Positions 1 through 64,000 of a DNA stretch of 64,000 nt are shown piece after piece. The notes beneath the pieces were generated by a model. The model did not search any database, was not told where the DNA came from, and saw only the letters and a program-made list of their open reading frames with translations. A program made the position numbers and the translations under genes. Source of the DNA: a virus; IMG/VR virus record IMGVR_UViG_3300024262_000026, positions 1 through 64,000 of that record; one strand, 5' to 3'. Each line of letters opens with the position of its first letter. Position 1 is the stretch's first letter.

Positions 1-551
1 AGAACTGAACGCCAAGCAACTATATGTGGGTATCGTTTACGATAGTTTAATTGTCCAATAGCATTTCTATCAGGATTTTTTCTTCTCCATTCTCTTATTT
101 TATCATCATTATCAATTCTATATTGTTTCTTATATTCTAAAATATCTTCTCTATTTCCTTCATAGTATTCCTTTTTATTATCTAAAATTTCTTCTTTCTT
201 TTCAGAATATCTTTTTTTATCATATTCTTTTCGTTCATCAGGATTTTTATATTTTTTCTGTATTCCTTTTACACATTCTTTACATTCTGAACGGTGACCA
301 TCTGGTGTTCCTCTTTTAATATGAAATTCTGATAAATCTTTTTCAATACCACAAATTCTACATTCTTTTCTACCTTCATAAATTATTTCTCTCTCTTGTC
401 TTTGTTTTCTTCTTTTTTCGCCCCTTTTCTGATCTGATTTTTTGGAACACTCTTTACAATCATTTCTATAACCATCTTTTGAACCTTTTCTCTTAAAAAA
501 ATTATTAACCTCTTTTAGTTCATTACATTTATTACACTTTTTATATAACAT
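1..551 (-). CDS. Partial homing-endonuclease-like protein with CxxC zinc motifs
   Basis: Open reading frame running off the left edge; the start codon is at 549-551 on the minus strand and about 183 residues are visible. The N-terminus (MLYKKCNKCNELK) has paired CxxC motifs repeated near residue 60 (CRICG...CKEC), each followed by a GxxxGxxxxC-type spacing that is typical of zinc-ribbon DNA-binding modules in phage HNH or Vsr-type homing endonucleases. A lysine/glutamate-rich helix follows. The catalytic domain would lie beyond the window, so the nuclease class cannot be assigned. An AATATATAA promoter-like element lies 14 nt upstream of the start. It is downstream of the tail tube gene and separated from it by a terminator. 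Confidence 0.6.
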   Translation of the reverse strand, partial: MLYKKCNKCNELKEVNNFFKRKGSKDGYRNDCKECSKKSDQKRGEKRRKQRQEREIIYEGRKECRICGIEKDLSEFHIKRGTPDGHRSECKECVKGIQKKYKNPDERKEYDKKRYSEKKEEILDNKKEYYEGNREDILEYKKQYRIDNDDKIREWRRKNPDRNAIGQLNYRKRYPHIVAWRSV

Positions 552-565
552 ATCTTATCTTTTCT

Positions 566-575
566 TTTATATATT
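566..575 (-). promoter_or_regulatory. Phage-type promoter-like box (AATATATAAA)
   Basis: Minus-strand AATATATAAA, 14 nt before the start of the partial endonuclease gene. It is one of about 19 copies of the same motif placed in front of genes in this window. Confidence 0.4.
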
Positions 576-604
576 AAATTTTAATAGTCCCCTAACAAAA
601 ATAT

Positions 605-637
605 ATAAAAAAAGACACAATTTGAAATTGTGTCTTT
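605..637 (-). terminator. Rho-independent terminator after the tail tube gene
   Basis: Inverted repeat AAAGACACAA / TTGTGTCTTT with a short AT loop, followed on the minus strand by a run of T (plus-strand A-run 605-613). It sits 26 nt past the tail tube stop codon. Confidence 0.75.
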
Positions 638-663
638 GTAAGTTATTGATTATCAAATAGTTA

Positions 664-1227
664 TTAGTAGTAGAAATCTTCCCAATAATCCACAGCCCAT
701 TTGGCTTCAAGTGACATAACTTCTGTATTTGAAGACCAATCTAGTTGTTCCATTCCAGTAAATGTATGGAATTGGCAGTTATGGTAAGTTACTCTTCTGA
801 TAACTTTACCTTCTCTATCGTGTTGGTGTAGGATTATATCGCCTACCATATTTTTCTTATAGTGTAGTGTTCCAGTTTCGTTATTCCAAGCGAGGTCGTA
901 CCAATCTTTCAACATTTTAAACACAAAAATTTGGTAATCATCATTTTGGTTAAGGTTGAATGAGATACCCATATCTTTTATAGAAGTTTCCGTTGGAGTC
1001 ATCACAAAGAGTCTTGTTGAATATTTGAATCTTTGTTCTTTAGTTCCAAGAGGTGGGTAAGTAGGCATATTCGCTTTTGTAGTATTTTCCAAAAGTAGGT
1101 GAGTAGCATTTGGGTGAATACCTTGTAAAATTTGAGGTAATATAATTGTCACCTCATAAAGATTAGGGTGAATTGGTTCCCATTTTTCTTTGTGTGAGTC
1201 TATCATTGTAAAGTGTGCTAATGGCAT
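664..1227 (-). CDS. Tail tube protein (T4 gp19-like)
   Basis: Forms the inner tube of the contractile tail through which DNA is ejected. The 187 residues are close to the usual size of T4-type tube monomers (about 160-170). The N-terminal part (WEPIHPNLYEVTIILP) and the C-terminal GKVIRRVTYHNCQF...LDWSS...VDYWEDF segment fit the tube fold, where beta strands end with an aromatic acidic tail. It lies directly downstream of the sheath gene on the same strand, the normal sheath-tube order of T4-like phages, though two small genes separate them here. A terminator follows and a phage-type promoter motif lies 32 nt upstream. Confidence 0.82.
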   Translation of the reverse strand: MPLAHFTMIDSHKEKWEPIHPNLYEVTIILPQILQGIHPNATHLLLENTTKANMPTYPPLGTKEQRFKYSTRLFVMTPTETSIKDMGISFNLNQNDDYQIFVFKMLKDWYDLAWNNETGTLHYKKNMVGDIILHQHDREGKVIRRVTYHNCQFHTFTGMEQLDWSSNTEVMSLEAKWAVDYWEDFYY

Positions 1228-1259
1228 ATTTTTTATATTATTTTTTCTATACGTATTTC

Positions 1260-1269
1260 TCTATATATT
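1260..1269 (-). promoter_or_regulatory. Phage-type promoter-like box (AATATATAGA)
   Basis: Minus-strand AATATATAGA 32 nt upstream of the tail tube start; probable late promoter by analogy with the T4 TATAAATA box. Confidence 0.4.
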
Positions 1270-1300
1270 AAAATTTCGCTTTTTCCTCGGAAAATAATTT

Positions 1301-1609
1301 TTATGGTTTAAAACCACCTGTATGTTCACCAAAACTTGCTACTTTTTTCTTTTTTGCTTTAGGTTTTTTCTCATCCTTAGGTTTCAAATTTTTTGAATCT
1401 TCACATTCTTTACATGTTTCTTTTCCTTTTTCACATGCACATTTTTCACCTTTTTCAACTTCTTTGGTATCTTCTGGTTTATCTTTTTTCTTAGATGCAA
1501 CCATTTCCGCAAACTTTTTTCTTGCTTCTATTTGTGCTTCGGTTGGTTTTTTCTTTTCAGTAACCACTTCAACATTTTCAAATTTATCAAATTTTACAAA
1601 TCTTTTCAT
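1301..1609 (-). CDS. Small lysine-rich protein with a Cys cluster, unknown
   Basis: 102 residues, not recognised. The first residues (MKRFVKFDKFENVEVV) loosely resemble the short leader shared by many proteins at 49-61 kb. The middle has a CACEKGKETCKEC cluster, and the rest is a highly charged, lysine-rich and probably disordered chain ending in GEHTGGFKP. It lies between the tail sheath and tail tube genes, next to a second Cys-rich small protein at 1620-1772, so the two may be related or act together, possibly as metal-binding virion components. This function is only inferred from position and composition. Confidence 0.6.
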   Translation of the reverse strand: MKRFVKFDKFENVEVVTEKKKPTEAQIEARKKFAEMVASKKKDKPEDTKEVEKGEKCACEKGKETCKECEDSKNLKPKDEKKPKAKKKKVASFGEHTGGFKP

Positions 1610-1619
1610 AAGTTATTTA

Positions 1620-1772
1620 TTATTTTTCTTTGAAAAATTCATCAAATTGTGATAATTTTTCATTTTTTTCACATGTACATTCATCTTCACATCCACACTC
1701 ATCACAAGTGCAATTATCAACGCATTCACATTGTTTTTCTTCTTCATTTATGAATTCTAAAAAATCTTTCAT
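1620..1772 (-). CDS. 50-residue Cys-rich acidic peptide with capsid-targeting-like leader
   Basis: A short gene of 51 codons (start 1770-1772, stop 1620-1622). The N-terminus MKDFLEFINEE closely resembles the T4 capsid-targeting sequence of internal proteins (MKTYQEFIAE). The middle contains eight cysteines in CxC, CxxC and CxxxC spacings (CEC, CTC, CGC, CTC) among acidic residues, similar in style to a metallothionein. The C-terminus is FDEFFKEK. It is 10 nt upstream of the 102-residue gene, which has a weaker version of the same Cys cluster. Metal binding and packaging are inferences from sequence pattern only. Confidence 0.65.
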   Translation of the reverse strand: MKDFLEFINEEEKQCECVDNCTCDECGCEDECTCEKNEKLSQFDEFFKEK

Positions 1773-1795
1773 TTTTCTGTTTTCATTTTTAAAAG

Positions 1796-1822
1796 CAAAG
1801 AGGGAACTGAGTTCCCTCTTTG
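1796..1822 (-). terminator. Terminator after the tail sheath gene
   Basis: Perfect arms CAAAGAGGGAACT / AGTTCCCTCTTTG just after the sheath stop codon, followed on the minus strand by CTTTTAAAAATG. The T-run is short, so termination may be partial, allowing read-through into the small genes and tube gene. Confidence 0.65.
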
Positions 1823-1836
1823 ACTTTAATTATTTA

Positions 1837-4800
1837 TTATTGAGGTGTGAATCCACCTGATTGAATATCACCTTTTTTAAGGATAGTAATGTTATTAACA
1901 ATTATACCCATACCTTTGATAATTTCAACGTAAGTATCAAGAACACCCATTTGAAGGTCTATGATATAGTCTGTATTATTTGTGGCATCACAAACATTTT
2001 TAAAATCGTAGAAAGCATCACCATCTAACATTTCTTTACAGATTTTATCTGCTCTATATTTGATTTCTGCTCTAACCTCTGCGGTATTAAACGCCCATTG
2101 ATATCTAAGCAACATATCATATAATCTATTTTCAAGTTCAATAAGTACTTCTCTTGAATGAAGGAATGATAATGAACTGAATGGGAAAACCTGTGCGGTT
2201 GACTCATCATTAATACAGTATCCATTGTTAAGTTTGTACACAATTGGATTTGCTCCCATTTGGTGCAAATTCTCAAGGTCTATATTATTAAAATCAATTT
2301 CAGTTTTTGTTATACCATTAATTCTACCATTAGTGATACCTGCGCAAATTGTCCAAGGCACAAAACCTGCAACGTTTGACACAAATTTCTGCATATAGGT
2401 TGTTGCGGCATATGACGCTGGTGGGAACCATTTTGGTATACCATTATCATATATTCTCACATATGGGAAGAAATATCCTACTGTTGAACGACCATCAAGT
2501 TGTCCGTGTCTTGTAGCGAATTGATATAAGTAATCTGGATTTTTAGATTCATCGGCACCTTTTCTTACATATTCTAAGTTAAGTGAACCATCATCATTCA
2601 CAAATGAAGGATTTGATGAGTTTCTGAAATCTTTTGCTGAAGGCATATTTATAAAACCAAGTGCGTTCAATTTCAATCCTGTAAGGTCAACCAATTGTTG
2701 TTTACATCCCCAACCATCATCTGGTTGTAATCCTAATCCCCAAGGGTCAACAAGATATCTCCAAGAAATCTTATTTTTATCAGCTAATGATTTAGCAAGA
2801 TTATTATCGATTGTTAAAACATCAAGAATTGAATTTTGTCTTGAATCAGTACCATTAGGTATTGAATCTTGATGTACAAGGAACGGAGAAATCTTCAATC
2901 CTATATATTCATCAACATACACATCAATACTTTGATAAGTAAATGTTTGATAATCAACAGTTGCTATTGATTGTCCAGATGAAGTACCACTTAATTGGTT
3001 CATATCTGTTAATTTGATAGGTGCATCAGTATAAAGAGTTTTCAACGAAGTATCAGTTGTACTATTTTTAATATCAATGATACGTGTGAATTTTCTTGGT
3101 ACTGAACCTTCCAAATATCCGTCACCATCTGGTGCCTGCCAATTTGCTATGTCATAGTATGCTTCAAGGAAGTCACCTCTCTTAATTTCAGAATATCTTG
3201 TTTTATTAATTGAAATTTGTTGTACAGTTGTCAAATCATCACCTACCCAAGATTCAATCTCAATTGATTGTCTCCAATTTGATTTGTCTGAATAAATAAC
3301 AAGTTGTTTTGTATAATTTGTATTCCAATCATTAACAGATTTGTATGTATAAACTGTACCATCATATGTTTGGAAATCAACAGTTAATATAGATGATTGA
3401 TCTATAAACATTTTCAAATAAACTTTATCATCAGCAGGTACGGTTGAACCTGAGTTATTATCAACCCAGAAATAATCGTCAGAGTTTATAATACCATTGT
3501 AATAATTTTGATAAAAAGTTGAGTATTTACCAACAACTCCAACGTTTCTAGCAAGTCCACCAAGTGTAACTTGTGGTATTTGTGTTACTTCTTGATAAAC
3601 TGTTTTTAATCTTGCAGTATTATCATCTTGTAAAACAAACTCATTATCAACATAATATAATAAAATTGCTGAATCTGTACCTGATATATAATCTGTTGGA
3701 ACTTCAACATTCAATCTAATTAATGCGTTTGATGTTGCTGTTGAATCTACAACTGCTCTACCTGTAATAGGGGTTTTATCTGATAATGAAAAGCTAACAT
3801 TACCTTCAGTACCTAATTGGATTGTCCATAATGATGCTGATTGATAAGGTTGTGAACTAGTTACAGTCCAAGTTAACCCTGTTGCTCCTGAACCAGATAA
3901 CACATAAGAATCAACTGCTAAAGTTATTGTACTTAGTGAATAATCTGTCACGGTCCCAACACAACCATCACCATCTTCGTTTACTACCGTAACGGTTGAA
4001 CCTGAATATAATCCTAAATTTGTTGGCAAACCTGTAATATCAAAATCAACTCCAACTTCTGGAACTGGTGTAAATGCAACCACAGTTTGACCAGTTTCGC
4101 TTATAGTATCAAGATTCGTTATTGTTGTTGCGGATAATATTAATGTTGTACTTGAATAAGATGTTACAGTACCTGTAACTCCACTTGTTGTACCACTAAC
4201 TCTAACGGTAACAACATCACCTGGCACATAATCCAAACCAGCATCAACTGTGTAAGTTAATCCAGTTCTTGTTATACCATTTATCACAACTGTATCTGTT
4301 GATGATGTTTTCTCAAATGGTTCACCATCTTTAATTAATACAGTTTTATCGGTTGTGATATATGTATCCATTTCGTTAAATAAATGATTATTTCTTAAAT
4401 AATTATAATCATTATAAACCCCAGTCATACCAGAAGTTCCCAAAAACTCCATTTGTAAATAATTATCAATATAAGTTCCTGTAACTGATGTAAAACTGAA
4501 ATTATCAATAGGAACATAACCTTTTGTATCAGAACCATATTGATCAACAGTTGAACTATCTCCTACTGTAATAGGTGTATAAACTGCTGTATATGTGCTA
4601 CCAGATTTTATATGAGTAACATAACCAAGTATTATAGTACTATTTAAACTATATGTGTAATTAGGTGCTGTTGCTGTAGGTAATGAAACATTACTTATTC
4701 CTTCCACACCATAAAGTACACTAATTTCTGTAGTGTTATTTGTTAAATAAAGTACGTCAATTTTTGTTGCATATGTTGTTGTTTGTGTCACAGAACTTAA

Positions 4801-6078
4801 TGTTGCTGTATTGAAAGATGGTTCATAAGTTGAGCCATTTAGAACATAATAAGGATATGCGGTTGTTGTTATATCAAAACCAAATGTTGTTGATGTTGAA
4901 CCTGTAGTTCCATTAACATCATCAATATAAATACCGTATGTGTGTCCATTTGTATATGCACCTGTTCTTGTTCCACCACTAACTGTTAAGTTATTTAAAG
5001 GTGTTGCAATATTAGTAAAAACATTATTTGCTGAGTCAAGATATTTATTACTATATGTCAAAGCTTCTTTTAGAGTTGCGTTATAAGACATAAAATTGAT
5101 ACTTGTAAAATCTTGCCCTACAAGAACATCACCAATAATATCAAGATTTCCAAGTTTAAAATCAGCCTCAAGTAAAGCATCTTCATTATATGTGCAGAAT
5201 AATCCTGTTTTATCAGTATTATTATTAACTACATTTTTAATGTACATATCTCTATCATTTAAATCCTTAAAATAAGGAATTAATGATACATCATAAGACG
5301 CTAAAACTGTTACAGTTCTTTCATTAACAAAATTGCTAACTTGTCCTTTAATTAAACCATTTCTATTGAAGTATCTTGAAAAAGTAGTATCATTTGCCAA
5401 TGTTCTATAATCGGTCCAATCTCCTGCTATCACAACAATACTTGCAAGATAGTCTGATATCCATTCTCTATAATCTATATATGGAGGAACTTTATCACGT
5501 CCACCATACCATTCTTCTGCTGTGATGTCAAATCCACTAATGTCTGATTTGAACATAAATATAGTAATGTCTTTATCACCCATATTTGTAATATGAAATA
5601 GACGATTATTGTCCTGAACACCACCATTATTATTTTTTACGATATTTAAGAAAGCATCTGTATCTCTTTCCCAAAAATCTTGTCTATTAAAGAATAGTTC
5701 ATATGCTGTTGAATTTACTGTACTGTTTTCATATTGAGCAGATACCGAAATTGTTTGCCATTCTAACTTATCTCTATTAGGATCTGTTGATAATAGGTTT
5801 AAAGCCCAAACAGGACCTGATTTTAACATCTGTTTTACGGTTTTGTGAAAATAAGAACCTTTGTTTTCTAATCTCCTATCATCTTCACCAAAGATTGCTT
5901 CAAAATCACTTGGATTTGTAATATAAATTGGAGCGTTAAAAGGTCCTTTCTTTGAAAAACCTGGCACCAAGTTAATAAGAACATCCTGAACTGGAAGTTC
6001 TATAATACTTGCATCTATCTCTTCTATGAAAATCCCTGGTCTTTTGTATTTTCCAAGGTCTCTATCTTTTATTGGCAT
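1837..6078 (-). CDS. Tail sheath protein (T4 gp18-like), double length
   Basis: Contractile sheath subunit of the tail. The N-terminus (KRPGIFIEEID, then PGFSKKGPFNAP and FGEDD) and the C-terminal roughly 300 residues (WFPPASYAATTYMQKF, SFLHSREVLIELENRL, ADKICKEMLDGDAF) match sheath proteins. At 1413 residues it is about twice T4 gp18 (659). The extra length is a large Thr/Ser/Gly/Val-rich central insertion, roughly residues 350-980, with repeated beta-rich modules such as GTVTSYSSTTLILS and GTVTDYSLSTITLA that look like surface Ig-like or immunoglobulin-fold decorations. Such insertions sit on the outside of the sheath in other phages. A phage-type promoter motif is 23 nt upstream, and a terminator follows. 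Confidence 0.9.
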   Translation of the reverse strand: MPIKDRDLGKYKRPGIFIEEIDASIIELPVQDVLINLVPGFSKKGPFNAPIYITNPSDFEAIFGEDDRRLENKGSYFHKTVKQMLKSGPVWALNLLSTDPNRDKLEWQTISVSAQYENSTVNSTAYELFFNRQDFWERDTDAFLNIVKNNNGGVQDNNRLFHITNMGDKDITIFMFKSDISGFDITAEEWYGGRDKVPPYIDYREWISDYLASIVVIAGDWTDYRTLANDTTFSRYFNRNGLIKGQVSNFVNERTVTVLASYDVSLIPYFKDLNDRDMYIKNVVNNNTDKTGLFCTYNEDALLEADFKLGNLDIIGDVLVGQDFTSINFMSYNATLKEALTYSNKYLDSANNVFTNIATPLNNLTVSGGTRTGAYTNGHTYGIYIDDVNGTTGSTSTTFGFDITTTAYPYYVLNGSTYEPSFNTATLSSVTQTTTYATKIDVLYLTNNTTEISVLYGVEGISNVSLPTATAPNYTYSLNSTIILGYVTHIKSGSTYTAVYTPITVGDSSTVDQYGSDTKGYVPIDNFSFTSVTGTYIDNYLQMEFLGTSGMTGVYNDYNYLRNNHLFNEMDTYITTDKTVLIKDGEPFEKTSSTDTVVINGITRTGLTYTVDAGLDYVPGDVVTVRVSGTTSGVTGTVTSYSSTTLILSATTITNLDTISETGQTVVAFTPVPEVGVDFDITGLPTNLGLYSGSTVTVVNEDGDGCVGTVTDYSLSTITLAVDSYVLSGSGATGLTWTVTSSQPYQSASLWTIQLGTEGNVSFSLSDKTPITGRAVVDSTATSNALIRLNVEVPTDYISGTDSAILLYYVDNEFVLQDDNTARLKTVYQEVTQIPQVTLGGLARNVGVVGKYSTFYQNYYNGIINSDDYFWVDNNSGSTVPADDKVYLKMFIDQSSILTVDFQTYDGTVYTYKSVNDWNTNYTKQLVIYSDKSNWRQSIEIESWVGDDLTTVQQISINKTRYSEIKRGDFLEAYYDIANWQAPDGDGYLEGSVPRKFTRIIDIKNSTTDTSLKTLYTDAPIKLTDMNQLSGTSSGQSIATVDYQTFTYQSIDVYVDEYIGLKISPFLVHQDSIPNGTDSRQNSILDVLTIDNNLAKSLADKNKISWRYLVDPWGLGLQPDDGWGCKQQLVDLTGLKLNALGFINMPSAKDFRNSSNPSFVNDDGSLNLEYVRKGADESKNPDYLYQFATRHGQLDGRSTVGYFFPYVRIYDNGIPKWFPPASYAATTYMQKFVSNVAGFVPWTICAGITNGRINGITKTEIDFNNIDLENLHQMGANPIVYKLNNGYCINDESTAQVFPFSSLSFLHSREVLIELENRLYDMLLRYQWAFNTAEVRAEIKYRADKICKEMLDGDAFYDFKNVCDATNNTDYIIDLQMGVLDTYVEIIKGMGIIVNNITILKKGDIQSGGFTPQ

Positions 6079-6101
6079 AATTTATTGATTATTTTTTCTT
6101 T

Positions 6102-6111
6102 ATTATATATT
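6102..6111 (-). promoter_or_regulatory. Phage-type promoter-like box (AATATATAAT)
   Basis: Minus-strand AATATATAAT 23 nt upstream of the tail sheath start, in a 180-bp divergent intergenic region whose other side carries a host-like promoter. Confidence 0.45.
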
Positions 6112-6228
6112 AAATATTTTTACTATTTTTGTACCGTTTTTTGATTTAACTTATATATTAAATTGAAAAAACGAAAAAAATATAAAAAAACAGGCAAGAT
6201 ATAATTTTTTTTATCGAAACATATATCT

Positions 6229-6236
6229 TACTTTTG
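6229..6236 (+). promoter_or_regulatory. Host-like Bacteroidota -7 box (TACTTTTG)
   Basis: TACTTTTG fits the Bacteroidota primary sigma -7 consensus TAnnTTTG. It lies 22 nt before the start of the 271-residue gene. No clear -33 TTG element is visible. Confidence 0.55.
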
Positions 6237-6258
6237 TTAAAAATAAAAACGATTTAAA

Positions 6259-7074
6259 ATGATTAACTTTAATTTATCAAAAAAATATAACATCAACGAA
6301 ATCAATGAAACACTTGACAAATTTATAAACATACAAAAGAGTAATAGAGTTATTACTTCGTTTGATGGAAAAGAATTATGTTGGGTTGAAGTCTCCAATA
6401 AATACTATAATTTTGATTTTTCATCATTTTGTAAAAAAATAATTGCAGAAATTGAGAATTATTTTACACCTGATGCCTACCTACTCAGAGTTCGTAGTGG
6501 TATTCAAGAGTTAAGATTGGTAGGTAGTGAAGTTGATATTAATGGTGAAACTTATCTTAAAATGATAGGAATTATCAATTCAACTAATAAGGAAAAGGCA
6601 CTTTCAATGAATATTGGCTTGGTTCGTAAATCAAACGTGACAGGTTCTGTTCATGTAAGTTTTCGTAACAAACACTATAAAACGTCAATGCCAAATAAGA
6701 TTAAGAATTTTGCTGACAATCTAATAAACTTTAATATGGATATTGAATACCATATTAAAACCATTGAAGATCTTACACTAAGAAAAATTTCATTTAAAGA
6801 ATTGGTTAAATCACTATCAACCAATAATGAAGGTGATAAAATTAAAAGTATGACTCTTAAAGTGAGAGCACTTGGCAAAAAACTTATAGAATATGGATAC
6901 TCAGATTTTACCAATACTCTACGTAACCCATTTTCAGATACAGTTAAAGATTTTGACGTAAATCTAAAAGATGTATTTGATGCCTACACCGAACTATTCA
7001 AAAGCTATGATACATCAATTATTGGTAGAGAAACACGAAGAATATTAGACGCAATTGAAAAAAATAATAATTAA
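6259..7074 (+). CDS. Unknown 271-residue protein
   Basis: Not confidently recognised. The centre (YLLRVRSGIQELRLVGSE, then a strand-rich segment GIINSTNKEKALSMNIGLVRKS) is vaguely like the DUF932-type proteins of phages and plasmids, in which a substrate-facing beta sheet is followed by a helical C-terminal half, but the signature residues are not clear enough to claim it. The C-terminal half is helical and charged. First gene of a plus-strand set driven by a host-like promoter, so probably expressed early. The next gene starts 3 nt after its stop codon. Confidence 0.75.
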   Translation: MINFNLSKKYNINEINETLDKFINIQKSNRVITSFDGKELCWVEVSNKYYNFDFSSFCKKIIAEIENYFTPDAYLLRVRSGIQELRLVGSEVDINGETYLKMIGIINSTNKEKALSMNIGLVRKSNVTGSVHVSFRNKHYKTSMPNKIKNFADNLINFNMDIEYHIKTIEDLTLRKISFKELVKSLSTNNEGDKIKSMTLKVRALGKKLIEYGYSDFTNTLRNPFSDTVKDFDVNLKDVFDAYTELFKSYDTSIIGRETRRILDAIEKNNN

Positions 7075-7077
7075 CAA

Positions 7078-7260
7078 ATGCCACTTAAAAATCCATTTAC
7101 TGAAACAAAATGGAAGAAAATTAAAACAGACAAACAAATTCTTATAGAGAGCAGAGTAAACAAATTAAGAAAAATTGAAGGTCAAAAGCCAATTGACTTT
7201 GGACCAAACTACATTAAAGAAGAAGTGTATAATTATGGAATACACTCACTACTTGAATAA
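7078..7260 (+). CDS. Unknown 60-residue protein
   Basis: Small basic then acidic protein (MPLKNPFTETKWKKIKTDKQ...). It starts 3 nt after the preceding stop codon, so the two are translationally linked. No recognisable domain or membrane segment. Kept as real because of its tight spacing and the lack of any alternative in the stretch. Confidence 0.6.
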   Translation: MPLKNPFTETKWKKIKTDKQILIESRVNKLRKIEGQKPIDFGPNYIKEEVYNYGIHSLLE

Positions 7261-7292
7261 AATTAATTGAGCAATTATAGAAACTCAAAATT

Positions 7293-7302
7293 AATATATA
7301 AA
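7293..7302 (+). promoter_or_regulatory. Phage-type promoter-like box (AATATATAAA)
   Basis: AATATATAAA 46 nt before the 67-residue gene. A small hairpin (ACTTC/GAAGT, 7305-7319) followed by a T-rich stretch lies just after it. Confidence 0.35.
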
Positions 7303-7348
7303 AAACTTCAAAAAGAAGTAACATTTTTAATTTAATATTGTCTAATAT

Positions 7349-7552
7349 ATGAACAGAATTGTATTGACTGAAAAAGATTTTATATCTTTAGTAAGTAACT
7401 CCATGGTATTCAAAGGTATAAAATTTACTGATGAAGACCTATTAAATTTAATCACAGGTGAAATTGTTGAAATTGATAATAACCTTATTATTTTACAGGA
7501 TATTGGTTTCATTAGAATTTCAGACATCTTGGACAAATATAGAAAATTTTAA
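7349..7552 (+). CDS. Unknown 67-residue protein
   Basis: Short protein (MNRIVLTEKDFISLVSNS...) with alternating hydrophobic pattern and the segment GEIVEIDNNLIILQDIGF, suggesting a small beta-rich fold. No family recognised. It precedes the sigma factor gene by 88 nt and may share its regulation. Confidence 0.55.
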   Translation: MNRIVLTEKDFISLVSNSMVFKGIKFTDEDLLNLITGEIVEIDNNLIILQDIGFIRISDILDKYRKF

Positions 7553-7640
7553 TTTTCTTATAAAATAATTTAAACTTTTTGTTTTTATTATACTATAAGG
7601 GGGTTCGGGTTTCTTATTTTAACTTAAAAAAATAAATTAT

Positions 7641-8285
7641 ATGGATTTATCTATGGACAAAAAATTGAATCAATTAGCGAAGGATTTTGAACATCGTACA
7701 AAATTAGACTTCCAAAAATTCTACAAGGACTATAAGCCAAAACTTATCTGGTATTTGGCGAGATACACTAAAGACACAGAAATTGCTGAAGATTATGCTG
7801 AAGAAGCATTTATTCAAGCAATGTTAAACATCAGCACTTATAAAAGACCTGAAGAAGGTGGGGCTCAAGTTAATACTTGGGTATATAAAATTGCGGAAAA
7901 CATTGTCAAAAAGGCTCATAAAGATAATGGAAAATTACCATCAACATCATTAGATAAGGAATTTGATGAAAATGTTAATTTAACTAATCTAATACCTTAT
8001 GATGATGGTAAGAGAGAAGAACACGAATATCATGTTTTTGTAAGAAAAGCCGAAATCATTAAAGATGCAATATACAGTTTACCTAAAAAAGATGATAAGT
8101 ATAAACAAGTACTCATAATGAGAGAATTAGAAGGTATGGCATATAAAGATATTTCAGAATATCTTGATATCAATTTATCAACTATCAAATCTCAAATCCG
8201 AAAAGGTAGAAGCATCATTCGCAAAAAAGTCATTAAGAAACTTCAAGAAATTGATAGTAATGGTTTAAGTGAATTTGATATATAG
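7641..8285 (+). CDS. Phage-encoded RNA polymerase sigma factor (ECF/sigma-70 family)
   Basis: Directs host RNA polymerase to a chosen promoter set. Region 2 is visible at about residues 25-95 (AEDYAEEAFIQAMLNI, then NTWVYKIAENIVKKAHK), and region 4 at about 155-200 (YKQVLIMRELEGMAYKDI, then INLSTIKSQIRKGRSIIRKK, a helix-turn-helix). There is no region 1.1 or 3, the ECF architecture, and 214 residues is the usual ECF length. In T4 the analogous late sigma factor is gp55. A reasonable inference is that it reads the AATATATAA motif found before structural genes here. No anti-sigma gene is recognisable nearby. Start chosen at the first ATG (MDLSMDKK); the second ATG, 4 codons later, is possible. 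Confidence 0.88.
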   Translation: MDLSMDKKLNQLAKDFEHRTKLDFQKFYKDYKPKLIWYLARYTKDTEIAEDYAEEAFIQAMLNISTYKRPEEGGAQVNTWVYKIAENIVKKAHKDNGKLPSTSLDKEFDENVNLTNLIPYDDGKREEHEYHVFVRKAEIIKDAIYSLPKKDDKYKQVLIMRELEGMAYKDISEYLDINLSTIKSQIRKGRSIIRKKVIKKLQEIDSNGLSEFDI

Positions 8286-8288
8286 ACT

Positions 8289-8507
8289 ATGTTATCCTAT
8301 GAATCAAGTAAATGGTATGTGAAAATATGGCGGAGACGTTGGTATTTTTACATACCATTTCTTTTTTTCAAATTAAAATTATTCAAATTTAGATTTCTTG
8401 GTATGTTAGTTGAAGAACCAGGTAAAAGTGATAGAGAAGATTTAATTAATTCTTGGTTCGATATTAAAAAACATGTCGAACTAACCAAAATGCAAAAATA
8501 CACATAA
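8289..8507 (+). CDS. Small aromatic, basic protein, possibly membrane-associated
   Basis: 72 residues starting 3 nt after the sigma factor stop codon. The N-terminal half is rich in Trp, Tyr, Phe and Arg (WYVKIWRRRWYFYIPFLFFKLKLFKF) and could sit on a membrane surface or form one short segment. The C-terminal half is polar. Its position suggests co-expression with the sigma factor, and a sigma-binding role is possible but unsupported. No family recognised. Confidence 0.55.
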   Translation: MLSYESSKWYVKIWRRRWYFYIPFLFFKLKLFKFRFLGMLVEEPGKSDREDLINSWFDIKKHVELTKMQKYT

Positions 8508-8699
8508 TATAGATTGAATACGTGATGATAACTAACTTTTTTTAAGATGTAATAGGAGTAAACAGGTTGCTGCTGTAAACCAAATTACTATACACTTAAT
8601 TAATGGACATGTAGATAGTTTCCTAAAAAGGCTAAAAACTGTAGTGTTATAAAAATAAGTTAATCCATAGTGAATACAGCGCTCAATCTATATTTTTTT
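8507..8699 (+). ncRNA. Candidate structured noncoding RNA with 11-bp closing helix
   Basis: The 254-bp gap between genes begins and ends with a perfect 11-bp complementary pair (8507-8517 with 8683-8693), and the 3' arm runs into TTTTTTT, as in an intrinsic terminator. Inside are further nested helices: TAACTT/AAGTTA (8533-8538 with 8657-8662), TATACACT/AGTGT-TATA (8589-8596 with 8643-8651, one bulge), AGTTT/AAACT (8617-8621 with 8636-8640) capped by CCT-AAAA-AGG, and a side hairpin GGTT/AACC (8565-8568 with 8578-8581). All are mutually compatible. No tRNA, tmRNA, SRP or RNase P signature is present. The role is unknown; a regulator of RNA polymerase or of the adjacent genes is possible. Confidence 0.55.
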
Positions 8700-8716
8700 A
8701 TTTCAAAAATTTTTCT

Positions 8717-8724
8717 TACTTTTG
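8717..8724 (+). promoter_or_regulatory. Host-like Bacteroidota -7 box (TACTTTTG)
   Basis: TACTTTTG 37 nt before the rhomboid protease start and 18 nt after the end of the candidate RNA, so the rhomboid gene has its own promoter. Confidence 0.6.
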
Positions 8725-8761
8725 CATTTGATTCAATCACAAACTTTTTAAAACAATATTT

Positions 8762-9511
8762 ATGTCATACGATCCCAATAGCGGTTTCAAAAATATGTCA
8801 GACGACAAAAAACAACGTCTGAAAGATATGTTCTTCACAGAAGAGTATCATAAAAATCAAGAAAAAAGAAAAACCACACAAAAAAGGCGAGAAAAACTTG
8901 CAAAATTTGGTATTGTAGGATTTATCATTGTAATAAATACTCTTATCTTTTTACCACAATGGTTTTCAGCAAGTGCAACACAATGGATGTATGAAACTCT
9001 TGGTCAAAGTGGTATCATATCAGGACATCCAGGAAATTTCACATTTCAAATTTGGCAACCATTCACGGCTATGTGGATGCATGGAGGATTTATTCACTTA
9101 GCGATCAATATGTTCGTTTTATGGTCATTCGGCAGAACAATGCAATCAATTTGGGGTGATAAAAAATTCTTACTATTATACGTTCTTAGTGGATTAGGTG
9201 GTGGTTTATTGATGTTGATGTTTAGTTCAATATATGCTTATCCCGTAGGTGTTGGGGCATCAGGTGCTATTTGCGGATTAATGGGCGCAATGGTTGTTCT
9301 TCAGCCTGATTCTAAAGTACTATTATTTTTCTTTATACCTGTAAAAATTAAACCTATGGTAATATGGTTTGGAGTTATATCATTAGTATTAGCAGTAACT
9401 AATTTCAATTTTGGAATTGGAAATGCGGCTCACCTTGGTGGACTTATTGTAGGATATTTACTCACAAGATATTGGAAAGAAAAAAGTAACTTATATACAA
9501 CTTTTATTTAA
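8762..9511 (+). CDS. Rhomboid-family intramembrane serine protease
   Basis: Cleaves transmembrane segments of membrane proteins inside the lipid bilayer. The catalytic serine lies in GVGASGA (Ser167, GxSG motif) and the catalytic histidine in AAHLGG (His224). The early MHGGFIHLAINM motif (His107, His112, Asn116) matches the second rhomboid helix. About six hydrophobic segments are visible from residue 48 onward, after a charged cytoplasmic N-terminus of about 45 residues. Length (249) is typical of bacterial rhomboids. Rhomboids are rare in phages, and the probable targets are host or phage membrane proteins. The next gene, a small membrane protein with a signal peptide and one C-terminal membrane segment 24 nt downstream, is a plausible substrate or partner. 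Confidence 0.92.
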   Translation: MSYDPNSGFKNMSDDKKQRLKDMFFTEEYHKNQEKRKTTQKRREKLAKFGIVGFIIVINTLIFLPQWFSASATQWMYETLGQSGIISGHPGNFTFQIWQPFTAMWMHGGFIHLAINMFVLWSFGRTMQSIWGDKKFLLLYVLSGLGGGLLMLMFSSIYAYPVGVGASGAICGLMGAMVVLQPDSKVLLFFFIPVKIKPMVIWFGVISLVLAVTNFNFGIGNAAHLGGLIVGYLLTRYWKEKSNLYTTFI

Positions 9512-9535
9512 AAATATATTAAAAACATAGAGAAA

Positions 9536-9826
9536 ATGAAGAAAATTATTTTATTAATATTAGTAATGTTTATTGGAATATCTGCTTACTCCCAAAAGAA
9601 AACTGTTGAAATTCCAAAACAAGACACATCTTTATTGTATATTGCAGATAGTTTAAATAGTGTTGGTGAAAACGTTAAATTAATTGGTGAAGAATTATAT
9701 AAGGATTATGATGAATTTGGGTTTGTTGGTTTTGTAAGAGTTTACAAATATTTCATACTTACTGCATTATTACTCATAGCACTCACTCTACTTTGGTTTA
9801 GAAATCGATATAATAACGAAGATTAA
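9536..9826 (+). CDS. Small secreted, C-terminally anchored membrane protein
   Basis: 96 residues. The first 19 residues (MKKIILLILVMFIGISAYS followed by QKK) form a signal peptide in the style common in Bacteroidota. A 45-residue extracytoplasmic part follows, then a single membrane span near residues 70-88 (YFILTALLLIALTLLWF) and a short charged tail. It would therefore be periplasmic with a C-terminal anchor. It is directly downstream of the rhomboid protease gene and probably co-transcribed, so it may be its substrate or adaptor; that is inference. No family recognised. Confidence 0.75.
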   Translation: MKKIILLILVMFIGISAYSQKKTVEIPKQDTSLLYIADSLNSVGENVKLIGEELYKDYDEFGFVGFVRVYKYFILTALLLIALTLLWFRNRYNNED

Positions 9827-9860
9827 ACTAAAAATAATTTTTTTGTATTAAAATAAATTG

Positions 9861-9868
9861 TATTTTTG
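9861..9868 (+). promoter_or_regulatory. Host-like Bacteroidota -7 box (TATTTTTG)
   Basis: TATTTTTG 32 nt before the metallopeptidase/VWA gene; fits TAnnTTTG. Confidence 0.5.
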
Positions 9869-9900
9869 CATTAGTAAAAAATTAAACTTAAAATAAAATT

Positions 9901-11643
9901 ATGAGTTCATACTTGAAAAATATTATGCCAAACAGGATGCATCAGAAACTAACAGACGCAGTTGTTGCTATGATGGCGACTGGTGACCTTCCTTACTATG
10001 GCGAATTTGCACTTTTTATCAATTTCTATGAAATCAATAATCCACAAGTACCTACTGCTGGTGTCAATGTTACTGCAAAAGGTATGAATTTTTATTGGAA
10101 CAAAGATTTCATTGATGGTATGAAACAACCTGAAGTGAATTTCTTATTAATTCACGAAGAATTTCACCTTCTTTTTGATCACGTCAAAAGAAGTGTTGGT
10201 TACGATCAAAGAATGGCAAATATTGCCCAGGATATGATTATCAACCAAATCATTCACGATGAAATTATGAAACAACAAGGACTTGGTGCCGCAGGAACAG
10301 GTGTTGGACAAGATCCTTTCTTAGATATTCCAAAAGACCATTTCAAAAATAACTCCGCACTTATGATTCCAAAAGAATACAAGGGTGAACCAATCTTTGA
10401 AGAACTTTACGAATGGCTTATTAACGAACAAAAGAAATGGCGTAAGAAAAACCAGGACAAACTCAAAGATATGAGAAGTAATCAGAGTAAATGTCCTAAA
10501 TGTGGAAAAGGAATGGAAGACAAGAACCAAAAAGGTGAAGGTCAAGATGGTGACGGAAACGCATCTGGAAAAGAGGATAAAGAAGAAAAAGACGGTAAAG
10601 GAAACGCTGAAGGTAAAGGTAAAGGTGACAAATCTGATGACCAAAATCAGCAAGGTGGTTCAGGTGACGGCAAAGGTGACAAATCTGATGAAAAAAACCA
10701 AGGTGATGGTGGAGGTTCAGGTGACGAACAATCCGATGACCAAAGTCAAGGTAGTGGTTCAGGTTCAGGCTCAGGTGATGGTGGTGAACAAGAAAACGAC
10801 CCAAACACTTGTCCTCATTGCGGACACAAAAAATCTGCAAAAGAACAACAAGAATCACGTAACGGTGATAAAGACACAGAAGGAAAAGATAGATATGGTA
10901 AATATGGTAAAAATGATGTAGAATGTTACTCAAAGGAAACTATATTTGAAGGTGAAGAGAGAAATGAACAAAATACTCTTGACACTCATATTAGTGATGA
11001 AGTTCCACCTGAAATGAAACGTGAAGTTGTTGAAGGTGTTATGCAGACTTTGAAAAATCGTGGATTATCAAGTGGTGAAATTGAAACCATCTTGAACAAA
11101 CTTAGAAAAACACGAAAAGATTACTTAAAAGAAATCAAAAGAACTATGAGTAATCACGTTTTTGGAACAAAAAAACAAAAAACTATTGTTCGTCCAAACA
11201 GGCGTGGTATTCAAGGTTTAAAAGGACACAAAAAATACAGAAACGAAATTAATTGTATCTTAGATACATCAGGTTCTATGGGTGGTGAATTTGAAAAAGT
11301 TCTTTCTTACATTTTCCAAAATGATATTGAAATAAACCTTATTCAAATTGATGCACAAGTTCAAGATGTTATTAAAATTAAAGAAAAGAGAGAACTTGAA
11401 AGAATGAGAATCCGTGGTCTCGGTGGAACAATTTTACAACCAGCAATTGACTTTATGACTGACCCAAAAAATAAGATTTACAAAAACAATACTGTAATTC
11501 TTACTGATGGATATACAGATAGTTTGAATTTTAAAAATGTCAAAGGTCAAACATTAATACTTTCAACCGCCAGCAAGTGTCCTATAACTTTTGATAATGG
11601 AAGAGTCAAACAGATAGTAGATATAGGTAAACAAGAAGATTAA
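9901..11643 (+). CDS. Metallopeptidase-like plus VWA-domain protein (DUF2201 type), MoxR partner
   Basis: Two-domain protein. The N-terminal domain has an HExxH zinc motif (His85-Glu86...His89, followed by DH at 93-94), as in the putative metallopeptidase part of DUF2201 proteins. The C-terminal domain is a von Willebrand A fold with the MIDAS motif DTSGSM (Asp455) and later GLGGT and LTDG. Between them is a long Gly/Asp/Lys/Gln-rich linker (roughly 195-300) flanked by two CxxC pairs (CPKCGK and CPHCGH), which could form one zinc site. Such proteins work with MoxR AAA ATPases as chaperone-like pairs, and a MoxR gene lies 3.1 kb downstream at 14786 behind a similar promoter. The target is unknown. 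A terminator follows. Confidence 0.82.
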   Translation: MSSYLKNIMPNRMHQKLTDAVVAMMATGDLPYYGEFALFINFYEINNPQVPTAGVNVTAKGMNFYWNKDFIDGMKQPEVNFLLIHEEFHLLFDHVKRSVGYDQRMANIAQDMIINQIIHDEIMKQQGLGAAGTGVGQDPFLDIPKDHFKNNSALMIPKEYKGEPIFEELYEWLINEQKKWRKKNQDKLKDMRSNQSKCPKCGKGMEDKNQKGEGQDGDGNASGKEDKEEKDGKGNAEGKGKGDKSDDQNQQGGSGDGKGDKSDEKNQGDGGGSGDEQSDDQSQGSGSGSGSGDGGEQENDPNTCPHCGHKKSAKEQQESRNGDKDTEGKDRYGKYGKNDVECYSKETIFEGEERNEQNTLDTHISDEVPPEMKREVVEGVMQTLKNRGLSSGEIETILNKLRKTRKDYLKEIKRTMSNHVFGTKKQKTIVRPNRRGIQGLKGHKKYRNEINCILDTSGSMGGEFEKVLSYIFQNDIEINLIQIDAQVQDVIKIKEKRELERMRIRGLGGTILQPAIDFMTDPKNKIYKNNTVILTDGYTDSLNFKNVKGQTLILSTASKCPITFDNGRVKQIVDIGKQED

Positions 11644-11646
11644 ATG

Positions 11647-11678
11647 AAAAAGTCACATTGTTAGATGTGACTTTTTTT
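11647..11678. terminator. Bidirectional terminator between convergent genes
   Basis: AAAAAGTCACAT / ATGTGACTTTTT with loop TGTTAG, T-run on the plus strand and A-run (T on minus) at the other side. It separates the VWA gene from the HNH endonuclease gene. Confidence 0.85.
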
Positions 11679-11680
11679 AT

Positions 11681-12574
11681 TTATAAAAATTTTAATCTAT
11701 ATTCATTTTCATTTAATGAACCCTTTTGTGAATTTAATCTATTTTTTGTAAAACATAAATTATCAATATTTGCAATTTGCTCAATATCTAAATTATTAGA
11801 AAATCCATAAAAAACGCTAATTTTATGATCTAATGTAGGATAATTAACATTCTGTGCTGTTAATGAAAAATTATCTTTTATATATTCACCATCATAATAG
11901 TCATAACCATTCCAATCTTTTAACATATCATTTTTTAATCTATCTGAAATATTATCAACTTTTCTTCGGTATAAAAAATATGATTCTAATAAATGATCAG
12001 GAATTTGATTACCCCTTTTAATTCGAGTTTGTTTTCGTTTTTCTTGCTGACTCGATAATTTGCTATCATGCACAACTCCCCAATTTTTTAAATTTGATAT
12101 GATACCTTTACTTTTAACTTTATCACTTTGTTTAGGATTCACAACACCATATTTTTTCAAACAAGTCTTTTTAATTTTATCTTTCACTTCTTGTAATTCC
12201 ATTTGATGATTAACACCATATTTTTCGTTAAATGTTTTTTTAATTTTTTCTTTAACAAAATCTGATTGAAATGGATTTTCAACTCCATACTTTATCACAC
12301 AAACATCTTTAATTTTCTGATTTGAACAATCTTTATTTAAACATGCATCTTTATTACAAATTTCATTATGTTTTATATAATTCTTATAAATCACACTTAA
12401 CACCTTCCCACAGTAATCACACTTAACACTAACCAACACTTTGCTACCTTCACTTAAGTCTTTAATATCGATTTCAAATAATTCTTTAGATGAATTTATA
12501 TTATATCCCAATTTTTGATAATATTTGAATTTTCTTGATCCTGCTTTGATTTTTACTTTTTTACTAATTAACAT
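11681..12574 (-). CDS. HNH-type homing endonuclease with repeated DNA-binding motifs
   Basis: Mobile endonuclease that would nick or cut phage DNA at a target site. The N-terminal part carries a zinc-ribbon-like CDYCGK...CNKDACLNKDC cluster (residues about 53-85). The middle contains repeats of the form KYGVxNPxQSDxVKxKIKKT (three copies at about 95-160), a motif common in phage homing nucleases. The C-terminal region has TLDHKISVFYGF...IDNLCFTKNRLNSQKG, an HNH-like site (Asp-His, then Asn/Arg). It is inserted in the opposite orientation to all neighbours and has its own phage-type promoter motif 24 nt upstream, both typical of mobile genes. Confidence 0.8.
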   Translation of the reverse strand: MLISKKVKIKAGSRKFKYYQKLGYNINSSKELFEIDIKDLSEGSKVLVSVKCDYCGKVLSVIYKNYIKHNEICNKDACLNKDCSNQKIKDVCVIKYGVENPFQSDFVKEKIKKTFNEKYGVNHQMELQEVKDKIKKTCLKKYGVVNPKQSDKVKSKGIISNLKNWGVVHDSKLSSQQEKRKQTRIKRGNQIPDHLLESYFLYRRKVDNISDRLKNDMLKDWNGYDYYDGEYIKDNFSLTAQNVNYPTLDHKISVFYGFSNNLDIEQIANIDNLCFTKNRLNSQKGSLNENEYRLKFL

Positions 12575-12598
12575 CTTACTCTATTATTTTCACTTAAT

Positions 12599-12608
12599 CT
12601 ATATATAA
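12599..12608 (-). promoter_or_regulatory. Phage-type promoter-like box (TTATATATAG)
   Basis: Minus-strand TTATATATAG 24 nt upstream of the HNH endonuclease start; lies in a 136-bp divergent intergenic region. Confidence 0.35.
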
Positions 12609-12680
12609 AAATTGTAGTGCCCCCTAATCACTTTATTTGATATTTTTTTCAACTTTTATTTTTTATATCAATAAAAATAT

Positions 12681-12688
12681 TATCTTTG
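12681..12688 (+). promoter_or_regulatory. Host-like Bacteroidota -7 box (TATCTTTG)
   Basis: TATCTTTG 22 nt before the 662-residue gene; fits TAnnTTTG. Confidence 0.55.
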
Positions 12689-12710
12689 TACAAATTATAA
12701 AAGAAAAAAA

Positions 12711-14699
12711 ATGAGTAGAAAAGACGATTTATTAAAATTATTCTCACAGAATACAAATTATTATTTTCATATTATTCCAAATGAACTTGGACAACTGATA
12801 TATGTAAGTCAAGAAAAAGATGAATATACTACCGAAGGATTAGAATTCAAACTCAACTCTATCATTGAAGGATTTCTCAATAAATCTGAAGAAATTAAAT
12901 TCAAAAAAGTTGCACCATCAATATACTTCACAAAAGAAACAAATATTGAAAAATTGAAATATGAACTTGGTGAGGATATGATGGAAGATGCTAATTTTTC
13001 ATCATTCATTGAAGATATTAAAGATGAATACAGGGCTCTTGAAGTTGAAGATTTTCTTCTTTATGAAAAAGATCCTGATGCATATGAAAAGAAAAAAGAA
13101 GAAGAATATAAACAACAACAACTTGAAACTTGGGAAAGATATAAAAAACAATCCGAAGAACAAGAAAGAATTAAAAGAACCGCAATTAAAGAATATGATA
13201 ATGATTTAGTAAAATTGTTCAAAGATAATCTTACTCACGACATTATAAAAAAAGATAAAAAATGGAATTTAAAAAATCCATTTTCTCAAATAGTATATTC
13301 GATTCTTACAAATGATGAAGAACAAGGAAAAATGTGGCCGATGCGTGAAAATCAATCAATTACAGGTAATGAAAAATTTGAACCAATCTCCATTGATGGG
13401 AATTTGATGTCAATTTTACTTTCCGATAGAATGTCTGATACATATATCGTAAATTTTAAACTTAATGGTCCTGTTCTTGATATTGATAGTGTTGTAGGTC
13501 CTGTCGAATCTGACACCAAACATATGTCAGACTATGATTTCCTTATGAAAATTTTTGATTTTGACATTACACCTAATTTTATTGATTGGAAAAATATGTA
13601 CGAAAATGAAAAATTGGACGCAGTTGTTGATGAAATAATTAGACTTCATAATGAAGAAAAAGAACAAAAAGAGAAAGAAAAAAATGAAGTTGTAAATTCT
13701 TCTATTGCTAAGGCTTTCTTTATAATTGATAAATATGAAGTACAAATTGGTGAGATACCTGGTATTATTGGAGAAAATATTTCAGATGAATTATTCAAAA
13801 TTGTTGAGGATAAAGTAACTGAATTAGAAATTGAGTTTAAAAGAGGTGATTGGTTAAATAACAATATCGAATTTATTGAAACTATTACTTATAATCAAGT
13901 TGAAAAAATTTATAAACATCTTATCGAAAATGGATATATGTTAGATACATATAGACAAGAAACTGAATTTCCTTTTATGGATTTGAGAAAACCAGATACA
14001 TCACAATACACTATTTATGTTGGATGGGAAGATTCAGATGAACAATATGGTGATGGTGGCTATTATGATGATGAATTTTCTTTCAATATTTACACCTCTC
14101 ACACAACAGATGTTGTGTATGATCAACCTGTTAAATGGATAGATCAAAGAATATCCCAACTCTTAAAACCATTGAATGGTGGGGATTTTTATATTGATTT
14201 TGGAGCCGCTGAAAATTTACATTCGGTAACAGTTAAAAACGCATCAAAAGGTAATTTGAAATTAAGAGTGAAAAATTTTATAAGTCAAATGGAAGACTTA
14301 GTCGATTCTACCGAAGGATTTGAATGGTATAATGAAAATCCAACATATAATGGTAATAATAATAACAACACCAATAAGAATTTAAGCAATATGAATACTA
14401 ATGATTATATGTTTGGTGTTTGTATACCACCTCAGGTTGGTGATATGGAACCTCCAGCAATCGCAATGGTGACAAAGAATTTTTACATGAATAATGGTGG
14501 AGGTTTGGATGATTCTTTTGGCTCACATAGTTTACCTAAAAATATTATAGATGCTCTAAATAGAGCAGGTATTTGTGGTGATGTTGAATTAATGGAATCA
14601 ATATGGGAAGTAATAGATTACTCTAGAACTAAACAAGATATAATTAATAGTCTAGTAAAAGAAGGATTTGTTTATAGCCCAGATATGGATTCATTTTAA
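12711..14699 (+). CDS. Unknown 662-residue protein between VWA and MoxR genes
   Basis: No family recognised. Residues about 120-165 are a charged Glu/Lys/Gln-rich stretch that probably forms a coiled coil (KKKEEEYKQQQLETWERYKK), and a second lies near 300-325. A region around residues 430-470 is acidic and Tyr/Gly-rich (EDSDEQYGDGGYYDDE), and an Asn-rich linker (NGNNNNNTNKN) precedes a compact C-terminal region. The gene sits between the VWA protein and its probable MoxR partner and has its own host-like promoter, so it may belong to the same module, perhaps as a client or adaptor. The AAA/VWA link is inferred from position only. Confidence 0.75.
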   Translation: MSRKDDLLKLFSQNTNYYFHIIPNELGQLIYVSQEKDEYTTEGLEFKLNSIIEGFLNKSEEIKFKKVAPSIYFTKETNIEKLKYELGEDMMEDANFSSFIEDIKDEYRALEVEDFLLYEKDPDAYEKKKEEEYKQQQLETWERYKKQSEEQERIKRTAIKEYDNDLVKLFKDNLTHDIIKKDKKWNLKNPFSQIVYSILTNDEEQGKMWPMRENQSITGNEKFEPISIDGNLMSILLSDRMSDTYIVNFKLNGPVLDIDSVVGPVESDTKHMSDYDFLMKIFDFDITPNFIDWKNMYENEKLDAVVDEIIRLHNEEKEQKEKEKNEVVNSSIAKAFFIIDKYEVQIGEIPGIIGENISDELFKIVEDKVTELEIEFKRGDWLNNNIEFIETITYNQVEKIYKHLIENGYMLDTYRQETEFPFMDLRKPDTSQYTIYVGWEDSDEQYGDGGYYDDEFSFNIYTSHTTDVVYDQPVKWIDQRISQLLKPLNGGDFYIDFGAAENLHSVTVKNASKGNLKLRVKNFISQMEDLVDSTEGFEWYNENPTYNGNNNNNTNKNLSNMNTNDYMFGVCIPPQVGDMEPPAIAMVTKNFYMNNGGGLDDSFGSHSLPKNIIDALNRAGICGDVELMESIWEVIDYSRTKQDIINSLVKEGFVYSPDMDSF

Positions 14700-14738
14700 T
14701 AAAATTGAAAATAAATTTTTTTATTAGAAAAACTTCCA

Positions 14739-14746
14739 TACTTTTG
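14739..14746 (+). promoter_or_regulatory. Host-like Bacteroidota -7 box (TACTTTTG)
   Basis: TACTTTTG 39 nt before the MoxR-like ATPase start. Confidence 0.6.
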
Positions 14747-14785
14747 TAAAACGAAATTAATAAATAATAAATAGAAAATAATAAT

Positions 14786-16114
14786 ATGGCACAGAAAATG
14801 GCTCAACCAAAAAGAAAGATTACTGACAATCCAGCCGCTCTTAAAGGTTTTGAAAAACTATCAGAAAGAGAACAAAGATATTTCAGAGTTATGTACTCCA
14901 AGTCTGGTGTACTTTTTATCACATCACCTCCAGGTATCGCAAAATCCGCTGTTGCAAGGTCAATCGCCCGCAAATTAGGTATGCAGTATTTCGATATTCG
15001 TTTATCTATGGTTGATGAAACCGATGTTGGTTTGTTCCCTGTTGTTGATACTGTTACAATTGAAGATTTTGATAGTATTGATGGTTTTGGTAAAGGTATG
15101 ATTAGTTCTGTTGATCCTAATCAAAAGAAAACCGTCCAAGTAAAAACTTTGAAGCATGTCGTTCCAGAATGGGCTATCAAAGCCAATATGAAACCAACAC
15201 TTATTCACTTTGAAGAGTTAAACCGTTCAACACTTCAAGTAAGAAATGCCGCACTTCAGTTGCTTCTTGAACGTGAAATTGGTGCTTTCTTCAAATTTAA
15301 CGATTCAGTATTTATGATGTCCTCAGGTAACCTTGGAGAAGAAGATGGTACTGATGTTGAAGAATTTGACCAGGCTTTGAATAACCGTCTTATTCACTAT
15401 ACTCACGATATGCCTTTCCCAGAATGGAAAAAAGAATTCGCTGATGAAAATGTTCACCCAGTTGTTGTAGGTTTCCTTCGTGCCAATGCACAATATTACT
15501 ACAAGAAACCTGATGAAAGAACTCAAAACAACAAGGCTTACGCAACTCCACGTTCTTGGACTTTCCTTTCTGATTATATCTTTGCCAACTATGGTGAATG
15601 GGAAGAAAAACTTGATATGGATAGCAATGTTGTGAAAGATGAAAAAGGCAATTCTGTTATGATTCGTAGATTTCCTCACCCAAATGTATGGTTGAATGAT
15701 ATTCAGCACATTGGACACTCTTTCGTTGGAGCACCTAACGCAAGATTCTTAAGATATGTACAAGATACGTTGAAAATATCTCTTATTGATGTTCTTGATA
15801 GATTTGATGAAATTGAAGATGATATCAAAGAATTCACCCGTGATAAGAAATCTGAACTTCTTACCAATATGAAAGAAAAGAAAGTTGCTGATTTGAAATC
15901 ACATCAAGTTGATAACCTTGTTAAGTTCCTTATGACTGTATCTGATGATGAAGTTGTAGGTTACGTTCTCCACGTACTTGATATGGAATACAACTTGTCT
16001 GACAACACCAAACCTAACAAAATGTCCGAGAAATTCTTGGCTGATAAGAGGTTTGAAAGATTCCGTGCCACCATCTACGGTCACGTTGATGATGATAAGA
16101 ATAAAAAGAAATAA
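14786..16114 (+). CDS. MoxR-type AAA+ ATPase
   Basis: AAA+ ATPase of the MoxR family, which remodels proteins together with VWA-domain partners. The Walker A motif is SPPGIAKS (residues 47-54), an atypical form with Ala before the Lys. The Walker B region is LIHFEELNRS (139-148), where FEELNR replaces the usual DEINR, and sensor 1 is at about 170 (MMSSGN). The C-terminal half is helical. The VWA partner at 9901 has a matching host-like promoter. In bacteria such pairs act in metal insertion or complex maturation; in a phage the client is unknown. A strong terminator follows. Confidence 0.85.
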   Translation: MAQKMAQPKRKITDNPAALKGFEKLSEREQRYFRVMYSKSGVLFITSPPGIAKSAVARSIARKLGMQYFDIRLSMVDETDVGLFPVVDTVTIEDFDSIDGFGKGMISSVDPNQKKTVQVKTLKHVVPEWAIKANMKPTLIHFEELNRSTLQVRNAALQLLLEREIGAFFKFNDSVFMMSSGNLGEEDGTDVEEFDQALNNRLIHYTHDMPFPEWKKEFADENVHPVVVGFLRANAQYYYKKPDERTQNNKAYATPRSWTFLSDYIFANYGEWEEKLDMDSNVVKDEKGNSVMIRRFPHPNVWLNDIQHIGHSFVGAPNARFLRYVQDTLKISLIDVLDRFDEIEDDIKEFTRDKKSELLTNMKEKKVADLKSHQVDNLVKFLMTVSDDEVVGYVLHVLDMEYNLSDNTKPNKMSEKFLADKRFERFRATIYGHVDDDKNKKK

Positions 16115-16147
16115 TACTCTCTCTTTCTTTTTGGTTAATCCCAACGA

Positions 16148-16177
16148 AAAAAGAGGCTCAATTTTGAGCCTCTTTTT
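16148..16177. terminator. Strong bidirectional terminator
   Basis: Perfect 14-bp palindrome arms (AAAAAGAGGCTCAA / TTGAGCCTCTTTTT, central TT) between convergent genes. The stop codon of the minus-strand gene ending at 16158 lies within it. Confidence 0.9.
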
Positions 16178-16580
16178 CTATTTTATCAAGTTTGATTTTT
16201 CTATCCCGTTTTAATAGTTCCTTTGTTGTAAAACCCCAAGCAATACATCCAAACCGAACATCAGTATCAATATCAGATTTACCTTTTACTGCGGTATCAC
16301 CATCTATCGATGTAAGAGTTAAACCATCTTTACAGATATGATATGCCCATAATGGCATCACTATTAAATTTTCATCCCAAGACGAAAACCCAAGTTCGAA
16401 TAATTCATCCTTTGTAAACTTTGTAAAATCAATATCTTGATCTTCACAAAATTTGTCATATGCTTCACGAATTTGTTTAAGCTTAAAATCATCACCCCAA
16501 CCATCATATTCAAAAGCCTGAGCATTTGTCGAAATAATATAATTTTTATAACTGTTTATTTTCTGTACTTCTTCTCTCAC
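16158..16580 (-). CDS. Unknown 140-residue protein
   Basis: Not recognised. The start used is GTG at 16578-16580, 6 nt after the glycosyltransferase stop, because no ATG is available nearby; a start further in is possible. The sequence has a C-terminal segment FGCIAWGFTTKELLKRDRKIK and a conserved-looking core GFSSWDENLIVMPLWAYHI. Last gene of the minus-strand run from UvsX, ending in the shared terminator. Confidence 0.65.
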   Translation of the reverse strand: MREEVQKINSYKNYIISTNAQAFEYDGWGDDFKLKQIREAYDKFCEDQDIDFTKFTKDELFELGFSSWDENLIVMPLWAYHICKDGLTLTSIDGDTAVKGKSDIDTDVRFGCIAWGFTTKELLKRDRKIKLDKIEKEAQN

Positions 16581-16586
16581 TAAAAA

Positions 16587-19061
16587 TTAATTATATTTTT
16601 GGTAGGACTTTTCTTCCACCAGAGAACTACCTTTGCTGACATTTATTCTTTTCTTAATATCAGATCTCACATCATTTGTAAAATATACACTTCTTGCAAG
16701 TTCTACAAATTCATCATCAAATGTTTTCTTTCGTTCTTTATCTCTAATATCATCTTCAATTTTCCAAAGTTTTCTATTGATTTCTAATAAATCTTGATAA
16801 TCATCATCTTCTTCAAAAATATCAATTTCATTCTCCATTATTTTCTTAAGTTCATTATATTCTTTTCTGATATTTTTGGTTTTGTTTTCATCCTTTATAT
16901 TTTCAAGTTTTATCTGTAAAATAGTAACTTTATCGACTAATTCTCCTTTTGAGTTTGGAATGTTTACTGAATTCTTTTCTAATTCAATTTCTTTTATTGC
17001 CTGAATAACTTCAGCAGGTTGAATTACTTTTGAACATATAAAATCTTTATCTTGAGGACAATATAACCATTTATGTGTGTCAAATTTTAAAGATGTATCA
17101 TTCCAACAACCATTACAAACCGAATCATTATGAATACGTTTAATATTCTTTTTAAACTCATTCCAAGGCTTTGTAAAGCCTGATATCATAATAGTTGGAG
17201 TATTCAACGCCCAAGCCATCCAAGCCAACCCAGTACTCAGGGTGATTATCATATCCGCATTTTTAATATCGACAATTCTATCCACTAAATCAATATTACC
17301 TGTCTTATCAATAAGTCCTCTAACTTTTGGTGCCTGATTAAAATGTCCAGAAATTCCAAAACTTTTTTCTCTATCAATTACAACTATTTTATATCCATTA
17401 TTTTTAAGATAATCAAATACTCGTTCCCAACCTACAGGATTATTCCAATATTTTAATTGTGCGGTTGATTGTAATGCAATTACAACATATTTACCTCTTA
17501 TATTTCGTTCCCTTTCAGGTTCATCTATTTTACCATCAAGTTCTATCATCGGCAAACCTAAGGCATTTGGTGCAATTAATTGAATTGGCAAATTTCTATA
17601 ATCAATCATCGATGGATTATCAAATCTACTTAAATCCATATCACTTATAGTGAGTGGATAATAATCAATTAAAAATCTCTTTGAAAATGAATATTTATTA
17701 TCATCTTCTGGTTTAATAAATTTTAAATTAGGGAACGAATTTATAAAAAGTTGATTCCAAAATGTACTAATATAAACTTTAACGTTGTGTTTCTTTCTAT
17801 ATTCTTCAGCATAAGGAACCCAAGAAATTGTATCACCTAATGATGTACTACTAATCCTAATATAATGTATCTCATCTTCTTTCTTTATAACCTTTACTTC
17901 AAATTCTTCATATTCTGGTAAAATTTCAACATCACCGATTTCGAATTTTTCTATATTTTCTATAACTTCTTGTGCCGTAATAGTTTTAGAACAAATAAAA
18001 TGCTCAAAAGTACCTTTATGTTTAGGACACCAGTTCCAATCACCTGGATCAAAAGATGCATATTCATCAGGCTTATTCATACAACCGTTACACACATCAT
18101 CATTATGCAACCTAACACAACCTGTTAAAAATTCCATAAAAGGTTCTGTAAATCCAGATATCATAATAACTTTAACTTTAAGTGCCCAAGCTAGCCAACT
18201 TATCCCTGACGATAATCCTATGAAAAATTCACAATGTTCTAACAACTTTATTGCTTCATCTAATGAATTATTATCAGGTTTAATAACACCATCTAAAGGT
18301 TTATTTCCCATATATTCGCCAGTTTCTTTACTTAGTGAATACACTAAATATCCTTTTGACTTCAAATAATTAACAACATCTTGCCAACCTGTAGGATTAT
18401 TCCAATATTTACATTGTGCGGTAGAATGTTCCGCAATACAAACATATTTTTGTTCTATTTTTCTCTCAGATTTTTCATAATAGATTGGTGAATGTTTTTC
18501 TTTCCAATTTTTAATACCCAAAATGTCAGCAACAACTTTTTGTAAAGGCTCACCGAATGGTTTAGTTACATTTTTATTTAAATTATTTCCACCATCAAAA
18601 TATCCCAACTTATAAGAATGAAGAAAATCATCACTACTTCGGGTATTTGGTTCAAAAAAAATTATATTTGGATATAGATTTTTAAAATATTTATTATAAA
18701 ATGTTGAACAATAAATTTTATTTAAATTGTGTTCTATTCTAAATTGTTCTACCATTGGCATCCAACCAATATTATCACCCAACGCTTTACTATCAAAAAA
18801 TATACAAACATCTTTTTCTTTTAAATCTAATTTTTTCTCAAAAACTATCTTATTATTAAATTTTACTCTGATTAACCAGTTAACGTAATATTTTTTATTA
18901 GTTTTTGCCCAATGATTGCTTTTCAAATCTATCTGAAATTCAACATTCTGATTATCCTGATTAACAAAATCAACATTATATGTATTTATACCATTTTTAT
19001 CATCAGGATCTTTTATATTTAAATAAGCACCATCATTAAAAGCATATTCAAAATTTACCAT
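16587..19061 (-). CDS. Tandem TibC-like (heptosyl)transferase fused to DUF6165
   Basis: Two copies of a GT9-related glycosyltransferase fold in one chain, residues about 80-375 and 395-690. Each copy carries ALGDNIGW or SLGDTISW at its start, a nucleotide-sugar region (TAQCKYWNNPTGW; TAQLKYWNNPVGW), the SSGISWLAWAL or STGLAWMAWAL motif and MISGFT. Each ends with a four-cysteine iron finger as in TibC-type O-heptosyltransferases of autotransporters: Cys324, 327, 345, 357 and Cys649, 652, 668, 676. The last 125 residues (GELVDKVTILQIKLE...WKIEDDIRDKE...LVEEKSY) match DUF6165. The N-terminal 80 residues form a separate beta-rich domain. It probably glycosylates a protein, phage or host. Single-copy family members are about 400 residues. 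Confidence 0.85.
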   Translation of the reverse strand: MVNFEYAFNDGAYLNIKDPDDKNGINTYNVDFVNQDNQNVEFQIDLKSNHWAKTNKKYYVNWLIRVKFNNKIVFEKKLDLKEKDVCIFFDSKALGDNIGWMPMVEQFRIEHNLNKIYCSTFYNKYFKNLYPNIIFFEPNTRSSDDFLHSYKLGYFDGGNNLNKNVTKPFGEPLQKVVADILGIKNWKEKHSPIYYEKSERKIEQKYVCIAEHSTAQCKYWNNPTGWQDVVNYLKSKGYLVYSLSKETGEYMGNKPLDGVIKPDNNSLDEAIKLLEHCEFFIGLSSGISWLAWALKVKVIMISGFTEPFMEFLTGCVRLHNDDVCNGCMNKPDEYASFDPGDWNWCPKHKGTFEHFICSKTITAQEVIENIEKFEIGDVEILPEYEEFEVKVIKKEDEIHYIRISSTSLGDTISWVPYAEEYRKKHNVKVYISTFWNQLFINSFPNLKFIKPEDDNKYSFSKRFLIDYYPLTISDMDLSRFDNPSMIDYRNLPIQLIAPNALGLPMIELDGKIDEPERERNIRGKYVVIALQSTAQLKYWNNPVGWERVFDYLKNNGYKIVVIDREKSFGISGHFNQAPKVRGLIDKTGNIDLVDRIVDIKNADMIITLSTGLAWMAWALNTPTIMISGFTKPWNEFKKNIKRIHNDSVCNGCWNDTSLKFDTHKWLYCPQDKDFICSKVIQPAEVIQAIKEIELEKNSVNIPNSKGELVDKVTILQIKLENIKDENKTKNIRKEYNELKKIMENEIDIFEEDDDYQDLLEINRKLWKIEDDIRDKERKKTFDDEFVELARSVYFTNDVRSDIKKRINVSKGSSLVEEKSYQKYN

Positions 19062-19077
19062 TTTTTCATTTTATTTT

Positions 19078-22000
19078 TTAATCACATCCTTGAAATCCAC
19101 AATCTTGACATTCTTTACAACCATTTTGCCAAATAATATTTGTGCTTCCACATTCAGGACAAATTGTACCTGTAGTTTCAACAGAATCTTTTATCCATTT
19201 TTTTAAAATTCGTTTTACACCTGCTTTCCAAGTTCCAAAATTGAGTTCTTCTTCACCATTAGTTGCCATATTCATACCATCAACAATATTTAATACACTA
19301 GGTAGATGTATTCTATGTCTCAAAAATGCAGACACCATTTTAGAATAATTCCAAAATTCACGATTAAATGCTCTATTTAATCCTTGCATTGTAACCTTAT
19401 ATCCATCTCTATCCGTATATTCAAAATCATATCTTTTATGAATAACACCGTCACTATCCTTTTCTTTAATTTTAATAATAGTTCCATGTTCCACATAAAT
19501 AGGAATTTGAAACGATTCAGCCAAACCTGTAAATAACTCATATGGATATTTTTCTTTTGATATCTCATCTATACCTAAAAATGCTACCCATTTTTCTTTA
19601 TTATTAGTGAACTTTATAATTTCACATTCTAATCTTTTAGGTCTACGCTTTGCATTATTTTCTTTCATTTGTTGCTCAATACTCTTTTCATCATGAGACA
19701 CAATAACACCTTGTCGTGAACCATCACGATAGACTGTTATACCTTTACAACCTGATTTCCAACCAGTTTCATACACTTTAGAAACCATTTCTTCAGTAAC
19801 ATCATTTGGTAAATTTACAGTAACAGAAATTGAATGATCAACATATTTCTGAACTTCGCCTTGCATACGAACTTTTTCAACCCAATCAACATCATTTGAT
19901 GTCGCTTTATAATAAGGAGATTTTTTAATAATTTCTTTTAATTCGTCTTCCTTCATCTTCTTAACTTCACCAATATTATAACCATTGATTTCTAACCATG
20001 TTTCAAATTTATGGTGAAATACATTATATTCTTCCCAATGAACACCTTTATCATCAATAAAATCACTTCTAGAATCTTTATCATTAGGATTAATTTTTCT
20101 TCTTCTTTTATAAGATACTAAATATACTGGTTCTATACCTGAGGTTGTTTGTGTACAAATTGAAACTGAGCCTGTTGGTGCAATAGTTAAAAGTGCAATA
20201 TTTCTTCTACCTTTCTTTAATTTTTCATTCAACTCAGGATCATCATTTTTCAAACGACTAATAAAAGGATTATTGATTTCTTTTTCATAATCATAAACAG
20301 GGAAAGAACCTCTTTCCTCTGCCATTATTGCAGAAGATTTATAAGCATTAATCGCAAGTATTTTATGAACTTTAGTTGAAAACTCGGTTGCTGGCTTAGT
20401 ACCATACCTCAAATTAAGAGCAGCAATCATATCACCTTCAGCAGTTACACCTAACCCTGTCCTTCTACCCTTTTCTGACATTTCTTTAATTTTCAACCAT
20501 AATTCAGTTTCAGTTCTTTTAATATGTGCGGGTTCTGGATCTGTTATAATTTTTTCTAAAATTTTATCAATTTTTTCAAGTTCTAAATCAATAATATCAT
20601 CCATAAATCTTTGAGCATATTGTACATGCTCTGAAAATAATTCAAAATCAAAATATGCATCTTTTGTAAAAGGATTAACAACATATGAATATAAGTTAAT
20701 TGCCAATAAACGACAAGAATCATAAGGACATAAAGTTATTTCACCACAATTTTTCACACAAATACCACCTGATGTAATATATTTATCATCTTCAAAATTA
20801 GTAATTATATTATAGTTATGATTATCATCAACTGTTATATTATACACATCCTCATAACCATAAAATTCAATTTTCATAACTTTATGATTATTCACAACCT
20901 GATTTTTAAAATCTGCAAAAGTTTTATCATTTGAATTATCAAAATCCTTATGATGTATTGCTACATTTTTATAATCTACAAACTCATCATAATAAAATTC
21001 ATGTATCAATCTATATTGCCTTCTATTTCTAAATCTACCACCCAACATTTTCTGACCAGTTTGTGCAATTTGCCTATATCCTTTATTTGAACTAAAAGAA
21101 TAAAATGATGATATAGAATCTCCTTCTATTAAATCTTTTAACTCTTTATAAGTATTATTCTTCATATAAATTCTATGATCTGGAGTTGCTATCAACTCAG
21201 AACCATCATCTAAAGTTAACTTCCATACTTCTACATTTTTCTTAGTTTTTCTAGGATTTCTACCCCATTTAATTTCAACTTTACCTTCATTATTAGTCGA
21301 ATATACAGGCACATCTTCACCTTCTAATGCCAACTGTTTTATACTAACAGCATTTCTACCATCAGCAACAGCAATCAAAGAATCACCAACAACACACGGA
21401 TTCGTACTAATTGTCTTAAAACCATACTCTTGGTAACAATCAGGCACAGATTCTCTCATAATAGTGTCCCAAAATAATATACCAGGTTCTGCTGATTTCC
21501 AAGCATTATGAACAATTTTATCCCATATAGGTTTAGCTTCAACATCTTTTGTAAATTTTGGATTTTTTGAATCTATTGGAAAACTTTGAGTATATTTTGT
21601 ATTTTTACTAACAGCTTTCATAAAATCATCATGAATTTTTATAGATACATTTGCACCAGTTATTTTACCCTCTTGCATTTTCGCATCAATAAATCCACCT
21701 GAATCTGGATGTTTAACACTTACTGTTAACATCAATGCGCCTCTACGTCCATCTTGTGCAACTTCTTCAGTAGTATTTGAAAATCTTTCCATAAAAGGCA
21801 CTATACCTGTAGATGTTAAGGCTGAATTTTTCACTCTCATTCCCTTTGGTCTGATATGTGATAAATCATGACCAACACCACCTCTACGTTTCATTAATTG
21901 TGCTTGTTCTTGATCTGTTAAAAATATACCACCATAAGAATCAGCATCATTACCAATTACAAAACAATTAGATAATGATACCGTTTGTCTATCATTACCT

Positions 22001-22290
22001 ATACCAGACATAGGCGAACCTTGTGGTACCATATATTTGAAATTTTTAATTAAGTCAAATATTTTTTCTTCACTCAACGGATTTGAATATTTCTTCTCTA
22101 TTCTATGCAACTCACGGGCAATCCTTTTATGCATATCATCAGGAGTTAATTCATAATATACAGTATTATCATCCACTCTACCATCTATTGTATCTTTTAA
22201 TGAGTACTTATTAATCCAAACATCAGTTGCTAATGTATCGCCTTTGAAATATTGTAAAGTAGCATTATATACATCTTCTCTTTTGTACAT
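19078..22290 (-). CDS. nrdJ: Class II (B12-dependent) ribonucleotide reductase with intein
   Basis: Reduces ribonucleotides to deoxyribonucleotides for phage DNA synthesis using adenosylcobalamin. Signature segments are GRRGALMLTVSVKHPD (181-196), NPC/GEI around the intein site (thiyl-radical cysteine Cys515), ITVYRDGSRQG, and a C-terminal zinc finger CPECG...CKECQDCG typical of NrdJ. The total is 1070 residues; removing the 216-residue intein (299-514) leaves 854, close to other long NrdJ proteins. Followed downstream by the glycosyltransferase gene, and located behind the acidic protein, helicase and recombinase genes, so it belongs to the replication cluster. Dependence on B12 means the host must supply cobalamin. 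Confidence 0.92.
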   Translation of the reverse strand: MYKREDVYNATLQYFKGDTLATDVWINKYSLKDTIDGRVDDNTVYYELTPDDMHKRIARELHRIEKKYSNPLSEEKIFDLIKNFKYMVPQGSPMSGIGNDRQTVSLSNCFVIGNDADSYGGIFLTDQEQAQLMKRRGGVGHDLSHIRPKGMRVKNSALTSTGIVPFMERFSNTTEEVAQDGRRGALMLTVSVKHPDSGGFIDAKMQEGKITGANVSIKIHDDFMKAVSKNTKYTQSFPIDSKNPKFTKDVEAKPIWDKIVHNAWKSAEPGILFWDTIMRESVPDCYQEYGFKTISTNPCVVGDSLIAVADGRNAVSIKQLALEGEDVPVYSTNNEGKVEIKWGRNPRKTKKNVEVWKLTLDDGSELIATPDHRIYMKNNTYKELKDLIEGDSISSFYSFSSNKGYRQIAQTGQKMLGGRFRNRRQYRLIHEFYYDEFVDYKNVAIHHKDFDNSNDKTFADFKNQVVNNHKVMKIEFYGYEDVYNITVDDNHNYNIITNFEDDKYITSGGICVKNCGEITLCPYDSCRLLAINLYSYVVNPFTKDAYFDFELFSEHVQYAQRFMDDIIDLELEKIDKILEKIITDPEPAHIKRTETELWLKIKEMSEKGRRTGLGVTAEGDMIAALNLRYGTKPATEFSTKVHKILAINAYKSSAIMAEERGSFPVYDYEKEINNPFISRLKNDDPELNEKLKKGRRNIALLTIAPTGSVSICTQTTSGIEPVYLVSYKRRRKINPNDKDSRSDFIDDKGVHWEEYNVFHHKFETWLEINGYNIGEVKKMKEDELKEIIKKSPYYKATSNDVDWVEKVRMQGEVQKYVDHSISVTVNLPNDVTEEMVSKVYETGWKSGCKGITVYRDGSRQGVIVSHDEKSIEQQMKENNAKRRPKRLECEIIKFTNNKEKWVAFLGIDEISKEKYPYELFTGLAESFQIPIYVEHGTIIKIKEKDSDGVIHKRYDFEYTDRDGYKVTMQGLNRAFNREFWNYSKMVSAFLRHRIHLPSVLNIVDGMNMATNGEEELNFGTWKAGVKRILKKWIKDSVETTGTICPECGSTNIIWQNGCKECQDCGFQGCD
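20749..21396 (-). other. Intein inserted at the catalytic Cys of NrdJ
   Basis: 216-residue intein, residues 299-514 of the NrdJ precursor. It begins with Cys (CVVGDSLIAVADG, block A), has a block B-like ATPDHRIY, and ends with HNYNIITN and GGICVKN before the +1 Cys. The N-terminal flank is STNP and the C-terminal flank CGEI, so the uninterrupted host sequence would read NPCGEI, the conserved class II active-site motif, and the +1 nucleophile for splicing is also the thiyl-radical cysteine. The last intein dipeptide is KN rather than the usual HN. A central HHKDFDNSND...NNH segment resembles a shrunken HNH-type endonuclease. Confidence 0.9.
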
Positions 22291-22307
22291 TTCTTATTCT
22301 TATTTTT

Positions 22308-22967
22308 TTATATGAAGTTGATATTATTTAAATTATCTAAATATCCACTTTGTTTTAACTCATATATAATTTGAGTTGCATATTCTTTATCAAGCAATTT
22401 AAACATATTAAAAATGTTATCTGTAAAATAATATGATAGTTCTACGAAAATTTCAGATTTTGAATATTTTCGTCCTAAACTATCTAACAACATTCTATAA
22501 TAATCATTAAATGCTTGTCTATTAGGTTTTCTTCTATTTGATGTAAAATCAAGTGAAGTTTTCTGCTGTAATAAAGTATAAACATCATTAGACAACTCTA
22601 ATCTATTAACATATTCATCATTATGCTTACTTTCAAATTCATATGCGGACCCCGCTTCAATAGGAAATCCTTCTGACGGGGCATAATCTTCTGTTATATA
22701 TGAATGTTGTTCTGGTTCTTCTTCAATTTTACCCTTAAAGATAGTATCTCGTTTTAAACTATGTTTACCCTCAATTTTGTGATTATTGGTATTAAATTTG
22801 AACATAATATCAATATCATCATCCTCATTGTTCTCATCCGAATCATCTTCCGATTCATCAGCAGATTCATCATCCGATTCATCTTCATCAATTTCAGGAT
22901 CAATATCCAAATCAATTTCTTCCAATTCATCTAAATTTTCAGTATCTTTTAATTCTTTTTTACTCAT
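22308..22967 (-). CDS. Acidic protein of unknown function in the replication cluster
   Basis: 219 residues. The first roughly 55 residues are very acidic and Ser/Asp/Glu-rich (DLDIDPEIDEDESDDES), probably disordered. The rest is mixed, with a helical C-terminal region (SKSEIFVELSYYFTDNIFNMF). Start taken at the ATG at 22967; a TTG one codon earlier is less likely. It lies between the helicase and ribonucleotide reductase genes. In T4 the helicase loader gp59 and the late gp33-type co-activator are also small proteins near helicase or sigma genes, but no similarity could be claimed here. Confidence 0.7.
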   Translation of the reverse strand: MSKKELKDTENLDELEEIDLDIDPEIDEDESDDESADESEDDSDENNEDDDIDIMFKFNTNNHKIEGKHSLKRDTIFKGKIEEEPEQHSYITEDYAPSEGFPIEAGSAYEFESKHNDEYVNRLELSNDVYTLLQQKTSLDFTSNRRKPNRQAFNDYYRMLLDSLGRKYSKSEIFVELSYYFTDNIFNMFKLLDKEYATQIIYELKQSGYLDNLNNINFI

Positions 22968-22979
22968 CAATTTTCATCA

Positions 22980-24320
22980 TTATTTTACACCAGTAAGTTG
23001 ATCATTTTCCATAGTTAAAAACTTAGTATTAAAATCAAATCTTACTTGTTCTTCTTTATGTTCACCATCTCTTAATTTTAATATTTTCAATCTATAAACA
23101 TTATTTCTTTTCATTTCAGGATTTCTTATAATACCCCAAACTGAGTCTGCGGTATCAGCAATAGCCTTACTTTCAGGTATATCAGCCAATTTAATATCTG
23201 ATGCTCCCCAAACGGCTTTATCTACTTGAGTTGCGGTAATAAGTGCCACTTGATATTTGTCTGCGATTCTTCTTAATCCTTCGGCTAAATGCTTACCTTT
23301 TAAATATAACATGTTACCTGCATCATTACCCTTTTCAATAGACATAATGTTAATATAGTCAACTATTACCATACCAACTTTTAATCTTTTTACCTCTTCA
23401 AATTTCTTTATATAATTATCAATATCTGTTATTGTACAATCAGATGTATTATACTTTTTTACAAATATTTTACCAGGTTGTGAATCAAAAAGATCACCAA
23501 CTGTTGATTGTGATTTCAAATTATTTATTCTTTGTTTCATAAATACTGAATCCTTTGATTTTTCATCATATTCATCAATATTTATTTTTAATCTCATAGA
23601 ACCAATTCTCTTCATTACTTTTTGGTTTGTCATTTCTAATGTTATCATTAAAACATTAGTACCAGCATTTGCAGCATTACAAGCAATATTATGAAGCCAC
23701 ATCGACTTTCCAACATTTGTCTCACCCATAAGAACATTAAATGTTGATTTACTCCAACCACCACCTAATATCGAATCAATTGACGACCAACCAGATGGTA
23801 TGGTGTTCTTTAATAATCTTTGTTTATGTGTCTCAGGGTCATCAAAATCATCACCTAAATCTTCATCATCGTCATCAACAAGCATGACATTATTGAAGAG
23901 ATTTTTAAGTTTAGAGGCAACTTCTTGTATATTATCATAATTCACATCTTCTATTCCTCTAACCATATCAATACTCTTCAATACATCACCCTTTATTTGA
24001 TTTTGTATTTTCCAAGCCTTAAATCTTGGGGAAAGCCATTCATCACTTATATCAGTATTGTCCGACTTAAGTAACAATTGAATAACTTTCGCATTAATCT
24101 TATTATCCTCATCAGCCAATTTGACCATTGCATAAATTTGTTGGGGGCTAGGAATAATACGACTCTCACTCTTAAGATATTCTTCTCGAATGACGGTATA
24201 TATAAATTGTATATCTTGATTTTTGAAAAAATATGGCTCAACTTTACTAAATTGTTCAGGATTATCCATAATCCAAATAAAGTAATGCTTCTCCATATTT
24301 GTATTCATAGTATCAGCCAT
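22980..24320 (-). CDS. Replicative DNA helicase (DnaB/T4 gp41-like)
   Basis: Ring-shaped 5'-3' helicase that unwinds the replication fork. The C-terminal RecA-fold domain starts near residue 170 (SGWSSIDSILGGGW), with Walker A GETNVGKS (199-206), the EMTNQKVMKRIGSM region, Walker B-like VGMVIVDYINIM and the sensor IRNPEMKRNNVYRLKILKLRDGE. The N-terminal about 140 residues are the smaller domain. 446 residues compares with about 475 for T4 gp41. It follows UvsX, with a 25-nt gap, in a minus-strand recombination-replication cluster. Confidence 0.9.
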   Translation of the reverse strand: MADTMNTNMEKHYFIWIMDNPEQFSKVEPYFFKNQDIQFIYTVIREEYLKSESRIIPSPQQIYAMVKLADEDNKINAKVIQLLLKSDNTDISDEWLSPRFKAWKIQNQIKGDVLKSIDMVRGIEDVNYDNIQEVASKLKNLFNNVMLVDDDDEDLGDDFDDPETHKQRLLKNTIPSGWSSIDSILGGGWSKSTFNVLMGETNVGKSMWLHNIACNAANAGTNVLMITLEMTNQKVMKRIGSMRLKINIDEYDEKSKDSVFMKQRINNLKSQSTVGDLFDSQPGKIFVKKYNTSDCTITDIDNYIKKFEEVKRLKVGMVIVDYINIMSIEKGNDAGNMLYLKGKHLAEGLRRIADKYQVALITATQVDKAVWGASDIKLADIPESKAIADTADSVWGIIRNPEMKRNNVYRLKILKLRDGEHKEEQVRFDFNTKFLTMENDQLTGVK

Positions 24321-24345
24321 ATATTATGGTTAATTTTTATCTCTA

Positions 24346-25581
24346 TTATTCAAATAGTGAGCCATCATCTAAATCATCAGAGGAAATGATATTATCTGCT
24401 TCAATATCATTGAGTTTTTCATCAAACCCTTCTAATTCTTTAAGATATTCATCGTATGATGGATATTTAAAATATTCATAAATTATTGGTTCCATCGCCT
24501 TCAAAACATCAGCATTAAATACTTTTCTATTATAAAGTTGTTTTTCAGTTAATGATTTATCATCTAAATGCTTTACAAGCCACCTTGTCGATGGTTCATA
24601 TGTAATCTCACCAGTAGATTTATCTAAAACTTTTTTTGCTTTTGCGATTCCAAGTTTATCAAAATTTTCAAATGTGCAAAAGAAATCTAATCCTTTATAT
24701 GGATTTATACCTTTTGTGAAGTCAATCTCAAATTTAACCTTCTTAGGTTTTGCTATTCTATTTTTCGCAGATTTCGCAGTAATAACAGAGCCACTTTTAC
24801 CTAAATCTAATTCATCTTCTTGACCAGTTTTTAACTTTGCATCAGATAAAAATAGAATTACACTCGCTGCATAATATAAACCTTCACCTCCACCCATAAT
24901 AGTTTGAGGGAACATATCCATTGTTAAATATGTATGATTAGTCGCAACTAATGGAATACCTAAAAAACCTAAATCATTTGTTATAAGTCTAACGAGAGAT
25001 TTAATTTGTTTTGCTCTTGTCATATCTTGTTTAGATTTGAACGCAAGAACATCATCTTTTTCTTTTTCAGAAGCTAACATACCAATTGAATCGATAAAAA
25101 TTATTGTTTTTGAGACATCCAAACCTTCATCTTTCAATTTTTGTAACGCATCTAAAAATGATGTCAAAAACATTTTAATTTTCTCAACAACATTAGTTCT
25201 CATTAACATAAATTTGTTAGGATCAGTAGTGTCAATACCATACATTTCGAAATCTGTTTTCTCAATTGAAAACTCTGTATCTATCCATACAATATTATAT
25301 CCTTCAAGTTGTGCGTTTCTTGCTATGTTTAGGGAAATGAAACTCTTACCTGTCTGTTTAGGACCAGCAATTACAGTTATTTTATTGTTTGGTATACCAC
25401 CCTTCAATATACTTTTAGATAATAAGCCATCTAAAATATGTATTCCAGTAGATATAAAATGTTTTTCTTTATCTAATTCTTCAATAGTTACAATATCTTT
25501 TTTAGATATATTGTCAATTAAATTAGAAATTTTTGAGAAATCAAAATCCTTACTAGACTTAGCGGATTTTCTTTTTGCCAT
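24346..25581 (-). CDS. uvsX: UvsX/RecA-like recombinase
   Basis: Strand-exchange recombinase for recombination-dependent replication and repair. Walker A is AGPKQTGKS (Gly73-Ser80), Walker B TIIFIDSIGM about residue 170, followed by an L1/L2-type segment (TNHTYLTMDMFPQTIMGGGEGLYYAASVILFL). The 411 residues match T4 UvsX (391) and the C-terminus is acidic (ADNIISSDDLDDGSLFE), as in RecA family proteins. It heads the minus-strand replication cluster, followed by DnaB-like helicase, an acidic protein and NrdJ. Confidence 0.93.
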   Translation of the reverse strand: MAKRKSAKSSKDFDFSKISNLIDNISKKDIVTIEELDKEKHFISTGIHILDGLLSKSILKGGIPNNKITVIAGPKQTGKSFISLNIARNAQLEGYNIVWIDTEFSIEKTDFEMYGIDTTDPNKFMLMRTNVVEKIKMFLTSFLDALQKLKDEGLDVSKTIIFIDSIGMLASEKEKDDVLAFKSKQDMTRAKQIKSLVRLITNDLGFLGIPLVATNHTYLTMDMFPQTIMGGGEGLYYAASVILFLSDAKLKTGQEDELDLGKSGSVITAKSAKNRIAKPKKVKFEIDFTKGINPYKGLDFFCTFENFDKLGIAKAKKVLDKSTGEITYEPSTRWLVKHLDDKSLTEKQLYNRKVFNADVLKAMEPIIYEYFKYPSYDEYLKELEGFDEKLNDIEADNIISSDDLDDGSLFE

Positions 25582-25707
25582 TTGTTTTGTATTATTTTTT
25601 ATTTAGACTTATTATAAATAAATCTATTCTTTATACAAGAAAGAACCAAAAAAGTTTTTTAAATTATTTATTGTTTTAAATAATTTTGAGAGGACCCTTT
25701 TATAAGT

Positions 25708-25717
25708 AATATATAAT
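25708..25717 (+). promoter_or_regulatory. Phage-type promoter-like box (AATATATAAT)
   Basis: AATATATAAT 23 nt before the 132-residue gene, in the 159-bp divergent gap between UvsX and the structural operon. Confidence 0.4.
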
Positions 25718-25740
25718 AGAAAATTATTTGTTTATCGTTT

Positions 25741-26139
25741 ATGAATTTTTATGTAGTTTTCGTTAAGAATAGGAAAAAATTTGATAAATATGTTAAAATA
25801 AATAGAGTTAGAAACAAGGCGATCATCGACATCAAACAACAACTGGATGAACATGGAATTGAGAATCTTGATGACTATAAAGACTATTTTAACCTATTAA
25901 TTTACACTAAAATAATTCAAACGTTTAGAAAAAAACGTGATGTTTATTATATACCAAATTTAAATAAAATAAAACACATTGGAATAGAAGATGTGTTACA
26001 AATCAAAGAGAACCTTGGTATAAATCATAAATTTAATTTATTATTATTTTTTGAAGATTTTAAAGATAGTGATAATATATCAAGTATCATATCAGATATG
26101 AACATTTTTGATGCCGTCCAAATAATAAGCGACTATTAA
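25741..26139 (+). CDS. Unknown 132-residue protein
   Basis: Not recognised. Mixed alpha/beta composition with a basic N-terminus (MNFYVVFVKNRKKFDKYVKINRVRNK) and a later helical acidic part. First plus-strand gene before the baseplate operon. Structural role possible but unsupported. Confidence 0.6.
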   Translation: MNFYVVFVKNRKKFDKYVKINRVRNKAIIDIKQQLDEHGIENLDDYKDYFNLLIYTKIIQTFRKKRDVYYIPNLNKIKHIGIEDVLQIKENLGINHKFNLLLFFEDFKDSDNISSIISDMNIFDAVQIISDY

Positions 26140-26170
26140 TTTCTCACCTAATACAAAGAAAGAAAAATTT

Positions 26171-26180
26171 TATATATAAG
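26171..26180 (+). promoter_or_regulatory. Phage-type promoter-like box (TATATATAAG)
   Basis: TATATATAAG ending 18 nt before the first baseplate gene start. Spacing is the same as for the box at 28326. Confidence 0.45.
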
Positions 26181-26198
26181 TAAAAATTACAATATGTT

Positions 26199-27836
26199 AT
26201 GGCACATTTCTCTGAAATGGAATTTTTATTTATAAACACCCCTGGCAAAAAAACACCAGCAACGAACACTATCGATAATACTGTTGGTGATAATGAGAGA
26301 TCCATATATGCATTAAATACCACAAGTACCCAACATTACTATGTATATAAAGGAAGGGAAGGAATAAGAGAAAAAGGTGTTGATAGCACAGGATTACGAA
26401 ATGAAAGATTATTAGGAAATCACAAAACAAAAGAAATTAAAAATTACACAAAAACAACAGTATATGAAAAAGGTTCAAACAACCCATATGTAGATCTAAT
26501 TAATAATTTTAATGGTACAAACTCTTCAAAATCTTTACTAATTAAACCATCAGACTTAGCATATCTAAGAGAATTAGGTGTGTATCCAATAAACAGAATG
26601 GTGATACTTAGAAGATTTGATGAAGGTTCAGCAATACCTGAAAAATTAGATGAATTAAATTCAGCACCAATATCAACGGTTATTGGTTGGTTAAAAGAAG
26701 AAGATAGTTTTGGTAAAATTAGATTTAATGAAAATTGGACAACTACACAAAAAAGATTAGATGAATTGCTTGGTGATATGATAAAAGAAAACTTTGCAAA
26801 AGGTAGCAATCTAAAATCAATTATGCCTGTGCCAAGTTTTGCCAGAGGAATACTTTTTGGATTAATGAGACAAATGGGAATTACAGGTGGGGAAGATTCA
26901 CCTTGGAATTGGAATAATATACCTATTGGCAATCCAAATGTGCTTCAAGAAGGACCATATAGAGACCCATCTACCCAAAACATAAAATCAGATATGCAAT
27001 ACTCATTTGAAACAACATATGAGCAAAAATTTATTGGTGATGTTGATCCAGGTGCGGCAATGATTGATATTATTGATAACCTATTAAAAATGGGCACAAG
27101 TGATATGAAATATTGGTTGAATGGTGAATCTGGAATAATACAATCAGCAAAAAGTGGAATTATGAAGGATGATATAAATTATTGGTGGTTACTTGTAAAA
27201 CGAGCAGTAACTGGTTTAGGTGAACTAATTAAAAAATCTATCAGCGCATTAAAAGCCGCAACAGGTGAAGCCGTGGACAAATTGCAAGAACTGTCACCAG
27301 GAGAAATTATGGAACAAGGTAAAAACCTTCTCAGGGAGACTTTAAAAACTGTAATGACAGCCACAATTGCAAAATATAGATGGGAACTTAAAGGTTCAAT
27401 AGAGATGATGACAGGTAGAGATAGTTCAACACCATGGTATTTAACCGTAGGCAATCCTTACACACCTTGGTTAGCAACCAACCATATAATAGTCAACAAA
27501 GTAGATATTGAAACAAGTAATGAAGTTGGATTTAATGATATGCCTATGTGGTTAAAAGCTACAATAAGTTGTAGTCAATCAAGAAATTTAGGTAGAAATG
27601 AAATTATCCGAATGTTTAATAATTCATTTTTGAGAGATTATTCTAAATATGATAAAAATCCTATGGGGGATAATATAAAACCTTTTGATCAAGCCACACC
27701 ATTGACAAGTGAAAACAATCCAAACAATGTTGGCACCGAATCATCAACGGAAAAAAGACAAATGTTAAATATACCTAATGTTGACACACAATCACAAATC
27801 AACAGTTTAACCACATCATTAAATAAATTACGATAA
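26199..27836 (+). CDS. Baseplate/tail-tube junction protein, probably gp48/gp54-like
   Basis: 545 residues. The C-terminal part (STPWYLTVGNPYTPWLATNHIIVNKV, NEVGFNDMPMWLKATISC, RNLGRNEIIRMFN) has the pattern of tube-initiator proteins, where a tube-like fold is capped by a strand-rich region ending near RxxGRxEI. The middle is helical and Lys/Glu-rich. It opens the baseplate operon, followed by gp53-like, hub-like and spike genes. The exact T4 equivalent (gp48 or gp54) cannot be fixed by eye. Confidence 0.6.
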   Translation: MAHFSEMEFLFINTPGKKTPATNTIDNTVGDNERSIYALNTTSTQHYYVYKGREGIREKGVDSTGLRNERLLGNHKTKEIKNYTKTTVYEKGSNNPYVDLINNFNGTNSSKSLLIKPSDLAYLRELGVYPINRMVILRRFDEGSAIPEKLDELNSAPISTVIGWLKEEDSFGKIRFNENWTTTQKRLDELLGDMIKENFAKGSNLKSIMPVPSFARGILFGLMRQMGITGGEDSPWNWNNIPIGNPNVLQEGPYRDPSTQNIKSDMQYSFETTYEQKFIGDVDPGAAMIDIIDNLLKMGTSDMKYWLNGESGIIQSAKSGIMKDDINYWWLLVKRAVTGLGELIKKSISALKAATGEAVDKLQELSPGEIMEQGKNLLRETLKTVMTATIAKYRWELKGSIEMMTGRDSSTPWYLTVGNPYTPWLATNHIIVNKVDIETSNEVGFNDMPMWLKATISCSQSRNLGRNEIIRMFNNSFLRDYSKYDKNPMGDNIKPFDQATPLTSENNPNNVGTESSTEKRQMLNIPNVDTQSQINSLTTSLNKLR

Positions 27837-27851
27837 AAATAACCACTTACA

Positions 27852-28307
27852 ATGAACATTTATTCATTTGACATATCATCATTAAAGTTAAAAGATAAAC
27901 TATTTAATCTATTTCAAAAAAATATTGTCTATAATATTGAAATTCAACTTTACACATATATAGTACCTAGAGAATATGAAATGAGGTTAGATTTAATTTC
28001 CAAAAGAATATATGGTTCGTCAAATTATGTTGAAGAACTAATGGTTATTAATAATATTATTAATCCATATTCAGTAAAAGAGAATCAAGAAATATATTAT
28101 TGCTCAGAAAATAATATAAATTATCTTTATGTTAAAGATGATTTAGAAGATACTGATGATATAAGAGAGCATATTATACGAACATCACAACCTAATAAAA
28201 ATCGTGAAACTAATAAAATTCCCACAACATTACAACCTAAAAATATCAAACAGGTTACTATAGACACTAAGAATAGGAAGATTAAAATCATGAATTCATT
28301 TAAATAA
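27852..28307 (+). CDS. Baseplate wedge protein, gp53/LysM-like
   Basis: 151 residues. The segment EMRLDLISKRIYGSSNYVEELMVINNIINPYSVKENQEIYY (residues about 40-80) matches the LysM-like core of gp53 baseplate wedge proteins (ISxxxYGxxxxxxxLxxxNxIxNPYxxxxxxxIYYP). The rest is less conserved and ends in Lys/Thr-rich sequence. T4 gp53 is 196 residues. It starts 15 nt after the preceding gene and precedes the hub-like gene. Confidence 0.65.
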   Translation: MNIYSFDISSLKLKDKLFNLFQKNIVYNIEIQLYTYIVPREYEMRLDLISKRIYGSSNYVEELMVINNIINPYSVKENQEIYYCSENNINYLYVKDDLEDTDDIREHIIRTSQPNKNRETNKIPTTLQPKNIKQVTIDTKNRKIKIMNSFK

Positions 28308-28325
28308 CGGGGTAAGTTGCATTTT

Positions 28326-28335
28326 TATATATAAT
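28326..28335 (+). promoter_or_regulatory. Phage-type promoter-like box (TATATATAAT)
   Basis: TATATATAAT ending 18 nt before the hub-like gene start, the same spacing as the box at 26171. Confidence 0.4.
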
Positions 28336-28353
28336 AAAAATGTAATTTACAAA

Positions 28354-29727
28354 ATGATAGAAGTAAAGGAATATTCTAATATTAAACAAAGATTAATTGA
28401 ATTTAATTTCGCAGGTAATCAACCTGACAACGCATTAACAGATTATGCATCATCCTTTGATATTTTTCCTATTGTTTTATTAAGCAAATCTAACCAAAAT
28501 TCGGGCACAACAATTGATCCTAGTGCAATTTTTAATATCAGATTGTTCAATAACAAATTTTTACCAGAAATTGAAATGGTATGTATAGATGAAATTGGTA
28601 CATTAATTGACGACTTTTTTCCTTTTGATAATGATGTAATATTAAGCATTTTTGTAAAATCAACATCAGAAGAAACTATGCCAATTAGAATGGATTTTAG
28701 AATATTACAATATAATCCAATACAAGCAAGTATTGAAAGCACAGAAAAAAGATTCTCACTTAAAGGAATATTAGATGTTGAAGGGTTACACTACACAATA
28801 TTTGAATCATATCCACATGAAACTAGTTATAATGTTTTAAAAACCATATCCAATAAAATAGGTTTAGGATTCGCAACAAATATGAGTAATACTGATGATA
28901 ATATGACTTGGATAAACCCAGCATATACTTATTTAGAATTTATTCAGGATATTACTAAAAGAGCATATATATCAGACAATACCTTCGTTTGGTCATTTAT
29001 AGACTTTTACTATAATTTAAACTTTGTTGATATAGAAACCGAACTTAGCGAATCACCAAAAGTCTTACAATCCATAAATACAAACTTTACTGATGAAAAA
29101 AACGAAGAAAAAAAAGAAGATTTCGTTGATCTTTATCTATCAACAAGCGACAATTTAGCAATGACAAACAAATTTATCGCAAAATACAATCTAACTAACC
29201 GTTCATTTAACACAAATTTAGATTCAGGATATATTTATTCTTCTAGATGGTTTGATAAATCAACAAATACAATTGAACAAACACTCACTCAAGAGAACCA
29301 AACTGACGATCCAAATTTAATTCAACTAATAACTAATGAACCTATCGTAAATAATAATAAAGGTGGCACATTCTTAGGTAAAATAGATGAAGATAATGTA
29401 CATAAGAACTATCACTTAGCATTAACACTAAATGAATTTAATATATCTAAATTACATAAAGTAACAATGACAGCAACACTTCAAATGGTTAATTTTGAGA
29501 TTCGAAGATTTCAAAACTTATTAATAGATTTTTTTGATGTTAATATAACAAAGGATGATATCGGAGTAAAAGAAAAATTGTCTGGATATTGGTTTGTTAC
29601 TGGAATTAATTATAACTTCAAAAGAAATGGTGGAGCAACACAAGAAATCACATTAGTTCGTAGAGATTTAAATTTAACATATACAGAACTTCACGACATA
29701 AGAAACGAATTAAATCGAAAAAAATAA
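28354..29727 (+). CDS. Baseplate hub protein, gp27-like
   Basis: 457 residues. The C-terminus (LSGYWFVTGINYNFKRNGG followed by TQEITLVRRDLNLTY) is the typical ending of gp27/gpD-type baseplate hubs that hold the spike. The central part contains beta-strand runs and a segment with TYLEFIQDITKRAYIS. It lies between gp53-like and gp48-like genes and upstream of the gp5-like spike, the standard order for contractile baseplates. Confidence 0.65.
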   Translation: MIEVKEYSNIKQRLIEFNFAGNQPDNALTDYASSFDIFPIVLLSKSNQNSGTTIDPSAIFNIRLFNNKFLPEIEMVCIDEIGTLIDDFFPFDNDVILSIFVKSTSEETMPIRMDFRILQYNPIQASIESTEKRFSLKGILDVEGLHYTIFESYPHETSYNVLKTISNKIGLGFATNMSNTDDNMTWINPAYTYLEFIQDITKRAYISDNTFVWSFIDFYYNLNFVDIETELSESPKVLQSINTNFTDEKNEEKKEDFVDLYLSTSDNLAMTNKFIAKYNLTNRSFNTNLDSGYIYSSRWFDKSTNTIEQTLTQENQTDDPNLIQLITNEPIVNNNKGGTFLGKIDEDNVHKNYHLALTLNEFNISKLHKVTMTATLQMVNFEIRRFQNLLIDFFDVNITKDDIGVKEKLSGYWFVTGINYNFKRNGGATQEITLVRRDLNLTYTELHDIRNELNRKK

Positions 29728-29736
29728 TTAACAACT

Positions 29737-31284
29737 ATGCCTTTAAGTTACAGAAATTTAATAAGTGGTAATAAAATAATGGACACTCTTGGTTCCATTG
29801 GAGATAAAGATGAATTTGATAGAAATCTACAGGATATCATAAAAAATCAGAGAATTAATCCTAAATATGTGAAAGGTTATGAAAGTGAAACTTTCTGGGA
29901 AAGCGTATTTGGTGGACAATTAGGCGCAAAAGATAATCCTGAAATGCAAAGTAGGTTTGGTCAATTATTTGGATTTGAGAATAAAGAAATTGATCCTTAT
30001 GATCCTTACACTATTTCTGGTGCAAAAAAGGAAGTGTGGTGGAAAGATGAGAATGGAGACCCAATGGTAGGTCGTGTCTTATTTCCAAAAATAGATGAAG
30101 ATGTAAATACATTTAGAAATATATTATTTAATGATTTTAATAATGATCCATATGAGCAATATGAAGATCCACTAATTTTAGGTTTCAAGGTTGGATTCAA
30201 CCCAAATTCACCATTTTTTAATGGTTCAACAGTAGGAGATGATATTAGTTCTTCACCTTTTAATAGTATTCGTTATTTCTTCGATAAATATGGATTTGGT
30301 GGTGATGCACCAATAGACGAAATTGCAACTAGATATGAATGGTATTTGGAATTTAAAAGAAAATTATTTACAATTTTTGAAAAAAATATCACAGAAGGAC
30401 AACCAGTATATAATAAACCATATTATATCAATAAAATATCGGGATTAAATAATTTAAACAAAAAGATAATTAAATATGGTGATGACAAATTAACTATCAC
30501 TCTAAATGAAGATGTTAGAATGATTGCTTGGTATCTTTCAGAATTATATAATAACTTAGTATATTCATATAAAAACAAAAGGTATATGATACCTGAAAAT
30601 CTTTTAAGATTTGATATGAATATTCAAATTAGTGATATGAGAAATCACATCTTTCCTACTGGGAAATTACAACCAGAATTGAGAGAAGATCAAAACAAAC
30701 TATTTAAATATGAAATATCTCCAAAATCAACAATAATGTTTACATTACATGATTGTAGTTTTAACTTTTTCAATTCATATAACTTTAGTGACGATATCAT
30801 ACAAGCAGGTTATGGCGCATCAATGCCTTCTCAATCAGAATTACAATTTGATATTATATATAAATCTGTAACAAGATGGAGCACCTTTCCTTTTCTTGAT
30901 GGTGGAACAGAAATTAATCCTTGGGAAAATACAATAGATAGTAAATATTTTAAAGAATTAGAAATAATAAAATCAGAAAGTACATCTCCTACACCTAAAG
31001 GATTTTGGAATAGTAAATTAAGTTCCGTAGCACAAACAGTTGCTAACGCAGGTTTGAATTATCTTGACAATTTAGAAACTAGGTTAAGAGAAGAAAGAGG
31101 TAAATTTGTTGAAAGTTCTTTAAATGAATTTAGAAATTGGACTACTATTAACAAAATAGAACCCGATAATGTTTATTCACCAGATTTCAATAATAGATTA
31201 AGTTTAAAAAATGCTGGAAAAGCCTTAGCATCAGACTTATTAAATGATTTGGAAGGTGATGTAAGAAATATAACTAACTTTTAA
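29737..31284 (+). CDS. Baseplate or tube-cap protein, unknown T4 equivalent
   Basis: 515 residues. The central region (RFDMNIQISDMRNHIFP, then YEISPKSTIMFTLHDCSFNFF, and ELQFDIIYKSVTRWSTFPF) has the pattern of a tube-fold domain, as in gp48 and gp54 junction proteins, so it may be a second such subunit. The N-terminal part has no recognised domain. It overlaps the spike gene start by one base (TAATG), a sign of coupled translation in the baseplate operon. Confidence 0.55.
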   Translation: MPLSYRNLISGNKIMDTLGSIGDKDEFDRNLQDIIKNQRINPKYVKGYESETFWESVFGGQLGAKDNPEMQSRFGQLFGFENKEIDPYDPYTISGAKKEVWWKDENGDPMVGRVLFPKIDEDVNTFRNILFNDFNNDPYEQYEDPLILGFKVGFNPNSPFFNGSTVGDDISSSPFNSIRYFFDKYGFGGDAPIDEIATRYEWYLEFKRKLFTIFEKNITEGQPVYNKPYYINKISGLNNLNKKIIKYGDDKLTITLNEDVRMIAWYLSELYNNLVYSYKNKRYMIPENLLRFDMNIQISDMRNHIFPTGKLQPELREDQNKLFKYEISPKSTIMFTLHDCSFNFFNSYNFSDDIIQAGYGASMPSQSELQFDIIYKSVTRWSTFPFLDGGTEINPWENTIDSKYFKELEIIKSESTSPTPKGFWNSKLSSVAQTVANAGLNYLDNLETRLREERGKFVESSLNEFRNWTTINKIEPDNVYSPDFNNRLSLKNAGKALASDLLNDLEGDVRNITNF

Positions 31285-32990
31285 TGGAAAAAAGATTTGA
31301 AAAGAAATTATATATGGGGATCGTTGAAGATAATTATGATCCAAATCGTAAAGGTAGAATTAAAGTTAGGGTGCAGTCCTTATATAATGAGATACCACTA
31401 AGCGATATTCCTTATGCTTCACCATTTATGGATTTAGCAGGTAAAGAATATAAAGTTCCAGCAATTGGTAAAATTGTAAATATTTTATTCTTAACTAATG
31501 ATTTTTATGACCCATATTATATCTATTCTGAAAACTATAACATAAATTTAGAAAATAAACTAAATATGTTAAGTGATGATGAGTATGTCAATTTTGTTGC
31601 ATTACTTTTTGATGAAAGAACACAAATTTCAGCGGATAGTAATGAATTAACAATTGATCATCTTTATAACAAAATAACAATTAATAAGGAATCAATAAAT
31701 CACGAATTAAAAGATAATACCCAATTATTAAATTTAGGGGACAGAGCCGCTGGACAAGATGCAGTATTAGGTAATCATTGGTTTGATTGGTTTGATGAAT
31801 TTGTAAGTACATTACTACAACCAACATCATTATTAGGAAATCAATCAGCCCCAATAATAAAACCTCAAATTGATGGATTGTTACATAAATATCAAGCAAT
31901 TAGACCAACATTCGTTTCTAATCACGTTAAAATTGTCGATAATAACCAAGTTACAAAACTTGATAGAAATCCTAGAACAGATACATCAAAAGAAGATAAA
32001 AGTCTAATTGATAACACTATCAATTTTGATAATCAAGAACTTTTACAAAGAATTGAAGAACAAAATAAAAAGGCATGTAAAATTGAAGTATCTTCAAAAC
32101 CAACTTCACGATTACCACAACCTGAAACTGAATCTCATGGTGATGATCCAAATTTCACACCTGATGAAGGTTCTTATGAAAAACGATTAATTGATGGAAA
32201 AATTTATACTGTGACTGATGCAAATAGACAAGAACTTGATAATCTTGAAAAATCAATAGAAGCTCAAAAAGAATTAGAAAATAATACTCCAAGTGGAAAA
32301 TATAAAGGTCAAAGTTATTTAATTGATGGTAAATATAACACCAAAAGTAAAGTTTATAATCCTGAAGAAATTGAAGAAACCAAAGTTACATTACCAGATT
32401 CAATAGGAAATTATCCTATATATAATAAAGGTGTAGAAATTAGTAAAAAACCCGCAGTTAAAGTGCAAAATAAAATAGTTATTAGTGACTACTACCCAGC
32501 ATTTAAAAAAATGTATGATGCGGCAAAATCTGATGGTGTGATACTTAGATTAAACGATGCTTATAGATTATGGGACGACCAATATCGTTTAAGAGTTCAA
32601 AATGCACCAACAAACAAAAAAACTGATGAAACATTTTTAAAAACCGCAAGTTCAAAACTTTTTAAACCTGTAACTGCACCACCAGGTTATGGGTATCACC
32701 ATTATGGAATAGCATTTGATATATCGACAAATGGAGGTAAAAATGATGCGTATAAATGGTTAGAAAAAAATGCTGTTAATTTTGGATTTGTAAGAACAGT
32801 AAAATCAGAAACATGGCATTGGGAATATAAACCTTGGGAAGTTAGAAATATAAGATCGTGGGACAAATATGCAGTAGTTCCTAAGAATCATAATACTTGG
32901 ACAATCGGAGGTGACGAACTTGATGATCAACAAATTGCAACTAAACAAAATACTAGAAATTATACTCCTAGTTCACCAAGAGAATGTTAA
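31284..32990 (+). CDS. Baseplate central spike (gp5/VgrG OB-fold) with M15 peptidase domain
   Basis: The N-terminal about 110 residues form the gp5-type OB-fold (MGIVEDNYDPNRKGRIKVRV...LPLSDIPYASPF...PAIGKIVNILFL). The middle is charged and low-complexity. The C-terminal domain is a VanY/M15 D-Ala-D-Ala peptidase: HxxGxAxD motif with His472, Gly475, Ala477, Asp479 and HWE with His512-Glu514. T4 gp5 carries a lysozyme in this place, so the spike degrades peptidoglycan by a different chemistry here. It is the last gene of the baseplate operon. Confidence 0.88.
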   Translation: MEKRFEKKLYMGIVEDNYDPNRKGRIKVRVQSLYNEIPLSDIPYASPFMDLAGKEYKVPAIGKIVNILFLTNDFYDPYYIYSENYNINLENKLNMLSDDEYVNFVALLFDERTQISADSNELTIDHLYNKITINKESINHELKDNTQLLNLGDRAAGQDAVLGNHWFDWFDEFVSTLLQPTSLLGNQSAPIIKPQIDGLLHKYQAIRPTFVSNHVKIVDNNQVTKLDRNPRTDTSKEDKSLIDNTINFDNQELLQRIEEQNKKACKIEVSSKPTSRLPQPETESHGDDPNFTPDEGSYEKRLIDGKIYTVTDANRQELDNLEKSIEAQKELENNTPSGKYKGQSYLIDGKYNTKSKVYNPEEIEETKVTLPDSIGNYPIYNKGVEISKKPAVKVQNKIVISDYYPAFKKMYDAAKSDGVILRLNDAYRLWDDQYRLRVQNAPTNKKTDETFLKTASSKLFKPVTAPPGYGYHHYGIAFDISTNGGKNDAYKWLEKNAVNFGFVRTVKSETWHWEYKPWEVRNIRSWDKYAVVPKNHNTWTIGGDELDDQQIATKQNTRNYTPSSPREC

Positions 32991-33367
32991 AAAATTTCTT
33001 CTTGTAAAATTTCCATACATTCAGTCACAGCAATTTTAGTACCAACTATCACATAATCATATAAACTAAAGACATCATTTTCTCTTGCAGTTTTATTGAA
33101 AAAATCATTATCGGTGAGTAGTTCATCAATATCGCCTTTATATTTTAAATAGAAATTAAAAATATCATTATCTTCTACGAAATTTTCAATTACAGTATCA
33201 GAATCTTCAATATACTTATTGATAAAATTTTGATAGTTAACCATTTCTGAACTATTTATAGTACCATCAATTAATTCTAAAATACCTCTTTTAAGGCTTT
33301 TATATTTACCAGTAATTTTTTCTTCGAAAGAACTGATATCTTCATTTAATTTGGAAAATCTTTTCAT
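32987..33367 (-). CDS. Unknown 126-residue protein with leader-like N-terminus
   Basis: Acidic, mostly helical (MKRFSKLNEDISSFEEK...). The first residues resemble the N-terminal leader of the 49-61 kb proteins, although less closely. It converges with the spike gene and overlaps it by 4 nt. A phage-type promoter box ends only 3 nt before its start, so its mRNA may be leaderless. No domain recognised. Confidence 0.65.
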   Translation of the reverse strand: MKRFSKLNEDISSFEEKITGKYKSLKRGILELIDGTINSSEMVNYQNFINKYIEDSDTVIENFVEDNDIFNFYLKYKGDIDELLTDNDFFNKTARENDVFSLYDYVIVGTKIAVTECMEILQEEIF

Positions 33368-33370
33368 AAA

Positions 33371-33380
33371 TTTATATATT
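33371..33380 (-). promoter_or_regulatory. Phage-type promoter-like box (AATATATAAA), 3 nt from ATG
   Basis: Minus-strand AATATATAAA separated from the ATG at 33367 by 3 nt. Confidence 0.4.
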
Positions 33381-34053
33381 AATTTACAATTATCTTTTTT
33401 AATTCAATCTCAGTATAATTTTCATTAATACCAACATCAAAATATATCAATTCTTCATTGACAACTCTAAAACCAATATTACCCGAATGAACATCAACTG
33501 GGTAAATATTATATTTCTTAGTTTCTATTGCAATATGTTTCAATTTTTCAATATAACTATCAACCTGCTTTTCCGTAAGACATATTTTACACTCATCAAA
33601 ATATTTAGTCTTAAAATAGTTAATATACGAAGGATGGAATTCATTATATTTAAAGAAATCTTCTTGATTATAATTCACTGCAAAATAGTCAAAAAAATCT
33701 CTTACTGCTTCTGAGTACTCAACTAATGTAATCAAATACTCCATTATTAATACATATGTTGGCTTTTTTAATTCGGAACTCACCAATTCATACACTTCAT
33801 AATATTTAACTATATTATTTGTATTTTCACCAATCAACATATTTGCGGTAAACGCTTCTCTTTTATCTGTTGTAATTTTCATTACTTTATATCCATCCAC
33901 TTTATATGCTGAGCCATATGATCCAGTATTAATATAATTCATAATATCTCTACCTATCTTTCGAGCAACATTTCGTGCAAATACCATACTATATCTACTG
34001 GACGCAATTTGTTCCACTTGCCATTCTTCAAAGCAACAATACATTTTCTTCAT
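33379..34053 (-). CDS. Protein-kinase-like protein
   Basis: 224 residues with the core motifs of the protein kinase fold: glycine loop INTGSYGSAYK (Gly44-Lys51), VMKI lysine (Lys59), hinge region VLIMEYL (about 101-107), catalytic loop PVDVHSGNIG (Asp187, Asn192) and metal site YFDVG (Asp206, in the place of DFG). It is short, lacking much of the usual C-lobe after the metal site. It could phosphorylate host proteins, as in T7 or other phages, or be a degenerate kinase. A phage-type promoter box is 6 nt upstream of the start. Confidence 0.75.
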   Translation of the reverse strand: MKKMYCCFEEWQVEQIASSRYSMVFARNVARKIGRDIMNYINTGSYGSAYKVDGYKVMKITTDKREAFTANMLIGENTNNIVKYYEVYELVSSELKKPTYVLIMEYLITLVEYSEAVRDFFDYFAVNYNQEDFFKYNEFHPSYINYFKTKYFDECKICLTEKQVDSYIEKLKHIAIETKKYNIYPVDVHSGNIGFRVVNEELIYFDVGINENYTEIELKKIIVN

Positions 34054-34059
34054 TGTAAC

Positions 34060-34069
34060 CTTATATATT
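34060..34069 (-). promoter_or_regulatory. Phage-type promoter-like box (AATATATAAG)
   Basis: Minus-strand AATATATAAG 6 nt before the kinase-like gene ATG; best match to the consensus of the class. Confidence 0.45.
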
Positions 34070-34121
34070 AAACTTTAAAAAAAGATTTTGATATATTAAA
34101 TTATAAAAACAATTAAAAATC

Positions 34122-34550
34122 ATGTTAGAACATTTATATGATAAAAATGGGGATTTAAAACCTGAGATAAAAGAAAAAATAGAAATTTTTGCTGAAGAAT
34201 TCAGCGCAAAATTAGATATTGAATATAAAAGAGCACAAAAACTCAAACACTATTTAGATGAAAGAGATTTTGATGATTTTATAGGAAGAATAATTAGAGA
34301 GCATGGTGACAAATATTGTGATAAATGTTATAAAAAAGGTTATGAACCTTATCCTAATAATAAATTTAATTTATTATTAAAGTTAGTTGAAATTGAAGGA
34401 GAAGAAATAACAGACATTGATTTTAAGGATGATTGTGTTTTTCCAAATCAAATTATAAAATATAAAAATTATTATTTTCAATGGATTTGGGGGCAAGGCT
34501 GTATCATACTTATATATGATGAAAATCATGAAAGAATATTTTCAATATAA
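34122..34550 (+). CDS. Unknown 142-residue protein
   Basis: Not recognised. Contains a CDKCYKKG segment (about residues 66-73) in an otherwise acidic, helical N-terminal half and a beta-rich, aromatic C-terminal half (YYFQWIWGQGCIILIYDE). It overlaps the next gene by one base (TAATG). Confidence 0.65.
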   Translation: MLEHLYDKNGDLKPEIKEKIEIFAEEFSAKLDIEYKRAQKLKHYLDERDFDDFIGRIIREHGDKYCDKCYKKGYEPYPNNKFNLLLKLVEIEGEEITDIDFKDDCVFPNQIIKYKNYYFQWIWGQGCIILIYDENHERIFSI

Positions 34551-35005
34551 TGGCAAGTTTACATAAACCAATATCACCATTTTTCCCAAATCCAATTTTA
34601 TTATTTGAACCTATCTATAACAATTTAGTTGATATTGACTTTGGTGAGAATGTTTTAAATGAAAATTGTTTTAAAATAAAAGGCAATATTGCACACATTC
34701 ACAACAATTATGATAATATAAGGAAAAAAAGTACATCACAAATAATAGAATCTTTGATTAATACTAATTTGCCAAAAGTTATATTTAATTATCACGATAA
34801 AAATGGTGAAGTATTAGAACAAATAATTGTTTGCAATTTCAAATTTATAAAAATCATAAATAAATTAGATTTTAATTGGAATGAGAATACACTAAAAAAA
34901 TTAAAAGTTCAATTTGAATATGATAAAACTTTTCATTCTGAAAAAGAATACAATTCATATATTCGAAAAGAAAAATTAAACAAAATAAATGGACGAAAAG
35001 ATTAA
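34550..35005 (+). CDS. Tail-tube-like paralog with the common C-terminal tail
   Basis: 151 residues. FEPIYNNLVDIDFGE at the start parallels WEPIHPNLYEVTIIL of the tail tube protein at 664, and HDKNGEVLEQIIVCNFKFIKIINKLDFNWNENTLKKLKVQFEYD parallels the tube HDREGKVIRR...CQF...LDWSSNT...VDYW. It is therefore probably a tube-fold protein (tube cap, terminator or baseplate subunit). It ends with IRKEKLNKING, the C-terminal tail recurring in small proteins downstream, and the next start codon lies inside this tail. Confidence 0.55.
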   Translation: MASLHKPISPFFPNPILLFEPIYNNLVDIDFGENVLNENCFKIKGNIAHIHNNYDNIRKKSTSQIIESLINTNLPKVIFNYHDKNGEVLEQIIVCNFKFIKIINKLDFNWNENTLKKLKVQFEYDKTFHSEKEYNSYIRKEKLNKINGRKD

Positions 35006-35321
35006 AAAATTAGAAGAACATCTAAATTTTGTTTGGAGTTTAATTCCAAACAAACCAACATATGGAGAATTTAATAAAATATTTCCTGTTAAAAATAATG
35101 TGGAAGTATTAAGAAACTTTGAAAAAGAAAATGAATGGTTTGGTATAGCAAGATATGATACCGAAAATGAAGGCATTTCAATACTTAGTATGTTTGCATC
35201 TATCACAGACTTTTTAAGTGATGGTTGGAGATTAGCATTTGACACCGAAGGTGATAATAAAGATACACCAATAGAAGAACAAATAATTGTGGGATTTAAA
35301 ATGATTAGACTTGATAATTAA
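34989..35321 (+). CDS. Unknown 110-residue protein
   Basis: Starts within the C-terminal tail of the preceding gene (overlap 17 nt). The middle has ENEWFGIARYDTENEGISILSMFASITDFLSDGWRLAFD, a compact alpha/beta pattern. No family recognised. It converges with the histone-like gene and overlaps it by 4 nt. Confidence 0.6.
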   Translation: MDEKIKKLEEHLNFVWSLIPNKPTYGEFNKIFPVKNNVEVLRNFEKENEWFGIARYDTENEGISILSMFASITDFLSDGWRLAFDTEGDNKDTPIEEQIIVGFKMIRLDN

Positions 35322-35554
35322 TCATCAACATTTTCAATGTAAGGAAATCTTTCTTTATTTCTCGGATCTATAATATCTTTGCGATATTCAAGAACATCTA
35401 ATTTTATTTCTCTACACTTCTTTGCCACATCCTCTAATTTTCTTCTTAACCTAATAGATGCCGCCTTAATATTCTTACTATAAGTTTTATAATAATCAAC
35501 TCTTGCTGACTCTAATATTTCAATCAGTTCGTCAATTTCATTTAACTCACCCAT
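35318..35554 (-). CDS. Histone H1-like (Hc1) small DNA-binding protein
   Basis: 78 residues. The core DYYKTYSKNIKAASIRLRRKLEDVAKKCREIKLDVLEYRK matches the Hc1-like proteins common in Bacteroidota (Kxx-K-AA-RLRK-L---K---E-R-EV), which bind DNA. Start placed at 35554 (MGELNEID) rather than an upstream ATG, because the longer frame begins with low-complexity sequence and lies in the promoter region. A phage-encoded histone-like protein could condense phage or host DNA or regulate transcription; no direct evidence. Confidence 0.65.
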   Translation of the reverse strand: MGELNEIDELIEILESARVDYYKTYSKNIKAASIRLRRKLEDVAKKCREIKLDVLEYRKDIIDPRNKERFPYIENVDD

Positions 35555-35605
35555 AAAACTTATTTTTATTTTTATATATTGATTGAAATAGGACCCATAC
35601 ACCAT

Positions 35606-35615
35606 AATATATAAA
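35606..35615 (+). promoter_or_regulatory. Phage-type promoter-like box (AATATATAAA)
   Basis: AATATATAAA 16 nt before the 154-residue gene start (18 nt before the second ATG). Confidence 0.4.
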
Positions 35616-35631
35616 AATAAAAATCATTATA

Positions 35632-36096
35632 ATGATGAAAAGAAGTGAATTTTTTGATCTATACAATAAATTGCAAGGTCTTAGATACCATAGTGACAAC
35701 AAAAATTTTTCTTATGCCTTAATAAAAAATATTAAAGCTATTGAACAAGATATTAACAAACTTAATGAAGTTATAAAACCAACTGAAGAATTTCTACAAT
35801 TTGAACAAGAGCGACTTGCTATTTGTCAATCACATTCAATTAAAGATGATAATGGTGACCCACTTTTAAATGGTGATGAATTTCAAATTGAAAATATTGA
35901 AAAATTTAATGAAGATTTAATACCATTAAAGACGAAATATCAAGACATGTTAAATTATAGACAAGAACAAATAGAAAAGTATAATTCTCTTTTAGATCAA
36001 GAAATTGAAATGGAATTAGTTAAAATAGGACCAGATGATTTACCTGATACTATAACACCAAACGAAATAGAAGATATCTATCCTATATTGTTATAA
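35632..36096 (+). CDS. Unknown 154-residue phage protein
   Basis: Helical N-terminal half (MKRSEFFDLYNKLQGLRYHSDNK) followed by long charged helices (ALIKNIKAIEQDINKLNE) and an acidic end with KIGPDDLPDTITPNEIEDIYPILL, a layout seen in conserved phage proteins of unknown function. Two adjacent ATGs (35632, 35635) are possible starts. It converges with the phosphoesterase gene and overlaps it by 14 nt. Confidence 0.7.
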   Translation: MMKRSEFFDLYNKLQGLRYHSDNKNFSYALIKNIKAIEQDINKLNEVIKPTEEFLQFEQERLAICQSHSIKDDNGDPLLNGDEFQIENIEKFNEDLIPLKTKYQDMLNYRQEQIEKYNSLLDQEIEMELVKIGPDDLPDTITPNEIEDIYPILL

Positions 36097-36784
36097 TAAA
36101 TGCTTTTTTTCTTACAGATAATATATCACAAAAGGTGATGGAACTTATTTTGTCACCTTTTGTCCATATATTTTGAACCTTATTGTGTCCAACATATTGA
36201 TGAATATTTTCTAATGGCTCCTCTAATTCTCGTTTATCCGCCCAAGTTGGTCCACCTATATAAGAATCACCACCTCTCCAAGATGATACTTGCATTAAAA
36301 TATCTCTCCATTTATCATCATTTCCAATATCATTTAACACTTCAGCTAAATTTGAATTATCTTCTTTTAATCCAAAATATTTTAATACCTCAATATGTTC
36401 ATCATACCACCAAACACTAATACCAGCATGTACAAAAATATGATTATCTCTTTGTAATGCAAATTGGAAAAGAGATTTATTTTTTTGAAAAACTTTTATG
36501 GTTTCTTTTAACCTTTCATTATAGTTTACTGAACTTGTATGGTATTTAGGATACCACATATATTGGGCATCGTGATTACCTATAAGTAATGTAACATTAT
36601 CTGGGTGAGACTTTTTATAATTTATAATCAAATTCAAATTTACAAGTGCATCACTATCATCAATCTTATTATCATAAGGATCACAATAATCACCCAGAAA
36701 AATAAAATGGGTATCTTTATTCTCACCAACAAAATCCATCCAGGAATCTCTACCGTGAATATCACCTATAACACAAAATCTCAT
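36083..36784 (-). CDS. Calcineurin-like metallophosphoesterase
   Basis: Hydrolyses phosphate esters with two metal ions. Motifs: GDIHGR (Asp8, His10), FLGDYCDP (Asp32), IGNHD (Asn70, His71, Asp72) and FVHAGIS. These are the complete ligand set, so it should be active. 233 residues is normal for small phage Ser/Thr-type phosphatases and nucleotide phosphoesterases. Start placed at the ATG at 36784 rather than a TTG two codons earlier. An inverted repeat (36128-36138 / 36153-36163) lies within its 3' end. Confidence 0.88.
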   Translation of the reverse strand: MRFCVIGDIHGRDSWMDFVGENKDTHFIFLGDYCDPYDNKIDDSDALVNLNLIINYKKSHPDNVTLLIGNHDAQYMWYPKYHTSSVNYNERLKETIKVFQKNKSLFQFALQRDNHIFVHAGISVWWYDEHIEVLKYFGLKEDNSNLAEVLNDIGNDDKWRDILMQVSSWRGGDSYIGGPTWADKRELEEPLENIHQYVGHNKVQNIWTKGDKISSITFCDILSVRKKAFIITI

Positions 36785-36848
36785 AAACAATTCTTTATTT
36801 AATGAATATACTTATAATATATCACAACTGAATAAAAGTTTGATAATT

Positions 36849-37178
36849 ATGGTTAATATAACATTTGACGAATATGTAAATATGATGGAAGACGAATCTA
36901 AATGGCAAATAATAAAAGATTTTGTTAATGAAACAAAGTACTTTCGTTCCAGAGATATTCCACTTGGAAGTACTGGAAAAGTATATGTAAACTATTTACA
37001 CAAAGCTGGATTTTTAGGTAGACCTAAAAAAGGTATTTATTCATTAAACTTACATGTCGAAAATGATATAACATTATATAAAGTAACGGACTACGCTTAT
37101 GGTGACAATAAAGGAGTAATCAATAAAGTTGTTCGTAAAAACAAAATTATAAATTTAAATGAAATTTCAGAAGAATAA
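36849..37178 (+). CDS. Unknown 109-residue protein, possibly winged helix, with the common tail
   Basis: Start at the ATG at 36849 (MVNITFDEYVNMM); a TTG 9 nt earlier is less likely. The region WQIIKDFVNETKYFRSRDIPLGSTGKVYVNYLHKAGFLGRPKKGIYSL has the pattern of a winged helix with a wing at GRPKKGIY. The C-terminus VRKNKIINLNEISEE is a version of the common tail and contains the start of the next gene. Function unknown. Confidence 0.6.
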   Translation: MVNITFDEYVNMMEDESKWQIIKDFVNETKYFRSRDIPLGSTGKVYVNYLHKAGFLGRPKKGIYSLNLHVENDITLYKVTDYAYGDNKGVINKVVRKNKIINLNEISEE

Positions 37179-37476
37179 AGACGGTTACATAGAAGTTGAA
37201 TATGAAGGTTCTTATTATTTTCTAGATGGTAAAAAATGGGTAAGAGATTTTAAAATTGATAACTCAACATATTACAGCAATACTGGTCATAACACAACAA
37301 GAAAATTTATTATTCCAGTAGGACAACTATCTAGAAAACAGGCAGAAAAGCAAATAAAACAATTGATGGCACAATATACTGATAAAGAGGTATTTTACGA
37401 TGAAATTCAATCTAAATTGACACGATTATTAAGGAAAGCAAAATTAGATCAATTAAAAAATGTTGAAATTTTATGA
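37159..37476 (+). CDS. Unknown 105-residue protein with the common tail
   Basis: Overlaps the preceding gene by 20 nt. The N-terminal part (GSYYFLDGKKWVRDFKIDNSTYYSN) is beta-rich, and the ending LLRKAKLDQLKNVEIL is a version of the common C-terminal tail. Its stop overlaps the next start (ATGA). No family recognised. Confidence 0.6.
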   Translation: MKFQKNKDGYIEVEYEGSYYFLDGKKWVRDFKIDNSTYYSNTGHNTTRKFIIPVGQLSRKQAEKQIKQLMAQYTDKEVFYDEIQSKLTRLLRKAKLDQLKNVEIL

Positions 37477-37844
37477 GCAAATATTGGGTTAAAGTAAACG
37501 TTACTTGTAGGAACGACATCAAACTTTATACAGATGATAAAGAAAAACTTAATGAACTAGAAAAAGATGCTGTTACACAAGCATTTTTACATGAAAGAAC
37601 TTGTAAATTATGTGCAGATATCAAATGGATGAGAGAACAAAGAGAAAAAGAAGATGCACTTTATAGAGTACAATCAGTTGCAAGATGTGGAGAAATATTA
37701 TTTGTTGAACACACAAATCCATCTGAAGTAAGAAAAACACAGATGGAAAGAAATGTATGTCAACAAGTGGCGGAACATAGAAGAAATTGTATAAAATGTA
37801 TAAGAATAGAAAAATTAGATAAAATAAAGAATTTAACAATTTAA
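37473..37844 (+). CDS. Unknown 123-residue protein with duplicated HxxxxCxxC motif
   Basis: Contains two similar motifs: HERTCKLCADIKWM (about 38-51) and HRRNCIKCIRIEKLDKIK (about 105-122), each with a His followed by CxxC, so two zinc-binding sites or a single shared one are likely. The second motif merges into the common C-terminal tail (IRIEKLDKIKN). Starts by ATGA overlap with the preceding gene. Possible DNA- or protein-binding zinc protein; inference. Confidence 0.6.
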   Translation: MSKYWVKVNVTCRNDIKLYTDDKEKLNELEKDAVTQAFLHERTCKLCADIKWMREQREKEDALYRVQSVARCGEILFVEHTNPSEVRKTQMERNVCQQVAEHRRNCIKCIRIEKLDKIKNLTI

Positions 37845-37855
37845 TAAAATTAAAA

Positions 37856-38452
37856 ATGGAATTAGAATATACACAAAACGATTTAAAATCAGCATTTGAA
37901 TTTGGTAAAAAGTATCCAAATTTAAAATTAAAAGATTGGTTTAAATATGAGAAAACTCAACTAACAAAAGAAGAACAAAAATTATTTAAATTTATTGATG
38001 TTGCAACAGTACCGATAGGTAAATCCAAATTGTTTTTTATGAATTGGAACGGTGTTGGAGGTGGACATTTTTCTGAACCTTTTAAAATATTCAAGAGAAA
38101 ATATTTTAACAAATATTATCAATTTTTTAATAATTGTTCTGGAGAGTTTAGTGTGATAGTAACAGGAGAAGATTTTTTCAACTTAAAAACCTTTGATAAA
38201 ACTGATTATGAAGGTGTGTATGTAAAAGAAATAATTCATAATGATGTAAAAATTACTATTATGAATTATATTGATTTTGATGGCGATAAAGATGAACATC
38301 AAGCTCATATGTTCTATTCTTGGAGAAACACTTTAGAACGAAATAATTACCATTTTTGGCAAATGGCGAATTGGGACGTTTATATTGATAAACCTTATAA
38401 TTTAAACGTCACACCAGCATTAGAACTTTTAGAAAAAAAAATCATTAAATGA
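37856..38452 (+). CDS. Unknown 198-residue protein
   Basis: No family recognised. Mixed alpha/beta, with the segments KLFFMNWNGVGGGHFSEPF and FYSWRNTLERNNYHFWQMANWDVYIDKPYNL and a tail LELLEKKIIK. It overlaps the next start by 4 nt (ATGA). The aromatic content and the conserved-looking core suggest a real folded protein rather than a chance frame. Confidence 0.6.
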   Translation: MELEYTQNDLKSAFEFGKKYPNLKLKDWFKYEKTQLTKEEQKLFKFIDVATVPIGKSKLFFMNWNGVGGGHFSEPFKIFKRKYFNKYYQFFNNCSGEFSVIVTGEDFFNLKTFDKTDYEGVYVKEIIHNDVKITIMNYIDFDGDKDEHQAHMFYSWRNTLERNNYHFWQMANWDVYIDKPYNLNVTPALELLEKKIIK

Positions 38453-38715
38453 AATATAAAGTAGGTGATAAATTAGTTTGTAGAGAAAATTTTGGTGATT
38501 GTATGGATACCATAATTTGGTATAAAAAACATAATTCATATGAAATAAATGACATCAGAAATAATTGGTTTGAAGAAAATAAAACTGCATATTTTATATC
38601 AATTAATGATAGTTCTGATCTTGAATTTGAATATTCTGAACTACTTAAACATTTTTATATACCAAGTGAACTTAGAAGAAAAAAATTAGATATCATAAAT
38701 GAAATATCCGAATGA
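38449..38715 (+). CDS. Small protein, possible SH3-like core, with the common tail
   Basis: Begins MKYKVGDKLVCRENF, which parallels MSKFTIGDRVIYIGF of the protein at 42706, suggesting a shared small beta-barrel start. It ends with ELRRKKLDIINEISE, the common C-terminal tail, and the next start (methyltransferase, 38699) lies inside that tail. Function unknown. Confidence 0.6.
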   Translation: MKYKVGDKLVCRENFGDCMDTIIWYKKHNSYEINDIRNNWFEENKTAYFISINDSSDLEFEYSELLKHFYIPSELRRKKLDIINEISE

Positions 38716-39742
38716 TTTTATAAATAAAAATATAGTTGGCGACTCAGTAGAATTGATGAAGCAAATTCCTGATAATGTTATTGATTTAACAGTAACATCA
38801 CCACCATACGATAATCTCAGAACATATAAAGGTAAAATAAAAGATAATATTACTTTTGATGATTATTCATTTCCTTTTCAGGAAATGGCACAAGAACTCT
38901 ATCGTATAACAAAGAAAGGTGGTATCGTTGTATGGGTAGTAAACGATCAAGTAAAAAATGGTGGAGAAACTGGCACATCATTTAGAATGGCATTATATTT
39001 TCAACAAATAGGATTCACTATTTATGACACTATGATTTATCACAAAAATGGTCCACCATTTCCAGAATCTGGTAGATATTCACAAGTTTTTGAATATATG
39101 TTTGTATTTTCAAAGGGTAAACCAAATACTGTCAATTTAATTAAAGATAAAGAAAATCGTTGGTCAGGACACCAAAATTTTGGCACACCTTCTGCAAGAA
39201 CAAAAGAAGGCAACTTAAAAAAATCTGAAGCATTTACTGTTGCAGAATATGGCACAAGATATAATGTTTGGTACATCAATGCTGGTAAAGGCTACACAAC
39301 TAAGGACGATTATGCTTACGTTCACCCAGCAATGTTCCCAGAAAGTTTATCGGAGGATCATATTTTATCTTGGACAAATGAAGGTGATATTGTATTAGAT
39401 CCGATGTGTGGAGCAGGCACCACTTGTAAAATGGCAAAACTTAATAATCGTAAATACGTGGGTATGGACATCAATCAAGAGTATGTTGATATATCTGACA
39501 GACGAGTAGAGATCGTGTCTTACAACAAGGATAAACCTAACCCAAAGGTTAAATTTATCGTTTCAAGGGATGAAATCTTAGAAAAACGAAAGAAAACTAG
39601 AGAAGAAAACAAAAGAAAGAAAGAAATGGATTTAACGGAAAAAGATATAGAAATTTTGGAAAAAACAATTGAAAATCCACCAGAACCAAATGAAAAATTA
39701 AAGGAAGCTGCGGAAAAATATAAAGAAGATATAGATGATTAG
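38699..39742 (+). CDS. DNA methyltransferase (SPPY type)
   Basis: SAM-dependent DNA methyltransferase with the catalytic SPPY (Ser34-Tyr37) near the N-terminus and the SAM-binding DPMCGAGTT (Asp234) near the C-terminus, i.e. the beta-class order. SPPY is found in N4-cytosine or N6-adenine enzymes. Its start overlaps the preceding gene by 17 nt. No matching restriction gene is adjacent, so it is probably an orphan phage enzyme that protects phage DNA. The C-terminal about 60 residues are charged and helical. Confidence 0.88.
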   Translation: MKYPNDFINKNIVGDSVELMKQIPDNVIDLTVTSPPYDNLRTYKGKIKDNITFDDYSFPFQEMAQELYRITKKGGIVVWVVNDQVKNGGETGTSFRMALYFQQIGFTIYDTMIYHKNGPPFPESGRYSQVFEYMFVFSKGKPNTVNLIKDKENRWSGHQNFGTPSARTKEGNLKKSEAFTVAEYGTRYNVWYINAGKGYTTKDDYAYVHPAMFPESLSEDHILSWTNEGDIVLDPMCGAGTTCKMAKLNNRKYVGMDINQEYVDISDRRVEIVSYNKDKPNPKVKFIVSRDEILEKRKKTREENKRKKEMDLTEKDIEILEKTIENPPEPNEKLKEAAEKYKEDIDD

Positions 39743-39917
39743 CGAAGAATTACTTAAAATTCACTATAATAGTCGTAATGATGGTTTTGATGAAGAAGAA
39801 GATGATGACTATGAAAAAATTCAAGAAATTTATAAGCAATCCGCATATGAATATGAAAAGTGTGTGAAATTATATATTGATTATATGGAACAAGAAAAAA
39901 TAAAAGTAAACAGATGA
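39735..39917 (+). CDS. Small acidic protein, unknown
   Basis: 60 residues, overlapping the methyltransferase by 8 nt. Contains an acidic patch (DEEEDDDYEKIQE). A following nine-codon frame (39914-39940, MSKLKSELF) appears to be a remnant at the end of the gene chain. Confidence 0.5.
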   Translation: MISEELLKIHYNSRNDGFDEEEDDDYEKIQEIYKQSAYEYEKCVKLYIDYMEQEKIKVNR

Positions 39918-39939
39918 GTAAATTAAAAAGTGAATTATT

Positions 39940-40674
39940 TTAAAGTTTATGATTATTTATTCTATTTTGTGCTAATTCAAAAGTTTCAGACTCTATCTCA
40001 ATACCAATAAATTTTCTATTAGTGTTAAGGCAAGCTATTCCTGTAGTACCTGAACCCATAACATTATCCAACACAACATCGCCTTCATTTGTGTAAGTTT
40101 TTATTAATTCTTCTAACAATTCTATACTTTTCTCTGTTCTATGAAGAGACTTGCTAGGGTGTGGCTTTTGAAAAGAAAAAATAGATGTTGGGTATTTTTC
40201 TGTTGTGCCCGCTCTCGAATCATCAACCATATCAAAATCACCATAATTTTGATTTTTATGTTCTTTATTTAAATATGATGTACCTTTAGAATGTAATGGT
40301 TTGCCACATATAAATTGTGGATTATAAGTTGGCAATTTTGAATAAAAGACAGCTATTTGTTCATGAACCCTCAATGGCATCCTGTTTGCATTTAAAAATC
40401 CACTAATCAATTGTTTATCCCAAATTATATCATATCTAAACATTTTTCTATTTGAATTAACTAAATCAACATAAAATATACCTTGAGAGAATAATAATAT
40501 TGGACCATTATCTTTAATAACTCTTTTATATTGCTTCCATAATGGCTCAAAAGGAATTCTAATATCCTTCTTATTTTGTGTCACACCAAACGGCAAGTCT
40601 GCCAATATTATATCGACACTTTTATCTTCTATTTTATTCATCACATTTAAACAATCACCCTTATATAATATCAT
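39940..40674 (-). CDS. DNA adenine methyltransferase (DLPFG type)
   Basis: Second DNA methyltransferase, on the opposite strand and unlike the SPPY enzyme. The catalytic motif is ADLPFG (Asp26-Phe29), a form of D/N-P-P-Y/F found in N6-adenine enzymes, and SAM binding is DNVMGSGTTGIAC near the C-terminus. The 244-residue length fits a compact orphan methyltransferase. Lies between a small acidic gene and a GIY-YIG endonuclease gene. Confidence 0.88.
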   Translation of the reverse strand: MILYKGDCLNVMNKIEDKSVDIILADLPFGVTQNKKDIRIPFEPLWKQYKRVIKDNGPILLFSQGIFYVDLVNSNRKMFRYDIIWDKQLISGFLNANRMPLRVHEQIAVFYSKLPTYNPQFICGKPLHSKGTSYLNKEHKNQNYGDFDMVDDSRAGTTEKYPTSIFSFQKPHPSKSLHRTEKSIELLEELIKTYTNEGDVVLDNVMGSGTTGIACLNTNRKFIGIEIESETFELAQNRINNHKL

Positions 40675-40748
40675 ATATTTTATTAATTTTTACTTTATAT
40701 ATTTAAAAAATGATATTGTTTTTGTTACCTTTTTACATTTACATTTTT

Positions 40749-40758
40749 AATATATAAA
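40749..40758 (+). promoter_or_regulatory. Phage-type promoter-like box (AATATATAAA)
   Basis: AATATATAAA 20 nt before the GIY-YIG endonuclease start. Confidence 0.45.
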
Positions 40759-40778
40759 TAAAAACCACTTTTTATAAA

Positions 40779-41822
40779 ATGAAATGGACAAAAGAAGAAT
40801 GTACAAAAGAGGCACAAAAATATTTATATAAAAAAGATTTTAAAAAATATTCATCAGGCGCATATACATCATCAATTAAAAATAAATGGTTGGATGATAT
40901 AACTAAACATATGATATCTTTACGAAAAAGCAAAGATGAGTGGACATTAGAAGAATGTAGAGATATTGCAAAAAAATACAAAACAAGGACAGAATTTAAT
41001 AAAAAAAGTATATCAGCTTATAGAATATCATTATCTAATGATTGGATAGCTGATGTTTGTTCACATATGAATTGTTATGGTAATAGGTATTTGAGATGTA
41101 TATACTCATATGAATTTAGTGATAACTCAATATATATTGGGTTAACATATAATACGGATAATAGACATAAAAAACATATGTTTAAAGGAACAGTAAAAGA
41201 ACATATGATTAAAATTAACGAGAATCCAAAAATTAAAAAATTAACAGAATATCTACCAATAAATGAAGCAAAAAATGAAGAATATAAATATGTAGAATTT
41301 TATAAAAAAAATGGCTGGAAAATTTTGAACAAAATAAAAACAGGGGGAGTTGGAGGCACATCAATCATATGGAATTATGAAAATTGTAAAAAGGAATCAT
41401 TGAAATATAAAAGTAGAAGTGAATTTGCAAAAAATAACGGTAGCGCATACTATTCATCTATAAAAAACAAATGGCTAGATGATATATGTTCTCATATGAT
41501 ACTAAAAAAGAAACCTAATGGATATTGGAATTATGAAAATTGTAAAAAAGAAGCCTTAAGATATAAAACTAAAAAATTTTTTTATAAAAACTCAAAAGGT
41601 GCTTATAACTCAGCAAAAAGAAACAAATGGCTTAATAATATCTGTGAACATATGATAGGTAATAAAAACATAGGATATTGGAATTATGAAAATTGTAAAA
41701 AAGAAGCTTTAAAATATAAAACTAAAACAGAATTTAAAACTAAATGTGGTAGTGGCTATTTTTATAGCTATAAAAACAAATGGCTTAATGATATCTGTGA
41801 ACATATGACAAAAAGCGATTGA
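40779..41822 (+). CDS. GIY-YIG homing endonuclease with five DNA-binding repeats
   Basis: GIY-YIG nuclease core at about residues 105-190: CIYSYEFSDNSIYIGLTYN with Arg129 and the catalytic Glu173 (VEFYKKNGW). It is flanked by five copies of an about 43-residue repeat (residues 3-45, 55-97, 198-240, 250-292, 301-343), of the form WxxExCxxxAxKYKTRxEFxxKxxxAYxSxxKNKWLDDICxHM, the intron-encoded nuclease repeat (IENR type), two before and three after the core. This is a mobile endonuclease. It has its own phage-type promoter and sits between unrelated genes. Confidence 0.88.
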   Translation: MKWTKEECTKEAQKYLYKKDFKKYSSGAYTSSIKNKWLDDITKHMISLRKSKDEWTLEECRDIAKKYKTRTEFNKKSISAYRISLSNDWIADVCSHMNCYGNRYLRCIYSYEFSDNSIYIGLTYNTDNRHKKHMFKGTVKEHMIKINENPKIKKLTEYLPINEAKNEEYKYVEFYKKNGWKILNKIKTGGVGGTSIIWNYENCKKESLKYKSRSEFAKNNGSAYYSSIKNKWLDDICSHMILKKKPNGYWNYENCKKEALRYKTKKFFYKNSKGAYNSAKRNKWLNNICEHMIGNKNIGYWNYENCKKEALKYKTKTEFKTKCGSGYFYSYKNKWLNDICEHMTKSD

Positions 41823-41830
41823 TTTAATTA

Positions 41831-42358
41831 ATGGAACTACCTAATAATGAACAAATATATAAAGATATGTTTGATATGATGAATAAGGTTTTCAAAGAAA
41901 ATAACGTTTTTCAAAGAAAACCAACAATACTTTATGATGATTATTATACAAATTTTATAACATTTTTGAAAAATAGCTTTGAATATGATCGTTTTCAAAA
42001 TGAAAAGTTAAATATTGTTGATTATGTTGATAATTTTAAAAATTTAGAACTATTCTTTAAAATTATCAGTAATACGAATGTTTTTTTAGTTGAACAACCA
42101 TCATTTATTTTGCATTATCTTCAAGATGATAACCAACTAACTACAATTACTAAACAAGTATCCGAAACAAACATTTATGGCTTTGTTGATGAATTTAATA
42201 AAAGCAATAAAATATTTATTTTATATATGATTAGGAGTAATGGAATGTTGAGATATGTCACAGTTGATAAAGATCCAAGATACATACAACTTAATGTGAA
42301 AGAAAGATTAAAGAAAGAAAGAAGATTAAAATTAGAACAAATAAATGAAACAATATAA
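41831..42358 (+). CDS. Unknown 175-residue protein with the common tail
   Basis: Starts 8 nt after the endonuclease stop. Helical N-terminal part (MELPNNEQIYKDMFDMMNKVF) and a beta-rich segment with SETNIYGFVDEFNKSNKIFILYM. It ends with ERRLKLEQINETI, the common C-terminal tail, and the next start lies inside it (overlap 14 nt). No family recognised. Confidence 0.6.
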   Translation: MELPNNEQIYKDMFDMMNKVFKENNVFQRKPTILYDDYYTNFITFLKNSFEYDRFQNEKLNIVDYVDNFKNLELFFKIISNTNVFLVEQPSFILHYLQDDNQLTTITKQVSETNIYGFVDEFNKSNKIFILYMIRSNGMLRYVTVDKDPRYIQLNVKERLKKERRLKLEQINETI

Positions 42359-42731
42359 ATGGATAATATGGTTTCCTAAAAAATGGGAGAGACATACACA
42401 TTCATCTCCTTCTGTGCTTTATGGATATTTAGATGGTGAAATATTTATATCAAATAAATATCTTTTCAATACTGACATTGAAAGTGAATCTAATGGTTTC
42501 ACACCTATTGATGAAAGATTTAAAGAAAAATATTATTATGAATTTTTTGATTCTAAAGATGATGTCGTTATATTGAGCAAAGAACTTCAAAGGGAAAAAT
42601 ATAAAATAAAACAAGAATTTCAAGATAAAATGGAAAACTTTTATTCTAAAACATCTTTAAAAAAGATGAAAAATAAAATTAGAGAAGCGAAATTAAAACA
42701 AATAAATGAGCAAATTTACGATAGGGGATAG
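42345..42731 (+). CDS. Unknown 128-residue protein with the common tail
   Basis: Begins MKQYKWIIWFPKKWERHTHSSPSVLYGYLDGEIFISN, a Trp-rich beta-type start, and ends IREAKLKQINEQIYDRG, the common tail. Overlaps its neighbours by 14 and 26 nt. No family recognised. Confidence 0.55.
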   Translation: MKQYKWIIWFPKKWERHTHSSPSVLYGYLDGEIFISNKYLFNTDIESESNGFTPIDERFKEKYYYEFFDSKDDVVILSKELQREKYKIKQEFQDKMENFYSKTSLKKMKNKIREAKLKQINEQIYDRG

Positions 42732-42975
42732 AGTTATTTATATTGGTTTCAATGATGATGGTTTAGATGGTCCAAATGCTTGGAAATTAGAAAGATTGCA
42801 AGAATATACTATCACAAATAAAGCATTTGAAACACATAAAGATACAGGTATGTTTTATGGTGTGAGAGATTATAAAGGTGTAGAAACTACTTGGTATAAA
42901 GAAAAGGATTTTATAAGTATTGTTGAAGCTAGAAAATTAAAATTAGATAAGATAAATGATAGATATAACATATAA
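42706..42975 (+). CDS. Small SH3-like protein with the common tail
   Basis: Begins MSKFTIGDRVIYIGFNDDGLDG, the pattern of a small beta-barrel (compare 38449). Ends ARKLKLDKINDRYNI, the common tail, which contains the start of the next gene (overlap 20 nt). Function unknown. Confidence 0.55.
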   Translation: MSKFTIGDRVIYIGFNDDGLDGPNAWKLERLQEYTITNKAFETHKDTGMFYGVRDYKGVETTWYKEKDFISIVEARKLKLDKINDRYNI

Positions 42976-43789
42976 TAGAACAGAAAACACAACTCGGGTA
43001 GAATTATCAACATTTAACATTTTTAATGAGGAACAATTACCTCTTGTAGTAAAATTTAAAAATTTTATTAACAATAAAATAGTTTGGACTCGAAAATTAG
43101 ATGAAGGTTGTTGGGTTGAATGGTCAGGTGGTGAAGTCATATACAATTTTACAATTGATACTGCTCAAGAACAACGAGTATTAGATTGGAAATATCAAGT
43201 TGAAAATAATGGCACACTTGTAGAAAAAACATTATATTATTTCATTAAAAATACCCCACATAGAACTAAAGGACTTATTGTTGGTTCACATAATGGATTA
43301 TGGGGTCAATGGATATTTCCAGTAATAGAAAATGCTTGTGATGTTGTAATGGTTGATGGTAGTTCACTTCAATTGGAAGAAGCCAAAATAAACTATTCTC
43401 ATCTAAATAATTGTAAATTTATAAATGAAATAGTTACACCTGATGGTAAAGATGTTACTTGGTTTCAAGGTAAAGAAGGGTGTACAGATACCGTGGATAA
43501 GAAAATTATTTCAAAATTTTTAAACGAAGATGAAATCATAAGTAGTTTTAGAACGACTATATCAATAAACAATATTTTTGAACAATACGGAAACTTTGAT
43601 TGGCTCTATTTAGATGCTGAAGGTATAGACTCAGATTTAATATTATCTCTTAATTATCATCCTGGTTTAATAATATATGAACCTGATCATATCTCTGATA
43701 AACAAAATATCAAATTGATGGAATGGTTTAAATTAAATGGGTATAAAGTATTTGAAGAATTAGATTGTATAGCAATAAAAGAAATATGA
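42956..43789 (+). CDS. FkbM-like SAM-dependent methyltransferase with N-terminal beta domain
   Basis: 277 residues. The C-terminal two thirds contain a SAM-binding fold (GLIVGSHNGLWGQW, then DVVMVDGSS) and an FkbM-type ending (FDWLYLDAEGIDSDLILSL, then IIYEPDHIS and LNGYKVFEE). The first about 95 residues are a separate beta-rich domain. It sits in the chain of small genes, and its start overlaps the preceding tail. It may methylate a glycan or protein; not certain. The end overlaps the next start (ATGA). Confidence 0.75.
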   Translation: MIDITYNRTENTTRVELSTFNIFNEEQLPLVVKFKNFINNKIVWTRKLDEGCWVEWSGGEVIYNFTIDTAQEQRVLDWKYQVENNGTLVEKTLYYFIKNTPHRTKGLIVGSHNGLWGQWIFPVIENACDVVMVDGSSLQLEEAKINYSHLNNCKFINEIVTPDGKDVTWFQGKEGCTDTVDKKIISKFLNEDEIISSFRTTISINNIFEQYGNFDWLYLDAEGIDSDLILSLNYHPGLIIYEPDHISDKQNIKLMEWFKLNGYKVFEELDCIAIKEI

Positions 43790-44046
43790 GATACGAAAAA
43801 GAATATTTAGATAAAATTGGAATGAAAGTATCACACAAAATTGATGAAGATACAATGGCACCAATAGTAACATTTGAACTTAATGGTGTTGAATCTACAA
43901 TAAAAATGACAAGACTTGATATGGAAGATTTTAAAAGTGGTCCACCATATGATGATTTTATTGTTAAAAGAATTAACTCACATATAACAGAATTAATAAA
44001 AATTGTTAGGAAAAAGAAATTGGAAGATATAAATGAAATGGACTGA
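43786..44046 (+). CDS. Small paralog A (TMAP motif) with the common tail
   Basis: 86 residues from the ATG at 43786; a longer TTG-started frame is unlikely because the ATG overlaps the previous stop. The core KIDEDTMAPIVTFELNG parallels the next protein (TMSEATMAPRLRITING) and the one at 46252 (TISEASWKPKVMFKFLDG), so these three form a family. It ends IVRKKKLEDINEMD, the common tail. Confidence 0.6.
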   Translation: MRYEKEYLDKIGMKVSHKIDEDTMAPIVTFELNGVESTIKMTRLDMEDFKSGPPYDDFIVKRINSHITELIKIVRKKKLEDINEMD

Positions 44047-44314
44047 AGAAAGAAGAAAAGCATACGGTATTGATTTAGATACTATGAGTGAAGCGACAAT
44101 GGCACCAAGATTAAGAATAACAATTAATGGATACTCAACCTTAATGTCATTAACTAGAGAATTTATAGAAGATTTAAAATGGCAAACACCGAATTCAGAA
44201 GTGTTTATTGATAGTATGATAGATGATGAAATTGAAAGACACCCTGAATTTAAAAGGATAGTCAGAAAAAAGAAATTGGAACAAATTGAACGATTGGACA
44301 GAACGGATAGATAA
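44033..44314 (+). CDS. Small paralog B (TMAP motif) with the common tail
   Basis: 93 residues. Same layout as paralog A: TMSEATMAPRLRITINGY, then MSLTREFIEDLK and IVRKKKLEQIERLD. Overlaps the previous gene by 14 nt. Ends within the next start region. Confidence 0.6.
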   Translation: MKWTEERRKAYGIDLDTMSEATMAPRLRITINGYSTLMSLTREFIEDLKWQTPNSEVFIDSMIDDEIERHPEFKRIVRKKKLEQIERLDRTDR

Positions 44315-44315
44315 T

Positions 44316-44588
44316 ATGTATTGGTGGGATGAATATAAAAAAGAAACTATTATAATCTCCAAAGAAGATGTTAATGAATCAGTAGGTAAAGGTATGCCTA
44401 CTAAGATCATAAAGAAAAACACAAAACTAAAAATTACAGATAGTTTCAAATTTATGATATTTGTAGAAGATGAAAATAGAAATTTGGGGGTAATTGATAC
44501 TAAAGATATAAATAGATTTTATAATACTAAAGAAAGTGCTAAAATTATTAGAAAAGAAAAATTAGATAAGATAAATGATAAAATATAA
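44316..44588 (+). CDS. Small SH3-like protein with the common tail
   Basis: 90 residues from the ATG at 44316. A TTG at 44286 would give MNDWTERIDNMYW, a start resembling the KWTEER start of paralog B and placed where the other genes of this chain have their ATG, so either start is possible. The core TPTKIIKKNTKLKITDSFKFMIFVEDENRNLGVID resembles a small barrel with a metal- or nucleic-acid-like surface. Ends IIRKEKLDKINDKI, the common tail. Confidence 0.55.
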   Translation: MYWWDEYKKETIIISKEDVNESVGKGMPTKIIKKNTKLKITDSFKFMIFVEDENRNLGVIDTKDINRFYNTKESAKIIRKEKLDKINDKI

Positions 44589-45132
44589 TTTTGGAATAGA
44601 ATGTGAAATATCTTGGAATAAATTTCTCTGTGTTAATATGGGTGAAGAAAGACGATATAAACAAGAATTTGAAAATTTTAATGAATTTTTCTATTTTTTA
44701 GAACACAATAAACGAACTATAACAAAATTATTATTTGATGGGTATGAATATATTCTTCAAAATGGACTATTACATAATTTATACGGACCTGCAAAATTAA
44801 GACATAAAGAAAAAGAAGATGGAGATCCATTTTTCGGCACAACCAAATGGTTTTTTATCAATGGTAAATTGGTAACCGATAAATTAGAAAACTATAGGGG
44901 ATGTAAGAATTTAGAAGATTTTGAAAATAATGAAATTTTCTTTTACGAAGAAGTAACAGGTAAAAAATCTGGTAGAGATGAAAAGACTGGACAACTTTAT
45001 AGACGAAAAGAGGGTATTGATTATATAAAACATCCAATAAATTTAGAATCACTTAGACAAAAAGATATAAGAAAAAAGAAATTAGACCAAATAGATGAGC
45101 AAGATAATTATAATCAGCAATACCCAATTTAA
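44575..45132 (+). CDS. Unknown 185-residue protein, MORN-like segment, with the common tail
   Basis: Contains GYEYILQNGLLHNLYGPAKLRHKEKE and WFFINGKLV, the pattern of repeated NGxLHxxxGPA motifs found in some phage and bacterial proteins. Overlaps its neighbours by 14 and 38 nt. The C-terminus DIRKKKLDQIDEQDNYNQQYPI includes the common tail. Confidence 0.55.
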   Translation: MIKYNFGIECEISWNKFLCVNMGEERRYKQEFENFNEFFYFLEHNKRTITKLLFDGYEYILQNGLLHNLYGPAKLRHKEKEDGDPFFGTTKWFFINGKLVTDKLENYRGCKNLEDFENNEIFFYEEVTGKKSGRDEKTGQLYRRKEGIDYIKHPINLESLRQKDIRKKKLDQIDEQDNYNQQYPI

Positions 45133-46063
45133 CATATCAAAAAACCTTACAACTAAAGAATGGTTGAAGAATATGGATTATTATTTCAACAACGAATTTA
45201 TACCTTATTTAAAGCAAAATAAGAGCGATAACGACATATTAGTACACTTAGGTAATCTACTATCAAATACCAAAAACATCAACTTAGAAGTCTTAAAATT
45301 CATTCAGGAGACATTTGAGAGTATAAGTTCAATACTACCAGTCTATATTTTAAACGGTGAAAATGATACACACACAAAAACCATCTTAAACAACATTAAA
45401 GATATTGAAATAATATCAGAACCTAAAGAAATTGAAATTTTATTAGACCAAAGATTCGCAATGTTACCAAGTAATAGTAAAGTAGAAGATATTGACAAAT
45501 TTGATTCTGATTATTGTTTTTTTCACTTTGATATTAATACACCTCAAAGAGATTCAATACTTAAAAAATTATCAAAATTTCAAAAATGTTATTGTGGTTA
45601 TTATGATAAAAATGGTGTTATGAAAAATATTAAATTTTTAGGTTCACCATACAACTTAGAAAAAGATGAAAAGAAAGGGTTTATTGTTCTAGAAACACAC
45701 ACTAATAAAGATAAATTTATTCTTAATAAAATAAGTCCATCATTTAAAAAAATTACAATAAATGATGATGAAGATTTTGAAATAGATAAATCCATATTTT
45801 TAAATAACTACGTGAGTCTCACATTAAATAAAAAACTTTTTGTTGATAATAAACTAAAAATAGAAATGTTATTATCAGAAAATGATTTTAAAAATGTTTC
45901 TTATACGGATGATGATATTAAAAGAGATAGAGATCTGATACAATTAGATGGCGAATCAGTTTCATTGAAAGAGATGATATCCGAATATATACAGAAATCA
46001 GAAATAGATAATAAAGATAGATTATTACAAGAATTTGAAAAAATAACAAAATTAAATGGATAA
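45095..46063 (+). CDS. Degenerate gp47/SbcD-like phosphoesterase, probably inactive
   Basis: The 322 residues follow the layout of the T4 gp47/Mre11 nuclease subunit, but the metal ligands are altered. The first motif reads IISNTQ rather than a D-x-H form, the second LVHLGN (usually GD), the third ILNGENDTH (usually GNHD), and the later histidine motif reads CYCGYYDKNG (usually GHxH), followed by FLGSPYNLEKDEKKGFI, which does match the GSPY segment. It is therefore probably a structural or regulatory homologue without nuclease activity. It overlaps its neighbours, and ends FEKITKLNG. Confidence 0.6.
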   Translation: MSKIIIISNTQFNISKNLTTKEWLKNMDYYFNNEFIPYLKQNKSDNDILVHLGNLLSNTKNINLEVLKFIQETFESISSILPVYILNGENDTHTKTILNNIKDIEIISEPKEIEILLDQRFAMLPSNSKVEDIDKFDSDYCFFHFDINTPQRDSILKKLSKFQKCYCGYYDKNGVMKNIKFLGSPYNLEKDEKKGFIVLETHTNKDKFILNKISPSFKKITINDDEDFEIDKSIFLNNYVSLTLNKKLFVDNKLKIEMLLSENDFKNVSYTDDDIKRDRDLIQLDGESVSLKEMISEYIQKSEIDNKDRLLQEFEKITKLNG

Positions 46064-46259
46064 TTATTACAAAGAATTATTAAAGAAACATTATGAATCA
46101 ATAAATGAAAAAGATATACAAGAGTATATGGATTTCTGTTTGGATTACGTTAAAGAAAACATCATAAATTGTTATAGTAATGAGAAATCAACAAAAAATG
46201 TTATTGAAGAATTATTTAAAAGAGGTATGGCTAAAAAATGGAAATTAAAACATGATTGA
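46056..46259 (+). CDS. Unknown 67-residue protein
   Basis: Starts by overlap of 8 nt with the gp47-like gene and overlaps the next start (ATGA-type, 46252). Helical, charged, ending AKKWKLKHD. No family recognised. Confidence 0.5.
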   Translation: MDNYYKELLKKHYESINEKDIQEYMDFCLDYVKENIINCYSNEKSTKNVIEELFKRGMAKKWKLKHD

Positions 46260-46518
46260 TTTAAAAGGTAAAGTAAATTTTAGGGATTTTACTACAGAAG
46301 ATTTATTGGAATTGGGAATACAAAGTATTTCTACAATATCTGAGGCTTCTTGGAAACCAAAAGTTATGTTTAAATTTTTGGACGGCAATGAAGAATCATT
46401 TAGTGTAAATAAAGATGAAAATATTGAAGATAAAATAAACAATAAAATAAACGAAATTGTTAGAAAGAAAATAGTAGAACAACGAAAAGAAAAACTAAAC
46501 CAATTAAAATGTTATTAG
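46252..46518 (+). CDS. Small paralog C (TMAP-type) with the common tail
   Basis: 88 residues. TISEASWKPKVMFKFLDG corresponds to the TMAP region of paralogs A and B, and the end EQRKEKLNQLKCY is a version of the common tail. Overlaps the next gene by 10 nt. Confidence 0.55.
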   Translation: MIDLKGKVNFRDFTTEDLLELGIQSISTISEASWKPKVMFKFLDGNEESFSVNKDENIEDKINNKINEIVRKKIVEQRKEKLNQLKCY

Positions 46519-46778
46519 ATTTCACAACATTGTCAGATGATCAAATACAATTTTTCCTAAAATTTTTAAAAGCTGACATAATTGAAAAAGGAGAAATTGA
46601 AAGATATATATTATCAGGTAAATGTATCAAAATTAAAATATCGTATTATGATACTATTATAATTGAACCTGAAAAAATTATATTTTATCCTGAGGTTGGT
46701 ACACCTCAAACTATTCTCACAATTGAAAATATTCAAAATTGTGTTAATCTATATAATGAATTGATTAAAAATAATTAG
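46509..46778 (+). CDS. Unknown 89-residue protein, last of the chain
   Basis: No tail motif, ends with INELIKNN-like polar sequence, followed by a terminator. The central YYDTIIIEPEKIIFYPEVG is beta-rich. No family recognised. Confidence 0.55.
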   Translation: MLLDFTTLSDDQIQFFLKFLKADIIEKGEIERYILSGKCIKIKISYYDTIIIEPEKIIFYPEVGTPQTILTIENIQNCVNLYNELIKNN

Positions 46779-46781
46779 CAT

Positions 46782-46816
46782 AAAAAAAGAGAAAGTTAAA
46801 ACTTTCTCTTTTTTTT
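46782..46816. terminator. Bidirectional terminator between convergent genes
   Basis: AAAAAAAGAGAAAGTT / AACTTTCTCTTTTTTT with a short A loop, between the plus-strand small-gene chain and the minus-strand AAA ATPase gene. Confidence 0.85.
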
Positions 46817-46825
46817 ATGTAAGTA

Positions 46826-47974
46826 CTATTTCTTATTAATTTTAAATCCCATTCCTTTTGTAGAATCATCAACATCAGCCAAATCAATTAATTGTTTTCC
46901 ATTCTTATCATCATAAACTTCTGCTAAAGTTGCCGCAGTTGTAAATTTTTTATTTGCACCAATATACTTAGACAAATCAGTTGCTTGTATAGGTGTTAAT
47001 TTTTTAAATTTATAGTTCACCATCAATCTACCCTTTCTCAAAAGTGCTTCATCAATTATTTTCTTTTCCACATTTAAAGTAGCAATAATTTGCATATCCA
47101 AATAATCATTCAATAAACCATCACTCATATTTAAAATATTTGTAACTGCTTGATCTCTATCCTCAGTAGTATTTGTTAAGATTGTTTCGGCATCTTCTAA
47201 AAGTAAAACAGTATTTTTAAATTTAGAAACAAAAGAAATCAACTCAGGTTCTGCAATACCATACATCATATAACTTGGTACATATATAATAGTCTTTTCC
47301 TCTGATAAATCGTGTATAATTTTACGGATATATGTTGTCTTACCAGTACCTGGTGATCCATGAAATAGAAACAAACCTTTTTTATTTTCTGATAATTTTT
47401 TAATAATTTCTTTATCTTTATCAATAAATTCCTCACCATAATTCATCTTCAAATTAATATCAAGATCCTTAACGGTAGCATTACGAAGTTCATATCCATA
47501 ATTACCTCTTGAAATAAGGAAAAATGATTTGTTTTTTGGTGGATGGTATGTCATTTCTTCAAGTTTTGGTAAAATATCATTATTGACAAAATCAGTCGAA
47601 TCTGACTGGAAATAAATTAACATTTCAAATATTTTATCCTCTTGTTCTTCAGGGGTTTCATATAACTCCGAATCAATAACCTTTTTTTCATCATAAAAAA
47701 TAAACATCACTTTATATGGTTTATTTAGAGTTACAACATACTTATAACTTCGCTCTTCCCTACCTTTTATATCCTTTTGTATATCACAATGAACCATCAT
47801 ATTCTCAGGTTTAACATTATATTCAGTTTTTAAAAAATTCCAAAACTTATCCGATATTATCTGTTGTGATATAGAAAACCTATTTGTAAACTTACCAAAT
47901 TCTACATAGGCATATACATCCTCTTGTCTTTCAAATATATCATTTGAAAGTGTCAAATTTATTGTTTTATCCAT
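46826..47974 (-). CDS. AAA ATPase
   Basis: 382 residues. The C-terminal half is an AAA domain with Walker A HGSPGTGKT (Gly206-Thr213), Walker B VLLLEDAE (Glu260-Asp261), sensor IATLN and an arginine-containing segment LLRKGRLMVNY (CDC48/BCS1 style). The N-terminal half is a separate domain with no recognised family. It is terminated by the shared terminator and overlaps the GT25 gene by one nucleotide. Probably a remodelling ATPase; substrate unknown. Confidence 0.85.
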   Translation of the reverse strand: MDKTINLTLSNDIFERQEDVYAYVEFGKFTNRFSISQQIISDKFWNFLKTEYNVKPENMMVHCDIQKDIKGREERSYKYVVTLNKPYKVMFIFYDEKKVIDSELYETPEEQEDKIFEMLIYFQSDSTDFVNNDILPKLEEMTYHPPKNKSFFLISRGNYGYELRNATVKDLDINLKMNYGEEFIDKDKEIIKKLSENKKGLFLFHGSPGTGKTTYIRKIIHDLSEEKTIIYVPSYMMYGIAEPELISFVSKFKNTVLLLEDAETILTNTTEDRDQAVTNILNMSDGLLNDYLDMQIIATLNVEKKIIDEALLRKGRLMVNYKFKKLTPIQATDLSKYIGANKKFTTAATLAEVYDDKNGKQLIDLADVDDSTKGMGFKINKK

Positions 47975-48612
47975 TAATTAATATTTTTTTTGAATCTTTC
48001 TTCTATGAAATCATAATTAACCACTCGCTTCTCTATATCCGAATACGAATTCATCTGAGTTGTCATCATCGGGTTAACCATCAAACATATATATTTTTCT
48101 TGAAAATGTTGTGCAAGATAAACGTCAAGAATATCATTCATATTTGCTATTCTATTAACACCCTCATATCTTTTAATAAAAGTGTCGTATGATTTTTCAT
48201 TATACGCCATAGAATGTACAGCAAATGAATTTTTCAATAATATAAGATTTGGTTTTATCTTTATTAACTTATTGTGTGTATTGGCACCTAAGTAAAATAG
48301 AGTCCAATCTAAATTACCAATTTGACTTAATGATTCAGCAAGCACTTCTTGAGGATTATCTACAATAAATTCTACGTCATCCTCAAACACAAGCACATTT
48401 TTTAAGCCCTTCTTTTTTGCTAATTTTACAATACCAAGATTAGATTTAATAATACCTATCCTACCATCATTATCACGAATTGCTGAAAATCTTTGTACTC
48501 TATCTTTAATTCCAGCCTTTTCAAATTCTTTTTGTGCATGTTCCCACCTATCAGTTCGTTCATCAAGATTTACACAATACATTTCATCAAAGAAATCAAA
48601 TGGATTGTTCAT
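47974..48612 (-). CDS. Glycosyltransferase family 25 (LPS-type)
   Basis: 212 residues. The N-terminus MYCVNLDERTDRWEHAQKEF is the typical GT25 start, and VLVFEDDVEF (Glu77-Asp79) is the metal-binding region. In bacteria GT25 enzymes build LPS oligosaccharides; in a phage it may modify the receptor glycan or glycosylate phage structures. It follows IMPDH with a 17-nt gap and precedes the AAA ATPase. Confidence 0.85.
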   Translation of the reverse strand: MNNPFDFFDEMYCVNLDERTDRWEHAQKEFEKAGIKDRVQRFSAIRDNDGRIGIIKSNLGIVKLAKKKGLKNVLVFEDDVEFIVDNPQEVLAESLSQIGNLDWTLFYLGANTHNKLIKIKPNLILLKNSFAVHSMAYNEKSYDTFIKRYEGVNRIANMNDILDVYLAQHFQEKYICLMVNPMMTTQMNSYSDIEKRVVNYDFIEERFKKNIN

Positions 48613-48629
48613 TTTTCTTTATTATTTTT

Positions 48630-49685
48630 TCAAAGTAAATGCGGTTTTGCTTCTATCATTCCATTTTGTGTAACTTTAACAAAATCGGAATTTGATCGAA
48701 ATTCACTCAAATTGTCCGCATTAACATAAGACATTGCAGATTTTAAACCTTCATCAATATCATCTATTAACCTTTTAACTTTACCTTTGTATCTTATCAA
48801 TTTAGAATTTCCTTCAACATTTTTTTCATCTAAATTATTTTCAACTTTTGCTTCTAATGAAGCCGAACCTCTATATTTCTTAAATAGTTGTTCGTCAGGC
48901 CATTGACCTGTTTTTTGAATTTTTCCAGGTGATTCTTTAGTTCCAGAAAAAATAGATCCAAACATAACGGTATCTGCACCAAGAGCCAAAGCCTTAGCAA
49001 CATCACCTATCATTCGAACTCCACCATCAGCAATTACTGGCACACCATATCCATCACAAATTTTAATACAATCTACTAATGCGGTAACTTGTGGAATTCC
49101 AACACCAGTTCTAATTCTAGTTTCGCACAATGAACCATTACCAATACCGACTCTAACAGCGTCTGCACCCCATTTACATAAATTTTCTGCACCTTCAGTA
49201 GTCGCAACATTACCTGCTATCACATCTACATCAGGATAAGTTTTCTTAATTCTTTCGATTGCATTTTTCATCAATTTGGTATTCCCATGAGCAACATCAA
49301 TTAGAATAACATTTACTCCAGCATTTACTAATTTACCTAATCTAACAATTGATTCATTTACTCCAATAGCCGCACATATTGGAAAAGAACCAGGTGGTAA
49401 ATAGTCATTCATCAATTCTCGTTTCTCAAGTTGAACCATATTAACAGCATCAACCTGTTCCTCTATACTAAGAAACCTATTAATACAACCAACACCACCC
49501 AATTGCATCATACGTAGTGCCATTTCACCGCCAGTAACAGTATCCATTGGAGAAGAAACGTAGGGTTTGTTAATAGTGAACCTTTTTGTTAATTTTGTAG
49601 TTATATCACAATCTGATCTATGTTCAACATCAGAATATTTTGGAATTATTTGTATATCATCATAAGTTAATGCTTCTCTAAACAT
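48630..49685 (-). CDS. IMP dehydrogenase/GMP reductase-like, without CBS domains
   Basis: Catalyses IMP to XMP, the committed step of guanine nucleotide synthesis. The barrel carries the catalytic cysteine in GNGSLCETRIRTGVG (Cys187), preceded by VIAGNVAT, and followed by PVIADGG, FGSIFSGTKESPG and the mobile flap YRGSAS. The CBS domains of bacterial IMPDH are absent (351 residues), a form seen in some phages and archaea. The flap sequence and C-terminus KPHLL favour IMPDH over GMP reductase. Together with NrdJ and the DeoC-like protein it suggests phage control of nucleotide pools. Confidence 0.85.
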   Translation of the reverse strand: MFREALTYDDIQIIPKYSDVEHRSDCDITTKLTKRFTINKPYVSSPMDTVTGGEMALRMMQLGGVGCINRFLSIEEQVDAVNMVQLEKRELMNDYLPPGSFPICAAIGVNESIVRLGKLVNAGVNVILIDVAHGNTKLMKNAIERIKKTYPDVDVIAGNVATTEGAENLCKWGADAVRVGIGNGSLCETRIRTGVGIPQVTALVDCIKICDGYGVPVIADGGVRMIGDVAKALALGADTVMFGSIFSGTKESPGKIQKTGQWPDEQLFKKYRGSASLEAKVENNLDEKNVEGNSKLIRYKGKVKRLIDDIDEGLKSAMSYVNADNLSEFRSNSDFVKVTQNGMIEAKPHLL

Positions 49686-49741
49686 ATTTCTATTTTTATT
49701 TACTTCTTTTATAAGAAAATTCTTATTTAGTTTTAATTTTT

Positions 49742-49751
49742 AATATATAAG
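49742..49751 (+). promoter_or_regulatory. Phage-type promoter-like box (AATATATAAG), 6 nt from ATG
   Basis: AATATATAAG 6 nt before the ATG at 49758, as if transcription began at or near the start codon. Confidence 0.5.
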
Positions 49752-49757
49752 TGTACT

Positions 49758-50351
49758 ATGAAGTTAATGAAGTATAAAGAGTTTTTAAATGAAAACATAT
49801 CTACAGGTATTGCACAATTATTACAAAGTGTGGATGCAGAACAGGTCGAGTTTTACTACACACTTGGCATTAATAAAGACAAATTTATTGAAAAAGATAT
49901 TGAATTTATCTATAATGATAGTGATTTTAATAAGGCACTATATAGTAAAAAACTCAAAAAGAGTGAATTAGCATCCACATTAGATATGGAAAATTTCTTA
50001 AAGAAACAATATAATATAAAATATTTTTTGTTGATTGATAGAGATATACCAAAAATTGACACACCAAAATATATAATACTTCAATACTCTAAGAAAAATC
50101 TTGGTTGGAGTGATGTATATATGTATAAAGTTAATGGTAATATTAGAAACTTTTTTGAAAAAATGACATCAAGAACTATCGAAATTGATGATGATGGAGT
50201 AAAATATGTATATCAAACATCAAACTCTGGTAATAATTGGATATTACAAAACATCGAAGATAAGACAGACGAATTTAAAGAAACATTAGAAAAAGATGAA
50301 TTGCGTGATATTTTAAAACAAAAAAACTTAGAATTGAACATAATAGAGTAA
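49758..50351 (+). CDS. Unknown 197-residue protein with capsid-targeting-like leader
   Basis: A second ATG at 49767 gives MKYKEFLNENIST, a close match to the T4 capsid-targeting sequence (MKTYQEFIAE), and is the more likely functional start. No family recognised in the rest, which is mixed alpha/beta with the segment LLIDRDIPKIDTPKYIILQYS. First gene of the leader-bearing block, so a packaged protein is plausible. Confidence 0.65.
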   Translation: MKLMKYKEFLNENISTGIAQLLQSVDAEQVEFYYTLGINKDKFIEKDIEFIYNDSDFNKALYSKKLKKSELASTLDMENFLKKQYNIKYFLLIDRDIPKIDTPKYIILQYSKKNLGWSDVYMYKVNGNIRNFFEKMTSRTIEIDDDGVKYVYQTSNSGNNWILQNIEDKTDEFKETLEKDELRDILKQKNLELNIIE

Positions 50352-50399
50352 AAAATGAAAAAATATATTAATATATACAAAAAAAGAATTTAAATAGAG

Positions 50400-50822
50400 A
50401 TGGATAAATTAAATAACTTAATATCGTTCAAAGATTTTGGTAAATTTGACATGAAAGTTGAAAATCAACCTGGTAAAAAAGTAGTTGAAAAACTAAATAA
50501 CATTAAATCATTCGATACATTAGTAGATGAAGGTTTTTTCACAGATACCGAATTAGGAAATAAGATAAGAAAAGGTGCTGGTTTTAAAAACAAAGGAGAA
50601 AAATTTGAAGAAGCTAAACAAGCCATCCTAAGTCACCCTATTAGAAGAAAAGCGTATGAAACGTTCCAAAAAGAAGATCCAAATAAAGCTGAAAAGTATG
50701 TTGAATTTTTTGTAAAAAATCCACAAGGTCACCCAAAATGGACTAATGGTGAGTGGATTGATACTGCTCGTTATTCACACGAATTACTCGCAGATGTTGG
50801 ATCACCTAAAAGTGGATATTAA
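50400..50822 (+). CDS. Unknown 140-residue protein with leader-like N-terminus
   Basis: Begins MDKLNNLISFKDFGKFDMKVEN, a looser version of the leader with SFKDF. The rest is charged and contains GAGFKNKGEKFEEAKQAI, HPIRRKAYETFQKEDPNKAEKYVEFF and a Gly/Pro-rich end. No family recognised. A terminator follows. Confidence 0.65.
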   Translation: MDKLNNLISFKDFGKFDMKVENQPGKKVVEKLNNIKSFDTLVDEGFFTDTELGNKIRKGAGFKNKGEKFEEAKQAILSHPIRRKAYETFQKEDPNKAEKYVEFFVKNPQGHPKWTNGEWIDTARYSHELLADVGSPKSGY

Positions 50823-50842
50823 TCCTGAATACCTTTATATAC

Positions 50843-50878
50843 AAAAAACTCTACCTTTTTAAGATAGAGTTTTTTTTT
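50843..50878. terminator. Bidirectional terminator
   Basis: AAAAAACTCTA / TAGAGTTTTTT stem followed by a T-run, between the 140-residue gene and the minus-strand membrane protein, whose stop codon lies at 50877. Confidence 0.8.
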
Positions 50879-51263
50879 ATCTAAACATTTTTTGTGAAAC
50901 TCCACTTCTCACATCATCAAATATAATTCTTGTGAGTTTCTGTATTTGAATTTTACTTCTTAATCTATTTGCGACTATTAAAATACTACCAGTAAGTAGT
51001 AAAGATATCACAAATAACCAAATCATATTGTGTTGTAGGAAAAATACACCAGAAAAAAGTAAAATTGTGGCAACGAGGAAAGAAATCTTCATTTTAATTG
51101 ATAATCTATCAATAATAAAATCTGTTTCAGCATTAAGTGCATCACACTGTTCAATTTCATTCATAGATTCAAGATACTTAATTTCTTCTTCAGAACATTT
51201 ATGTTTCTTTAAACCAAGTTTCTCTAATCTTGAATAAAACTTTGATACTACCATACTCTTCAT
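50877..51263 (-). CDS. Small membrane protein with two transmembrane segments
   Basis: 128 residues. Cytoplasmic N-terminal helix with CSEEEIKYLESMNEIEQC, then two membrane spans at about residues 60-78 (FLVATILLFSGVFFLQ) and 81-98 (WLFVISLLLTGSILIVA), and a basic C-terminal tail. No recognised family. Possibly a holin-like or host-membrane-modifying protein: the two short spans separated by a tight turn, and the endolysin gene about 0.8 kb away, fit a holin, but this is unproven. Confidence 0.6.
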   Translation of the reverse strand: MKSMVVSKFYSRLEKLGLKKHKCSEEEIKYLESMNEIEQCDALNAETDFIIDRLSIKMKISFLVATILLFSGVFFLQHNMIWLFVISLLLTGSILIVANRLRSKIQIQKLTRIIFDDVRSGVSQKMFR

Positions 51264-51353
51264 TTTTTAGATTTTATTTATATTATATATATTTCAAATG
51301 TAATGCAAAGATAAACTTTTTTTTTGGAAATAAAAAAGTTATGTGTGTATTTT

Positions 51354-51363
51354 TATATATAAG
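51354..51363 (+). promoter_or_regulatory. Phage-type promoter-like box (TATATATAAG)
   Basis: TATATATAAG ending 26 nt before the DeoC-like gene start. Confidence 0.4.
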
Positions 51364-51389
51364 ATATAAATTAAAAATAGTAATATAAA

Positions 51390-52076
51390 ATGACAATCAA
51401 GAAATTTAATGAATATATTAATGAGAATAATAACACAAATTACTATCAAATAATTGATTATACTAATTTAGATACTCTCTCAAATGATGATATTAAAAAA
51501 ATGTGTTCTGTTGCTGAAGAAAAAAAAGTATATTCTGTTTGTGTATTACCAGAATATGTTAGTCTTGTATCATCATTTCTTGAAAATTATGATATTAAAG
51601 TTGTTGCTACAATAGACTTTCCAAAAGGTAGTAGTTCATCCACAGAAAAGATAAAAGAAATTGATAAAGCACTTGTGAATGGTGCAGATGAAGTTGATGT
51701 TGTATTAAATTATAAACTTATAAAAGAAAAGGAATTTGAAACTATTGAAGATGAAATTAGAAGTATTTCAGAATATGTACATAAAGAAGGAAAAATTGTT
51801 AAAATTATCATTGAAATAGGTGCATTAAGTTTTCAAGAAATAGAACAAGTTAGTGAAATATGTGTTGATGCTAATGTTGATTTTATAATGACATCCACAG
51901 GAAAATTACCAAATGATGGTGACTTTGATGATAAAGTTAAAAAAGTTAAATTTATAAGAAAAATTACTCCTGACGACACTAAGATAAAATTTAGTGGAGG
52001 AATAAGAACTAACGCACAAATTGCACAAGTTGCACAATATTGTGATAGAATAGGAACAAGTATTATACCCGTCTAA
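51390..52076 (+). CDS. DeoC-like aldolase fold with leader and lost Schiff-base lysine
   Basis: 228 residues. The N-terminus MTIKKFNEYINENNN resembles the capsid-targeting leader. The rest follows deoxyribose-phosphate aldolase: ADEVDVVLNYKLI (Asp103), IIIEIGAL, VDFIMTSTGKLP and KFSGGIRT with Lys200. In DeoC the catalytic Schiff-base lysine is the third residue of F-I-K-T-S-T; here it is Met167 (FIMTST). The DNA (ttt ata atg aca tcc) is unambiguous. The enzyme is therefore probably inactive as an aldolase, or uses another lysine. It could bind a sugar phosphate or nucleotide instead. Confidence 0.82.
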   Translation: MTIKKFNEYINENNNTNYYQIIDYTNLDTLSNDDIKKMCSVAEEKKVYSVCVLPEYVSLVSSFLENYDIKVVATIDFPKGSSSSTEKIKEIDKALVNGADEVDVVLNYKLIKEKEFETIEDEIRSISEYVHKEGKIVKIIIEIGALSFQEIEQVSEICVDANVDFIMTSTGKLPNDGDFDDKVKKVKFIRKITPDDTKIKFSGGIRTNAQIAQVAQYCDRIGTSIIPV

Positions 52077-52077
52077 T

Positions 52078-52908
52078 TTATAAAGATTTTAACATTGCAA
52101 TAAGATGAGGTTGAGGTGACACATCATATTTATCAGTTCTAATATTACCATGAGACCAGATACCTGGATAACCATTTAATGTTAATGGATTATATTCAAA
52201 TGCCGATTTACCAATCGATTGTACAGCCCAAGCAGTATTATTTCCCCAAACGCCATCTTCTCCTAATGGTTTACCATTTCTACCAACAAATCCATATCTA
52301 TTCAACCATTTTTGTTGTTCCATAATAGATATTCCAGTAGGCATAACTAAAGATTCTTTTTCAATCCATTCTCTTAACCCCATTCTAAGATTAATATTGA
52401 ATTTTGATGATAAATAAAGCAATAATTCTCTAACCGACTCCACTTGTTTATCGGTATACTTATGATAATATTTGAAACCTCTAAATTGATTAGGTAATTC
52501 AATAACATCAGATTCAGGTACTATAGTGTTTACATAATTATAAAATGAGCCATCTCTACCTTTTGTTAAAGGACCATAATTACATATTTCAATACCTATC
52601 GATATTTTATCAAATGTACCTTTTGTACCTTTGGCACCTAAATGCCATGCCCATTTACTTTCAGGAAAACATCTAACAATCACACCATCCCATTCACTTT
52701 CACCATTTCTTGTACTTCTACCACCAACTATAAAAGATGTTGCAATTCGTCTAATTGAGCCATCAGAATTTGAATCTTTATCCCACATACCAACAACCCA
52801 ATCTGGTCGATGTCCACCTGCAGTATGGTGTAAATATATTATAGTTTTATTGAATTCGGTGTGATAATACTCGTCCGAATTTAAGAAAATATCTTTAATG
52901 TCTAACAT
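52078..52908 (-). CDS. N-acetylmuramoyl-L-alanine amidase (endolysin)
   Basis: Cleaves the amide between muramic acid and the stem peptide of peptidoglycan for lysis. An Amidase_2 domain fills the first about 150 residues: YLHHTAGG, then IATSFIVGG, and KWAWHLGAKG...ISIGIEICNYG (zinc ligands His near 28 and His near 98). The C-terminal about 90 residues have a cell-wall-binding-like segment (QKWLNRYGFVGRNGKPLGEDGVWGNNTAWAVQ). It converges with the DeoC-like gene, the two stops separated by a single base. Confidence 0.88.
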   Translation of the reverse strand: MLDIKDIFLNSDEYYHTEFNKTIIYLHHTAGGHRPDWVVGMWDKDSNSDGSIRRIATSFIVGGRSTRNGESEWDGVIVRCFPESKWAWHLGAKGTKGTFDKISIGIEICNYGPLTKGRDGSFYNYVNTIVPESDVIELPNQFRGFKYYHKYTDKQVESVRELLLYLSSKFNINLRMGLREWIEKESLVMPTGISIMEQQKWLNRYGFVGRNGKPLGEDGVWGNNTAWAVQSIGKSAFEYNPLTLNGYPGIWSHGNIRTDKYDVSPQPHLIAMLKSL

Positions 52909-52917
52909 AATATTTTA

Positions 52918-54207
52918 TTATTTTTCTTTCGTGTCATTTGTGTTACTATATAATGTTTCTTTTTGTTTTTTTATCTCAGATTTTTCTTCTAAATCCAATT
53001 CACTTTCAACATCATACAATTTAGTTAATTCAATATCTCTTTTATTGTAATGTTCAGTTTCAAAAATAGAACCCAAGTTAGTTTCTCTCCTAACACTATT
53101 TTCCATTTTATAAACTTCACCTAAATTGATATCTTTTTTTAATTTACTATCAACATTATAAACACTACCTTCAGCCAATTTAGGTTTATTTTCAGGATCA
53201 TTATTATAAAGGATTTTATCTGTTATTGTATTTAAATTCTCTTTATCATTATCATATAATGAGGGATTATTTAAAGTAGGTTTCTTATAATCTATGATGT
53301 TATCATAAACAAAATCATTAACAGTTAAGGTTTTATTGCTTTCTTTATTTTCAAATAACTGCTCTCCATTTAATAATTTATCTTCATCTTTATTCTCAAA
53401 TAGTTGTTCTCCATTTAATAATTTATCTTCATCTTTATTCTCAAATAGTTGTTCTCCATTTAATAATTTATCTTCATCTTTATTCTCAAATAGTTGTTCT
53501 CCATTTAATAATTTATCTTCATCTTTATTCTCAAATAGTTGTTCTCCATTTAATAATTTATCTTTGTCAACATTTTCGAATAAGACTCCTTCCATTTTTC
53601 GGTCATAATCAATATTTTCATAAATAATTTCACCATCTAATAATTTATCTTCATCTTTATTCTCAAATAGTTGTTCTCCATTTAAAAGGTGCTCATTATC
53701 TTCATTCACATAAACAATTTCACCATCTAATAATTTATCTTCATCATTATTTTCAAATAGTTGCTCTCCATTTAAAAGGTGCTCATTATCTTCATTCACA
53801 AAGACAAACTCACCATCTAATGTATTATTAACACCAACACCATCAAATAATGTCTCACCATCTAATGTATTATTAACACCAACACCATCAAACAATGTCT
53901 CACCATCTAATGTATTATTAACACCAACACCATTAAATAATGTTTCATCGTTTAATGTATTATTATCTACAACATTATTATTATATAAAGGTGTTCCAAT
54001 TGGATATGATTTTCGGTTTCTTTCTGTAGTATCAATCTGATCAATATATTCCATTCCTGGGATATTTGGTTCATAATCTTCAACTTGAATAGTATTATTA
54101 TCTACAACATTATTATCATATAATTGTGCACCTCCAGGAGTTTTATTCAAATCTCTTCCGTGATTATTAGGAACAATTTTATCTATTACTGGATCCACTC
54201 CACCCAT
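52918..54207 (-). CDS. Repeat protein with 15-residue (45-bp) repeats, possible fibre or adhesin
   Basis: 429 residues built of short beta-strand-like repeats. The central part has near-identical 15-residue units LLNGEQLFENKDEDK and LDGETLFDGVGVNNT. The flanking parts have looser units ending in LYDN, VYxxD, or similar. Such arrays usually form elongated beta-solenoids or fibres. It ends just after the endolysin gene start region and overlaps the next gene by one nucleotide. The 45-bp DNA repeats are nearly identical, suggesting recent expansion. A tail-fibre or spike role is plausible but unproven. Confidence 0.65.
   Translation of the reverse strand: MGGVDPVIDKIVPNNHGRDLNKTPGGAQLYDNNVVDNNTIQVEDYEPNIPGMEYIDQIDTTERNRKSYPIGTPLYNNNVVDNNTLNDETLFNGVGVNNTLDGETLFDGVGVNNTLDGETLFDGVGVNNTLDGEFVFVNEDNEHLLNGEQLFENNDEDKLLDGEIVYVNEDNEHLLNGEQLFENKDEDKLLDGEIIYENIDYDRKMEGVLFENVDKDKLLNGEQLFENKDEDKLLNGEQLFENKDEDKLLNGEQLFENKDEDKLLNGEQLFENKDEDKLLNGEQLFENKESNKTLTVNDFVYDNIIDYKKPTLNNPSLYDNDKENLNTITDKILYNNDPENKPKLAEGSVYNVDSKLKKDINLGEVYKMENSVRRETNLGSIFETEHYNKRDIELTKLYDVESELDLEEKSEIKKQKETLYSNTNDTKEK
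53363..53565 (-). repeat. 45-bp tandem repeats, four perfect copies plus a partial one
   Basis: Copies at 53363-53407, 53408-53452, 53453-53497, 53498-53542 are identical, with a partial fifth at 53543-53563. They encode LLNGEQLFENKDEDK-type units within the repeat protein. More diverged copies follow at about 53630-53780. Confidence 0.9.
53811..53945 (-). repeat. Second set of 45-bp tandem repeats
   Basis: Three copies (53811-53855, 53856-53900 and a diverged 53901-53945) encoding LDGETLFDGVGVNNT-type units in the same protein. Confidence 0.85.
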
Positions 54208-54653
54208 TATTTCTTATTTCTTTTTTTAATCATCTCTTGAATATATTGATCCTTAGGTAAACTAATATCAGGGGCACTCTTCATACGTTGAGTTTCTTCC
54301 TCACCTATATAAATACCTTCAACTTCTTCAATTTCTTTAATTATATTTGCAAGATGCTCATCAATAGTTAATTTTTCCTCATTTTTATCATATAGTATTG
54401 TGTAAAGTTTCTCATCATTAAATATAAAATATTCTCTTTCAGATAGTGTAAAGTCCTGATAAAAAGACAATTTACCAATATTACCATATTTTAATATTTG
54501 CTTACCAAACATTGAAAAATATTTTATAATAAATGGATCCTTTATTGAAAATGCCTCAGTTTTTTGATCAAACATACTATCGCCAAGATCCAATTCAAAT
54601 ATATCTAACATTTTTACTTTATTTAATACAACACCATTTGCAATTACTTTCAT
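54207..54653 (-). CDS. Unknown 148-residue protein
   Basis: Overlaps the repeat protein start by one base. Contains KVKMLDIFELDLGDSMF and an acidic C-terminus with KSAPDISLPKDQYIQEMIKKRNKK. No family recognised. Its position between two structural-type genes suggests a virion component. Confidence 0.6.
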   Translation of the reverse strand: MKVIANGVVLNKVKMLDIFELDLGDSMFDQKTEAFSIKDPFIIKYFSMFGKQILKYGNIGKLSFYQDFTLSEREYFIFNDEKLYTILYDKNEEKLTIDEHLANIIKEIEEVEGIYIGEEETQRMKSAPDISLPKDQYIQEMIKKRNKK

Positions 54654-55102
54654 ACATCATGAATATTATCTTTTAAATCAACATCCTCTTGTTCTTCTTC
54701 ATCAGATTTATCCAGTTCTGATATTTTATCAATAATAAAATCTTCTTTTACATCTTCAACATCAATTTCTTCGACTAATTCTCGTTCTAATTGTTGCGTT
54801 TCATTATCTGTATATTTCTTAATTTTCAAATGCACTTTATCAATCTCATTATCGTCTGTAAATTCATCTACTCTAACGATAAACATAATTTGAAAATAAT
54901 TCTCTGGTGATAAAAATTCAACCATTTGATATTTTTGCATAGGGTTCATTATTTCGTTATTAGTTATTTGAACTAACTGACAACCTGAAGCACCAAGAGA
55001 GCCTCCATCAAACCACTTTTTTACTTGTACTTCTAGTTCCTTAAAGAACACAGATATAATATAATCGGCTGATTCTACATATTCTTCAAATATTTTCTTC
55101 AT
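54650..55102 (-). CDS. Unknown 150-residue protein with leader-like start
   Basis: Start chosen at the ATG at 55102 (MKKIFEEYVESADYI), which matches the leader pattern and lies after the promoter box, rather than the longer frame starting at 55147, which would cover that box. The middle has QVKKWFDGGSLGASGCQLVQI and the C-terminus is very acidic (EEEQEDVDLKDN). It overlaps the next gene by 4 nt. Confidence 0.65.
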   Translation of the reverse strand: MKKIFEEYVESADYIISVFFKELEVQVKKWFDGGSLGASGCQLVQITNNEIMNPMQKYQMVEFLSPENYFQIMFIVRVDEFTDDNEIDKVHLKIKKYTDNETQQLERELVEEIDVEDVKEDFIIDKISELDKSDEEEQEDVDLKDNIHDV

Positions 55103-55122
55103 CAAATTGAGATTCTTTTTAA

Positions 55123-55132
55123 CTATATATAA
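55123..55132 (-). promoter_or_regulatory. Phage-type promoter-like box (TTATATATAG)
   Basis: Minus-strand TTATATATAG 20 nt upstream of the preferred start at 55102. Confidence 0.35.
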
Positions 55133-55151
55133 AAAATTACTTTTCAATCCG

Positions 55152-55161
55152 AATATATAAG
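55152..55161 (+). promoter_or_regulatory. Phage-type promoter-like box (AATATATAAG), 3 nt from ATG
   Basis: AATATATAAG 3 nt before the ATG at 55165, again suggesting a very short or absent 5' leader. Confidence 0.45.
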
Positions 55162-55164
55162 TGT

Positions 55165-55416
55165 ATGATAACTAATTTTAAATTATTTATAGAGAGCGTT
55201 GAAGTAACACCTAACAACACTTCTGGTTCGGCTGGTGATACATCATCAACAAGAGATCAAGGTGGTTACCTAGTGTCTGGAAATGATGGAAATCCTGGTA
55301 TTCAATTTACACCAAAAGGTGTTGACGACATAAGCAAGTCTTATAAGGATAAAAAACGAAAATATAAAAGATATTTTAGGAAAAATAAAAAATATAAAGA
55401 TGAAAAACATAAATAG
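55165..55416 (+). CDS. Small basic protein with capsid-targeting-like leader, paralog 1
   Basis: 83 residues. Leader MITNFKLFIESVEVTP, then a Ser/Thr/Gly-rich middle and a strongly basic C-terminus (KDKKRKYKRYFRKNKKYKDEKHK). The layout parallels the protein at 56278 (MIKNFKLFIEDATAT, Gly/Ser-rich middle, RKKKKKKKDLKKK end). A DNA-associated internal virion protein is plausible. The next gene starts inside its end (17-nt overlap). Confidence 0.7.
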   Translation: MITNFKLFIESVEVTPNNTSGSAGDTSSTRDQGGYLVSGNDGNPGIQFTPKGVDDISKSYKDKKRKYKRYFRKNKKYKDEKHK

Positions 55417-56281
55417 ATTTATTCAAAAATCTAACGAATTATTTAAATATAAATATGATTATTCACTAGTTGAATATAAAAATAATAAAATAAAAGTTAA
55501 AATAATTTGTCCAATACATGGTATATTTGAAAAATCACCAAATAAACACTTATTAGGTCAAGGTTGCCAAAAATGTGCATTAGAAAATTCATCAAAAAAA
55601 CAAAGATCAAATAATAAAGAATTTATTAAAAAATCACTAAATATACACAACAATAAATATAACTACTCACTAGTTAATTATAAAAACAGTAAAACAAAAG
55701 TTAAAATAATTTGTCCAGAACATGGTATATTTGAACAAACACCAACAAAACATTTAAAAGGTTGTGGTTGTCCTAATTGTGCTAACAACGTAAAATTGTC
55801 TAATAGTGAATTTATAAAAAGATCAAATAAAATACATAATGGTAAATATGATTATTCATTAGTTCAATATGAAAATAATAGAACAAAAGTTAAAATAATT
55901 TGTCCAGAGCATGGAACATTTAAGCAAATACCAACAAACCATTTAAGAGGTAAAGGTTGTAATAAATGTAAAATAAATTCTATAGGAGAAGAAACTATAA
56001 AAAATATATTAAAAGATAAAAATATAAATTTCATACATCAAAAAACTTTTGACGATTGTAAAAATAAATTGAAATTACCATTTGATTTTTATATTTATGA
56101 TTTAAATATGTGTATAGAATATGATGGTAGGCAACATTTTAACATAAACACTAAATTTTATTCAGAAGATATTAAAATTAATGATAATATTAAAAATAAA
56201 TATTGTAAATTAAACAATATTAAATTATTAAGAATAAAATTTGATGAAAATATTAAAGAAAAACTAATACAACATTTATGA
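55400..56281 (+). CDS. Vsr-like homing endonuclease with three CPxHGxF zinc-ribbon repeats
   Basis: Three copies of a zinc-ribbon repeat (CPIHGIFEKSPNKHLLGQGCQKC at about 35-58; similar at about 95-120 and 155-178), each preceded by KYDYSLVxYKNNKTKVKII. The C-terminal part (IGEETIKNILKDK, then FDFYIYDLNMCIEYDGRQHF and LNNIKLLRIKFDE) matches the PD-(D/E)xK Vsr-like nuclease fold seen in free-standing homing endonucleases, with DF...EYDGRQH as the catalytic region. It sits between two paralogous leader genes, as if inserted at their junction. Confidence 0.8.
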   Translation: MKNINRFIQKSNELFKYKYDYSLVEYKNNKIKVKIICPIHGIFEKSPNKHLLGQGCQKCALENSSKKQRSNNKEFIKKSLNIHNNKYNYSLVNYKNSKTKVKIICPEHGIFEQTPTKHLKGCGCPNCANNVKLSNSEFIKRSNKIHNGKYDYSLVQYENNRTKVKIICPEHGTFKQIPTNHLRGKGCNKCKINSIGEETIKNILKDKNINFIHQKTFDDCKNKLKLPFDFYIYDLNMCIEYDGRQHFNINTKFYSEDIKINDNIKNKYCKLNNIKLLRIKFDENIKEKLIQHL

Positions 56282-56583
56282 TAAAAAATTTTAAATTATT
56301 TATAGAAGATGCCACAGCAACAATGGGCAATATGAACGGAATGGGTAACGTCACTTCTGCAATTCCAAGTGAAACTCCAGGTTCAGTTTCAGATTCTATA
56401 CCAGGTTCTGGTGATATTGGACAAATATTAGGAACACACACCAAAAAATCAACTTTAGATTTAAGAAAGAAAAAGAAAAAGAAAAAAGATTTAAAGAAAA
56501 AAGAAAACTTTTCTCACGAACAAGATAAAACATATGACCAAATGTATGTGGTTAGATTTGGTGACTATAAATATACTAAATAA
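56278..56583 (+). CDS. Small basic protein with capsid-targeting-like leader, paralog 2
   Basis: 101 residues. Leader MIKNFKLFIEDATATMG, then Gly/Ser/Met-rich segment, then basic RKKKKKKKDLKKKENF and a short C-terminal part (YVVRFGDYKYTK). Same plan as the protein at 55165. Overlaps the endonuclease end (ATGA). Confidence 0.7.
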   Translation: MIKNFKLFIEDATATMGNMNGMGNVTSAIPSETPGSVSDSIPGSGDIGQILGTHTKKSTLDLRKKKKKKKDLKKKENFSHEQDKTYDQMYVVRFGDYKYTK

Positions 56584-56584
56584 T

Positions 56585-57229
56585 ATGCTAACATACGAAA
56601 ATTACATTAATTCAGAATTAGAATATGAAGATGGATTTCTAATAGATAAATACGGATCAGTAATAATGAGTATTTATGAAGAACCAATAATGAAAGTTGC
56701 GGCAGAAATTGTTGCTAACAAAGGTGGTGATATTTTAAATGTTGGTTTTGGATTAGGTATAATAGATCATTTCATACAATTAAAAAACCCTACATCTCAC
56801 ACAATTATCGAACCACACAAACAATTATTCAAAGAAGCAATAGAAAATGGTTGGGATAAAAATGTTGAAATGTTAAATGAAAGTTGGTTAGAATCTGTTG
56901 ATAGATTTATTAAAGAAGGTAAAAAATTTGACGGAATATATTTTGATCCTTTTCTGTATGAACAATATAACTCAACTCTAGATAAATTTTTAAAAAAATT
57001 AAAATATATCTTAAAAGAAGATGGAGTTTTCTCATATTTTATGAACCACAACAGTACCAGTAGTGTACAACAAAATGTCAATAATTTTGCTGGGGAAGAT
57101 ATCTATAATGTAAATTTGATCAATTTAAATATTGAATATGATGATAGAAAACTCAAAAAAAGAAATGGATATACAATACAAAAAGAACACTATATTCCAG
57201 TAGTTAGATTCAAAAAAATCATAAAATAA
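56585..57229 (+). CDS. SAM-dependent methyltransferase (RMT2/GAMT-like) with leader
   Basis: 214 residues from ATG at 56585 (MLTYENYINSELEYEDG), which resembles the common leader; a longer frame starting upstream overlaps the previous gene and is less likely. The SAM-binding region ILNVGFGLGIIDHFIQ and HTIIEPHKQLFKEAIENGW, then FDGIYFDPF, match arginine/guanidino N-methyltransferases (RMT2, GAMT family). The substrate is unknown. A virion-packaged methyltransferase is suggested by the leader. Confidence 0.75.
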   Translation: MLTYENYINSELEYEDGFLIDKYGSVIMSIYEEPIMKVAAEIVANKGGDILNVGFGLGIIDHFIQLKNPTSHTIIEPHKQLFKEAIENGWDKNVEMLNESWLESVDRFIKEGKKFDGIYFDPFLYEQYNSTLDKFLKKLKYILKEDGVFSYFMNHNSTSSVQQNVNNFAGEDIYNVNLINLNIEYDDRKLKKRNGYTIQKEHYIPVVRFKKIIK

Positions 57230-57252
57230 TTTTTTTATAATGTTTTTATTTA

Positions 57253-57260
57253 TACTTTTG
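57253..57260 (+). promoter_or_regulatory. Host-like Bacteroidota -7 box (TACTTTTG)
   Basis: TACTTTTG 29 nt before the BRCT gene. Confidence 0.6.
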
Positions 57261-57289
57261 CGATAAGTATAACCATAAAATATAAAAAC

Positions 57290-57601
57290 ATGCCAGAATT
57301 TAAAGATAAAATTACATTTGAAATGACAGGTTCACCCAAATTTCAAGGATGGTCATATAAACAAGATTTTGTTGATTTTATGACAAAACACGGATTCACA
57401 CACACAACACTCACAAAAAATACCGACTTGCTGGTTACGGATGACGATTCATCAAATACAGGTAAAATGGGTAAAGCGAAAAAATATGGTATACCTATAG
57501 TAACTTATGCCGAACTAGCAAAGGATAAAACTAAACTTTATACTAAATTGACAAGGAGAAACAGAATGGCACACATTATGAAACTAATGGGGGAACTGTA
57601 A
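57290..57601 (+). CDS. Stand-alone BRCT-domain protein
   Basis: 103 residues, essentially a single BRCT domain: FEMTGSPKFQGWSYKQDFVDFMTKHGF, LTKNTDLLVTDD, KMGKAKKYGIPIVTYAEL. BRCT domains of this kind are found in NAD-dependent DNA ligases and bind DNA ends or phosphorylated proteins; a free version may assist a phage or host ligase or repair enzyme. Expressed from a host-like promoter, followed by a terminator. Confidence 0.85.
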   Translation: MPEFKDKITFEMTGSPKFQGWSYKQDFVDFMTKHGFTHTTLTKNTDLLVTDDDSSNTGKMGKAKKYGIPIVTYAELAKDKTKLYTKLTRRNRMAHIMKLMGEL

Positions 57602-57624
57602 ACTTATCTCAACTAAATATATAT

Positions 57625-57657
57625 AAAACTCCTATCTAAACAGATAGGAGTTTTTTT
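57625..57657 (+). terminator. Rho-independent terminator
   Basis: AAAACTCCTATCT / AGATAGGAGTTTT with loop AAAC and a T-run, after the BRCT gene. Confidence 0.85.
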
Positions 57658-57691
57658 ATAAATAAGACTCAACAAATAAAATACATATAAT

Positions 57692-58690
57692 ATGGACCCA
57701 AATAAAAATTATTATAATATATTAGATGTAGATAAGAATTCTACTGATGCTGACATCAAAAAATCATATAGAAAAAAGGCAAACGAAACCCATCCCGATA
57801 AGCAAGGCGGGGATGATAAAAAATTTAAAGAAATTAATGAAGCTTATCAAGTTTTAGGTGATAAACAAAAGAAAACTAGATATGATTCGCAAAGTCCTCA
57901 CGGAAAAAATTTCACAGGAGGGGGATTTGGTAATTTTGGGGGGTTTAGTTTCAATCACGATCCTTTTTCAGCATTTGAACAATTTTTTAGGGGAGGCTTT
58001 CAACACCAAACACAACGACAACAGCGGGAAGATTTCCAAGAAGATTTGGATATTGTCGCAAATATGAATGTTGATCTGAAAAGAATATATGAAAATAAAC
58101 CCATCACAATTAAATATAAGAAAAGAGCAAAATGTTCAAGTTGTAAAGCCACAGGGTTTGATAGAAATAGTGAATCTTTTGGTTGTGAAGTTTGTGATGG
58201 TAAAGGTAAAGATCTTTATGGCTTTAGATGTGAATCTTGTTTAGGTGAAGGTAAAATATACTCTGGAACCTGTAAAGTGTGTAATGGTGAAAAAGTTATT
58301 CTTACTGAACAAGAAATTGTTTTAGAAAAAACATATACCATCAGAAACTCAACAAAGAACATTAATAGAGGTTTTGGACATCATTCGAAATATTATAGAG
58401 AAAAGGTCGGCTCATTGATAGTTAATATCAATTTTGTTAAAGATGAAAACTATGAAATTAAGAATTATAACCTTCATCACACAAAAAATATTCACTTTCA
58501 AGACGCTATCGAAGGTAAAGAAATAATATATACTCATGTGGATAAATCTCAAATAAAAATAAAACTACCTGAGAAAACTAATGAAGGCGAACTTATCAGA
58601 TTAAAAGATAAAGGTTTACTCAAAGACGACAACACAAGAGGAGATCTATACATAAAGGTTAATATAACAATAGATTATGATAGACTTTGA
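57692..58690 (+). CDS. DnaJ-like co-chaperone
   Basis: J domain with HPD (His34-Asp36) at the start, a Gly/Phe-rich linker (GGGFGNFGGF), four CxxCxxxG-type zinc finger repeats (CSSCKATG, CEVCDGKG, CESCLGEG, CKVCNGEK) and a C-terminal peptide-binding domain ending in LKDKGLLKDDNTRGDLYI. 332 residues is slightly shorter than bacterial DnaJ (about 375). It recruits Hsp70 to fold or assemble proteins. The last zinc repeat ends in GEK instead of the usual GxG, so the finger may be slightly altered. Confidence 0.92.
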   Translation: MDPNKNYYNILDVDKNSTDADIKKSYRKKANETHPDKQGGDDKKFKEINEAYQVLGDKQKKTRYDSQSPHGKNFTGGGFGNFGGFSFNHDPFSAFEQFFRGGFQHQTQRQQREDFQEDLDIVANMNVDLKRIYENKPITIKYKKRAKCSSCKATGFDRNSESFGCEVCDGKGKDLYGFRCESCLGEGKIYSGTCKVCNGEKVILTEQEIVLEKTYTIRNSTKNINRGFGHHSKYYREKVGSLIVNINFVKDENYEIKNYNLHHTKNIHFQDAIEGKEIIYTHVDKSQIKIKLPEKTNEGELIRLKDKGLLKDDNTRGDLYIKVNITIDYDRL

Positions 58691-58973
58691 AAATAATTTT
58701 TATTTTTACTCAGAAGAAAAATCAAAATTGAAATTTTATTCTGATGAATTTGAAAAATTGCTTTCTAGATGTGGAATAATATTAGAAAATATTGAATTAG
58801 ATAAGGAAACTGGTGATATTTATTGTTATGTTGATGGTATCAATTATGATAAACTAAATTGTCAAAAATTTGATGAAATATTAAAAAATAATGTCCCATA
58901 CATATTAGACATATTTCTGGAACATGATTATTTTATATTAACATTTAATGTAAAAAATATTGAATTATCCTAA
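58677..58973 (+). CDS. Unknown 98-residue protein
   Basis: Overlaps the DnaJ gene by 14 nt, so it is co-expressed with it. Acidic alpha/beta protein (MIDFENNFYFYSEEKSKLKFYSDEFEKLLSRCG). No family recognised. Confidence 0.6.
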   Translation: MIDFENNFYFYSEEKSKLKFYSDEFEKLLSRCGIILENIELDKETGDIYCYVDGINYDKLNCQKFDEILKNNVPYILDIFLEHDYFILTFNVKNIELS

Positions 58974-59243
58974 TTCATCTAATTCGTCTCTAAGTTCCTT
59001 CAATTCAACATTAAAATTATCTATCATATAGCCTAATATATTTTGTTGAAAAATTTCAGTTGTTAATTTGCCTTCCTTTAACTCTATCTCAACTTCTTGA
59101 GCCCCTATCTTTGGATCAATAAAAACTGTTGAAACTTTAAAAGATTTACCATCTCTGATTCGTTCTAATTGTAAAATTGTATTTTCCAATTCGTTTATTC
59201 TTTCAAATAATGCTGCGGCTTGTTGAGCAATATCTATTCTCAT
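58965..59243 (-). CDS. Unknown 92-residue coiled-coil protein
   Basis: Starts MRIDIAQQAAALFERINELENTILQLERIRDG, with heptad-like leucines, then a beta-type middle (FKVSTVFIDPKIGAQEVEIELKEGK) and a helical end. It converges with the previous gene and overlaps it by 9 nt. No family recognised. Confidence 0.6.
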   Translation of the reverse strand: MRIDIAQQAAALFERINELENTILQLERIRDGKSFKVSTVFIDPKIGAQEVEIELKEGKLTTEIFQQNILGYMIDNFNVELKELRDELDELG

Positions 59244-59258
59244 TATAATTCTTTTTTC

Positions 59259-59268
59259 TTTATATATT
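59259..59268 (-). promoter_or_regulatory. Phage-type promoter-like box (AATATATAAA)
   Basis: Minus-strand AATATATAAAG 15 nt before the 92-residue gene. Confidence 0.4.
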
Positions 59269-59291
59269 AATAGAATGTTGCTTCCTTGATT

Positions 59292-59870
59292 TTACTCGTT
59301 TCTCTTCTTAATACCTTCAGCCTTTTTAATCAATTCACGGACTTCAGCACTCGCCAATTTCTCCCAAGTCGATTTCAATATTTTCAATTTAGGTTCTTCC
59401 CAAACACAAGTTTGTTTTTGACTTTTAATTGATTTGATAACTTCCGTAGGTTTTTCATCAAATTCCCAAACAAGATAGTAATCACTTTCAACATCAAATT
59501 TAACTTTATCAGATTTGGTTAACTTAATATTAAATTTCATAATATATTTAGAAACTGTATCAGAAACTTTCTCTTCATTCTTTTTACTAAACTTTAGTCC
59601 AACTTTATATGCTCTTTTCTTTAAAACATTCTCTGAATAATCCATTGCCAAAACTTCATTATAATCAAGTTTATAATCTTTATCAGAAACTTCAAATATT
59701 ACAGCACTTGGTAATCCATCTTTATATTCAAAATGTAAATTTCTTGTTTTATCAAACATCTCAGATGCAATTTTTTTAGCATCTCTTTCAATTTCATTCT
59801 TTGCTTTATTAGCACCTTCTGGTTCTTTCTTTTCATTTAAAAATTGAGTAAATTTATATAACTTTTTCAT
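59292..59870 (-). CDS. Unknown 192-residue protein with capsid-targeting-like leader
   Basis: Leader MKKLYKFTQFLNEKKEPEG. The rest is charged and alpha/beta with DYYLVWEFDEKPTEVIKSIK and a C-terminal segment LKSTWEKLASAEVRELIKKAEG. No family recognised. It lies immediately downstream of PPK2 in the same orientation, 16 nt after its stop, so the two may be packaged together. Confidence 0.65.
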   Translation of the reverse strand: MKKLYKFTQFLNEKKEPEGANKAKNEIERDAKKIASEMFDKTRNLHFEYKDGLPSAVIFEVSDKDYKLDYNEVLAMDYSENVLKKRAYKVGLKFSKKNEEKVSDTVSKYIMKFNIKLTKSDKVKFDVESDYYLVWEFDEKPTEVIKSIKSQKQTCVWEEPKLKILKSTWEKLASAEVRELIKKAEGIKKRNE

Positions 59871-59886
59871 AATTTATTTTTATTTT

Positions 59887-61050
59887 TTAAACCTTATAAA
59901 CCTTTGATTTATAAGGTTTAATTATATCTTGGTTTTTATCTGGATAAGGTATTACAGATAATATATATCTAATACCATTTAACTGTCCTAATTTTTTATC
60001 ATTCATATCAACAACCACCCAAGGTGCAATATCCGTTGATGTTTTAGCAAACATTTGTTCTTTATAAAATGTAAATCTATCATATCTATCAACAGCCTTA
60101 GCATCGCTTGGACTAAACTTCCACCATTTTATTGGACTCGCTTGCCTTAAAGCAAATCTATATTCTTGTGTTTCTTTTTCAATTGAAAACCAAAATTTTA
60201 TAAGAGTAACACCACCATCAATTATTTTTTCTTCAAATGGTACAACATCTTCAATAAATTTCTTATACTGATCCTCTGTACAAAATCCATTAACAGGGTC
60301 ATTAACTGCTCTGTTATAATAACTTCTATCAAAAAATGTTAAATGTCCTTTAGGCGGCAAAACATCCTCATATCTATCAAACCAATGTTGTTGATCATAT
60401 TGTGTTGGAATACCAAACCATTCATGATCAACAATTTTCTCATTTGTAAAACCTTCAATTAATTTTATAAAAGAACCTTTACCAGCGGAATCTCTACCGT
60501 CACAAGTTACTAATACTCTCATACCAGAATCTTTAATGTATTCTGTCATTTTAACCAACTCAATTGAAAGAGCATCCAGTTCACTTTTAAAAATTTCTTT
60601 AGAAATTTTTCTTTGAGTTTTTGTTTTTTTCTTTAGTTCTTTTACCTTTTTAAATTTATCTTTAACATCCGATTTTGAGAAATCTTGATCTATCTTATCA
60701 AATATTCTTGGTAAATCAGATATATAACCTTTAAAATATTTGATAGCAGAGTCTTTACCATCTATTTTATTCTTTATTGTTAATGCTTTAAAAAATGAAT
60801 CTAACTCCAATAATCTATATAAGTTGTCTCCAAATTTACGGTGGGCATCATTTTTAATTTTAATTGGATCTGAATTTTTCTCAAAATCACTAAAAAATTT
60901 ATCAATAGTATTAACTATTTGTTCATCATCTAAATCACTATTAGCACTATCATAATTAACTGAGAATTCTGGATACGATGATGTTGATGTATAATAAGAT
61001 GGTTTATCTATCTTATACTCTAAAAATGGTTGAAATTTCTTAATACTCAC
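59887..61050 (-). CDS. Polyphosphate kinase 2 (PPK2) with leader and N-terminal extension
   Basis: Transfers phosphate between polyphosphate and nucleotides. Walker A is CDGRDSAGKGS (Gly185-Ser193), followed by the PPK2 lid and DRSYYNRA (241-248). The catalytic core needs about 240 residues; here it starts near residue 150. The first about 145 residues, beginning MSIKKFQPFLEYK (a leader-like start; GTG start codon), are an extension with helical segments. Could regenerate NTPs or dNTPs from host polyphosphate during infection, or act from within the virion. A phage-type promoter motif is 17 nt upstream. Confidence 0.88.
   Translation of the reverse strand: MSIKKFQPFLEYKIDKPSYYTSTSSYPEFSVNYDSANSDLDDEQIVNTIDKFFSDFEKNSDPIKIKNDAHRKFGDNLYRLLELDSFFKALTIKNKIDGKDSAIKYFKGYISDLPRIFDKIDQDFSKSDVKDKFKKVKELKKKTKTQRKISKEIFKSELDALSIELVKMTEYIKDSGMRVLVTCDGRDSAGKGSFIKLIEGFTNEKIVDHEWFGIPTQYDQQHWFDRYEDVLPPKGHLTFFDRSYYNRAVNDPVNGFCTEDQYKKFIEDVVPFEEKIIDGGVTLIKFWFSIEKETQEYRFALRQASPIKWWKFSPSDAKAVDRYDRFTFYKEQMFAKTSTDIAPWVVVDMNDKKLGQLNGIRYILSVIPYPDKNQDIIKPYKSKVYKV
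59889..59919. repeat. Inverted repeat at the 3' end of the PPK2 gene
   Basis: Perfect 12-bp arms AAACCTTATAAA / TTTATAAGGTTT with a 7-nt loop, overlapping the last codons of PPK2. No T-run follows on the minus strand, so it is not a standard terminator, but it could form a hairpin that protects the mRNA or blocks read-through into the next gene. Confidence 0.7.
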
Positions 61051-61067
61051 TTCAAAAAACTTTTTTT

Positions 61068-61077
61068 ATTATATATA
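61068..61077 (-). promoter_or_regulatory. Phage-type promoter-like box (TATATATAAT)
   Basis: Minus-strand TATATATAAT 17 nt before the PPK2 start. Confidence 0.35.
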
Positions 61078-61111
61078 AAAAATGAAAATTAAAAAACAAA
61101 CCAGAAAAAAC

Positions 61112-61121
61112 AATATATAAC
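61112..61121 (+). promoter_or_regulatory. Phage-type promoter-like box (AATATATAAC), 5 nt from ATG
   Basis: AATATATAAC 5 nt before the ATG of the bS21 gene. Confidence 0.4.
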
Positions 61122-61126
61122 CAACT

Positions 61127-61321
61127 ATGTTAATAATAAAAGTAAAAAAAGGTGAAAATATAGACATTGCGTTAAAACGATATAAATTTAAATATCGTAA
61201 AACGAAAGTATCTGAACAACTCAGAGAAAGAATGGAATATACAAAACCATCCGTTAAAAAACGAGCACAGAAGCAAAAAGCCAAATATCTTAATAAGAAA
61301 GAACAAGATGAAAATAAATAA
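61127..61321 (+). CDS. rpsU: Ribosomal protein bS21 (phage-encoded)
   Basis: 64 residues with the standard bS21 pattern: MLIIKVKKGENIDIALKRYKFK (cf. IxVxxGExIExALKRYKRK), then TKVSEQLRERMEYTKPSVKKRAQKQKAKYL. bS21 binds the 30S subunit near the 16S rRNA 3' end. In Bacteroidota bS21, bS18 and bS6 cover the anti-Shine-Dalgarno region, which matches the absence of SD sites at gene starts here. A phage copy could replace the host protein and steer translation to phage mRNAs. A terminator follows, and a phage-type promoter box is 5 nt upstream. Confidence 0.9.
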   Translation: MLIIKVKKGENIDIALKRYKFKYRKTKVSEQLRERMEYTKPSVKKRAQKQKAKYLNKKEQDENK

Positions 61322-61323
61322 AA

Positions 61324-61346
61324 AAGAGAATCAAGTTGATTCTCTT
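61324..61346 (+). terminator. Terminator after the bS21 gene
   Basis: AAGAGAATCAA / TTGATTCTCTT stem followed by AATTTTATT, directly after the bS21 stop codon. Confidence 0.7.
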
Positions 61347-61365
61347 AATTTTATTGTCAAGTTAG

Positions 61366-61740
61366 TTAAAAATTGATAGGTTTTGATTCATCATTAATTA
61401 TCAATGAACATTTGTTATCTTTCAGATATTTTTCAGCTATTTTTATTCTCTCCATTTCATCCTTAGCAGAATCTAATAGTTCTCTTTTTTCCTCAGGTAG
61501 TTCAGGAATAATATCACGAAGTTCCATCAATGTTTCATTAAAAGGACTCATAGGAGTCACAATAGACATATCTTCCAATATTGTAAATTGCCAAGGTGAC
61601 ATACCAGAATATACAACTATTTTTGGTATAGAATCTAATTTATAATGTGGAAAATACTCTTTGGACATTTTATGATTATCATAATGAGAATATTTCACAT
61701 TCATTATTTCACATATCTTTTTTACAATTGCTTCTTCCAT
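61366..61740 (-). CDS. Unknown 124-residue protein
   Basis: Not recognised. KYSHYDNHKMSKEYFPHYKL and MSPWQFTILEDMSIVTPMSPFNETL are visible segments. The C-terminus is helical. Its start overlaps the end of the next gene upstream (61709) by 32 nt. No SD site. Confidence 0.55.
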   Translation of the reverse strand: MEEAIVKKICEIMNVKYSHYDNHKMSKEYFPHYKLDSIPKIVVYSGMSPWQFTILEDMSIVTPMSPFNETLMELRDIIPELPEEKRELLDSAKDEMERIKIAEKYLKDNKCSLIINDESKPINF

Positions 61741-61981
61741 AAATTGAATTTCGCTTTAAAATGTCTATTAATAACTTAACTTCTTCAGCATTTGAAAAGA
61801 AAAAATCAGTTTCATTAAATAATTCAACACCAAAATCTTCACCATCATCATTAGTTGTTGATATTAAACAAAACCCATTTAAAAATTCATAAGTAAAGTA
61901 ATAAAAGTCAGTATCACCACTTTCTTCTGCGGTTACTATCTCTTTAGTAAATCCTAATTTTTCTAATTCTTTTTCTTTCAT
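61709..61981 (-). CDS. Unknown 90-residue protein
   Basis: Acidic protein with YYFTYEFLNGFCLISTTNDDGEDFGVELFNETDFFFSNAEEVKLLID, an alpha/beta pattern seen in small phage proteins. No family recognised. Confidence 0.55.
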   Translation of the reverse strand: MKEKELEKLGFTKEIVTAEESGDTDFYYFTYEFLNGFCLISTTNDDGEDFGVELFNETDFFFSNAEEVKLLIDILKRNSIYGRSNCKKDM

Positions 61982-61994
61982 AATTTATAATTTG

Positions 61995-62237
61995 TTACAG
62001 TTTTTTAAATTCATTAATAAATAATATTTCATCTGGTGTAAAAACAAAATCCAATTTCTTATCTAAACTCTTAAACACAAATTCTTGATATGTCTTATTG
62101 TTTTTGTTATTTTTAAACCTAGAATGTAATTTGACAGGAGTGTTCATATAACCATACCAAGCACCTGTAATGTAATATATTACATTCTTCTCACAATCTT
62201 TTGCTGCAATTTCATTATCACACAAATCTTCTTTCAT
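61995..62237 (-). CDS. Unknown 80-residue protein
   Basis: Begins MKEDLCDNEIAAKDCEKNVIYYITGAWYGYM, with a C-terminal FVFTPDEILFINEFKKL. No family recognised. Lies between RtcB and the previous gene in the same orientation. Confidence 0.55.
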   Translation of the reverse strand: MKEDLCDNEIAAKDCEKNVIYYITGAWYGYMNTPVKLHSRFKNNKNNKTYQEFVFKSLDKKLDFVFTPDEILFINEFKKL

Positions 62238-62264
62238 TTTATATTCAATTTTTCATATAAATAA

Positions 62265-62298
62265 ATGAAAGGTAATTTTACTTACCTCTCATTTTTCT
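62265..62298 (-). terminator. Probable hairpin at the RtcB 3' end
   Basis: Arms GAGAGGTAA / TTACCTTTC overlapping the RtcB stop codon, with one mismatch and a weak T-rich end on the minus strand (ATTTATTTAT). Termination is probably partial. Confidence 0.4.
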
Positions 62299-63699
62299 CA
62301 TTTGTTTACGATTTTTAGTTTCATCCTTTTCAGATTTGGCTTTTAACCTTTTTTCTTTCCAAGTCATAGATTCACCTTTATCTTTCAAATTTAAGATAGG
62401 TTTAACTCTATCTAAAATTTTAGCGGTTGGAGCAATTGCAGCCTCAATAAAAGCACTCTTCTTGTAGGATTGTGGGGATTCATCCAAAGTTGCTTTACAC
62501 ACACTTGTAGATACTACATCCTTCATTCTAAACTGGAAATCTTTCAAGTCAACTTTCCTAGACGCTTCACCTCTTGACATAATCCTACCCGCCCCGTGAC
62601 AAGCTGAATTGTTCCAATCAGGATTAGATTTACCTTCACAAATTAACATACCATCAGCCATATTTAATGGAATAACCATTCTTTCACCAATATATGAAGA
62701 AATAGCACCCTTGCGAATAATCATATCTTCGAAGTTGATGAAATTGTGAATTGAGTGAATAGTATCTAAAATTTTAATATTCAATTTGTTGACAACAAGT
62801 TCTATCATTCTTGTTCTATTAAAATCTGCATATTTCTGTGCAAAAATCATATCCATAAAATAGTTGATAGCGTCCTGTCCTTCCAAAAATTCCATACCAT
62901 TGATATTAAAATCAAAATCTAAACCTAAATCCTGTTTTGCTTTTTTAATTTCGTTAGGTATGTCTCTTCCTGGAAACTGTTCTTTAATTTCCCTAATCTT
63001 ATCAGTTAAAACGACTTTTCTTTTGTTATCTAATATGCTTTTCGCATTATTTTGGTGATACTCACAAATCATTTTTCCGAAATTTCTTGAACCTGAGTGA
63101 ACAGTAATCCAAATATCGCCAGTATTTTCTGACACACCTACTTCCCAATAGTGATTGCCGCCTCCCAGAGTACCAACAGCCAATTCTGCATCTTGCTTCA
63201 TGCCAATTTCTTTTTGTTTCTTCAAAAACCAATCATATGAATATCTCACATAATCAAAGTTTGTGTTAAACTTCTTATTATATTTCATAATAAAATTACG
63301 AGCAGATTCTGTTGCTTCATCAAATTTGAAATTCTTCTCAAAATATTTTGATGGAATTGAACTTCTTTGGTGTATTTTATTTCCCATAGGAACAACATCC
63401 CTAATATATTCATCAATTTTCAACAATTTATCTTTATTTAAAGAAACTTGATTACCTACATTAGCAGACAAAACTCCACAACCAATATCTACAGAAATAC
63501 TGTTGGGTAAAACTTTTTCTCCCAAAGGCATTGAGAATCCGACTGGTGCAGATTTTCCTGCATGACAATCGGGCATCATAACAATTTTACCATCAAAAGC
63601 CACATGGTTAGTCATAGCGTAAACTTGCTGTAAACATGCTTCTTCAATATCATCAATCGTTATTAACGCATCTGTGTATTTTCCTTTAATTTTTAACAT
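62278..63699 (-). CDS. rtcB: RNA-splicing ligase RtcB
   Basis: Joins RNA ends with 2',3'-cyclic phosphate or 3'-phosphate to 5'-OH. Active-site motifs: DIGCGV (Asp71, Cys74), GGGNHYWEV (Asn182, His183), HSGSRNFG (His201) and SACHGAGRIMSRG with the guanylylated His368. 473 residues is standard. In a phage it may repair tRNAs cleaved by host anticodon nucleases. It has a host-like -7 box (minus strand, 63716-63723) 17 nt upstream. Confidence 0.93.
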   Translation of the reverse strand: MLKIKGKYTDALITIDDIEEACLQQVYAMTNHVAFDGKIVMMPDCHAGKSAPVGFSMPLGEKVLPNSISVDIGCGVLSANVGNQVSLNKDKLLKIDEYIRDVVPMGNKIHQRSSIPSKYFEKNFKFDEATESARNFIMKYNKKFNTNFDYVRYSYDWFLKKQKEIGMKQDAELAVGTLGGGNHYWEVGVSENTGDIWITVHSGSRNFGKMICEYHQNNAKSILDNKRKVVLTDKIREIKEQFPGRDIPNEIKKAKQDLGLDFDFNINGMEFLEGQDAINYFMDMIFAQKYADFNRTRMIELVVNKLNIKILDTIHSIHNFINFEDMIIRKGAISSYIGERMVIPLNMADGMLICEGKSNPDWNNSACHGAGRIMSRGEASRKVDLKDFQFRMKDVVSTSVCKATLDESPQSYKKSAFIEAAIAPTAKILDRVKPILNLKDKGESMTWKEKRLKAKSEKDETKNRKQMRKMRGK

Positions 63700-63715
63700 A
63701 ATTTCTAATTTTTTA

Positions 63716-63723
63716 CAAAGATA
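63716..63723 (-). promoter_or_regulatory. Host-like Bacteroidota -7 box (TATCTTTG, minus strand)
   Basis: Minus-strand TATCTTTG upstream of RtcB; fits TAnnTTTG. Confidence 0.5.
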
Positions 63724-63732
63724 TAAAAATAT

Positions 63733-64000
63733 TTAATATAAAAAATATATTTTCTTTAATTTCCAACCTTTTTTAACTTTATTATATCTATATCCATTTA
63801 TTACTTCACAATTTTCAAATTGTTGATAATTTAAATCATAATTTTTTAATTCTCTTTTAATACCACCTTCAATTATATATTTTTCTCCAATAGGAGATAT
63901 CAATTCCCATAAACAACCATTTGGATTTTTTAATCCCATTTTACTTTCTGATATTTTCTTTCTAACTTCTACTCTTCGTGATGGACTATTATATCCTGTT
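63733..64000 (-). CDS. Partial homing endonuclease C-terminus (NUMOD3-type)
   Basis: Frame running off the right edge; the visible 88 codons read ...GYNSPSRRVEVRKKISESKMGLKNPNGCLWELIS..., where KISESKMGLKNPN is a NUMOD3-type DNA-binding motif. The last part (SPIGEKYIIEGG, KKGWKLKKI) is common at the C-terminus of free-standing phage homing nucleases. The catalytic domain lies beyond the window. The internal ATG at 63939 would give a 68-residue fragment and is not the real start. Confidence 0.6.
   Translation of the reverse strand, partial: TGYNSPSRRVEVRKKISESKMGLKNPNGCLWELISPIGEKYIIEGGIKRELKNYDLNYQQFENCEVINGYRYNKVKKGWKLKKIYFLY

Follow-up and report, generated by a model that had tools for sequence, protein, structure and literature searches.

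Phage T4 has three internal proteins (IPs) plus Alt; across its T-even relatives, the reported number of IPs is at least 10 (PMC12373910). These otherwise unrelated proteins, IPI–IPIII and Alt, begin with a common N-terminal leader of 10–13 residues with the pattern aromatic-xx-aromatic-[IL]-x-E, and mutants of IPIII assign residues 4 and 7 to targeting and residues 8 and 10 to processing (PMC9026906). In SPN3US and other phiKZ-type phages, a prohead protease likewise takes N-terminal propeptides off ejected proteins, but these propeptides are mostly 100 or more residues long and have another consensus (PMC5694885). Sphingomonas phage PAU has about 20 proteins with a common short N-terminal leader, MKTLTxLYExxLNE, many of them encoded next to the portal, protease, and capsid genes.

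We analyzed a window (the whole 64,000-nt stretch of DNA studied here) that lies on a 73-kb piece of a huge-phage genome; the tail sheath encoded there shares 49% identity with the one in LR756501, a complete phage of 735 kb. We read the leader system found here as very probably a variation on the internal-protein scheme of T4. It shares with T4 the short leader on unrelated proteins, some of which are small and basic, and, in complete relatives, a gp21-type protease; a late-type motif in one of these relatives suggests late-type expression. It differs from T4 in that a single genome (LR756501) has the leader on 84 of its 1,019 ORFs, enzymes included, in that protease and scaffold are joined in one fusion whose scaffold part repeats the leader core, and in a second leader class, MK[YH][LI]Kx[FY], that is common in LR745206. 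PAU differs from the present system in its leader consensus; it is cultivated and hence testable.

The leaders and their frequency

The leader-bearing genes are collected in the table below. Nine leaders had been listed in an earlier note, and we found every one in its place, with the qualification that the ATG given at 49767 is the second one of an ORF that begins at 49758 as MKLMKYKEFLNEN. As written, with a terminal E, the form proposed there, M-K-x-[FY]-x-x-[FY]-[IL]-x-E, matches no more than about half of the examples given for it. The start codons of the 55102 and 56585 leaders lie in frame within longer mechanical ORFs, and the start codon of the polyphosphate kinase 2 (PPK2) gene is GTG. 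Further leaders were found in the final 9 kb of the record: MRIRKFIEYLQEN (71065–71520) and the looser MKYIRTFEENK and MEIMKFENFNEK.

Table. Leader genes, neighboring features, and late-promoter-like motifs
Feature	Position	Strand	Leader (leader DNA)	Leaders of homologues	Evidence
50-aa Cys-rich ORF	1620..1772	-	MKDFLEFINE|E		matrix 22.4 bits
Tail sheath	1837..6078	-	none		places phage among huge phages
Late-promoter-like T[TA]ATATATA, 17 nt before 49758	49741..49749	+			consensus match only
197-aa protein	49758..50351	+	MKLMKYKEFLNE|N (49758-49796)	W01 orthologue 476705, MRIKGYNKFVKED; viral homologue, MIKKYSQYIKES	matrix 15.5 bits
Late-promoter-like T[TA]ATATATA, 37 nt before DeoC	51353..51361	+			consensus match only
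DeoC-like protein	51390..52076	+	MTIKKFNEYINE|N (51390-51428)	W01 orthologue, MVKNFDKFVREA	Pfam DeoC 1.1e-9; matrix 24.1 bits
150-aa protein	54650..55102	-	MKKIFEEYVES (55070-55102)	W01 orthologue, MKMFEEFMQAD; L002 relative, MKKLFEEYVESADY	homologues
Late-promoter-like T[TA]ATATATA, 30 nt before 55102	55124..55132	-			consensus match only
83-aa protein, middle Gly/Ser-rich, tail polybasic	55165..55416	+	MITNFKLFIES		
293-aa protein, probable homing-endonuclease-type insertion (putative name)	55400..56281	+			five related LR756501 genes
101-aa protein, capsid N-arm copy (56317-56427), polybasic tail	56278..56583	+	MIKNFKLFIED (56278-56310)		
Methyltransferase-like protein	56585..57229	+	MLTYENYINSE (56585-56617)		matrix 15.0 bits
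192-aa protein, downstream of PPK2	59292..59870	-	MKKLYKFTQFLNE|K (59832-59870)	W01 orthologue, MDILRKYRHFINEA	matrix 19.4 bits
Polyphosphate kinase 2	59887..61050	-	MSIKKFQPFLEY (61015-61050)		Pfam PPK2 6.8e-62
Late-promoter-like T[TA]ATATATA, 28 nt before PPK2	61070..61078	-			consensus match only

The GC content of the genome is about 28%, and a resemblance could in principle arise from composition or codon effects at AT-rich gene starts, whose N-termini would be rich in Lys, Asn, and Phe. A position matrix trained on the 84 LR756501 N-termini alone, and therefore out of sample here, matched 5 of the 90 record proteins at a cut-off of at least 10 bits, where 0.06 were expected from protein interiors, and the maximum in 300 shuffles was 2 matches. 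The regular expression [FY]xx[FY][ILV]x[EDSN] matched 8 of 90 N-termini (two of these are not true leaders) as opposed to 0.85 in shuffled N-termini; relative to protein interiors, the rate is 9.4 times higher (P=1.3e-5). The leader stands on 23 of 52 viral PPK2 proteins and on 0 of 79 cellular ones (P=1.4e-11). In five window/LR756501 orthologue pairs it is present on both members, the bodies of which are just 26–43% identical, and 83 W01 proteins have nothing in common but the leader. The leader codons vary, and therefore selection acts on the protein. The leaders are thus real and not an artifact of composition; composition alone, which the earlier note had named among the outcomes that would overturn its reading, is in practice ruled out by the comparison with interiors and by the shuffles, which do not give the motif, and we assign it next to no probability.

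The scores of the 1772 and 56585 leaders apply to alternative starts. By themselves the PPK2, 55165, and 55102 leaders score below 3 bits each, as the matrix requires an E in position 10; those of PPK2 and 55102 are backed by homologues.

Leader residues, scaffold repeats, and predicted processing

When the LR756501 matrix was run over 283 T4 ORFs, the top three ranks went to 61.1, ipIII, and ipII; two of the three, IPIII and IPII, are recognized internal proteins. The matrix columns at T4 positions 4, 7, 8, and 10 are aromatic, aromatic, [ILV], and E, and the three most informative columns are both aromatics and the E. The aromatic pair is kept in all 10 leaders, the one at 71520 included. 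The [LI]-x-E cleavage pair is present in five (49758, 51390, 59870, 1772, and 71520), and the cleavage E is absent from the other five (55102, 55165, 56278, 56585, and PPK2). The cleavage that had been suggested for these proteins is therefore predicted for half of the leaders but not for PPK2 or the methyltransferase-like protein, which lack the E.

The gp21-like protease that the earlier note wished to see was not found in the 73-kb record, itself a fragment, and neither was gp23; a gp21-like (S77) protease and a gp23 capsid protein are, however, present in the complete relatives LR756501 and LR745206. A 150-aa S77-like ORF, a possible protease, was seen on contig G002. In the relatives the scaffold is fused to the gp21-type protease, and the leader core YSEYIAE occurs in it 9–16 times in 50 of 52 loci, typically at a spacing of 14 residues, with the consensus [NS]I-x-YSEYIAENLDK. 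The LR756501 scaffold has 14 leader-core matches against 0.16 expected. These repeats are new here and suggest how the leader docks; a scaffold in which the leader motif recurs many times would also give a direct, testable answer to how the T4 leader docks in the prohead. In PAU and PTm1, judged by eye, no clear tandem leader-like repeats matched leader to scaffold. An AlphaFold model predicts a long scaffold helix, which is weak support because the model confidence is low (mean pLDDT 54.7).

Since E and [ILV] are conserved in both leader and scaffold, the leader might instead be an extended prohead-protease site, that is, a propeptide on ordinary structural proteins, with the scaffold repeats serving as cleavage sites for its clearance; T4 gp22 is likewise cut at many sites (PMC5694885). 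We regard this as improbable: the aromatic pair, assigned by T4 genetics to targeting rather than to processing, is the most conserved feature of leader and scaffold, it is retained in leaders without the cleavage E, and the cargo includes PPK2, CoaE-like, and DeoC-like proteins, which have no structural folds. Short N-terminal aromatic-hydrophobic helices can also bind membranes or shells, and an amphipathic helix of this kind could send the proteins elsewhere, to a phage compartment or a membrane. That is less probable still, given the match to T4 IPII and IPIII, the identity in motif between leader and scaffold repeats, the agreement of the cleavage sites with that of the capsid protein, and the fusion to a capsid arm described below.

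The T4 capsid-targeting reading first offered from the window gains strong support from independent tests: the T4 matches, the retention of residues critical in T4, the protease and the capsid-protein sites found in relatives, and the repeats in the scaffold. The leaders are very probably T4-type capsid-targeting sequences that would give scaffold-mediated prohead loading, a protease cut, and entry with the DNA, and loading into the prohead via the scaffold is the most likely route on this sequence evidence. New leader proteins would be caught during prohead assembly through a leader that copies one scaffold repeat (Y-x-x-Y-[IL]-x-E). The gp21-like protease would then cut after [LIMV]-x-E; this would trim the leader, the scaffold, and the propeptide of the capsid protein and free the cargo inside the head, and at infection the cargo would go into the cell together with the DNA. 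Proteins whose leaders lack the tenth-position E would be targeted and then cut elsewhere or left uncut. Docking by repeat mimicry, cleavage, presence in the virion, and injection are what we infer. We lean towards the broader proposal that huge phages load very many different proteins, metabolic enzymes like PPK2 among them, by a tag that copies the scaffold repeat (the 735-kb phage has about 80 candidates), with the scaffold as a rod of 9–16 docking copies and with cleavage at the same motif both freeing the cargo and dismantling the scaffold. RaK2, a T4-related jumbo phage whose virions have been studied by mass spectrometry, was dropped as a proteomic test case since the leader is absent from its head region.

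Candidate cargo

PPK2 is the best-supported cargo candidate. It has the PF03976 domain with the Walker A motif GRDSAGKG and the DRS motif, and its orthologues in LR756501 and LR745206 also bear leaders. The 51390 protein, which had been called DeoC-like, has the DeoC domain by sequence and a full leader, but the Schiff-base lysine of F[IV]KTSTG is missing, with FIMTSTG in its place. Close relatives have YISTSTG, the LR756501 version retains FVKTSTG, and the closest relatives (56% identical) bear no canonical leader. The methyltransferase at 56585 is the weakest cargo candidate: its leader stands, but the protein has no Pfam or PHROG match and owes its name to the earlier reading. PADLOC and PHROG scans of the leader proteins gave few functional hints, mostly weak.

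The small basic 56278 protein contains a copy of the mature N-arm of the capsid protein (capsid-arm HMM, E=9.5e-13), which starts just after the leader both here and in its orthologues (L002 and LR756501). The gp23-like capsid protein of related genomes has a propeptide ending in [LIMV]-N-E-N, and the cleavage motif matches between the capsid protein and the small basic protein. The 293-aa gene sits between this gene and the small leader gene at 55165.

Because the tag matches the T4 head-loading tag, huge phages may transport dozens of preformed proteins alongside their DNA, and in uncultured huge phages the leader would allow the proteins that are probably injected to be listed from sequence alone. 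If this is true, these phages would enter the cell already equipped with enzymes, and PPK2 could use the polyphosphate of the host to produce nucleotides ahead of any phage gene expression.

Late-type motif upstream of leader genes

The T4 late promoter TATAAATA was not enriched before leader genes; T[TA]ATATATA was enriched instead. Within the window alone the motif precedes 4 of 7 leader genes and 12 of 33 others, an enrichment that is not significant. In LR756501, where the count took in leader genes preceded by a free gap, it stands ahead of 31 of 36 leader genes compared with 115 of 325 others (P=3.7e-9), and it is also found ahead of the portal, protease-scaffold, and sheath genes.

Relatives of the record and reality of the leaders

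The best matches of the tail sheath protein are complete huge-phage genomes, namely LR756501/LR756503 (735 kb; identical at 49% of positions across 89% of the sheath) and then three genomes of 635–642 kb, with weaker matches in Lak phages, Flavobacterium phage MaF61, Tenacibaculum PTm1 and Sphingomonas phage PAU. Because its tail sheath is closest to these genomes, the 73,024-bp linear virus record, whose bases 1–64,000 form the window, probably represents only part of a far larger genome. As reference relatives, we used LR756501, read over its whole genome, and LR745206, read over about half.

An earlier note had proposed T4-type N-terminal leaders at 49758–61050 and 1772, and all were found as described, with slight corrections of start codons. 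Composition alone does not explain them, since the simple leader motif occurs in 8 real N-termini (2 of which are not true leaders) versus 0.85 in shuffled ones and is 9.4 times commoner at N-termini than in protein interiors (P=1.3e-5). For a stronger test, we trained a position matrix on LR756501 N-termini alone, with no window sequence in the training. It gave 84 leader ORFs in LR756501, where 1.6 would be expected at the threshold used, and in the window record 5 of 90 proteins scored at least 10 bits versus 0.06 expected. Two more of the proposed examples reach 15 and 22 bits once their own start codons are used, and the remaining three score low because they have no Glu at the tenth position. 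The proposal was correct in its core and understated the scale.

Features located in the window and in related genomes
Feature	Location	Remarks
50-aa Cys-rich ORF with full leader	window 1620-1772	adjoins tail sheath gene; C-terminus (LSQFDEFFKEK) also leader-like
Tail sheath	window 1837-6078	
DeoC-like protein	window 51390-52076	FIMTSTG; Met replaces Schiff-base lysine
429-aa protein	window 52918-54207	many tandem repeats (NGEQLFENKDEDKLL); flanked by leader genes
Probable homing-endonuclease type gene	window 55400-56281	between two small leader genes (region 55165-56583)
Probable homing-endonuclease type gene	LR756501 730708	follows 730457, the orthologue of 56278
Second, shorter gp21-like (S77) protease match	LR756501 11386-11787 (piece L022)	perhaps a diverged paralogue, like that reported for SPN3US
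Three related leader-bearing proteins of ~350 aa	LR756501 62965-66169 (L025:2965-6169)	in tandem, upstream of head module
gp61.1	T4 18966-19130 (piece L079)	54 aa; MKTFKEFIKED

Likeness to T4 capsid targeting

Applied to 283 T4 ORFs, this matrix ranks 61.1 (20.2 bits), ipIII (16.7) and ipII (16.6) highest, with the next at 7.4. As a leader, gp61.1 outscores IPII and IPIII, and it may be a T4 internal protein that has been overlooked. This signal has served before to recognise T-even internal proteins (PMC12373910). Genetics of T4 IPIII found that ten residues are enough, that Tyr 4 and Phe 7 serve mainly targeting and Ile 8 and Glu 10 processing, and that replacing Glu 10 with Asp blocks processing while targeting is kept (reviewed in PMC9026906). 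The matching LR756501 columns are [YF], [FY], [ILV] and E, and the three most informative columns of the matrix are the two aromatics and E. The aromatic pair is kept in all 10 canonical window leaders and the processing pair in 5; only these five are predicted to be cut at the [LI]-x-E motif of the earlier note. The 56278 leader has Asp at the position where T4 tolerates it for targeting, and the IES, IED and VES leaders may be cut alternatively after the E of [FY]-x-E. The sequence features that define a T4-type capsid-targeting sequence are present, the processing pair in half of the window leaders only, and they suggest that the leader works as T4 capsid targeting does. In the set of papers searched that name this sequence, mostly at the level of abstracts, we saw none that describes it in huge phages or in scaffold repeats, and the huge-phage paper PMC7162821 has no match for prohead or injection.

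Protease, capsid protein and scaffold repeats

In LR756501 and LR745206, the portal adjoins genes for a protease of the gp21 family and for a gp23-like capsid protein. The capsid propeptide ends in [LIMV]-N-E-N, as it does in nearly all further head-module loci of a 52-locus set with a readable capsid N-terminus, and in alignment this end lies near the region of FLTE-A, the cut site of T4 gp23. The scaffold region is fused to the protease and has the motif [FY]xx[FY][ILV]xE 14 times in LR756501 (0.16 expected; most are 14 residues apart), 11 times in LR745206 and 9–16 times in 50 of 52 independent loci, the contigs of the other two starting too near the capsid gene. The T4 leader KTYQEFIAE closely resembles the consensus of 645 scaffold units, [NS]-I-x-Y-S-E-Y-[IL]-A-E-N-[LV]-D-K. 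Read most simply, the leader is one copy of the scaffold repeat and would dock into the scaffold. AlphaFold models these units as long helices at low confidence, so we do not rely on the prediction.

The 101-aa 56278 protein and its orthologues, 16219 in a related genome (L002) and 730457 in LR756501, share a layout in which a copy of the capsid N-arm (E=3e-13 to 1e-12) lies between the leader and a polybasic tail. Their capsid homology begins directly after the leader, at the start of the mature capsid protein, which lends independent support to a leader that would end at the protease site.

Candidate cargo proteins and upstream motif

Leaders are present on both the window and LR756501 orthologues of DeoC, PPK2, 49758, 59870 and 55102, whose bodies are 26–43% identical. 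Both members bear a leader in 4 of 95 LR756501/LR745206 reciprocal pairs (P=0.0013), and in one pair the same protein bears different leader classes in the two phages. A second leader class, which may act alike, comprises at least 30 proteins starting MK[YH][LI]Kx[FY] in the half of LR745206 read, 14 of them with [LIVMF]-N-E within residues 7–30 versus 1.5% of interior windows. In PAU, MKTLTxLYExxLNE opens about 20 proteins, many of them encoded in the head-gene cluster, and it may likewise serve as a leader.

By sequence, PPK2 is the strongest case for a cargo protein, with a leader on 23 of 52 distinct viral PPK2 versus 0 of 79 cellular ones (P=1.4e-11). Other LR756501 leader proteins have CoaE-like, methyltransferase, radical-SAM and nucleotidyltransferase domains. 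Because it lacks the Schiff-base lysine, the window DeoC-like protein should not be named an active aldolase. Its closest relatives have YISTSTG, seven close viral ones showing Ser at the lysine position, and LR756501 DeoC keeps the lysine; the phage subclade without it probably does not consist of aldolases.

In LR756501, 31 of 36 leader genes with a free upstream gap have T[TA]ATATATA in front of them, versus 115 of 325 others (P=3.7e-9). The motif also precedes the portal, protease-scaffold and sheath genes, and only 1 of 8 replication-type genes with a free gap. Within the window alone, enrichment at leader genes is not significant because many tail genes also have the motif, which is found there ahead of PPK2, DeoC, 49758 and 55102.
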